Source: an uncultured Bacilli bacterium
Lineage (GTDB): Bacteria > Bacillota_I > Bacilli_A > RF39 > UBA660
Length of the DNA: 32,667 nt
Assembly (NCBI GenBank): GCA_947632735.1
Contig: CANRQG010000003.1
Location: 1 to 32,667 of the forward strand
Direction: 5' to 3'
Position numbers and translations under genes: made by a program
Shown here: piece after piece, positions 1 through 32,667 of the stretch
How positions within the stretch are numbered: the first letter of the stretch is position 1
How the letters are laid out: every line of letters begins with the position of its first letter
Notes under the pieces: model-generated
The model's database searches: none
What the model was told of the DNA's origin: nothing
What the model saw: only the letters and a program-made list of their open reading frames with translations

Positions 1-48
1 CATTATAAACTAAAGAAGTACTATGTGGATATTTCCCCATTACTGAAC

Positions 49-471
49 TTAGTAAAATAATTCTTGACCCCCCCCCCCATAGCATTTTTTGAGCAAGTCT
101 TTTAGACTTTGAATTATATAGAAGGGACAATTTAAATTAACGTTCATAGCATTTTCCCAAGCAAATTTATCTATTTTGCCAAATTCACTTTTTTCAGTAA
201 TACCACAATTTAAAACTAGAACTTTTATTTCATCAGTAATTTCTTTGACCTTTTCACAAAAAGACAAAGCATTTTCATAGCTATTTAAATTAAGTTTAAT
301 ACAATTAATTTTATCTTTGTATTTAGCATTTTCTTGTAAAAATTTTTGATATGCTTCATCATCATTAGCATAATTAATTATTACGTGATAACCATTTTCT
401 AGTAGTGATTTAGCTATTTCTTTTCCTATTCCTTTAGTGGAACCAGTTACAACTGCATACATATTACTCAT
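49..471 (-). CDS. SDR-family oxidoreductase, N-terminal half, frame broken at a poly-G tract
   Basis: This is the NAD(P)-binding half of a short-chain dehydrogenase/reductase, likely acting on a precursor of the polysaccharide. Visible are the cofactor loop TGSTKGIG near residue 10 and an NCG motif near residue 89 (the usual NAG). The frame then enters an 11-G run (68-78), reads GGGGQELFY and stops after 140 residues; the family usually has about 240. One frame over, the sequence continues as RIILLSSVMG and reaches a Tyr 13 residues after the Ser, the exact Ser-x12-Tyr active-site spacing, and stays open to base 1. Nine or twelve G would restore it. The start overlaps the end of the upstream gene by 8 bases, with GGAGGAA as ribosome site. 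Likely a phase-variable gene in the OFF state; a homopolymer sequencing error is the alternative. Confidence 0.85.
   Translation of the reverse strand: MSNMYAVVTGSTKGIGKEIAKSLLENGYHVIINYANDDEAYQKFLQENAKYKDKINCIKLNLNSYENALSFCEKVKEITDEIKVLVLNCGITEKSEFGKIDKFAWENAMNVNLNCPFYIIQSLKDLLKKCYGGGGQELFY
68..78. repeat. Homopolymer of 11 C (11 G on the coding strand)
   Basis: An uninterrupted run of 11 C lies inside the SDR coding region of an otherwise very AT-rich sequence. No other G/C run in the window exceeds six. The downstream catalytic half is in frame only if the run length is a multiple of three, so a one-base change switches the gene. Confidence 0.95.
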
Positions 472-1735
472 ATAGTTCCTCCATAATTTTACTTACAAAT
501 TTAGATTCACTTACAAATATCTTTTGATAATTATTTTCCGATAAAACAGTATTTAGAAAATCTGATAGTTCATAACGAATTCCTTCTTCATCAAAATCGA
601 AGCAATGTTTTCTCGTCTTTTCTCTATTATAAATAGTGAATGTTTCTGTCTTCCACCAAGGCTTTTCAACAATAGCATAACCATTAGTACCTATAACAGT
701 AAGTTCATCATTCAAATTCATTCCTTGACTAATTTGAATAGTCGCAATGGCATTATCATATTCAATTATCAATTTTCTATAAGTAACTTTATTATTTTCA
801 TAGACATCAAACTTATCTATATTTTTATAATTAGTACCTAAAATTTTAGCAATAGCCATTAAAGGATATATTAGTGCATCTTTAATTGTTTTTTGTTCAT
901 TACTATAAGTAATATCAATACTTTTTACATTTCCAATACTACCAGCTTTAAGCATTGAAGAAAGTCTTGAAAAACCAGGACAGTAAAAAGTATTAATTGC
1001 TTCAAATAAAACAAGATTATTTTCTTTAGCTAAGTCATATAATTCTATCATTTCTTGTTCACTTAAATCGCTATTTCTTTCAAAGAGAACTGATTTTTTA
1101 TTTTGTAAGGCCTTTTTTATATAGTCATATTGATTATCCATTTGAGACATATAGACAGCATCTATTTTCTTTAAAAATTTGTCATAATTAGAAGTATATG
1201 TTTCAAGCATATTTTCCTCACATACTTTAGAGGCCATTTTCTCATCTTCATTATAAGAAATAGTAAATTCTAAACCACTAACATATTTACTTTCTAAAAT
1301 AATAGCTTTTGATTTTCTAATAGAACCAGCATAACCTATTCTTAATATTCCAAATTGGTCTTTACGCAACTGGGTACTAGAAACACCTTTTGTTCTTTCA
1401 AGATAAACAACGTCACAATATTCTTTTAAATAATCAAATTTGCCTAGCCAGTCAGAGCCAAGAACAAGTTCATCAACATTGTATTTAATAATATCATCAA
1501 TTTTTTGACCCATATATTCTTCAACGATAATCTTATCGGCAAGTCCAGTTTTCTTTACATTTTCAATTCTTTCACTAACAGATTGCTTAACATTTAATTT
1601 ACCTCTTGTTTTATCATAAAAATCAGAAGTAACTCCTACAATTAAGTAATCTCCTCTTTCTTTAGCTCTTTTTATAATATTATAATGTCCTGTATGAAAT
1701 AAATCATAAGTCCCATAAGTAATTATTGTTTTCAT
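464..1735 (-). CDS. Fusion of TagD-type cytidylyltransferase and Gfo/Idh/MocA-like oxidoreductase
   Basis: Residues 1-125 are a glycerol-3-phosphate cytidylyltransferase-like domain that would make a CDP-alcohol. The GTYDLFHTGH motif at residues 8-17 holds the HxGH nucleotide site, and VSSTQLR near residue 118 is the usual SSTxIR/KMSKS-like signature. From about residue 131 (RIGYAGSIRKS) follows a Gfo/Idh/MocA-like region of about 290 residues. It is degenerate at key points: the normal EKP of the active site reads ERN, and the Rossmann glycine pattern is weak. The domain may therefore have lost or changed catalysis. The SDR gene follows with an 8-base overlap, and a TagF-like transferase upstream in the operon could use the CDP-alcohol. 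A 117-base gap precedes it, so a secondary promoter is possible. Confidence 0.85.
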   Translation of the reverse strand: MKTIITYGTYDLFHTGHYNIIKRAKERGDYLIVGVTSDFYDKTRGKLNVKQSVSERIENVKKTGLADKIIVEEYMGQKIDDIIKYNVDELVLGSDWLGKFDYLKEYCDVVYLERTKGVSSTQLRKDQFGILRIGYAGSIRKSKAIILESKYVSGLEFTISYNEDEKMASKVCEENMLETYTSNYDKFLKKIDAVYMSQMDNQYDYIKKALQNKKSVLFERNSDLSEQEMIELYDLAKENNLVLFEAINTFYCPGFSRLSSMLKAGSIGNVKSIDITYSNEQKTIKDALIYPLMAIAKILGTNYKNIDKFDVYENNKVTYRKLIIEYDNAIATIQISQGMNLNDELTVIGTNGYAIVEKPWWKTETFTIYNREKTRKHCFDFDEEGIRYELSDFLNTVLSENNYQKIFVSESKFVSKIMEELYE

Positions 1736-1852
1736 TCTATCACCTAATCATCATATTATTAGATTCCTTTCCTTTATATTTTTACTTATAATTAATTAGC
1801 TAATACTTAAATAGAAGTTTTAATGATATTATAATTTTATCATAAATATCTA

Positions 1853-3004
1853 TCAAGCTTTTAAAGAAATTTTATATTTTTTAATTTTTATTTTTAACTT
1901 GAAATAAATTTTCTTTAGTAAGCTATCTTTTCTTTTATATTTTTTATTTAAACTTTCGATAGATAATGTATCAATATCTTTTAAAAACAGCTTTCTTTTA
2001 AATGGTTTAATTGCTGAGGCAATAAGTGATTTATTATTCTCAAAGATATTCTCTATTTGGCATTCTTTTAGGATTAAATCTTTTTTTATTTCTTCTAACA
2101 TTTTTCTTCCTTTAGCACTATTAATGATAAGAGACGAAACACCTGTTTTATCATACATATCAGGATATACTTTTTTTATTCCCCAAAAGTCTCCTGAAGT
2201 TATATCTGAATATTTATTTCCTAACTTAAAATTACAGTTATAACAGCTTTCTCTTAAAGCTTTATCTGATAGGAATAAATTCATATAACTATTATCTTTA
2301 GCTCGTTCTATATGCTTTGAAGTTTTAAATATCATAGAGTTAGAATAAGTGTCCCAACCTGTTTCTTTATCTCTAAAGTTATAACTTATAAGTTTATCAT
2401 TATATTTTTCTTCTAGTTCTTTAACATATTTTTGAAATAACTTTGGTGTTGGAACACCGTGACATATAAAATCAATAGTAAACAAGTTCTCATTATCTTT
2501 TATAATTCTTTTTAGTCCAGCTACCTGACAGGGCGTTCCAACAAATAATATTTTTCTATCTTTTATATTTTTCTTTATAAAACTAAAGATATTTCCTAAA
2601 TCACTTTGTAAATACTTGGCTCTTCTTAATTGTTCTAAATCTTTAACTTCAGATATAGCTTTATGTATCAATTTATTATTTTCAAAAGTAGCTCCAATTA
2701 CAATTCCATCTTCCTTCAATATTTTTTGCGCTATTAGAGTAAATAGTCCTGATGAAGATGATTCTAAAGCTATCTTTTTATTTTTATTGATAGTGGCATA
2801 ACATTCATTCAAAGCAAAATTACTTTTAGTATTTAAAACAGGACAAGTTTTTTTACATAAGCCACAGTTTATACATTTATTCTGATTTATTATAGGGTAT
2901 TTAAAACCATCTAAGTCTTCACTCATTTCTATTGCTTGAACAGGGCAGATAGAAAAGCAAGCTGTACAACCAGTGCACTTTTCACGTTTTAGTACTTCCT
3001 CCAT
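1853..3004 (-). CDS. FrhB-like Fe-S protein (coenzyme F420 hydrogenase/dehydrogenase beta-subunit family)
   Basis: The N-terminus has two classic 4Fe-4S ferredoxin motifs, CTGCTACFSICP (residues 10-21) and CINCGLCKKTCP (about 44-55). The FrhB N- and C-terminal domains follow, with SSSSGLFT, GTPCQVAG, DFICHGVP and a late CYNCNF...DITSGDFWG signature that supplies more cysteines. Members of this family often sit in Firmicutes capsule clusters next to polysaccharide pyruvyltransferases, as here, but their substrate is not known. A flavin/Fe-S reductase acting on a glycan precursor is a reasonable inference. No F420 genes are visible, so the family name should not be read as function. It starts one base after the PP-loop gene ends. 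Confidence 0.85.
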   Translation of the reverse strand: MEEVLKREKCTGCTACFSICPVQAIEMSEDLDGFKYPIINQNKCINCGLCKKTCPVLNTKSNFALNECYATINKNKKIALESSSSGLFTLIAQKILKEDGIVIGATFENNKLIHKAISEVKDLEQLRRAKYLQSDLGNIFSFIKKNIKDRKILFVGTPCQVAGLKRIIKDNENLFTIDFICHGVPTPKLFQKYVKELEEKYNDKLISYNFRDKETGWDTYSNSMIFKTSKHIERAKDNSYMNLFLSDKALRESCYNCNFKLGNKYSDITSGDFWGIKKVYPDMYDKTGVSSLIINSAKGRKMLEEIKKDLILKECQIENIFENNKSLIASAIKPFKRKLFLKDIDTLSIESLNKKYKRKDSLLKKIYFKLKIKIKKYKISLKA

Positions 3005-3005
3005 T

Positions 3006-4199
3006 TTAGTGCCTCTTTACTGTTCTTGCCAATTTTTCTTGAGTATTAGTTGGTAATACCTTTTTTAAAAAAGTTAATATTACTACTTTAATTTTATAGA
3101 TAATTGAAACAGAAAAATCTGTTCTCTTAGATAAAACTGAATATACAGGTTCATTCATTTCACTTTTTCGATAATGTTGTTTCCAAAGCCAGTTATAATA
3201 TTCTTTTCTATGCTCTTGATAGTATTTTATATCAAAAACAGTAGAGAAGTTTTCTAATTTATTAATGGCATCTAAACTGACTAATGTTCTACGACATTTA
3301 CTACAAACCCCACAATTATAAGGTTTATTTATGCAAACGTGTAGATGTTTATTAGCTGGTTCAAAATCAGAAATATTAATTGTTTTTTCTAGTCTTGTTT
3401 TTTCCCCTGATTCAGAATAGATTCTTAAACCTTGATGTGAAAAACATTGTAATGTTAATAAATCATAGTGAGCACTATCTTCTAAATCATTATCAATAAT
3501 TGTAAATCTAGAATAGTCCAAACCAACAGATGCCAAATAATACCTTTTCCATAGTTTTTGTAAAATATATATGGCAAAGCAACAAGAATACGTGTTAGTC
3601 AGATAATGATTTTGTGGGATTTCTGTAGCAAAATTAGAGTCAGTTTCAATAAGTTCAATGCCTAACTCTTTTGCGACTATAGCGGCTTGTTCATATCGTT
3701 CTTTTTTTACTTTATCAATGCCATAATCTTTATAACAATTATTAAAAGCACCTACATTGTTTAGACATAAATGAGTTAAGTTCATACTTTGATATTCCGA
3801 ATTTAAATGATTCTTAATCGCATCAAAAGAGTCTACCCCACAAGAACAACCAGTACCAACTGCGGTTCCTTCTGTTATCGGTTTTATCATAGGGGCTTTT
3901 ATATTAATACTTTTTAAATTATGACCATATCTAGAAAGACTTGGTATTAAAGTTGTTCTAATATTATAAAGTAATTCTTCAGTGATAGGATAATCACTTT
4001 CAATATCTTGGCCCTCACGCATAGCATAATTTAATAAACCTATTACATAAGCATCTATTCTGTCATCAACTAGATATTTACCATATTTTTTATCTACTTC
4101 AAAGAAGATAGAATGTTTTTTATTATCAATAAAAATATCACAAATACATCTCGTTTTATCATTTTTACTAATAATATATGGCTTTTCTATTCTTATCAT
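3006..4199 (-). CDS. PP-loop ATPase-like protein with C-terminal cysteine cluster (QueC/ExsB-like features)
   Basis: I cannot name a specific function. The middle contains GCSCGVDSFDA (about residues 117-127), which matches the SGGxDS PP-loop used by adenylating enzymes such as QueC, NAD synthetase and tRNA thiolases, with Cys replacing the first Gly. The C-terminus has CGVCSKCRRT (about residues 299-308), like the zinc-binding CxxCxxC of QueC, preceded by another Cys-containing stretch (HVCINKP). Length is 397 residues with no membrane segment. It is translationally coupled to the flippase gene upstream (TAATG overlap) and followed by the FrhB-like gene. It probably activates or modifies a carboxylate or amide on a glycan precursor, an inference from the PP-loop only. 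Confidence 0.65.
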   Translation of the reverse strand: MIRIEKPYIISKNDKTRCICDIFIDNKKHSIFFEVDKKYGKYLVDDRIDAYVIGLLNYAMREGQDIESDYPITEELLYNIRTTLIPSLSRYGHNLKSINIKAPMIKPITEGTAVGTGCSCGVDSFDAIKNHLNSEYQSMNLTHLCLNNVGAFNNCYKDYGIDKVKKERYEQAAIVAKELGIELIETDSNFATEIPQNHYLTNTYSCCFAIYILQKLWKRYYLASVGLDYSRFTIIDNDLEDSAHYDLLTLQCFSHQGLRIYSESGEKTRLEKTINISDFEPANKHLHVCINKPYNCGVCSKCRRTLVSLDAINKLENFSTVFDIKYYQEHRKEYYNWLWKQHYRKSEMNEPVYSVLSKRTDFSVSIIYKIKVVILTFLKKVLPTNTQEKLARTVKRH

Positions 4200-5716
4200 T
4201 ATACTAACCTCCTAAACTTTCCAATAAACTTATCAGCAATACCTTTTTCATAATTATTCATTAAAGTAAAATATATTGTAATTAAATAAATAATAGTATA
4301 AATAGACCCATAAACTAATAAACTAATTATTCCTTCTAGTTTCGTTAAATAAATAATTATCCAAATGATAGACACTGGCAATAAGCAAACAATAAGCATT
4401 TTAATAATGTTCTTCCAAAAAAGAACCATATTAAGTTTTAAATAAAATTGATAATATAAATTGATTATAATTATTGATACTATCATTCCTATACCTGTTC
4501 CTAAAGCTGAACCTATTGCGCCATAATATTTAGCCAAAAAGATAGAACAAATAAAATTTATTAAGGCAACTACAATATTAGTAATAGTCGCAAAGCGGTG
4601 TTTATTAAGTGCTTGTCTTATACTTATTCCAAGATTTTGAATTAGTGGTATAGATACAGGTAAAATTAAAAGTAAAGCACAGTAGTAAGAGTCAATATAT
4701 TTTTTTCCTACCCACCAAATTATAAATTCTTTACCAAATAATACTAAGCCACTGGTCATTAAGAAAACAACATAAAACTGTAATCTTCCAACTTTTATAA
4801 ATTCAGCTGTTAATTCTTTAGTGGTAGCATTTTTGGCAATCATTTTTGATATTTTTGGTAAAAGGACACTACTTATAGCTGTAGAGAGTCCAACAAATAA
4901 AGTATTAATTTGTGAAGCAACAGCATAAACAGAAACAGCAATTGTACCTACAACAGCGCCTAAAATAAACTGGTCAATACTCCAATTAATCTTGTCAACT
5001 ATAATGCCTAAAAAAATCCATATAGAATAACTTAAAATTACCTTAAATAATGAAAAGTCAAAACCCATAAATTTAATTTTTATTTTTAATTTTCTTCGAC
5101 AATATAAATAATTAGATAGTAAAATTAATACATTTACTAATGTAATTACTATAACCATAGTAACTGATTTCAAACCCATAAATAATAACGGTATCATAAT
5201 TAATGGTTTAAGAATAGTTCCCAATATAGAGAGTATTTTTTGATAAACAAATTTCTCATAAGCATTTAATATTGAAGAATAAATACTAAAGACAAATGAA
5301 ATAACTAAATTAAAAGTTAAAATTAACATCATTATTTTAGCTTTATGTAATTCCAAAGATGTCATAGTATTACCAAATAAATTATCTACATTAAAATATA
5401 AAATTAAACCTATTACTCCGGCAATTAAACCTATAATGGTAAATATTAAAGCAAACATTCCGTGAAGTTTTTTTTCTTCTTCATATTTTTTTTGAGCTCG
5501 ATACTTAGATGTATAAACGACAATAGCGTTACCAAAGCCTAAATCTAAAACAGTTAAATAACCAACAATAGAATTAACAAGAGAATAAAGTCCATATTCA
5601 CTTTGACCTAATTGTCTTATTAGAAAGGGCGTGTACAATAGCTGAATAAGTGTTGAAGCTATAATGGAAACATAAGATAAAATGGCACCTAATTTTCTAT
5701 TAGTACTTTCATTCAT
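4199..5716 (-). CDS. Wzx-type polysaccharide flippase (MATE/MOP superfamily)
   Basis: A 505-residue, very hydrophobic protein with about 12-14 predicted membrane spans, the usual size for oligosaccharide flippases of the Wzx/RfbX class. The N-terminus (LGAILSYVSIIASTLIQLLY) and the LGQSEYGLYSLVNSIVGYL stretch are typical. It would move the lipid-linked repeat unit across the membrane to the EpsG-like polymerase encoded two genes upstream. It overlaps the TagF-like gene by 8 bases and the next gene by one. No frameshift is seen. Family assignment is secure; substrate cannot be read from sequence. Confidence 0.92.
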   Translation of the reverse strand: MNESTNRKLGAILSYVSIIASTLIQLLYTPFLIRQLGQSEYGLYSLVNSIVGYLTVLDLGFGNAIVVYTSKYRAQKKYEEEKKLHGMFALIFTIIGLIAGVIGLILYFNVDNLFGNTMTSLELHKAKIMMLILTFNLVISFVFSIYSSILNAYEKFVYQKILSILGTILKPLIMIPLLFMGLKSVTMVIVITLVNVLILLSNYLYCRRKLKIKIKFMGFDFSLFKVILSYSIWIFLGIIVDKINWSIDQFILGAVVGTIAVSVYAVASQINTLFVGLSTAISSVLLPKISKMIAKNATTKELTAEFIKVGRLQFYVVFLMTSGLVLFGKEFIIWWVGKKYIDSYYCALLLILPVSIPLIQNLGISIRQALNKHRFATITNIVVALINFICSIFLAKYYGAIGSALGTGIGMIVSIIIINLYYQFYLKLNMVLFWKNIIKMLIVCLLPVSIIWIIIYLTKLEGIISLLVYGSIYTIIYLITIYFTLMNNYEKGIADKFIGKFRRLV

Positions 5717-6923
5717 TTAAATCACTTCCATTTAGTTTTTTATATATCCAGTTAACAACTTTTTTCGATGCATCGCCTCTATCACATACACCAAAATTAG
5801 TAAAAAATATTTTAACTTTTTTCTGATATAAATCATTATTAAATTCTTCTATATTTTTAATTAATTCATTATTGTTTGTTGAAATAGGAAAAGGCAAAGA
5901 CATATAATCAAAGTAATAGCCACGTTCTTTTTGAAATGTTTTTAAATCTGATGCATAAAGAAAAATTGGTCTTTTCAAATAAGCATAGTCAAAAATAATA
6001 GAAGAATAATCTGATATAACTATATCAGATGCAATAAGCAATTCAGAAGAATCATCATAGCTACTAACATCAATTATTTTTTCACTTTTAAAAGATAATA
6101 AATTGCTTAAATTAGCAATATCAGGATGTAGTCTTAATAAAATCACCCATTTTTCATTATTCTTTTCTAAAGTACTTAGTAATCTTTCAAAATCGATATT
6201 ATAATTTTCTAAACTATAGTCATTTCTAAAGGTCGGTGCATACATTAAAATTTTAGTATCATTTTTAATAGAAAGTTTTTCTTTAACTTCAGCCTTTATT
6301 TTGTGACAAGCTTCTTTATCAAAATAAATATCACATCGAGGGAGACCTGACTCAAGTATTTCACCATCATACCACCAACTTCTTCGATATTGTGAAGTTA
6401 ATTCTTTATTATTGGAGATAAATAAATCAGCCATTTTAGAATCTTTTTTAGCAAATTTTACATACCATTTTGGCAAATCTTTTTCTATATCTTTTTCAGC
6501 TTTTTTTAATGAAATACCACCGTGCCAGGTTTGAATATAGTATTGATGTTTTCTTTTAGGTGGATAAAGTGACTTTCTAACATTGTCTATCCAAAACTTA
6601 GCTGTTGCCATTTCATATAAAGATTTAATTGAATTATATTTTACTTTTTTTACTTCTTTAGGTAATTTAGATGTATCAAAATATCTAGAATTTACAAGCC
6701 AAACAATTTTTAATTTATTATCTTTTAAGAGCTCTTCGATGATAAATTTACCACTATCTCCATAGCCTCTGCCACCAAAATTATCAACGACCACTTTATC
6801 TTGAAGAGGAAAAATATTGAATATTGCACCTAAAGAATAATTTCTAAAGCATAAAGCATAATGATAAATATCTAATAAAAAAGTCTTTTTTAATTTTGAA
6901 ACTAATTTATTCATAGTAAACAC
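5709..6923 (-). CDS. CDP-glycerol glycerophosphotransferase family protein (TagF/TagB-like)
   Basis: Members of this family transfer glycerol-phosphate or a similar polyol-phosphate from a CDP carrier to a glycan or teichoic primer. Signatures are IQTWHGGISLKK (about residue 129) with the conserved His, LRLHPDI in the middle, and DIVISDYSSIIFDYAYLKRP near residue 300, the nucleotide-binding block of the family. At 404 residues it matches short TagB-like or capsule-linked members and not the long TagF polymerases. The CDP donor could come from the TagD-like domain encoded at 464-1735. The more probable start is the second Met (MNKLVSK, residue 4), which has the better spacing to the upstream AAGGGAATG. 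Confidence 0.88.
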   Translation of the reverse strand: MFTMNKLVSKLKKTFLLDIYHYALCFRNYSLGAIFNIFPLQDKVVVDNFGGRGYGDSGKFIIEELLKDNKLKIVWLVNSRYFDTSKLPKEVKKVKYNSIKSLYEMATAKFWIDNVRKSLYPPKRKHQYYIQTWHGGISLKKAEKDIEKDLPKWYVKFAKKDSKMADLFISNNKELTSQYRRSWWYDGEILESGLPRCDIYFDKEACHKIKAEVKEKLSIKNDTKILMYAPTFRNDYSLENYNIDFERLLSTLEKNNEKWVILLRLHPDIANLSNLLSFKSEKIIDVSSYDDSSELLIASDIVISDYSSIIFDYAYLKRPIFLYASDLKTFQKERGYYFDYMSLPFPISTNNNELIKNIEEFNNDLYQKKVKIFFTNFGVCDRGDASKKVVNWIYKKLNGSDLNE

Positions 6924-6939
6924 ATTCCCTTCTAGTTAT

Positions 6940-7989
6940 TTAATTTAAGTTATCCTTTAAAAAACTTAAAGCTATTTTTTGTTCTTGGTTTAGCAGATTA
7001 AAGGTTTCTTCAGAATAGAGTTTTAAATTTTTTTCATTAATTATTCCATTATAAACTCTATCATTTAAATTAAACTTTTCTACTAATGTATCAATTCTTG
7101 AAGTCATATCAACTTTATCATCTTCCCTTTTAAAAATAAGAAGAGGTCTATTAAAAATAAGAGCAAATACCGAAGAGTGAAAAGAATCAGTACAAATCAT
7201 AAAAGCATTTTGTTCTAAATATAAAAATTCACTTGGACCAGTATTATAAAAAGGGTCATTTTTATCTAAAAGATTAATAATAGTACAGTTATTTTTATCA
7301 GCAAATTTTTGGATTTCTTGTTTTCTTTTTAGAGAAAGATTTCCTAAAAAATAGCATAAAATATATTTATTGTCTTCTAACATTTTTGGTTTCTTACTAA
7401 CTTTTTGCCATTCTTCTTTTGATAAGAGCATAGTTGGGTCAACTAAAAGTTTAATATCTTTCCTTTTAGTTAATTTTTCAACTATTTCTTTACCACTATT
7501 TTCTCTAACCGAAATAGCTTTAAAGTTTTCTAGATATTTTTTAGCAAATTTTTCTTCTTGAGGACTTAACTTTGATATTCCAAAACTAGCTGATAAAGCT
7601 ATTTTTTGTTCATTTTTAGCAAAAGATAGAAAATCAACATCACGCATTCTGTTATAAGTTGGCTTCCATACCTGGTCACTTCCAACAACAAAATAATCAA
7701 ATTTTTTAGCTAATGAAGAATAAGGTGTTACTAACTTTTTATTAAATTTTATATTTTTATTAAATTCAGAAAAGCATTTATCTCTTTCTGATACTTCTTT
7801 TTTATTTTTATTAAGTAATAAATATTTTAAATATCTAAAAGCAAACATTTTTTTAGTATTAAGAAGTGGTATATTGCGTAAAGTAATGGCATCATTTCCT
7901 AGTTTTTTTAAAACTTCTTGAACAGCATAATTTTGAAGTCTATTGCCATAATTATTGAAGTCATTAATTGTTACTATTCCTACTTTCAT
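6940..7989 (-). CDS. Polysaccharide pyruvyl transferase family protein
   Basis: This enzyme class adds pyruvate ketals from PEP to sugars of exopolysaccharides. The N-terminus MKVGIVTINDFNNYGNRLQN is characteristic, as are the DYFVVGSDQVWKPTYN block (GSDQ-W) and CTDSFHSSVFALIFNRPLL, which holds the conserved DSFH(G/S) motif. I chose the ATG at 7989 because AGGGGGG lies 8 bases before it; an in-frame ATG ten codons upstream lies past that ribosome site and adds a non-conserved leader. Length is then 349 residues, normal for the family. It follows the polymerase gene with a short gap, so it is within the operon. Confidence 0.88.
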   Translation of the reverse strand: MKVGIVTINDFNNYGNRLQNYAVQEVLKKLGNDAITLRNIPLLNTKKMFAFRYLKYLLLNKNKKEVSERDKCFSEFNKNIKFNKKLVTPYSSLAKKFDYFVVGSDQVWKPTYNRMRDVDFLSFAKNEQKIALSASFGISKLSPQEEKFAKKYLENFKAISVRENSGKEIVEKLTKRKDIKLLVDPTMLLSKEEWQKVSKKPKMLEDNKYILCYFLGNLSLKRKQEIQKFADKNNCTIINLLDKNDPFYNTGPSEFLYLEQNAFMICTDSFHSSVFALIFNRPLLIFKREDDKVDMTSRIDTLVEKFNLNDRVYNGIINEKNLKLYSEETFNLLNQEQKIALSFLKDNLN

Positions 7990-8006
7990 TTTTGATACCC
8001 CCCTAA

Positions 8007-9155
8007 TTAATTTAACCACGGAAATGTAGTTGAGCTATATGGAAAAGCTTCATTATTTTTTTGTATAGGATATTTCCAATACCAAAATGTAAATAACATT
8101 AGAAAAACTGTAATATGGCTAATTATTCGATTTTTTTCTTTTTTAAATGAGTTGGCAAAAGCGGGAACACAGTAAAGCATACCTATATAGCGATAGTAAT
8201 AACCTACTCTTTCTCCATTAAGTAATCTAAAACTAATTACATATAAAATAATTTCTACTAAAATTAAATAAAAGTATTTAGTAAATTCTCTATTATCTGT
8301 ACTTTTAGAAAACATAAGCATCGTTACTCCAAAATAAAGACAAATAAATCTATATATTAATTCAGAATAGCTTGTACTAATATCACTAGAATAGTAATCT
8401 GAATTTAAATAATTAGCATATTTTTCTGGTAGTAGTTTAAGAGTATTAGAAAGGAAGTATAGAATTTTATCGTAGTACATTATGAAAAATGAAAGAGCTA
8501 TTAAAATTAAAGATAAGAATATAAATTTATCCTTATTAGAGATTTTTTCAGAGTTAAAGATTAACATAACAGGAATAATAGGAACAGCTAGAATGGTACT
8601 ATCGTGGAAAAGGAAAGCTAAAAGATAAAAAATAAAAACTTTGAAATATTTCTTTTCATTTAAAAAAACTATTCCTAGCAAAACAAAGCCAATTGAAATA
8701 CTTTGTCTCATAACTGTAAAAGAACGACAATACCATAGCAATAAATATGTGGCCATTACAAGAGGCATACTTAACTTTTCACGATATTTATAAGCAAATA
8801 TAAATACACATAGACACGGTATAAGTTGAAGAAAAAATAGGGAGACTTCTAATCTATCTGAAATAAAATGCGTTACTGCATAAATAAGTATACGATAACC
8901 AACTTCAACATAATTTGCTCCTCTAAAAAATTCAAGAAATGACCTAGCGTTTTTGGATCTAGCAACTACTGTTGTTACATAAACATTAATATCTCTTCCA
9001 ACGCCAATAGCTCTAACGCCAGCAATAAAACTTGGAACTACTACAGTAAGGATAGAATAAAAAATTCCAAGCTTTTTTTTATCATTTTTAAAAGCTTTTT
9101 GAGCATTAAAAGCACATAGTATTGTCAATAGGAAACAAAGTATATAAGCTTTCAT
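8007..9155 (-). CDS. EpsG/Wzy-like polysaccharide polymerase
   Basis: A 382-residue integral membrane protein with about ten hydrophobic helices. It carries the EpsG-type loop after the first spans (AGVRAIGVGRDINVYVTTVV), where related proteins have G-x-D-x-x-x-Y, and a later LLWYCRSFTVMRQSISIGF stretch with the R-Q pattern common in EpsG. It would polymerise lipid-linked repeat units on the outer face of the membrane. It lies between the Stealth and pyruvyltransferase genes, and with the Wzx flippase in the same operon it completes a Wzx/Wzy export route. No length-regulating kinase is visible in the window. Confidence 0.85.
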   Translation of the reverse strand: MKAYILCFLLTILCAFNAQKAFKNDKKKLGIFYSILTVVVPSFIAGVRAIGVGRDINVYVTTVVARSKNARSFLEFFRGANYVEVGYRILIYAVTHFISDRLEVSLFFLQLIPCLCVFIFAYKYREKLSMPLVMATYLLLWYCRSFTVMRQSISIGFVLLGIVFLNEKKYFKVFIFYLLAFLFHDSTILAVPIIPVMLIFNSEKISNKDKFIFLSLILIALSFFIMYYDKILYFLSNTLKLLPEKYANYLNSDYYSSDISTSYSELIYRFICLYFGVTMLMFSKSTDNREFTKYFYLILVEIILYVISFRLLNGERVGYYYRYIGMLYCVPAFANSFKKEKNRIISHITVFLMLFTFWYWKYPIQKNNEAFPYSSTTFPWLN

Positions 9156-9174
9156 TTAACCTCTTCCTTTCTTT

Positions 9175-10170
9175 TTATTTTTCAAAACTAGATTTTTCAG
9201 GTAAAATTTTTTCAAAGCTTAATTGTAATTCTTTTTTGGCTTTTTCAAAATCTAAGTTTGGATTATCATTTATACATATGACTTTATATTTTTGTTTTTC
9301 TATAGCATTACATAAAGTTTCATTATTATCTTTAACAGAATAAACTTTGCCAAATTTAAAACTTCTTGGGTAAAAGTTACCTTCTAATATTTGCCAGTAG
9401 CGAAAGGTATATTGACTAAAATCATTTATTGAACGGAATTTATGAGAACAAGTAGTATCAAAAGCATCATATTCCTTATTCCAGACTTTCTTTAAGGTTT
9501 CTTTTTTTAAAGATACAGGTATATGAGTATCATAAATTAAAGAAAAATTATTCCAAGGCAAGAGAAGTAAAGTTCTAAAGTTTTTCATTCCATATCTTAA
9601 ATTAAAGTATTTTGTAAAATGCTCTTTCAAAAATTTTCTTTTAGAAAAATTTTGATTAATTAAAGACATATTATTTAGGAGAATATGGCTAAATATTGAT
9701 TTATTATTTTCCCCTACTAAAGCATTTTCAGCAAAAGAATCACGTGGTAAATTATTTTTGAAAAAATCAGTATCTTCTACTTTTCGTATCAAAAACATAT
9801 CATCGTTAAAATAAACAAAATTTTCAGATAAATCTTTAATAAGATGCATATTATTTTCAATTGGATGAGAATTAAATGTTGGCAAATATTTTTTAGGAAT
9901 ATAATCTTCGTGTTTTACAATATCTAATTTTTTATTATCTATATTTAGCCACTCTGGTAAATGACCATACGTAATAAAATGAATTTTTCTAACCCAGGGA
10001 GCAAATTTTTCTACTCCTCTGAACCAATACTTTAAAAGTTCCCAATCACGATACCTAGAATTCTTACTATCTGAAGTTTTATCAGGAATATATTTATCTT
10101 TTTCTTTTTGCCATTTAGAATCATTTCCATCTACCCAAGTAATTACAAAATCTATATCTAAATTTCTCAT
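9175..10170 (-). CDS. Stealth-family capsular sugar-phosphate transferase
   Basis: Stealth proteins transfer hexose-1-phosphate units and build phosphodiester-linked capsules. All conserved blocks are present in order: CR1 IDFVITWVDGNDSKWQKEK near the start, CR2 SRYRDWELLKYWFRGVEKFA with WVRKIHFITYGH, CR3 FVYFNDDMFL with the metal-site DD, and CR4 further on (CSHKFRSINDFSQYTFRYWQ). The ATG at 10170 is preferred to one six codons earlier because AGAAGGAAG sits 5 bases before it. The gene is in the centre of the operon, right after the NodB gene. Together with the TagF-like and CDP-alcohol transferase-like proteins, it argues for phosphodiester bonds in the polymer. Confidence 0.9.
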   Translation of the reverse strand: MRNLDIDFVITWVDGNDSKWQKEKDKYIPDKTSDSKNSRYRDWELLKYWFRGVEKFAPWVRKIHFITYGHLPEWLNIDNKKLDIVKHEDYIPKKYLPTFNSHPIENNMHLIKDLSENFVYFNDDMFLIRKVEDTDFFKNNLPRDSFAENALVGENNKSIFSHILLNNMSLINQNFSKRKFLKEHFTKYFNLRYGMKNFRTLLLLPWNNFSLIYDTHIPVSLKKETLKKVWNKEYDAFDTTCSHKFRSINDFSQYTFRYWQILEGNFYPRSFKFGKVYSVKDNNETLCNAIEKQKYKVICINDNPNLDFEKAKKELQLSFEKILPEKSSFEK

Positions 10171-10189
10171 AAAATCTTCCTTCTGCAAA

Positions 10190-10975
10190 TTAGTTATTTA
10201 TTAAATCAATAGTTTTACAAATTTCTATTTTGTTGTCATCTCGTAGTTTTTTCAAATACTTACAAAATTCCAAAAAATCATTGTAATCCCAAGTAAATAA
10301 GTCATCGTAAAATGGTTCATCTTTTTTTAGAATACTATGAAAACAAATGATATAAGATTTATCATTTTTGATAGCATCTGATACTAATCTTTTTAACTCT
10401 TTTAATTTTGTATCTTTAATAGCGCCAGAAGAATATAATAAAAATTCATCAGTATTTTTAATATCTGAGTCTTTATAACTCCAACTAAAGATACTTGGTA
10501 TATTCAATTTTCTATTTATTTTTCGAACAGCTTTTCTCATAAAAACATTGTTAGCAAAATTCTTACCTACTCGCAAATAACATATATTATTATCCTTTAG
10601 TTTTTTAATTACATTAGGTAGTGTATCAGTATCAAATTCACTATGTGGAGATACTATACCTAGCTTTTGTTTATCACTTATATTTAAAACTTTTCTTAAT
10701 TCATTTACACCTTTTATTAAATTATCAACGTCATTGTTATGTTCATAGCCGTGCCCAGCTATTTCAAAGAGATTATTATTATTATTATATAAATCTTTTA
10801 ATTCATCAATACTCATAGGTATATGTTCTGAGGGTTTTTCGATATTAGGTGTTTTTTCAACATAACCAATAGTAATATTAAAAGTAGCAGGAATATTTAG
10901 TGGTTCTAGTATTTCTTTAGCCGCAACATAATTATCTTTGCGACCATCATCAAAAGATAAAGATATTTTAGTCAT
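10190..10975 (-). CDS. Polysaccharide deacetylase (NodB homology domain)
   Basis: This is a CE4-type deacetylase domain of 261 residues without a signal peptide, so it probably acts in the cytoplasm on a precursor. The first metal and base motif is SLSFDDGRKDN (residues 5-15, both Asp present) and the second is GHGYEHN (about residue 74), giving the HxxxH metal pair. The later LRVGK...FSWSYKDSD and IICFHSIL blocks fit the distal motifs, with a terminal His. Neighbouring genes abut on both sides by one or two bases, so it is co-transcribed. Its substrate is likely an N-acetylated sugar of the repeat unit (inference). Confidence 0.85.
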   Translation of the reverse strand: MTKISLSFDDGRKDNYVAAKEILEPLNIPATFNITIGYVEKTPNIEKPSEHIPMSIDELKDLYNNNNNLFEIAGHGYEHNNDVDNLIKGVNELRKVLNISDKQKLGIVSPHSEFDTDTLPNVIKKLKDNNICYLRVGKNFANNVFMRKAVRKINRKLNIPSIFSWSYKDSDIKNTDEFLLYSSGAIKDTKLKELKRLVSDAIKNDKSYIICFHSILKKDEPFYDDLFTWDYNDFLEFCKYLKKLRDDNKIEICKTIDLINN

Positions 10976-10976
10976 T

Positions 10977-12032
10977 TCAAGATGCTCCTTTCATTGTTCT
11001 TTGTTTTTGAAAATATCTTAATTTCGCAATTAAGTTAATCAAGTAGAAAAATCTAAATTTTATAAAATATATAGTAAGTTTACGTGTAAAAGACATATCT
11101 AAAAAATACAATTTATCTAGGGCTAATTTTATATCACTATCATTTAGATAATTCTTATACTTTGCCTTTTTTACCTTATACTTGTCTTCATTAGTAGGGC
11201 TAAAATAACCACTTATTGCTGCAGTATTAATTGCGTAAAGCAAACGATTATAAAACATTATGTATAGTTTTTCTTTATTGTCTGACTTTTTTATTGTCTT
11301 TTTTATTTCTTTTAAACCCTTTAGTGTTAGTTTTATATTTTCTTCATTAAATGTTTCTGTAATTGATTTATCATTATAAACATAATGGTATATATACTCT
11401 TTTAAAAATAGAACACTTTTAGCTTTTTCGTAGAGTCTTATTCCAAATTCTATTCCCTCTACTCCAAATTTTAAATCTTCATTATGATATATATTATTTT
11501 CTATTAAGAATTCTCTTCTCATTATCTTCACATTAGCAGATGAAACATTACCATTAAAATCAAGCATTTCTTCTTGCCAAAATTTAACTTCATCATCTAA
11601 ATATTCTTTTTTATCTATGAATTTAGAATAGTCAAATTTTACAATTTTATCTTTAAATTGCTTCATAGCACAAGCATCTACAATATCATATTTTCTCTTT
11701 TTAGTACTTTCATATAAAACTTCGCAAGAAAATGGTTCTAGAAAATCGTCACCATCTAAGAGCATTACGTATTCACCGGTTGAATTTCTAACTCCAGTAT
11801 TCCTAGCACCTGACAAGCCTTTGTTTTTTTGGTGAATCACTTTTATTCTTTTATCTTTCAAAGCAAATTCATCACATATTTGACCGCAATTATCGGGAGA
11901 ACCATCATCAACTAAAATTATTTCTATTTCTTTTAAGGTTTGATTAAGTAAACTATTAATACAATTATTTAAAAATTGTGTAGGAACTTTATATACAGGA
12001 ACAACAACACTTACTTTTGCTTTATTAGTCAT
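10977..12032 (-). CDS. Glycosyltransferase family 2
   Basis: A GT-A-fold transferase: KVSVVVPVYKV at the N-terminus, EIILVDDGSPDN near residue 40 for the nucleotide-sugar Asp, SGARNTGVRNS, and YVMLLDGDDFLEP with the metal-binding DxD near residue 90. The protein ends in a basic tail. I take the ATG at 12032, which has GGAAG eight bases before it; an in-frame ATG five codons upstream lies before that site. Donor and acceptor cannot be told. A 94-base gap to the CDP-alcohol transferase gene upstream is the longest in this part of the operon; I see no clear promoter or terminator in it. Confidence 0.9.
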   Translation of the reverse strand: MTNKAKVSVVVPVYKVPTQFLNNCINSLLNQTLKEIEIILVDDGSPDNCGQICDEFALKDKRIKVIHQKNKGLSGARNTGVRNSTGEYVMLLDGDDFLEPFSCEVLYESTKKRKYDIVDACAMKQFKDKIVKFDYSKFIDKKEYLDDEVKFWQEEMLDFNGNVSSANVKIMRREFLIENNIYHNEDLKFGVEGIEFGIRLYEKAKSVLFLKEYIYHYVYNDKSITETFNEENIKLTLKGLKEIKKTIKKSDNKEKLYIMFYNRLLYAINTAAISGYFSPTNEDKYKVKKAKYKNYLNDSDIKLALDKLYFLDMSFTRKLTIYFIKFRFFYLINLIAKLRYFQKQRTMKGAS

Positions 12033-12141
12033 TTTATAATCTTCCATTCTAGGCTACTGTCATTTTGGTGAATATCTAATGTTGACATATTTATTGTCCT
12101 TTTTTTTAAAGTTCCATATGTAAAGTTTTTCAAAAAAATCA

Positions 12142-12918
12142 CTATCCTTTATTTTCTATTTTTCTAGTGTTGTTTATGGCCTTTAAAATATATTTTGTAA
12201 TCATCAAAAGGCTTGAAGCAAAGTAATATAAGAAGCAATATATTACAACTAAATCTACAAAGTTAAAAATAATACCAAATAAAACTAGAAAAGGTAAAAT
12301 CCCACCAATTCCAAAATCAGCTTCAATTCGCACTATTAAAGATGTTGTTTGATTTATGTCTGTTCTTTTTTCTTTTTCAACTTCCATCTTGCCCATATCA
12401 GCAAGACCACGCTCACAAGCTTTATATTTTTGATATATAAGTCGCATCAAGGTATCAGAACTAGATGCTAAAGTGCCTAGTAAAACTAACCATATAACAC
12501 CGCTTTCAAAAATAACTCCTCCATTAAAGTAACCGTTTATACCAAGAGATGTACATAATAAACCAACTAGGACATAGCTACTTATACTATCTGCGAACTC
12601 TCCAAATGGTTGCTTTTTCACTGAACGAGCGATATTTCCATCAGTACTATCTGATAAAACCCAAACATTAACTAGAATAGCTCCTATGATATTACATATT
12701 CTGTTTGGAATAATTATGAGAATACACGCTGATAATGCTATTAAAATAGAAAAATAAGACACTTGATTAGCTGTTATACCAATGTTAGAACATATACTAG
12801 AAGTTACAAAAGATAAAGGTCTATAAAATACTTGTGTAACTATTGAATCTTTTTTTCTTTTCCAATCTGGTAAGTTCTCTTTAAAATATTTAGGTGTATA
12901 TTTTTTATTAGTTTTCAT
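12142..12918 (-). CDS. CDP-alcohol phosphatidyltransferase-like membrane protein, variant active site
   Basis: A 258-residue membrane protein with about six hydrophobic segments. It carries most of the family signature that binds Mg and the CDP-alcohol: D90, D93-G94, A97-R98, G106 and D110 (within SDSTDGNIAR and GEFADSISS). The fourth Asp, normally the base that activates the acceptor four residues after the third, is Ser (S114). Such proteins normally transfer a phospho-alcohol. In a capsule operon it may transfer a polyol- or sugar-phosphate to a glycan lipid, or it may be altered in activity. The gene overlaps the GT4 gene by 11 bases. The family call is good; activity is uncertain. Confidence 0.82.
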   Translation of the reverse strand: MKTNKKYTPKYFKENLPDWKRKKDSIVTQVFYRPLSFVTSSICSNIGITANQVSYFSILIALSACILIIIPNRICNIIGAILVNVWVLSDSTDGNIARSVKKQPFGEFADSISSYVLVGLLCTSLGINGYFNGGVIFESGVIWLVLLGTLASSSDTLMRLIYQKYKACERGLADMGKMEVEKEKRTDINQTTSLIVRIEADFGIGGILPFLVLFGIIFNFVDLVVIYCFLYYFASSLLMITKYILKAINNTRKIENKG

Positions 12919-14032
12919 CTACTCTACCTACTTTCATATAAAATCTTTCTAGTTTTTTTGCTTCTACTTTTATATTGAAGCCTTTTTTTGATACTTCATT
13001 GAAGGCATTACTACGATTATATTTATGGTTAACTTTTGAAATGGTTTCTGCCCAAGAAAGTTCTTTTTGCTTTAATGATAAAAAAATAGTTGAGTCCAAT
13101 ATTTTAGACTCTTTAGTCATAGAGGTTGAAAATACACATAAAAGGCCACTAGTTTGGGCTTCTATTCCTACAACTGGTAGTCCTTCATAAAGACTTGGTA
13201 ATAAAAAAACATCCATTACTTGATATAATTCATTAACATCTTCTCTTTGACCTAAAAAAAATACATTTTTTTCGAGTCCTAGTTCTTTTACTTTTTTTTC
13301 TATCATTTTCCTAATTGGTCCCTGCCCAACTAGCAAGAGAATTGCATTTTTATTTTGCTTGTAAATTTCGCTAAAGATATCTATTAAAAAAGTATGATTC
13401 TTTTGAGTGACAAATCTTCCTATATGACCTATTACTATCTGGTTATCATTAATTCCTAATTCTTTTCTTTTTAGTTTTCTTATTTTTTCATCATATTTAA
13501 ATTTATCTATATCTATGGCATTATTTAAGAGATATACATTTCCTTTAGCAAATTCTTTATTTCCAAAAAGCCATCTTCCTGCATATTCACTACAACAAAA
13601 ATAATTTGTGGCATAAACTTTGCTAAAGGGTCGTAAAATTTGCTTTAATAAATTTTTCTTCCATTCTTTTTTGTTAGATGTTGAGTGTGAGTGAGCTATA
13701 CGAATTGGTATATTAGCTTTTTTAGCTACTCTTAGAGGAAACACTGATAAGGTATTTATATGAGAATGTACTATTTTGTATTTTTCTCTTTTAAATATTT
13801 TCAACAATTCTTTGTTGTATTTAAATATTTTTTGATAAGGTGGAATTAAAAAAACTCTTCCTCCAAGTTTTTCTATTTCTTCATAAGCTATATTGGTAGA
13901 GTCTTCATCACAGATAAAATCAAATTGAATTTTATTTCTATCTATATGTCGATAGTAGTTCATAACTACTGACTCAACGCCGCCACCATTCCATTTGCCA
14001 ATTATGTGAGCAACTCTAATAGGCTTTTCCAT
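12908..14032 (-). CDS. Glycosyltransferase family 4 (EpsF/CapM-like)
   Basis: A GT-B-fold retaining transferase of 374 residues. The N-terminus IRVAHIIGKWNGGGVESVV has the Gly-rich acceptor-side loop of EpsF-like enzymes, HSHINTLS and AHSHST are typical, and the C-terminal half has IGRFVTQKNH followed by the donor-binding SLYEGLPVVGIEAQTSG (E-x7-E). It is the second gene of the operon, so it likely adds the second sugar to the lipid-linked residue placed by the priming enzyme upstream. Ribosome site AGAAGG lies shortly before its ATG. The sugar specificity is not readable. Confidence 0.92.
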   Translation of the reverse strand: MEKPIRVAHIIGKWNGGGVESVVMNYYRHIDRNKIQFDFICDEDSTNIAYEEIEKLGGRVFLIPPYQKIFKYNKELLKIFKREKYKIVHSHINTLSVFPLRVAKKANIPIRIAHSHSTSNKKEWKKNLLKQILRPFSKVYATNYFCCSEYAGRWLFGNKEFAKGNVYLLNNAIDIDKFKYDEKIRKLKRKELGINDNQIVIGHIGRFVTQKNHTFLIDIFSEIYKQNKNAILLLVGQGPIRKMIEKKVKELGLEKNVFFLGQREDVNELYQVMDVFLLPSLYEGLPVVGIEAQTSGLLCVFSTSMTKESKILDSTIFLSLKQKELSWAETISKVNHKYNRSNAFNEVSKKGFNIKVEAKKLERFYMKVGRVDEN

Positions 14033-14056
14033 TTTATTACCTTCTTAACTTATTAT

Positions 14057-14737
14057 TTATTTAGCTCCGCTTTTTGTAATTACTGCTTTGATTGTGTCAA
14101 TGATGCATCTAATATCAAGTGATAAACCCATATTCTTTATGTAGTAGTATTCTAGTCTTAATCTTTCTTCATATGTAGTTGCACTTCTTCCGTGCGAAGC
14201 CCACCAACTCGTGATACCTGGTAGCACCTGCCAATAAATATCAGGATTACCGTTATGAGACTCAAGTTCACCTCGAACAAGTGGTCTAGGTCCTATGAAA
14301 CTCATCTTTCCACCTAATACATTCAAAACCTGCATTAGTTCATCTAGAGAAGATTTTCTTAATAAGTTGCCTAACTTAGTAATTCGTGGATCTTTATCTA
14401 ATTTTTGATTTTCTTCCCATTCTTTTCTATATTTTTCATCTTTTAGTAATTCCTTCAACTTTTCATCAGCATTAGGTACCATAGTTCTAAATTTATATAG
14501 ATTAAATGGTTTTCCATTCTTTCCTATTCTTTCTTGCTTATATATTATTGAATGAAAATCACCAGTTAACACATAGCTTATTTTAACTATTATTGCTAAA
14601 GGTATTAAGAATACTAAACCAACTAAACTACATATGATATCAAAACATCTTTTAATAAAGAAATAAGTAGCTCTTTTAACTTTACTAATAGTACAAATAC
14701 TACTAGTGTTTATTTCCATACTTTTTTCATCTATCAT
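14057..14737 (-). CDS. Priming sugar-1-phosphate transferase (WbaP/EpsL/WcaJ type)
   Basis: This monotopic phosphoglycosyltransferase starts repeat-unit synthesis by moving a sugar-1-phosphate to undecaprenyl phosphate. It has one N-terminal membrane helix (residues about 33-56), then RIGKNGKPFNLYKFRTM, the catalytic SLDEL and FIGPRPLV. Its C-terminal block is unusual: GITSWWASHGRSATTYEERL replaces the common GITGxWQVSGR, and ELMQ replaces ELPQ. It is the first gene of the leftward operon and is paralogous to the gene at 25484 (shared SLVGLVFLIPL-like helix, GDFHSI, RIGKNGK). Its ATG overlaps the stop of a possible 24-codon leader ORF. Confidence 0.93.
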   Translation of the reverse strand: MIDEKSMEINTSSICTISKVKRATYFFIKRCFDIICSLVGLVFLIPLAIIVKISYVLTGDFHSIIYKQERIGKNGKPFNLYKFRTMVPNADEKLKELLKDEKYRKEWEENQKLDKDPRITKLGNLLRKSSLDELMQVLNVLGGKMSFIGPRPLVRGELESHNGNPDIYWQVLPGITSWWASHGRSATTYEERLRLEYYYIKNMGLSLDIRCIIDTIKAVITKSGAK

Positions 14738-14811
14738 TAATGCTCAACTCCTAGCCATATAATACTATATAATTGATTCTTACTACTATACATCTGAACC
14801 ATAAAACTCAC
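14737..14811 (-). CDS. Possible 24-codon leader ORF coupled to the capsule operon
   Basis: A GTG codon at 14811 has a very strong ribosome site (GGGGAG at 14817-14822, 5 bases away) and opens a 24-codon frame that ends in TAA overlapping the ATG of the priming transferase (TAATG). The peptide begins (M)SFMVQMYSSK and has no recognised domain. Such an arrangement can couple translation of the first operon gene to a leader. The priming gene also has its own AGGAG site, so the small ORF may be incidental. Confidence 0.4.
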   Translation of the reverse strand: MSFMVQMYSSKNQLYSIIWLGVEH

Positions 14812-14841
14812 TTCTACTCCCCTTTGTAAATAGTCCACGAT

Positions 14842-14870
14842 ATTATAACATAACTTACTTATAAAAGCAA
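14842..14870 (-). promoter_or_regulatory. Candidate promoter P3 of the leftward capsule operon
   Basis: On the minus strand TTGCTT (14865-14870) and TATAAT (14842-14847) are spaced by 17 bases. It is the proximal of three promoter-like pairs and lies about 105 bases before the first gene and about 20 bases before the leader ORF's ribosome site. Confidence 0.6.
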
Positions 14871-14934
14871 TAAAAATGTTTAAATTACCAATCATTACTA
14901 ATTATTACTTTCACATCTTGTTACTGTCTAGTAA

Positions 14935-14964
14935 ATTATATCACATACTTTGGGATAAAGACAA
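14935..14964 (-). promoter_or_regulatory. Candidate promoter P2 of the leftward capsule operon
   Basis: On the minus strand TTGTCT (14959-14964) and TATAAT (14935-14940) are spaced by 18 bases. It is weaker than P1 and P3 by spacing but has an exact -10 box. Confidence 0.45.
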
Positions 14965-15082
14965 TTATATTTAAATATAACTTTACACTAACTTACATTT
15001 CTACTCAATATATATTATGTAATTAGCCCATATTGTGAAATAAATTTTAGCTTTAAAAACCACAACTTTTATGTCCTTAGAA

Positions 15083-15111
15083 ATTATATCATTTCCAAAA
15101 ATTTAAGTCAA
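15083..15111 (-). promoter_or_regulatory. Candidate promoter P1 of the leftward capsule operon
   Basis: On the minus strand TTGACT (15106-15111) and TATAAT (15083-15088) are spaced by exactly 17 bases, a near-consensus vegetative promoter. Transcripts would carry a leader of about 340 bases before the priming transferase. The -35 box touches the palindrome at 15111-15122, so a protein bound there would compete with RNA polymerase. Confidence 0.65.
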
Positions 15112-15122
15112 CGGATATCCGT
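15111..15122. promoter_or_regulatory. 12-bp perfect palindrome, candidate operator
   Basis: ACGGATATCCGT is a perfect palindrome, GC-richer than its surroundings. It lies between promoter P1 and the XRE regulator gene that starts 53 bases further on. A dimeric XRE protein could use it for self-control and to act on P1 (inference). Confidence 0.5.
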
Positions 15123-15174
15123 AAATAAAAAATAGGCATTTTCGCTAAAATAAAAATGGAAATGAGGTGTTTAA

Positions 15175-15414
15175 ATGGTATTTAAAGAAGCAGTAAGTAA
15201 AAGAGTCTATGAATTATGTGACAAAAAACATTACTCTCCAAACAAACTAGCCGAATTATCTGCTGTAGCACCTTCCACTCTAGAGGGAATACTTTTACTA
15301 AAAGTAAATAATCCTAGTTCTTATGTAATCTATCAATTATGTAAAACCCTAAAAATAACAATAAAAGATTTTTTCGATAGTGACCTTTTCTTAGAAGAAA
15401 ACTTAGACGATTAA
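15175..15414 (+). CDS. Small XRE/Cro-type helix-turn-helix regulator
   Basis: A 79-residue protein that is essentially one HTH domain. SPNKLAELSAVAPSTLEGIL (about residues 21-40) is the turn-containing helix pair, followed by VIYQLCKTLKITIKDFF, the usual last helices of XRE domains. There is no ligand or dimerisation domain. GAGGTG precedes the ATG, and a strong terminator follows directly, so it is a single-gene transcript separate from the recombinases. It lies between a capsule promoter and the recombinase trio, next to a palindrome, and may control either or both (inference). Confidence 0.88.
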   Translation: MVFKEAVSKRVYELCDKKHYSPNKLAELSAVAPSTLEGILLLKVNNPSSYVIYQLCKTLKITIKDFFDSDLFLEENLDD

Positions 15415-15415
15415 C

Positions 15416-15443
15416 AATTCCAACTAATACTTGGAATTTTTTT
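15416..15443 (+). terminator. Intrinsic terminator after the XRE gene
   Basis: AATTCCAA and TTGGAATT form a perfect 8-bp stem with a 7-base loop, followed directly by a T run. It starts two bases after the stop codon. Confidence 0.85.
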
Positions 15444-15485
15444 AAATATTTTTTGAAATTATTTTATTTTTTTTCTATTTTCCTT

Positions 15486-15510
15486 TATAATATACACTTT
15501 AACGAGGAGG
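15486..15510 (+). promoter_or_regulatory. -10 box and ribosome site of the recombinase operon
   Basis: TATAAT at 15486-15491 is an exact -10 box; no good -35 is visible at 16-18 bases upstream, where the sequence is T-rich. GAGGAGG at 15504-15510 stands 7 bases before a TTG codon and decides that start. Confidence 0.55.
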
Positions 15511-15517
15511 TAAAAAG

Positions 15518-16846
15518 TTGAAAAATAAAATTTGGAAAGTAGGAGTTTACATACGTATTTCTAGAGATGATATGTACTCTAAAGAAAGTAATAGTATAAT
15601 AAATCAGAGAAATTACTTAACAGAATACTTACTACAAGAAAAAATGGAAATATATGACTATTATGTAGATGATGGTTACACAGGAACAGATTTTAATAGA
15701 CCAGCTTTTATGCGAATGTTTAACGATATAAAAGAAGGAAAAATTAATACAATTATTGTAAAAGACTTATCACGTTTAGGCAGAAATTATATCTTTTTAG
15801 GAGAATATCTTGAGCATATTTTCCCACTTTATGACTTAAGAGTAATCTCTCTCAATGATAATTTAGATAATTTTAAAGATCCAGAATGTTTTAATAATAT
15901 CTTGGTTCCCTTTAAAAATCTTCTTAATGATGAGTATGCTAGAGATATATCCATTAAAGTAAAATCATCGCTAAACGCTAAAAGATATAATGGAGAATTT
16001 GTTGGTAGTATTGCCCCTTTTGGTTATTTAAAAGATCCTAATAATAAGAATAAATTAATTATTGATAAAGATGCCTCTAAAACAGTAGAATTAATTTTTT
16101 CTTTAGCTTTAAAAAATTATAGTTATAGTAAAATAGCTAGTTACTTAAATGAAATGCATATTTTAAATCCTGCTACTTACAGAGAAATTAACTTCAACCA
16201 AAGAAATAATCGCAATTACTTAAATAAGAATAATACTTGGAGTTCTTCTTCTATAAGCTCTATTTTAAAAAATCGTGTCTATTGTGGTGACTTAGTACAA
16301 TCTAAAACTAAAACCATTTCTTATAAAGTACATAAAATTGTGCGCAAAGATTTAGAAGATATGATTATTGTTGAAAATACTCACCCACCTATTATTAATA
16401 GAACAGATTTTAAAAAAGTTCAAGAAATTGTAAAGGAAAGAACAAGAGCAGCTAATACAACTGGTAGTACTTCTTTGTTTACTGGATATTTAAGATGTTA
16501 TGAATGCCAGTACAAAATGCGTAAGTCAAAAGCCGGTTATAAAGATGATCATAAAACTAGAGATTATTACTATTATTGCTCTACTTATCGAAATAAATCA
16601 AAAGAGTTATGCTCATCTCATCGAGTTACAGGTAAGTTTTTAGAAGAAAAAGTCTTTGAAGAAATTAATAAAAAAATATCTTCTTGTTTAAGTAATAGTG
16701 AAAAAATAGATGATTACTGGCTAAAAGAGTTTAAAAAATACCATAATTTAGATAAATTAAACAAAAATATGCTAGATTCTTTAGTAAAAACGATTTATAT
16801 TCATAATAATCTTGATGTAACAATTGTTTATAAATATGAACAATAA
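15518..16846 (+). CDS. Large serine recombinase 1 (resolvase-invertase family)
   Basis: First of three overlapping recombinase genes. The resolvase domain covers residues 8-155: VGVYIRIS with nucleophile S15, DDGYTGTDFNRPAF, VKDLSRLGRN and VISLNDNLD. The recombinase domain (GSIAPFGYLKDP...ILKNRVYCG) and a zinc ribbon with Cys near 327, 330, 352 and 364 follow. After the last Cys only about 80 residues remain, against about 150 in the other two, so the coiled-coil arm that controls integration versus excision seems shortened. The TTG start is supported by GAGGAGG. It would cut and rejoin DNA at att-like sites that I could not identify. Confidence 0.92.
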   Translation: MKNKIWKVGVYIRISRDDMYSKESNSIINQRNYLTEYLLQEKMEIYDYYVDDGYTGTDFNRPAFMRMFNDIKEGKINTIIVKDLSRLGRNYIFLGEYLEHIFPLYDLRVISLNDNLDNFKDPECFNNILVPFKNLLNDEYARDISIKVKSSLNAKRYNGEFVGSIAPFGYLKDPNNKNKLIIDKDASKTVELIFSLALKNYSYSKIASYLNEMHILNPATYREINFNQRNNRNYLNKNNTWSSSSISSILKNRVYCGDLVQSKTKTISYKVHKIVRKDLEDMIIVENTHPPIINRTDFKKVQEIVKERTRAANTTGSTSLFTGYLRCYECQYKMRKSKAGYKDDHKTRDYYYYCSTYRNKSKELCSSHRVTGKFLEEKVFEEINKKISSCLSNSEKIDDYWLKEFKKYHNLDKLNKNMLDSLVKTIYIHNNLDVTIVYKYEQ

Positions 16847-18335
16847 ATGGTCATTTGGTATTTACCTGCGTCTATCAAATGAAAATACTAGTAATAGTAT
16901 TAATAATCAAAGACTAGTCATTAATAACTTTCTTTTAAAAAGACAAGATATTGAAATATATAATACTTATATAGATGAAGGTTTTACTGGTACTAATTTT
17001 GATAGACCAGCTTTTAAAGCTCTTCTTGAAGATATTAGATTAAAAAGAATCAACGGTATTATTGTTAAAGACTTATCTAGACTAGGACGTAATTACATTA
17101 GTGTCGGGACTTATATAGATGAATTCTTTCCTGCTAATAATATTCGATTTATTTCTATAAATGATAATATTGATACTATAAACTCCCTAAATCAAAATGA
17201 AAGTATTACGACATCATTTAAGAATATTATTAATGAACTTTATGTTAAAGATATTTCTACAAAAGTTAAAGCAAACATATCTTATAAAAGAAAAACAGGT
17301 AAATTCATATCAGGAAACACTCCTTATGGTTATAAAATTAATCCTAATAATAAATACCAATTAGTAATTGATGAAGCTGTTTATAAAAACGTTGTTTATA
17401 TCTTTTCTCTTTATTTAAAAGGTTATGGTATCAATAGAATAGTTAAGCAATTAAATAAAAAGCGAATTGTTTGTCCTGCCAAATATAAAAAAATTAATAT
17501 TAAAAAAGAAAACATTTATTGGACAAATACTACTGTTCATAATATTTTAACTAATCGTGTTTACTGTGGAGAGTTGAATAACTTAAAACATATTCATCAA
17601 CCTATTATTCAGGAAGAGACTTTTAAAAAAGTTCAAAATCTTTTAGAAATAAAAAGAATTGGCGCCAATAAAAGTAGAGAGAAATATCTTTTTTCTGGCT
17701 TTATCAAATGTTTTTCTTGTAAAGCTTTTATGCTTATTAAAAAAAGTAACACTACTAATTATGAAATATATTGTTCAACTTATGCTAGGATAAATGAAGA
17801 ACTATGTAGTAGTCATTATATTACTAGTAGATATTTAGAAAAAATTGTTAGTATTAATATTAATAATAGAATAAAAGATTTATTTATTATAAAGAAAAGA
17901 CTTTTAAATATAAAAAATTATATGAAAAGAAATAATTATTTAACTATTCTATTTAATGATAAAGACTTGATAAAAAAATACCTTTACAATGCCAATTTAG
18001 GAAAGAAACTGGTCTATGAAAAATGGAAACTAAAAAAATTTTGCTTGAGTGATTATTTCTTTTTTATTGATATCATAAATAAATATATATTTTTAGTAGA
18101 AAGATTAAAAAAGCTTCTTCTTAAAATAATAAGCTCTATTAATAATAGTATTGATGGTATTAGTTATTTAAATAATTATTTAAAATATAGAGATAAAGCT
18201 TTGAGTAGAAAGATGCTAGAATTATTTATTGACGTTATTTACATAAAAGAAAACAGTAAGATAAGCATTATATATAAAGATGAAGATAAAATTAAAAGTT
18301 TAAAAAATTTTATAGAAGATTTTTTTAGTGAATAA
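16824..18335 (+). CDS. Large serine recombinase 2
   Basis: A 503-residue recombinase, second in the trio, whose start overlaps gene 1 by 23 bases (or 11 from the second ATG, MNNKWSF). The catalytic domain reads FGIYLRLS with S18 as nucleophile, then DEGFTGTNFDRPAF, VKDLSRLGRN and FISINDNID. The recombinase domain (GNTPYGYKINP, ILTNRVYCGEL) and zinc ribbon (CFSC, then YCSTY...LCSSH) follow. A long Lys/Ile/Leu-rich coiled-coil region covers about residues 340-470. Full length suggests an active enzyme. Related to but clearly diverged from 1 and 3, so it is not a recent duplicate. It may act as a partner subunit (inference). Confidence 0.92.
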   Translation: MFINMNNKWSFGIYLRLSNENTSNSINNQRLVINNFLLKRQDIEIYNTYIDEGFTGTNFDRPAFKALLEDIRLKRINGIIVKDLSRLGRNYISVGTYIDEFFPANNIRFISINDNIDTINSLNQNESITTSFKNIINELYVKDISTKVKANISYKRKTGKFISGNTPYGYKINPNNKYQLVIDEAVYKNVVYIFSLYLKGYGINRIVKQLNKKRIVCPAKYKKINIKKENIYWTNTTVHNILTNRVYCGELNNLKHIHQPIIQEETFKKVQNLLEIKRIGANKSREKYLFSGFIKCFSCKAFMLIKKSNTTNYEIYCSTYARINEELCSSHYITSRYLEKIVSININNRIKDLFIIKKRLLNIKNYMKRNNYLTILFNDKDLIKKYLYNANLGKKLVYEKWKLKKFCLSDYFFFIDIINKYIFLVERLKKLLLKIISSINNSIDGISYLNNYLKYRDKALSRKMLELFIDVIYIKENSKISIIYKDEDKIKSLKNFIEDFFSE

Positions 18336-19914
18336 AGATAATATAGGTGCTTATCTTCGAATATCTCAAAGCGACAATACTGATTGTAGTAATAGTATAA
18401 TTAATCAAAGAAAAATTATAAATAATTTTAGTAAGGAAAAAGGCTTAAAAAACATAAAATTCTATATTGATGATGGCTATTCTGGTAGTAGCTTTCAAAG
18501 ACCTGGTTTTAGAATGCTCTATAAAGATGTTATTACAAGAAAAATAAAGACAGTTATCGTGAAAGATTTATCTAGATTAGGTAGAAATTATTTGGAACTG
18601 GGCAAGTACTTAGAGGAATTTTCTTCTTATGATGTTAGGGTTATTTCTATAAATGATAATATTGATACAGAAAATGATAGGAAGGAAAATGGTTTGCTGA
18701 TACCTATTAAAAATATTTTAAATGATGCTTACATAAAAGATATTTCTGCTAAAATAAAGGCTTCTTTACAGACAAAGAAGAAACGTGGAGAATTTGTTGG
18801 AGCTTTTACTTGCTACGGATATAAAAAGGATGATAAAGATAAGCATAAGTTGGTAATTGATAAAGAAGCTAGTATGATAGTTAAAAAAATATTTCAGTTG
18901 GCGAATTTGAATTATAGTTTAAAAGATATAGCTGATAAGTTAAATAATGACAATATCTTGTCTCCCCTTCTTTATAAAAAAGAAAGATTAAATTGTAATA
19001 TTCCATCTAGGTGGGAAAATACTAATTCTTTATGGAATGTGACAAGTGTTTCTAGAATATTACAAAATGAGATATATTGTGGTACTTTAATTCAGAAAAT
19101 TAATAATGAGAAAATTAGGATTGAAAATAATCATCCTTCTATTATTGAAAAGGATTTATTCTTAACCATTCAAAAAAAATATTTTAATAGTTACAGTAGC
19201 AGTTGCACTAGTAGTTATATGGGCAGTTATATTAACAATTACAATGGCAATTATACTGGCCGTTGTACTAATAATTACAATGACAATTATACTAGCAATT
19301 CTAAAAAAGGAAATATATTTAGTGGCTTTTTAAAATGTGCAAGATGCAATAAGGCGATGATTAGATATGCAGTAAAGGATGATTATATTTATTATTGTAG
19401 TACTTATCGAAAATCAAATAGAAAGAAATGTCAAAAAGTTCGTATTTATAATAGTTCATTAGAAATGCTTGTTTTAAATAAATTAAAGGAAAGAATTGAT
19501 AATATAGAGAACTTAAAGAAAAGTGCTTGTGTAACTATTAATGAAAAAAGATGGTTAGAAGAATTAAGAAATAGTAGAATATTATTTTATAAAAAGAGAT
19601 TAAAGGAAAAAAGTTATATAAAAATGCAGCTGTTAAAAGACTATGAAAAGAAAATTTTAACTAGAGATGAGTACCTTTTCTTTTTGAATGAGTTTTCAAT
19701 AGAGATAAGTGATATTGAAGAAAAACTATGTAGTTTGAATGATGTTTACTATTATCACTTTATTGATTTGTTTTTAAAATATAAAAATGTAAAAGTCGTT
19801 TCAAGAGAGCTTCTAGTAGATTTGGTAGAAAGTATTTATGTTTTGGAAAATGAAACTATTAAGGTTGTTTTCAAGTATGACGACAGATATAAGGAGATGA
19901 GTTCACTTTATTAG
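18328..19914 (+). CDS. Large serine recombinase 3 with Asn/Tyr-rich insert
   Basis: A 528-residue recombinase, third in the trio, starting at GTG 8 bases inside the end of gene 2. The catalytic domain has GAYLRIS (S13), DDGYSGSSFQRPGF, VKDLSRLGRN and VISINDNID. The recombinase domain (AFTCYGYKKDD, ILQNEIYCG) is followed, before the zinc ribbon (CARC...YYCSTY...KCQK), by a roughly 40-residue low-complexity segment of Asn, Tyr, Ser, Thr and Gly at about 286-325, which the other two lack. A full coiled coil follows. The insert probably lies in the linker between recombinase domain and zinc ribbon, so it may lengthen the DNA-binding reach. Confidence 0.92.
   Translation: MNKDNIGAYLRISQSDNTDCSNSIINQRKIINNFSKEKGLKNIKFYIDDGYSGSSFQRPGFRMLYKDVITRKIKTVIVKDLSRLGRNYLELGKYLEEFSSYDVRVISINDNIDTENDRKENGLLIPIKNILNDAYIKDISAKIKASLQTKKKRGEFVGAFTCYGYKKDDKDKHKLVIDKEASMIVKKIFQLANLNYSLKDIADKLNNDNILSPLLYKKERLNCNIPSRWENTNSLWNVTSVSRILQNEIYCGTLIQKINNEKIRIENNHPSIIEKDLFLTIQKKYFNSYSSSCTSSYMGSYINNYNGNYTGRCTNNYNDNYTSNSKKGNIFSGFLKCARCNKAMIRYAVKDDYIYYCSTYRKSNRKKCQKVRIYNSSLEMLVLNKLKERIDNIENLKKSACVTINEKRWLEELRNSRILFYKKRLKEKSYIKMQLLKDYEKKILTRDEYLFFLNEFSIEISDIEEKLCSLNDVYYYHFIDLFLKYKNVKVVSRELLVDLVESIYVLENETIKVVFKYDDRYKEMSSLY
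19186..19306 (+). repeat. Degenerate tandem repeat (about 39 bp) inside recombinase 3
   Basis: The coding sequence repeats a 13-residue pattern about three times, for example INNYNGNYTGRCT followed by NNYNDNYTSNS. The DNA shows the matching repeated blocks (such as AATTACAATGGCAATTATACT and AATTACAATGACAATTATACT with one change). It has no counterpart in recombinases 1 and 2. Confidence 0.75.
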
Positions 19915-19917
19915 TAA

Positions 19918-19946
19918 AAAATCAGTAAAAAGATTTTCTTATTTTT
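19918..19946 (+). terminator. Weak candidate terminator after the recombinase operon
   Basis: AAAATC and GATTTT form a 6-bp AT-rich stem followed by CTTATTTTT, immediately after the third recombinase. The stem is weak, so some read-through into the VanZ gene is likely. Confidence 0.4.
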
Positions 19947-19949
19947 GAC

Positions 19950-19977
19950 TTGTTTTAATCTTAATTGGTGTTATAAT
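19950..19977 (+). promoter_or_regulatory. Candidate promoter of the VanZ-family gene
   Basis: TTGTTT (19950-19955) and TATAAT (19972-19977) are 16 bases apart, and TG sits one base before the -10 (extended -10). The ribosome site GTGAGG follows at 19988-19993. Confidence 0.55.
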
Positions 19978-19998
19978 TATTTAGCAAGTGAGGAAAAT

Positions 19999-20499
19999 AT
20001 GAGAAAAAAAAGATTTTTAATATTGGGAATATTTGTCGTTATATGGGCAGCAGTAATATTTACTATGTCTAATATGAATACACAGCAATCTAATAGTAAA
20101 AGCAAACTAGTTATATATCAGTTGTTAAGTTATAGTATAAAGGCAACTAATAAGCTTGGTATAACTAACAAACATCCTAGTGATGAAAGAATTTATCAAG
20201 TGATAAATTTATTAAATAAGCCTTTAAGAAAGTTGGCTCACGCTACTGAGTATTTTGTATTAATCATACTAGTTATTATGGCTTTACAAAGTCTAGGCAT
20301 AAGTAGGAAAAAAATTTTTTCCTTGGCAATTATTTTTTGTTTTATTTATGCTTGTAGTGATGAATATCATCAATCATTTGTAAATGGACGAACTGCACAA
20401 TTTAGCGACTCTTTAATTGATGTTTTCGGCGGATTAGTTGGATGTAGCGTTTATTTAATGACTAGCAAATTACTTTTTGGAATAAAGAAAGATAATTAA
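19999..20499 (+). CDS. VanZ-family membrane protein
   Basis: A 166-residue membrane protein when started at the ATG at 19999, which has GTGAGG five bases upstream and begins MRKKRFLILG, a positive N-terminus before a first helix; an earlier in-frame ATG is in a region without a ribosome site. About four hydrophobic segments are visible. The family signature is clear: LAHATEYFVLIILV and then CSDEYHQSFVNGRTAQFSDSLIDVFGGLVG. VanZ relatives occur widely in Firmicutes, some linked to teicoplanin or lipoglycopeptide tolerance, but most have no known role. It has its own promoter and is followed by a hairpin terminator, so it is independent of the recombinases. Confidence 0.92.
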   Translation: MRKKRFLILGIFVVIWAAVIFTMSNMNTQQSNSKSKLVIYQLLSYSIKATNKLGITNKHPSDERIYQVINLLNKPLRKLAHATEYFVLIILVIMALQSLGISRKKIFSLAIIFCFIYACSDEYHQSFVNGRTAQFSDSLIDVFGGLVGCSVYLMTSKLLFGIKKDN

Positions 20500-20521
20500 A
20501 ACTTATATGGATTTATATTCG

Positions 20522-20550
20522 GGTACTGGCTGATTAGCCAGTACCTATTT
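20522..20550 (+). terminator. Terminator hairpin after the VanZ gene (GTACTGGCT family)
   Basis: GGTACTGGCT and AGCCAGTACC form a perfect 10-bp stem with a GATT loop, followed by TATTTTT. It is the first member of the hairpin family found at five places in the window. Confidence 0.85.
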
Positions 20551-20616
20551 TTGATTACATACTGGCTGTATAGCCAGTAGTTGGTTTTGATTATATGCTA
20601 GCTACAGAGCCAGTAT
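20522..20616 (+). repeat. Three tandem hairpins with about 37-base period
   Basis: Hairpins at 20522-20545 (10-bp arms), 20560-20579 (TACTGGCT/AGCCAGTA, loop GTAT) and 20595-20616 (two imperfect pairs) follow each other, each linked by a TTTTGATTA-like spacer. The series looks like a terminator unit duplicated twice and then decaying. Confidence 0.8.
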
Positions 20617-20945
20617 TTCTGTATTTAAAATTACAATGTTATGGTTTGATGCTATATGTATATGAATAAAAAGTAATATTCTTTTTATAAACCAGTAAAT
20701 TTATCTGTTTATCAAAACAAAAAAATATTAAATTATTAATAGTAAAACATAGTAAGTTAAAGATTTGGCCTTAACTTTCTTTCAAAAATACCAGATATAC
20801 TGCTTATAAAAAAATTAAGAATGATATCTTGAAGAATGATGAAAAATTCTAAAATATAATTTATCATTTTTGCAAAAGTGTTATGAAATACTCTTATATT
20901 AATATTAATTATTTTTGATAGTAGACTATATGTAAAAATAATAAA

Positions 20946-20981
20946 GTATGGAATAAAGTGTGGAATAAAGTGTGGAATAAA
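20946..20981 (+). repeat. 12-bp direct repeats upstream of the AlbA_2 relic promoter
   Basis: Three adjacent 12-bp units, GTATGGAATAAA then GTGTGGAATAAA twice, end one base before the -35 box at 20983. Their position suggests binding sites for a regulator. Confidence 0.8.
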
Positions 20982-20982
20982 A

Positions 20983-21011
20983 TTGATAAAATTTAAACTT
21001 CATAGTATAAT
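20983..21011 (+). promoter_or_regulatory. Promoter of the AlbA_2 relic
   Basis: TTGATA (20983-20988) and TATAAT (21006-21011) are spaced by 17 bases. A good ribosome site, AAAGGAG (21026-21032), follows, so the expression signals survive although the gene does not. Confidence 0.7.
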
Positions 21012-21042
21012 GTAAATGTATTATGAAAGGAGCACTTATTTA

Positions 21043-21226
21043 ATGAATATTGGTATGGAAAATCAGGCTCTTGAATAAAAAGTAATGTGAATTAAAAGAA
21101 TGAATTGTTTCAGTAAGTTTAATACTAAACAAATACAGTGAAGGAACATTGTATTTTAGTGTCAAAATAATAGAACAGTAATCAAAGTTATGTAGTGAGG
21201 TTATTTTAAGAGATATTTCAAAATAG
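21043..21226 (+). pseudogene. Remnant of an AlbA_2 (Schlafen-type) putative DNA-binding regulator gene
   Basis: ATG at 21043 follows AAAGGAG and reads MNIGMENQALE before a stop. This matches the usual N-terminus of AlbA_2-domain proteins (MNIG-x-E-x-x-x-x-EFK). In a shifted frame further on the sequence reads ELKE, stop, IVSVS, then LILNKYSEGTLYFSVK and, after another stop, SEVILRDISK, all of which fit the conserved order of that domain. At least three stops and one frameshift or small deletion are present, and the ATPase and C-terminal parts (several hundred residues) are gone. It is therefore a decayed, truncated gene. Intact upstream repeats and promoter suggest fairly recent loss. A minus-strand reading frame over the same bases is not a gene. 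Confidence 0.7.
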
Positions 21227-21267
21227 AAATGTGTATTAGAAAACAATTAAATAATTATAATTAAAAA

Positions 21268-21291
21268 CACCTTAATTTTAGGTGCTTTTTA
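21268..21291 (+). terminator. Intrinsic terminator after the AlbA_2 relic
   Basis: CACCT and AGGTG form a 5-bp stem with a 7-base loop followed by CTTTTT. It could serve the remnant transcript and lies in the convergent gap before the ATPase gene. Confidence 0.6.
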
Positions 21292-21346
21292 TATTGTGCA
21301 TTAATTTGGAACAATTTTGTTTTTTAAGTCTATGCCATTTACAAGA

Positions 21347-22657
21347 TTATTTAATTAAAAACACAGCATATAATGGTATGGATTTAATTTTTGTAGTGGG
21401 ATTATAACCAAACTCTTTTGTACTTATTCGAATTGAATATTTTGGACTATACTCATTACTATAAATATTTAGACTTTTTGATTTAGTATTATCGGACGCC
21501 TTAACTTCTATTGGAATAATACCATCTTTATTATATATAAGAAAATCAACTTCAGCAGTGGCATCACTTTTCCAATAATATAAATTATGATTATTAGCCA
21601 GTAATTGATTAGCAACATAATTTTCTGCTATTACTCCTTTGTAAAGAGAAATATTATCATTTAATACATCTTCTATGCTTAAATTTAATATATTGTTAAG
21701 TATACCCACATCACTTAAATATAATTTAAATACATCTTCATCAACAAAGCCTTCCAAAGGGATTTCTGGATTTTTTACACAACGACAACAATTGACCATT
21801 CTACTAGCTTTTAACCAATCTAATGCAGTAGCAAAATCTCTAGCTCTAGCATTTTTTGATATATTAGAATACTGGAATTTTTTTGAAGCATTTGCTAATT
21901 GTGATGGTAATGAATTATAAATCCTATTTATTTTCAAAGCTTCTGCATCATTTGAAACATATTTATTCATATCATTAAAATAAGAAGATAAAATATCTTT
22001 TAAAATCAATTTATCATAATTAAAATAGTCATTAGATTTTAAAACCATATCTTTAACACTTTCAGGCATACCGCCAGTAATTAGATAAGTACGATAATAA
22101 TTTAGAGCTTTTCTATGAAGTGATTCAGAAATTGATTTATTTTTTTCATAGCAATTTCTAATAGTTTCTATAAGCATTTCTTCTTTAAAAGCAAGTAAAA
22201 ATTCTTCAAAATCCATAGGATACATATCAATCATTTTTACTTTACCTACTGGAAAAGATGCATTAGTTCTTTTTAGGCTTACTCCTAACAAAGAACCAGC
22301 ACATATTATTCTAACATTATTATGTTTTTCACAAAAATATTTTAATTCAGATATTAAATTTTCACATTGTTGAATTTCATCTATAAAAAGAATTGAATCT
22401 TTTTTGTCTAAGTCATAATTTAATAAGGCCTTTAATTGATTATATTTTTCATCTGATGTTAAACTTGAATTGTATAAATCTACTACATCAGTTCTCTCAA
22501 ATAAATTTACTATAATATGTTTTTTGAATTCAGATTTGCAAAATTCTTCTATTATATAAGTTTTTCCTGATTGCCTAACTCCTAAAACCATTAAAGGCTT
22601 AATAGAAGTCGTATTGTTTTTCCAATCTAAAAGATCATTATATATTTTTCTTTTCAT
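21347..22657 (-). CDS. DUF4143 AAA ATPase (AAA_14 family) 1
   Basis: A 436-residue protein of the widespread ATPase plus DUF4143 family. Walker A is VLGVRQSGKT (about residues 24-33), Walker B ILFIDEIQQ (about 90), then CAGSLLGVSL (sensor-like). The C-terminal DUF4143 domain has DVGILNNIL and ends in a PD-(D/E)xK-like patch, AEVDFLIYNKDG...IEVKAS. The family's function is unknown; roles in stress or defence have been proposed but not shown. The promoter (TTGAAA, 16 bases, TATAAT) overlaps the first unit of a 33-bp repeat array. It faces away from the second DUF4143 gene; the two are only distantly similar. Confidence 0.9.
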   Translation of the reverse strand: MKRKIYNDLLDWKNNTTSIKPLMVLGVRQSGKTYIIEEFCKSEFKKHIIVNLFERTDVVDLYNSSLTSDEKYNQLKALLNYDLDKKDSILFIDEIQQCENLISELKYFCEKHNNVRIICAGSLLGVSLKRTNASFPVGKVKMIDMYPMDFEEFLLAFKEEMLIETIRNCYEKNKSISESLHRKALNYYRTYLITGGMPESVKDMVLKSNDYFNYDKLILKDILSSYFNDMNKYVSNDAEALKINRIYNSLPSQLANASKKFQYSNISKNARARDFATALDWLKASRMVNCCRCVKNPEIPLEGFVDEDVFKLYLSDVGILNNILNLSIEDVLNDNISLYKGVIAENYVANQLLANNHNLYYWKSDATAEVDFLIYNKDGIIPIEVKASDNTKSKSLNIYSNEYSPKYSIRISTKEFGYNPTTKIKSIPLYAVFLIK

Positions 22658-22685
22658 AATTACATCACCACATTAATGATATCAT

Positions 22686-22713
22686 ATTATATAATAATTA
22701 TCACGTTTTTCAA
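22686..22713 (-). promoter_or_regulatory. Promoter of DUF4143 ATPase 1
   Basis: On the minus strand TTGAAA (22708-22713) and TATAAT (22686-22691) are 16 bases apart, with GGTGATG as ribosome site before the ATG at 22657. The -35 box is part of the first 33-bp repeat unit. Confidence 0.6.
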
Positions 22714-22866
22714 AGGAATATTTTGTAAAATTTACACGTTTTTCAAAGGAATGTTCAATGAAATCTTCACGTTTTCCGAAGGAATATTTAATTAAATCTT
22801 CACATTTTCCGAAGGAATGTTTAATAAAACTATCACGGTTTTGTAAGGATTTTTCTGTTTTTGTTG
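22702..22866. repeat. 33-bp tandem repeats, four units plus a decayed fifth
   Basis: Units begin at 22702, 22735, 22768 and 22801, exactly 33 bases apart. Each starts CACGTTTT or CACATTTT, has CAAAGGAAT or CGAAGGAAT in the middle and AAT..AAA near the end. A fifth, starting CACGG at 22834, is degenerate. Units adjoin without spacers. Two more degenerate units lie at 25267-25330. The array extends upstream from the promoter of DUF4143 ATPase 1. Confidence 0.88.
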
Positions 22867-22929
22867 ATAAAACTGTGTGTAGTTTTTATTAAATATTTAC
22901 TTAAAATTTGTTGTTTTTTTTATGTCTTG

Positions 22930-22957
22930 GTACTGGCTATATAGCCAGTACTTTTTT
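22930..22957 (+). terminator. Perfect 22-bp palindrome with T run (GTACTGGCT family)
   Basis: GTACTGGCTAT is followed directly by its reverse complement, then by six T. G, eight T and ATG precede it by a few bases, exactly as at the copy at 25388. It has the form of a terminator, but no gene reads into it now; the IS200-type element begins right after it. Confidence 0.75.
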
Positions 22958-23025
22958 GTGCGAGAAAACTCCCAGATAGTCTGGGAGTTCGGTAGAGCTT
23001 TAGCGATGAGTCTTTAAAATAAAAG

Positions 23026-23077
23026 CTCCTTTTGCTATACTGAATTTGGTCTGTCAGTAATAAAAAAGCAAAAGGAG
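23026..23077 (+). promoter_or_regulatory. Stem that buries the transposase ribosome site
   Basis: CTCCTTTTGCT (23026-23036) pairs perfectly with AGCAAAAGGAG (23067-23077), which contains the ribosome site nine bases before the transposase ATG. The 11-bp stem would block translation, matching the known leader-RNA repression of IS200 elements. Confidence 0.75.
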
Positions 23078-23086
23078 GTCAAACCA

Positions 23087-23545
23087 ATGGATGACAAACA
23101 TACTTTATCACATACAACGTGGAATTGCAAATACCATATAGTATTTGCACCAAAATATAGGAGAAGAGTATTCTATAGTGAAAATAGATTAGAGATAGGA
23201 CAAATACTAAGAGAATTATGTAAATGGAAAGGTGTGAATATAGTGAATGCAGAAGTATGCCCAGACCATATACATATGTTGTTAGAAATACCACCGAAAA
23301 TAAGTGTATCAAGTTTTATGGGATTTTTGAAAGGAAAAAGTAGCCTAATGATATATGAGAGATGGGGAAATATGAAATTCAAATATAGAAATAGAGAATT
23401 TTGGTGTAGAGGATACTATGTTGATACAGTAGGAAAAAATGAACAAAAAATAAAGGAATATATAGATAAGCAATTAAGAGAAGACCATATGGCAGAACAA
23501 CTAACATTAGAAAAGTTAGACCCGTTTACGGGAAGCAAGTATTAG
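23087..23545 (+). CDS. tnpA: IS200/IS605-family TnpA (Y1 HUH transposase)
   Basis: A full-length 152-residue Y1 single-strand transposase. KYHIVFAPKYRRRVFY near residue 15 is the family N-terminus, DHIHMLLEIPP near residue 60 is the HUH metal site, and KEYIDKQ holds the catalytic Tyr (residue 125) and Gln. FWCRGYYVDTVGKNE is also conserved. Transposition proceeds as a single-stranded circle at replication forks. All key residues are present, so it is probably active. No TnpB accompanies it, making it IS200-like and not IS605-like. Codon use is less extreme AT-rich than neighbours, in line with recent arrival. Confidence 0.95.
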   Translation: MDDKHTLSHTTWNCKYHIVFAPKYRRRVFYSENRLEIGQILRELCKWKGVNIVNAEVCPDHIHMLLEIPPKISVSSFMGFLKGKSSLMIYERWGNMKFKYRNREFWCRGYYVDTVGKNEQKIKEYIDKQLREDHMAEQLTLEKLDPFTGSKY

Positions 23546-23870
23546 AAATGCAAATGACAGACCACGGAGCGCTGTAAAGCGTGCAGTTGCAGAAAGCCTT
23601 ATAGGCTTGGGAGAAAATCTACCAGCTTAGCTGGTAGATTTTTATCTGATTAATATAATAAGTTTATTAGATCGTGATGCGTTTATTTTTTGCATAAGTG
23701 TACAATATTTCTTCTGAAAAGTGTACAATCTTAGTAATAATATATTTTTATTGAAGAAAATGAATTATAATAACTTAGTAAAAAAAAAATATAAAACTAG
23801 ATTATTTAGCTAAATTAAGTTATTTTACAATTTTTTAGGAAAATATTTTCAAAAGTTATATTATTTATTT

Positions 23871-23950
23871 ACTGAACAAAAATGTTAAATAGTCAAAAAT
23901 TGTTCACTTAACTGAACGATTTTGTTGACTTTAGTAAAATTGTTCACTAT
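23871..23950 (+). repeat. Two 40-bp direct repeats overlapping the DUF4143 ATPase 2 promoter
   Basis: Units 23871-23910 and 23911-23950 each begin ACTGAAC and end TTGTTCACT plus two or three AT bases. Within each, TGAAC(A/G)A and TTGTTCA form an inverted pair exactly 20 bases apart. The second unit contains the -35 box, and its TTGTTCA lies in the promoter spacer, so a bound protein would block transcription. Confidence 0.82.
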
Positions 23951-23953
23951 AAT
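23925..23953 (+). promoter_or_regulatory. Promoter of DUF4143 ATPase 2
   Basis: TTGACT (23925-23930) and TATAAT (23948-23953) are spaced by 17 bases, near consensus. GAGGTG follows at 23962-23967. Confidence 0.75.
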
Positions 23954-23976
23954 TTAGTTGTGAGGTGATTAGAAAC

Positions 23977-25170
23977 ATGATTGTTAGAGAAAAATATTTG
24001 AATAAGATAAGAGGCTTTTATGAATCTGATTTAATTAAAATAATAGTTGGTATTCGTAGAAGTGGTAAATCTATTATTTTAGAACAAATAATGAATGAAA
24101 TAAAACAAAAATCAAATAATATTATATATTTGAACTTTGAAGATGAACGTGTTGTTTCTAATATTTATGATGATGAAAAATTACTCAAATATGTAGAAGA
24201 AAATAGAAAAGAAGGAAAATGCTATATATTTTTAGATGAAATACAAGAAATTACCAATTGGAATCTTGCTGTCAAAACATTAAGACTTCATAATAATTCA
24301 GTTTTTATTACTGGTAGTAATTCAAAGCTTTTATCGAAAGAATATACTGATGCATTTAGTGGAAGATATGTATCTTTTAGAGTAAGGCCATTTGTCTATA
24401 AAGAAATATTAGAATATTCCGAAGAGTTAAAAAAAGAAGTTTCTATATCTGATTATTTGATATGGGGTGGTTTTCCAAAAAGATTTGAATTTAATAATAA
24501 TGACATGATAACCTATTTAACAGATTTAAATAATTCTATAATAGTTAAGGATTTAATAGTCAGATTTAAAATAAAGAATGAAGAATTATTTAAAAGAATT
24601 GTTAATTACGTATTAGTATCTAATTCTAGAGTCTTCTCTTCCAGGTCGATTGAAGCATATCTAAAAAGCAATAATATTAAAGGTTCTATTAATACGATAA
24701 TTAAATATTTAGAATATTTGGAAAAAGCATACGTTATTAATAGAATAAAACCATATTCTAGAAAATCAAAAGAAGAATTAGAATATTATTATAAAATATA
24801 TAATGAAGATGTATCCTTTAATTCATTAAGATGTTTTAATAATAGATATGATTTAAGTCATAATTTAGAAAATATAGTTTATAATGAATTAATATTTATG
24901 GACTATGATTTAAAAGTTTTAAATAATGAAAACAATGGTAAAGAAATAGATTTTATTGCTGCTAAAGATGGTAAGGAATATTATATACAAGTAGCATATA
25001 GTGTTGAAGATGAAAAAGCTTATAATAGAGAATTTAGTGCTTTTGCAAACATTGATAATAACCAGAAGAAAATATTGATAACTAATGATGAAATAGATTA
25101 CTCTACTAGTACTGTTACACACTTAAAATTAAAAGATTTTTTACTACTTGATTCTCTTGATAAGATTTAA
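23977..25170 (+). CDS. DUF4143 AAA ATPase (AAA_14 family) 2
   Basis: A 397-residue ATPase with Walker A IIVGIRRSGKS (about residues 24-34), Walker B CYIFLDEIQEI (about 87-97), FITGSNSKLLS and the GGFP motif (WGGFPKRFE), then a DUF4143 domain ending in a PD-(D/E)xK-like KEIDFIAAKDGKEYYIQV. A GTG at 23965 could give four more residues, but it is part of GAGGTGA, which makes a well-placed ribosome site for the ATG at 23977. The role of this family is unknown. A terminator follows. The promoter carries 40-bp repeats, which suggests tight, possibly self-directed control (inference). Confidence 0.9.
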   Translation: MIVREKYLNKIRGFYESDLIKIIVGIRRSGKSIILEQIMNEIKQKSNNIIYLNFEDERVVSNIYDDEKLLKYVEENRKEGKCYIFLDEIQEITNWNLAVKTLRLHNNSVFITGSNSKLLSKEYTDAFSGRYVSFRVRPFVYKEILEYSEELKKEVSISDYLIWGGFPKRFEFNNNDMITYLTDLNNSIIVKDLIVRFKIKNEELFKRIVNYVLVSNSRVFSSRSIEAYLKSNNIKGSINTIIKYLEYLEKAYVINRIKPYSRKSKEELEYYYKIYNEDVSFNSLRCFNNRYDLSHNLENIVYNELIFMDYDLKVLNNENNGKEIDFIAAKDGKEYYIQVAYSVEDEKAYNREFSAFANIDNNQKKILITNDEIDYSTSTVTHLKLKDFLLLDSLDKI

Positions 25171-25237
25171 TAAAATTATTTATACATAAATATTTATATA
25201 GATAGAAAACAAATTCATAAATACTTTTACTCACGAG

Positions 25238-25261
25238 GCGTTTACTTTAGACGCTTTTTTG
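25238..25261 (+). terminator. Intrinsic terminator after DUF4143 ATPase 2
   Basis: GCGTTT and AGACGC form a 6-bp stem (one G-T pair) with loop ACTTT, followed by a run of T. It separates the ATPase from the right capsule operon. Confidence 0.75.
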
Positions 25262-25266
25262 TTTTT

Positions 25267-25330
25267 CATTTTTCAAAGGAATATCTAATTAAAACCTCAT
25301 GTCTTTGAAGAAATATTTTATTCTAGTTGA
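25267..25330. repeat. Two degenerate copies of the 33-bp repeat
   Basis: CATTTTTCAAAGGAATATCT at 25267 and CATGTCTTTGAAGAAATATT at 25298 (31 bases later) match the units at 22702-22833. They lie in the same order relative to the palindromic hairpin as in the other copy, so the two regions are duplicates. Confidence 0.7.
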
Positions 25331-25387
25331 AAAAAGCCTATAATTCTTTGTAAATAATTTACCTAAATTAGTTTTTTTTATGCTTAG

Positions 25388-25414
25388 GTACTGGCTATAT
25401 AGCCAGTACTTTTT
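25388..25414 (+). terminator. Palindromic hairpin with T run in front of the right capsule operon (possible attenuator)
   Basis: The same 22-bp perfect palindrome as at 22930, followed by five T and preceded by G, eight T and ATG. It ends about 70 bases before the first gene of the right operon. No promoter is seen between it and the gene. Either transcription must pass this hairpin, making it an attenuator, or a promoter was missed. Confidence 0.7.
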
Positions 25415-25483
25415 CCATTTTTAAACTTTAAACACCAGCATGGGCTTGTTATCTAAAAAATAACTTTAAGGAGGTAGTTTACT

Positions 25484-26158
25484 ATGGATAGTGATATGAC
25501 TATAAACGATGTTTCAGTATTTATAACTATAAAAAAAGTGACTTACTCGTTTATAAAAAGATTATTTGACATAGTTTGCTCTCTTGTGGGAATCATCTTC
25601 TTAATACCGCTATCAATAATAATTAAAATTTCTTATATTTTAATGGGTGATTTTCATTCTATTTTCTTTACGCAAAATAGAATTGGTAAAAATGGTAAAG
25701 AATTTAAATTTTTCAAGTTTAGAACTATGGTAGTTAATGCTGATGAAGTTTTATTCAAACTTTTAAAAGAAGATAAAGAAATGGCTAAGGAATATAAGAA
25801 AAATAGAAAATTAAAGAATGATCCTAGAATTACAAAATTAGGAAAAATATTAAGGAGAACATCAATTGATGAACTACCACAATTAATTAATGTTTTTCTT
25901 GGCAATATGACTATGATTGGAAATAGACCTTATTTACCAAGAGAAAAAGAAGATATGGGCAAATATTATAAAGATATCATAAAAACAAAGCCAGGAATAA
26001 CAGGATATTGGCAAGTATCAGGAAAGAAGAATGCTACATTTCAAAAAAGACTAGAACTTGAAAGTTTTTATTCCAAAAATTGTGGTTTAAAGATGGATAT
26101 CAAAATATTTTTTAAAACATTTGGAGCTGTCGTTAAAGGCCACGGAGCTGATGAGTAA
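25484..26158 (+). CDS. Priming sugar-1-phosphate transferase 2
   Basis: First gene of the right operon, a 224-residue monotopic phosphoglycosyltransferase paralogous to the one at 14057-14737. It has one membrane helix (about residues 28-52), RIGKNGKEFKFFKFRTM, catalytic TSIDELPQ, GNRPYLPREKEDMG and the standard PGITGYWQVSGKKNATF. The conserved C-terminal block differs clearly from that of the left paralogue, so the two probably load different sugars onto undecaprenyl phosphate and start two different polymers. AAGGAGG lies before the ATG. The next gene starts two bases after its stop. Confidence 0.93.
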   Translation: MDSDMTINDVSVFITIKKVTYSFIKRLFDIVCSLVGIIFLIPLSIIIKISYILMGDFHSIFFTQNRIGKNGKEFKFFKFRTMVVNADEVLFKLLKEDKEMAKEYKKNRKLKNDPRITKLGKILRRTSIDELPQLINVFLGNMTMIGNRPYLPREKEDMGKYYKDIIKTKPGITGYWQVSGKKNATFQKRLELESFYSKNCGLKMDIKIFFKTFGAVVKGHGADE

Positions 26159-26160
26159 TT

Positions 26161-27294
26161 ATGAAAATAGCAATGATAGGTCAAAAACGAATACCATCTC
26201 GTGAAGGTGGTGTTGAAATAGTAGTAGAAGAATTGGCTACGAGAATGGCCAAATTAGGATATGAAGTTACTTGCTACAATAGAAAAGGAAAAAATGTTTT
26301 GGATAAAAATGAGAAAGTTCAAAAAATAAAAGAATACAAAGGAGTAAAAATAAAAGAAGTTTTAACAATAGATAAAAAAGGGCTAGCTGCTATGACCTCC
26401 TCTTTTTTTGGAACGATAAAAATTCTTTTTTCAGATGCCAATGTTGTTCATTATCACGCTGAAGGTCCGTGTGCTATGATACCACTTATCAAATTTTTTT
26501 CTAGAAAAAAAATAATTGCAACAATACACGGATTAGATTGGCAAAGAGCTAAATGGGGAACAGGTTTTGCATCTAGATATATAAAATTCGGCGAAAAAAT
26601 GGCTGCAAAATATGCTGATGAAGTAATTGTTTTGAGTTTAAATGTTCAGAACTATTTTAAAGAAGTATATAATCGTGAGACAAAATTTATATCAAACGGA
26701 GTTAGTAAACCGAATATTTTGAAAGCAAATATAATAACACAAAAATATAATATAAAAAAAGATGATTATATTTTATTTCTAGGAAGGATTGTACCTGAAA
26801 AAGGTATTCATTACTTAATAAATGCATTCAATAATATTAAAACTAATAAAAAATTAGTTATAAGTGGAGCTGCAAGCGATACAGAATCTTATTATATGAA
26901 ATTAAAAAAGCTAGCTAATAATAATGAAAATATAATTTTTACGGGCTTTGTCAAAGGCAGAGAATTAGAAGAATTATATAGTAATGCATATTTGTATGTA
27001 TTACCAAGTGATTTGGAAGGAATGCCCCTTTCACTTCTTGAAGCAATGAGTTATGGAAATTGTTGTTTAACATCTGATATTCCAGAATGTAGCAATGTTA
27101 TAGACAATTATGGAATTACTTTTAAAAAAGGAAATGAAAAAGATTTGCAAAAGGAATTAGCAAATTTATTAGATAACAAAAAGCTTGTTGATAAATATAA
27201 AGAAAATTCAAGAGACTATATTCTTAGCAAATATAACTGGAATAAGGTTGTTGAAACTACTATCGAACTTTACAATGAGGTGACTTCTAAATGA
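26161..27294 (+). CDS. GT4 glycosyltransferase, DUF1972 / rhamnosyltransferase-like
   Basis: A 377-residue GT-B enzyme. MKIAMIGQKRIPSREGGVEI is the hallmark of the DUF1972-containing group, which includes Cps2T/RgpA-like rhamnosyltransferases that add the second sugar of streptococcal capsules. HYHAEGPCAMIP, TIHGLDWQRAKWG and SNGV follow, and the donor site DLEGMPLSLLEAMSYG has E-x7-E. A second-position transfer onto the primer sugar fits its place as gene 2. Rhamnose as donor is possible, but no dTDP-rhamnose genes lie in the window. It overlaps the next gene by ATGA. Confidence 0.9.
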   Translation: MKIAMIGQKRIPSREGGVEIVVEELATRMAKLGYEVTCYNRKGKNVLDKNEKVQKIKEYKGVKIKEVLTIDKKGLAAMTSSFFGTIKILFSDANVVHYHAEGPCAMIPLIKFFSRKKIIATIHGLDWQRAKWGTGFASRYIKFGEKMAAKYADEVIVLSLNVQNYFKEVYNRETKFISNGVSKPNILKANIITQKYNIKKDDYILFLGRIVPEKGIHYLINAFNNIKTNKKLVISGAASDTESYYMKLKKLANNNENIIFTGFVKGRELEELYSNAYLYVLPSDLEGMPLSLLEAMSYGNCCLTSDIPECSNVIDNYGITFKKGNEKDLQKELANLLDNKKLVDKYKENSRDYILSKYNWNKVVETTIELYNEVTSK

Positions 27295-28445
27295 TAGACA
27301 TTATCTTATTTTTCATTTATGTAACAGTTTATACAACTGTTGTCTCAATTTATAATTTTGGTCACCCAGTAGCAAATTTAAGATATTATGTTCTTTTTTT
27401 GCTATGCATCTTATCTGCAATAGTTTATCTGATTTCAAAAAAAACAAAGAATAAAAAAATATTTGGTAAAGAAAATTTATATTTGATAGTTGTATCCTTA
27501 GTATTTTTAGTTTTTTCATATATAAAAGCTTGTAGTATATCTATGAGTTTAAATTTAAGGACATTTGTACAAATCTCCTTATTTCTGTTACCAACATTAT
27601 ATTCTTTTTATGTAGTTAATTTCATTTCAAAGAAACATATATACGCAATGTTAAAAATTGCGTTAGTCATAATAATAATCACTTATTTTTTTGATATGCA
27701 GGAAGTGAAGCATAATATTTTAGAATTTTTTAGGATAAGTAATTGGCTTTCTATAGATTATCTTCATTCAGTTAGTTTTACTGAAAGTCACAACTGGGCT
27801 GAAACATTTCTACAACTATTTCTATTCTTTTTCTTTGCTTATCATAAGGATAAGAATGATAAATCATTGAAAAGATATTGTATCACTTCATTAATATTTA
27901 CCCTTTTGGCTTTTAAAAGATTAGGTATGTTGTTTGCACTGTTCATTTGTTTTTTTGGTAAGAAAATTATTGAAAAAAACAATTTCAAAAAAAATCACAA
28001 AATACTATTGACTTTTACTTTTGTCATATCAACAATTTTTTACATATCCTTTATGCAAGGGAAGATATTTGATTACAATACAGTTTTCAGTTTAACAACA
28101 GGGCGAAATTGGATATTAAAACTTTGGGAAATGAAAGGTTATTTATCTTATGGATATGGGACAAGTATGTTAGTTATTGGTAGATACTTGGAAATGGATT
28201 TAGTGGAAATATATATGGAGTTAAATATTTTTTGCTTAATAATTTTTATATATAGTTATTTTAATATATGTAAAAAAAACATTTATGCAAATATAATTAT
28301 GATTTATGTATTAGCAAATATGTTAACTGCTTCTAGTCTTCCGTGGCAAATTTCTTGGGTTATTATGATGATAAACATTTCATTTATAGTAAATTTTGAT
28401 TCTATAAGTAATAATTCAATAAAGAAAGGATATTTATATGAATAA
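27291..28445 (+). CDS. Membrane protein, probable Wzy-type polysaccharide polymerase
   Basis: A 384-residue protein with about ten hydrophobic segments, overlapping the genes on both sides by 4 and 8 bases. It lacks a motif that I can assign with confidence, but topology, length and position fit an O-antigen polymerase/ligase-like protein. A large loop near residues 155-170 (VSFTESHNWAE) and a later TTGRNWILKLWEMKGYLSYG stretch resemble polymerase loops, with G-R-N-x-x-W seen in many Wzy-like proteins. No flippase has yet appeared in this operon and may lie beyond the right edge. Confidence is moderate for function, high for coding. Confidence 0.75.
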   Translation: MIDIILFFIYVTVYTTVVSIYNFGHPVANLRYYVLFLLCILSAIVYLISKKTKNKKIFGKENLYLIVVSLVFLVFSYIKACSISMSLNLRTFVQISLFLLPTLYSFYVVNFISKKHIYAMLKIALVIIIITYFFDMQEVKHNILEFFRISNWLSIDYLHSVSFTESHNWAETFLQLFLFFFFAYHKDKNDKSLKRYCITSLIFTLLAFKRLGMLFALFICFFGKKIIEKNNFKKNHKILLTFTFVISTIFYISFMQGKIFDYNTVFSLTTGRNWILKLWEMKGYLSYGYGTSMLVIGRYLEMDLVEIYMELNIFCLIIFIYSYFNICKKNIYANIIMIYVLANMLTASSLPWQISWVIMMINISFIVNFDSISNNSIKKGYLYE

Positions 28446-29415
28446 AAAAGTTAGTATTGTAGTTCCTATTTATAATGTTGAAAAATATCTTGATAAGTGC
28501 ATAAATTCGGTAGTAAATCAAACATATAAAAATATTGAAATACTTTTAATAGATGATGGTTCTACTGATAATAGTGGAAAAATTGCGGAAAAATGGACAA
28601 AAAAAGACGATAGAATAACTGTTTACCATAAGGCAAATGGTGGTTTATCAGATGCAAGAAATTATGGAATAAAAAAGGCAAATGGAAATTATATTTGTTT
28701 CATAGATTCTGATGATTGGGTAGAAAATAATTATATTGAAAGATTACTATTGAAAATTTGTGAAAACGATTGTGATATTTCGATTTGTAACCCAATTTAT
28801 GATTTTGAAGATAGTATAAGTAAAGTAAAACAAAAGAAAAATAGTAAAAACAATTATATTATGAATTCTGAAGAAGCTATTTTACAACTAAATAATTTTA
28901 GATATTTTGATATGTCTGCTTGGTGTAAACTTTATAAAATTGAGCTTTTTAATAATATAAAATTCCCAAAAGGAAAATATTGTGAAGATTTTTATATAAT
29001 GTATAAATTATTTGATAAAGCAAATAAAATAATTTATTTTAATGAATACTTGTATCACTACATTCAAAGAAAAGGCAGTATAACAAATAGTAAAAATTTA
29101 AGATATGACTTTATTTATGCTGCCTATCAGCAAATGATTTTTGTAGAAAGAAAATATCCAAAATTAAAAAATGTAGTTAGAAGTGCTTATGCCTCATCAA
29201 TTTTAACAATTTACAATAAATCAATAGAAAACAAAATACTATTAAAACCAGATATAAAAGAAAAATTTATTACAGAGGTAAAAAATAATTATAAGTATGT
29301 AAAAGAAAATTCTCAAATACCACTGATTAAAAAGTTTCAAATTTTTCTTTTTTCGAAAAACAGAACTATTTACAAAATTTTTTTTAAGTTATACAAATTA
29401 GTATTCAAAATATGA
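28438..29415 (+). CDS. Glycosyltransferase family 2
   Basis: A 325-residue GT-A-fold enzyme: KVSIVVPIYNVEKYLDKCIN at the start, EILLIDDGSTDNSGKIA near residue 36, GGLSDARNYGIKKANG, and YICFIDSDDWVE with the metal-binding DSDD near residue 90. The DMSAWCKLYK block near residue 160 and EDFYIMYKLF are typical of capsule GT2 members. It overlaps the polymerase-like gene and is followed by a 57-base gap. The donor sugar is not readable. Confidence 0.92.
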   Translation: MNKKVSIVVPIYNVEKYLDKCINSVVNQTYKNIEILLIDDGSTDNSGKIAEKWTKKDDRITVYHKANGGLSDARNYGIKKANGNYICFIDSDDWVENNYIERLLLKICENDCDISICNPIYDFEDSISKVKQKKNSKNNYIMNSEEAILQLNNFRYFDMSAWCKLYKIELFNNIKFPKGKYCEDFYIMYKLFDKANKIIYFNEYLYHYIQRKGSITNSKNLRYDFIYAAYQQMIFVERKYPKLKNVVRSAYASSILTIYNKSIENKILLKPDIKEKFITEVKNNYKYVKENSQIPLIKKFQIFLFSKNRTIYKIFFKLYKLVFKI

Positions 29416-29472
29416 GAATACTCTAAAAAAATATTAAAAAAACACCAACTAAATTTAAAGGAGGTAGTATTA

Positions 29473-30021
29473 TTGATTACCACATATAAAGAATTAAAAG
29501 AATGGTTAAAATATGAAAAACAAAATTATCCGATGAAACTGTTTGATATAGTAACTAGAAACCAAAAATACTACAATTGGAAATATCTAAAGCTTTTGCG
29601 ATACTGTGAATATTATAGAAATAGTAAAAACATACTTTTATTCCCTTTTTATGTTTGTACAAGACTAAGACGAAATCTTTTGGGTAAGCAAATTGGTATT
29701 GAAATTGGAGAAAATTGTTGTGATAAAGGATTAAATATATATCATAATGGTTCAATTGTAATTAATGGTAATTCTAAAATTGGAATGAATTTGAAATTAC
29801 ACGGTTGTAACTGCATTGGAAATCTAGGTGAAAAAAATATGAAATGTCCAACTATTGGTAATAATGTTGATTTTGGTGTGGGAGCTATTGCTATTGGAGA
29901 TATAAAAATTGCAGATGGTGTTACGATTGGAGCTAATGCTACCTGTGTTAAGGATTGCTTAAGTAAAAATACAACTCTAGTGGGGACACCTGCTAAAGCG
30001 ATAAAAAAGGATAATATTTAA
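29473..30021 (+). CDS. Hexapeptide-repeat acyltransferase (serine acetyltransferase-like)
   Basis: A 182-residue left-handed beta-helix acyltransferase, likely adding O-acetyl groups to the capsule repeat. A helical N-terminal part precedes hexapeptide repeats from about residue 70: IGIEIGENC, GSIVINGNSKIGMNLKLHGC, then IGNNVDFGVGAIAIGDIKIADGVTIGANA and the closing VGTPAKAI loop. The His in LHG is the likely catalytic base, as in CysE-type enzymes. No cysteine-synthesis context exists here, so a capsule role is preferred. It starts at TTG, fixed by AAAGGAGG seven or so bases upstream. Confidence 0.88.
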   Translation: MITTYKELKEWLKYEKQNYPMKLFDIVTRNQKYYNWKYLKLLRYCEYYRNSKNILLFPFYVCTRLRRNLLGKQIGIEIGENCCDKGLNIYHNGSIVINGNSKIGMNLKLHGCNCIGNLGEKNMKCPTIGNNVDFGVGAIAIGDIKIADGVTIGANATCVKDCLSKNTTLVGTPAKAIKKDNI

Positions 30022-30023
30022 TT

Positions 30024-31133
30024 ATGAAAAAAGTTATTTTTGCGGAAACACCATATCAAGTTATTGTTTCCCTATATATAAAAAAACAATACTCAAAAAA
30101 AGATGATATCGTAGATTTAATTATTACAGATACATTTAATGGCCACATTAACTTATATAATAATTTAGTTAATAAAAATATCTTTAATAATGTCTTTATT
30201 GCTAAAGCAGAAGACTTAATCTTGCCTAAATCAATTAAAAAAAGGATAAAAAAGTTATATTACATTCTATTACCACAAAAAATGATAAAAAAATCTTTAG
30301 GAACAATAGACTTCTATGATGAAATATATTGTTGGAATTATGATGCATTTATTGCTAACATAAGAAGTTATTTTGCCTTAAACAATAAACCTGCACGCTT
30401 ATTTATATATGATGAAGGATATGTATCCTACTTTCCATTAAATAAAGTGATTCCAAAAAAGGGTTTTTTAAAAATTATTGAGTTCAGAAATAAACTTGCA
30501 GGTATATCAAATGTAATAAGAGAAAATATTGATGGTATTTTATTGTTTGAACCAGAGCTTTTAATATATGAACCAAATTGTCCTATTTTAGTCTTAAATA
30601 AAACTCAAGGCTTAACCAATGAATTCAAAAAACTTATTGAGGAATTATTTAATACATATAACATAATACAAAACTATGATAAAAAATATATTATTTTTGA
30701 GGAAGCAATGTTTTCTAATTCAGATGAATTTGATGATGAAAAAATAATTTTGGATATAGTAAATAAAGTTGGAAAAGACAATGTATTAATAAAATTACAC
30801 CCAAGAACAAAAGAAGATAGATTTTCAAAGTTAGGAATAAAAACATTAGGAAGTGATGGCATACCTTGGGAAGCTATAACTTTAACTGGTGATTTTTCCA
30901 ATAAAATATTAATCGCAATTAGTAGTGGTAGCATTGTTAATTATAGACTTACTTATGGAAAAAATATGAGAGCTATTTTGTTGTTTAAACTTTTTAAGAC
31001 AAATTTAAAATATTTAAGTAGCAACTATGATAAATTCTGGAACAAATTAAAATCAACTTATCCTGAGAGTGGCATATATATGCCTGAAACTATGGAAGAG
31101 CTAGATAAAATATTAACTGAAATTAGAAAATAA
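30024..31133 (+). CDS. Glycosyltransferase family 52-like (sialyltransferase-type) protein
   Basis: A 369-residue protein starting KKVIFAETPYQVIVSLYI, the typical N-terminus (TPYQ) of GT52 and related CMP-sugar-using transferases. Later blocks include FIYDEGYVSYF and VLIKLHPRTKEDRFSKLG, where family members carry the K-x-HPR motif that binds the CMP part, and ISSGSIVNYRLTYGK. GT52 enzymes transfer sialic acid or, in some members, other sugars. A CMP-sugar synthetase-like gene lies 126 bases downstream, which fits a CMP-activated donor. The donor's identity is open because no NeuB-type synthase is seen. Confidence 0.75.
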   Translation: MKKVIFAETPYQVIVSLYIKKQYSKKDDIVDLIITDTFNGHINLYNNLVNKNIFNNVFIAKAEDLILPKSIKKRIKKLYYILLPQKMIKKSLGTIDFYDEIYCWNYDAFIANIRSYFALNNKPARLFIYDEGYVSYFPLNKVIPKKGFLKIIEFRNKLAGISNVIRENIDGILLFEPELLIYEPNCPILVLNKTQGLTNEFKKLIEELFNTYNIIQNYDKKYIIFEEAMFSNSDEFDDEKIILDIVNKVGKDNVLIKLHPRTKEDRFSKLGIKTLGSDGIPWEAITLTGDFSNKILIAISSGSIVNYRLTYGKNMRAILLFKLFKTNLKYLSSNYDKFWNKLKSTYPESGIYMPETMEELDKILTEIRK

Positions 31134-31259
31134 AATCTGCTCAACATAGATTAAATAAGACATCAAAATTATAAAAGTTTTTAATGTTGGTGAGTTGGTT
31201 TTAACGCTAGTATTTTTAAAATATTAAAAAATAAAAAAAGAAATGGAGAATGATAGAAA

Positions 31260-31934
31260 ATGAAAACAGTTGCCTTTGTACCAATAAAACTAAATAATCA
31301 AAGAACCCCCGGAAAAAATACAAAAAAATTTGATGATGGAACACCATTGATAACAGTATTTCTTAAAACATTAGTTAAGTGTACTGAAATTGATGAGCTA
31401 TATGTTTTTTGTAGTAATGAATCAATTAAGGAATATTTAATACCAGGTGTTAAATTCTTAAAAAGACCAGAATTTCTTGATACACAAGAAGCGACTCCAC
31501 AAGATATTATTTCTGAATTTATGAAATTAATCGATGCTGACATTTATGCTGTATGCCACTGCACATCACCATTTGTTAGTGTAAAACATATTAATAAATG
31601 TTTTAATTCTGTTAAGGAAGGCAAATACGATTCTGCTTTTACAGGTGAAAAAATACAAAGATTATTGTGGAATGCTGAAAATAAGCCTATTAACTTTAAT
31701 GCTGAAAACATTCCTAGAACACAGGATTTAAATCCTATATATAGCGAAGTTTCTGCAACTTATGTTTTTAGAAAAGAAGTCTTTACGAGATATAAAAGGC
31801 GTATCGGTATTAACCCATTAATTGTAGAGGTAAGTGGGATAGAATGCGTGGATATAGATTATCCGGAAGATTTTGAAATAGCTAATGCAATATATATGAT
31901 GATTATAAATAATAGAAAGGACGATAATAAATGA
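31260..31934 (+). CDS. CMP-sugar synthetase-like cytidylyltransferase (acylneuraminate type)
   Basis: A 224-residue nucleotidyltransferase of the NeuA/KdsB-like group. The CTP loop, FVPIKLNNQRTPGKNTKKF (residues 6-24), is altered from the normal IPARGGSKxxPxKN: the Gly-rich part is replaced but R-x-PGKN is kept. LYVFCSNESI, FLKRPEFLD, AVCHCTSPFV and IPRTQDLNPIYSE match the conserved order, and CVDIDYPEDFEIA matches the C-terminal metal-binding D-x-D-x-P-E-D. It overlaps the downstream aldolase gene by ATGA. It probably activates an acidic keto sugar or similar compound as a CMP derivative; the substrate may not be sialic acid. Confidence 0.85.
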   Translation: MKTVAFVPIKLNNQRTPGKNTKKFDDGTPLITVFLKTLVKCTEIDELYVFCSNESIKEYLIPGVKFLKRPEFLDTQEATPQDIISEFMKLIDADIYAVCHCTSPFVSVKHINKCFNSVKEGKYDSAFTGEKIQRLLWNAENKPINFNAENIPRTQDLNPIYSEVSATYVFRKEVFTRYKRRIGINPLIVEVSGIECVDIDYPEDFEIANAIYMMIINNRKDDNK

Positions 31935-32667
31935 AACACATACAACTACTAGATTGCACGTTAAGAGATGGAGCTTATCTAATTGATAAGAAGTTTGGTG
32001 ATAATGTAATAAGAGGTATTATTGATGGATTATTAAAAACAAAAATAGATTTCATTGAAATTGGTTTCTTTCAAAATGATGGCTTTGGAGAAGGAAAAAC
32101 AGTTTTTAGAAATTCCCAAGATGCTAAAAAATTTATTCCTAAAAATAAAAACGGAACTATGTTTACTGTATTAGCTGATTATAGTAGATTTTCTGTAGAT
32201 AATTTAGATGAGTGTGATAATCAATCAATAGATGCAGTTAGAGAATGTTTCTTTAAAAATGAAAGATTTGGTGCTATAGAAGCGTGTAAAAAAATTAAAG
32301 AAAAAGGTTATAAATTATTTGTTCAACCAGTTGATATTTTGGGATACACAGAGGAAGAGCTTATAGAATTTATTAAACTTATCAATGAAGTTGAACCATA
32401 TAGTTTTTCTATTGTTGATACTTTTGGATCTATGTACCCTGAAGATTTAACTAAAGTATTTGAAATAATTGATAAATATTTAATTTCTTCTTGTAAAATT
32501 GGATTTCATTCACATAACAATATGCAATTATCTAATGCTCTTTCTCAGGAATTTACTAGAATTTCTGCGGGTAAAAGAGAGGGTGTTATTGATGGAACTA
32601 TTTCTGGTATGGGCAGAGGAGCTGGCAATACGCCAACCGAATTAATTGTACAATACTTAAATACTAA
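31931..32667 (+). CDS. DRE-TIM metallolyase / HMGL-like aldolase, cut by the window end
   Basis: The frame opens with ATG at 31931, overlaps the preceding stop (ATGA) and stays open for 245 codons to the last base. LLDCTLRDGAY at residues 6-16 is the DRE-TIM signature (Asp for the metal, R-D-G). FIEIGFF, VDTFGSMYPEDL, GFHSHNNMQLS with the metal-binding HxH, and GTISGMGRGAGNTPTELI follow, the standard end of the TIM barrel in 4-hydroxy-2-oxovalerate aldolase and HMG-CoA lyase relatives. Such enzymes join or split 2-oxo acids such as pyruvate and an aldehyde. Next to a CMP transferase it probably builds the keto-acid sugar backbone (inference). The C-terminus is outside the window. Confidence 0.88.
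   Translation, partial: MKHIQLLDCTLRDGAYLIDKKFGDNVIRGIIDGLLKTKIDFIEIGFFQNDGFGEGKTVFRNSQDAKKFIPKNKNGTMFTVLADYSRFSVDNLDECDNQSIDAVRECFFKNERFGAIEACKKIKEKGYKLFVQPVDILGYTEEELIEFIKLINEVEPYSFSIVDTFGSMYPEDLTKVFEIIDKYLISSCKIGFHSHNNMQLSNALSQEFTRISAGKREGVIDGTISGMGRGAGNTPTELIVQYLNT

Follow-up and report, generated by a model that had tools for sequence, protein, structure and literature searches.

The family of uncultured gut bacteria analyzed here probably controls its cell surface through poly-G slippage: in many of its species, a promoter containing a G-run has been copied in front of many paralogous surface genes, and further G-runs lie within coding regions of glycan genes (an SDR and acyltransferases). 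The gut origin is suggested by the record titles and habitats of relatives, not by the window's own record. The window, i.e. the whole stretch of DNA that was analyzed, comprises 32,667 nucleotides and covers contig C3 from end to end; the MAG to which it belongs has 1.42 Mb (126 contigs, 93% complete, 3% contamination). It carries a run of 11 G, which we interpret with good confidence as a phase-variation (contingency) tract within an SDR gene of glycan biosynthesis; by its context, the phase-variation reading of this tract is well supported. Frames, tract positions and promoter spacings were read directly from the DNA; we infer that tract length changes in cells, that expression tracks the tract, and that the surface glycan changes.

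Base by base, the tract is C11 on the forward strand at positions 68-78, i.e. G11 on the minus strand, and no other G/C run longer than 6 occurs in the window. The initial annotation had located the switch at 49-80, rightly so, with the tract proper at 68-78. The SDR gene starts with an ATG at 471 on the minus strand, and its 5' half (79-471) carries the cofactor loop TGSTKGIG and an LNCG motif (Pfam adh_short, 1.9e-23). The corresponding open reading frame (49-471, minus) reads MSNMYAVVTGSTKGIG...LNCGI...KKCY-GGGG-QELFY* and ends nine residues past the tract start, at a TAA stop (49-51) in the frame given by the G11 allele; the predicted product has 140 aa and lacks the catalytic residues. 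One base over, the post-tract frame (1-67, minus) reads SRIILLSSVMGKYPHSTSLVYN and stays open to base 1; it contains the catalytic Ser (44-46) and Tyr (5-7) in Ser-x12-Tyr spacing, as aligned with four intact orthologs. Since the tract begins at a codon boundary, the halves are joined solely by lengths divisible by three, and 11, which is a draft MAG consensus and could be wrong by one or more, is out of frame. All this agrees with the initial annotation, which had described a frame interrupted between the cofactor half and the catalytic half, the latter open to the edge, and a rejoining restricted to multiples of three. It had also called the run extreme for such AT-rich DNA, and with first-order Markov statistics of the window, 4.6e-5 runs of at least 11 G are expected per window. 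The G11 tract is thus beyond chance and longer than the 8 nt from which a mononucleotide run counts as hypermutable, and its length shifts the frame of a gene that is otherwise intact, as judged without the approximately 72 middle codons; the 157 readable codons keep the SDR motifs and show no lesion beyond the frame break. Of the class motifs sought (TGxxxGxG and Ser-x12-Tyr-xxx-Lys), TGSTKGIG and Ser-x12-Tyr are present together with the Pfam match of 1.9e-23; the Lys lies beyond the contig and is found as YNVSK in all four orthologs. The PDB match of an SDR ortholog is FabG (3.3e-33). Judged by these matches, the gene is a FabG-like classical SDR (adh_short), one more of a known kind.

The orthologs were obtained by searching with the gene directly upstream, a cytidylyltransferase/Gfo-Idh fusion, which yielded four loci (L084-L087) with 73-76% identity. 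They stem from MAGs titled uncultured Bacilli or Clostridia, with isolates named 'Lapin', and two of them match genomes from the window's own family. At each locus, the gene after the fusion is an unbroken SDR of 243-246 aa which aligns with both window pieces; the gene order is cytidylyltransferase/Gfo-Idh, SDR, TPP enzyme, and the order of fusion and SDR is that of the window. Because the four intact orthologs cover both pieces, the two window halves are assigned to one SDR gene. None of the four SDR orthologs contains a G-run of 7 or more. The tract position is the sole length-variable spot in the ortholog alignment (RNSSAGRIIL, TNDVGRIIL, DCSGKGRIIF, NNEIEGGRIIL), so that Gly3 or Gly4, a few extra glycines in a length-variable loop, would likely be harmless. 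Few genomes of the family have an ortholog of the fusion (8 out of 386); at the seven other fusion loci, an SDR is found nearby in two only, neither with a tract. The N-terminal half of the SDR was also used as a probe in 60 relatives and was dropped, as it yielded just paralogs of about 30% identity and the fusion gene worked better. According to our model, replication slippage would alter the number of Gs in the SDR tract. At lengths divisible by three, the gene would encode a complete SDR whose length-tolerant loop holds three or four glycines. At any other length, the assembled 11 among them, it would encode the 140-residue stub without catalytic Ser and Tyr, and the precursor that the cytidylyltransferase/SDR/TPP set supplies for the polysaccharide would then be altered or missing.

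As the window is a whole contig, the truncation of the SDR is due to the contig end and not to the window edge. The initial annotation had proposed to extend the sequence left of base 1 and see whether the second half is intact; the attempt ended at the contig end, where C3 stops. In the orthologs, the second half is intact. The SDR tail is probably located on contig C42, whose high end opens with NQYINGASIDVNGGYDYF; the adjacency of C3 and C42 is suggested by synteny and by this tail match. Next to the SDR tail, C42 has a deleted TPP remnant. Then follow an Acyl_transf_3 gene (L060:6855-8063; Pfam and frame reading), which contains a G10 in frame and is the probable downstream neighbor of the window SDR, a second SDR copy with an internal deletion, and a TPP gene. 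About 72 middle residues of the SDR are absent from the assembly between the two contigs, and no separate piece carrying them was found in the genome assembly. By eye, about 77 nt at the end of C42 recur without a mismatch in the second SDR copy, and exact 77-nt overlaps between contig ends indicate an assembler k of 77. The end of C3 falls 67 nt beyond the tract, and 67+10 equals this k; the first 77 nt of C3 occur once in the genome and overlap with no other contig. Given this sum and the uniqueness of these 77 nt, the break is most simply explained by a G10 and a G11 allele meeting in the assembly graph, which is a hint, not proof, of a G10 allele alongside G11 at the C3 end.

The same contig break bears on the possibility of an assembly or sequencing error, according to which the true tract has a stable in-frame length of 9 or 12. 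Homopolymer lengths are unreliable in draft MAGs, and C3 breaks off 67 nt after the tract; but a one-base error would alter the reported state and not the presence of a long G-run, and the other coding tract of the genome, the G10 on C42, was assembled in frame. We consider such an error unlikely. A plain pseudogene, in which the frame break is a step of decay and the G-run a passive relic, appears quite improbable, even though the deleted SDR copy and the TPP remnant on the probable neighbor contig are decayed duplicates and reveal that decay occurs at the SDR locus. Both halves keep their SDR motifs, the readable codons show no further damage, and the break sits exactly at an 11-G run in DNA of 26% GC, in a genome full of such runs at or in surface genes; moreover, poly-G is not a product of decay alone. 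The missing middle of the SDR may hold further damage. The C42 glycan locus, where the G10 acyltransferase adjoins the SDR tail, the deleted second SDR copy and the TPP remnant, presents a picture of duplication and decay.

The genes around the SDR fit a contingency tract in a polysaccharide pathway. Directly upstream lies the fusion of a glycerol-3-phosphate-cytidylyltransferase-like domain with a Gfo/Idh/MocA oxidoreductase (464-1735, minus; Pfam CTP_transf_like 1.8e-16, GFO_IDH_MocA 4.8e-7; PDB 2b7l/1coz). The remaining same-strand cell-surface polysaccharide cluster (1853-14737, minus; Pfam and ORF list) includes FrhB-like, flippase-like (by eye), Glyphos_transf, pyruvyl transferase, EpsG, Stealth, deacetylase, CDP-alcohol transferase, GT4 and initiating sugar transferase genes. 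PDB relatives of the SDR, TPP and fusion set are FabG-type reductases, acetolactate synthase, which the TPP enzyme of the window genome resembles, and glycerol-3-phosphate cytidylyltransferase. The initial annotation had proposed a probable phase-variable capsule enzyme and a polymer that alternates between two chemical forms. Phase variation gains from the single gene indicated by four orthologs, from the surface-polysaccharide cluster and from the large-scale use of G-runs; 'capsule' is a guess, and a teichoic-acid-like or other exopolysaccharide fits equally; the two chemical forms are a hypothesis. Elsewhere in the window, three tandem large serine recombinases (15518-19914) lie between two divergent glycan clusters, both of which start with a sugar transferase (14057-14737, minus; 25484-26158, plus); near the recombinases, no convincing inverted repeat of an invertible promoter was found. 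Around an IS200-type transposase (23087-23545), the palindrome GTACTGGCTATATAGCCAGTAC recurs at 20523, 22930 and 25388, in two identical copies and one variant.

Counted from stretches read around tracts, the genome contains at least 54 runs of 8 or more G (8-12), whereas 0.57 are expected under the first-order Markov model of the window. Two of the 54 were found to be coding, namely those in the window SDR and the C42 acyltransferase. About 50 belong to one promoter module, TTGACA-N9/10-G(8-12)-TATNNT, with ATACCACCCT or a similar sequence before the tract and a start codon about 30-110 nt downstream. The initial annotation missed these promoter-type runs because they are located outside the window. 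Some non-coding runs are module copies clipped by contig ends, and few deviate: one copy lacks TATNNT after the tract and one has TACAAT. A further G-run promoter drives an acyltransferase on C42. A G8 run near base 1501 of L166 differs from the other promoters in its flanks, which look like an inverted repeat (TTATCGGACAGACTC / AGATTGTCCGACAATAG). In the 44 readable promoters of this genome, as well as in 65 of 291 family genomes, the G-run lies between the -35 and -10 hexamers, as in porA and tp0126; the total spacer in the 44 is 17-21 nt, mostly 19-20 with a mode of 19, and therefore within slippage reach of 17 nt. Within the genome, tract length does not compensate for a 9- versus 10-nt pre-tract segment (p=0.40), and no paralogs with near-identical long flanks and different tract lengths were found. 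Slippage in the promoter tracts would shift the -35/-10 distance before surface-protein genes; spacers of 19-20 nt would leave most promoter copies weak, and with two Gs fewer the distance would approach 17.

Most module copies precede members of one family, characterized by an N-terminal hydrophobic segment and the conserved motif SKDVYYKDNSGLLADNVQDAIDGTC, with about 67 strong matches in the genome; examples are found on contigs C12, C20, C42 and C110 (L046, L051, L060 and L077, respectively). Motif and upstream DNA could be read in 48 members: at least 43 of these have a G-run (some clipped at contig ends), one is too short to judge, and four have none, including one with an ordinary TTGACA-N17-TAAAAT promoter. 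The one full-length member tested, a membrane-anchored surface protein of 266 aa (L044, contig C7), contains the Gp10_C domain of phage baseplates (1.7e-20). A further two proteins encoded behind G-run promoters, one of them with 512 aa (L048), gave no Pfam match, and no lipobox was seen by eye in the family.

Relatives share this use of G-runs. Runs of at least 9 G occur in 163 out of 291 family genomes, 21 of which have 20 or more, up to 76; among 339 genomes from other families of the class, none has more than 12 G-runs. The strict form TTGACA-N-G8-N-TANNNT is present in 65 of the 291 genomes and 46 of 150 genera, with a single hit for the reversed control, and genomes without it have other G-run modules upstream of surface-protein genes. 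For a comparison of spacers, we took one locus from each of 28 genomes, the window's own included: the tract position within the spacer differs, but 25 of the 28 loci have a total spacer of 18-20 nt. When the three spacer parts were shuffled, a mean of 9.9 of 28 fell within 18-20 nt, and never more than 19 in 20,000 trials. Coding tracts in relatives lie in glycan genes, i.e. three acyltransferases, a TupA-like ATP-grasp and a GT2; the acyltransferase-3 genes carry their G-runs at differing positions, in frame in L087:9020-10048 and L126:792-1823 and splitting the gene in L132:483-1498. Homopolymer runs can provoke transcriptional slippage, but it is very improbable that the SDR run is merely tolerated without switching, with slippage of RNA polymerase or ribosome yielding some full-length SDR at any length, as this leaves unexplained the promoter-spacer tracts at conserved total spacing, where RNA slippage cannot matter.

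If switching by poly-G slippage holds for this family, its repertoire would be among the largest known, in commensals with genomes of about 1 Mb. Extensive repertoires of this kind have mostly been described in pathogens such as Campylobacter, Neisseria, Treponema and Mycoplasma. Such a repertoire in reduced-genome, uncultured gut commensals would suggest that surface switching is of general use there in coping with host immunity, phages and competitors. Because tract lengths can be counted in existing metagenome reads, the use of the repertoire over time or between hosts is measurable without culture. In a literature search, we found no paper on slippage switching in this bacterial group.

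The genome resembles the Campylobacter jejuni phasome in being AT-rich, in its many runs of 8-12 G, in the surface-glycan genes concerned and in frame switching, which here is deduced. C. jejuni has a median of 20 poly-G/C tracts per genome, and about 82% of the poly-G tracts in a large isolate set lie in ORFs (PMC6321876). In contrast, nearly all tracts of our genome, which belongs to a different phylum, sit in one repeated promoter module, and only 2 of 54 are coding. In porA and tp0126, a homopolymer tract in the -35/-10 spacer changes the spacer length, and the optimum for tp0126 is 17 nt (PMC2791445, PMC7864442). A homopolymer between -35 and -10 is thus shared with Neisseria porA/opc/fetA and Treponema pallidum tp0126; however, those systems involve one or few promoters per genome, whereas here at least 43 paralogous surface genes stand behind one kind of predicted G-run promoter. 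In the vlp/vlhA systems of Mycoplasma, each member of a large paralogous family of variable lipoproteins has its own repeat-controlled promoter. Our family is similar in this arrangement; it differs in having poly-G in the core spacer instead of poly-A or GAA, in showing no lipobox by eye, and in one member with Gp10_C. PMC2791445 cites the GAA spacing of pMGA. The acyltransferase-3 genes oafA/oafB provide on/off O-acylation of surface glycans (PMC9558356); unlike these, the relatives' acyltransferases carry coding G-runs at different positions, and their switching is presumed. Compared with all these systems, the SDR of the window genome is of a known kind, and the promoter repertoire is a variant not described before.
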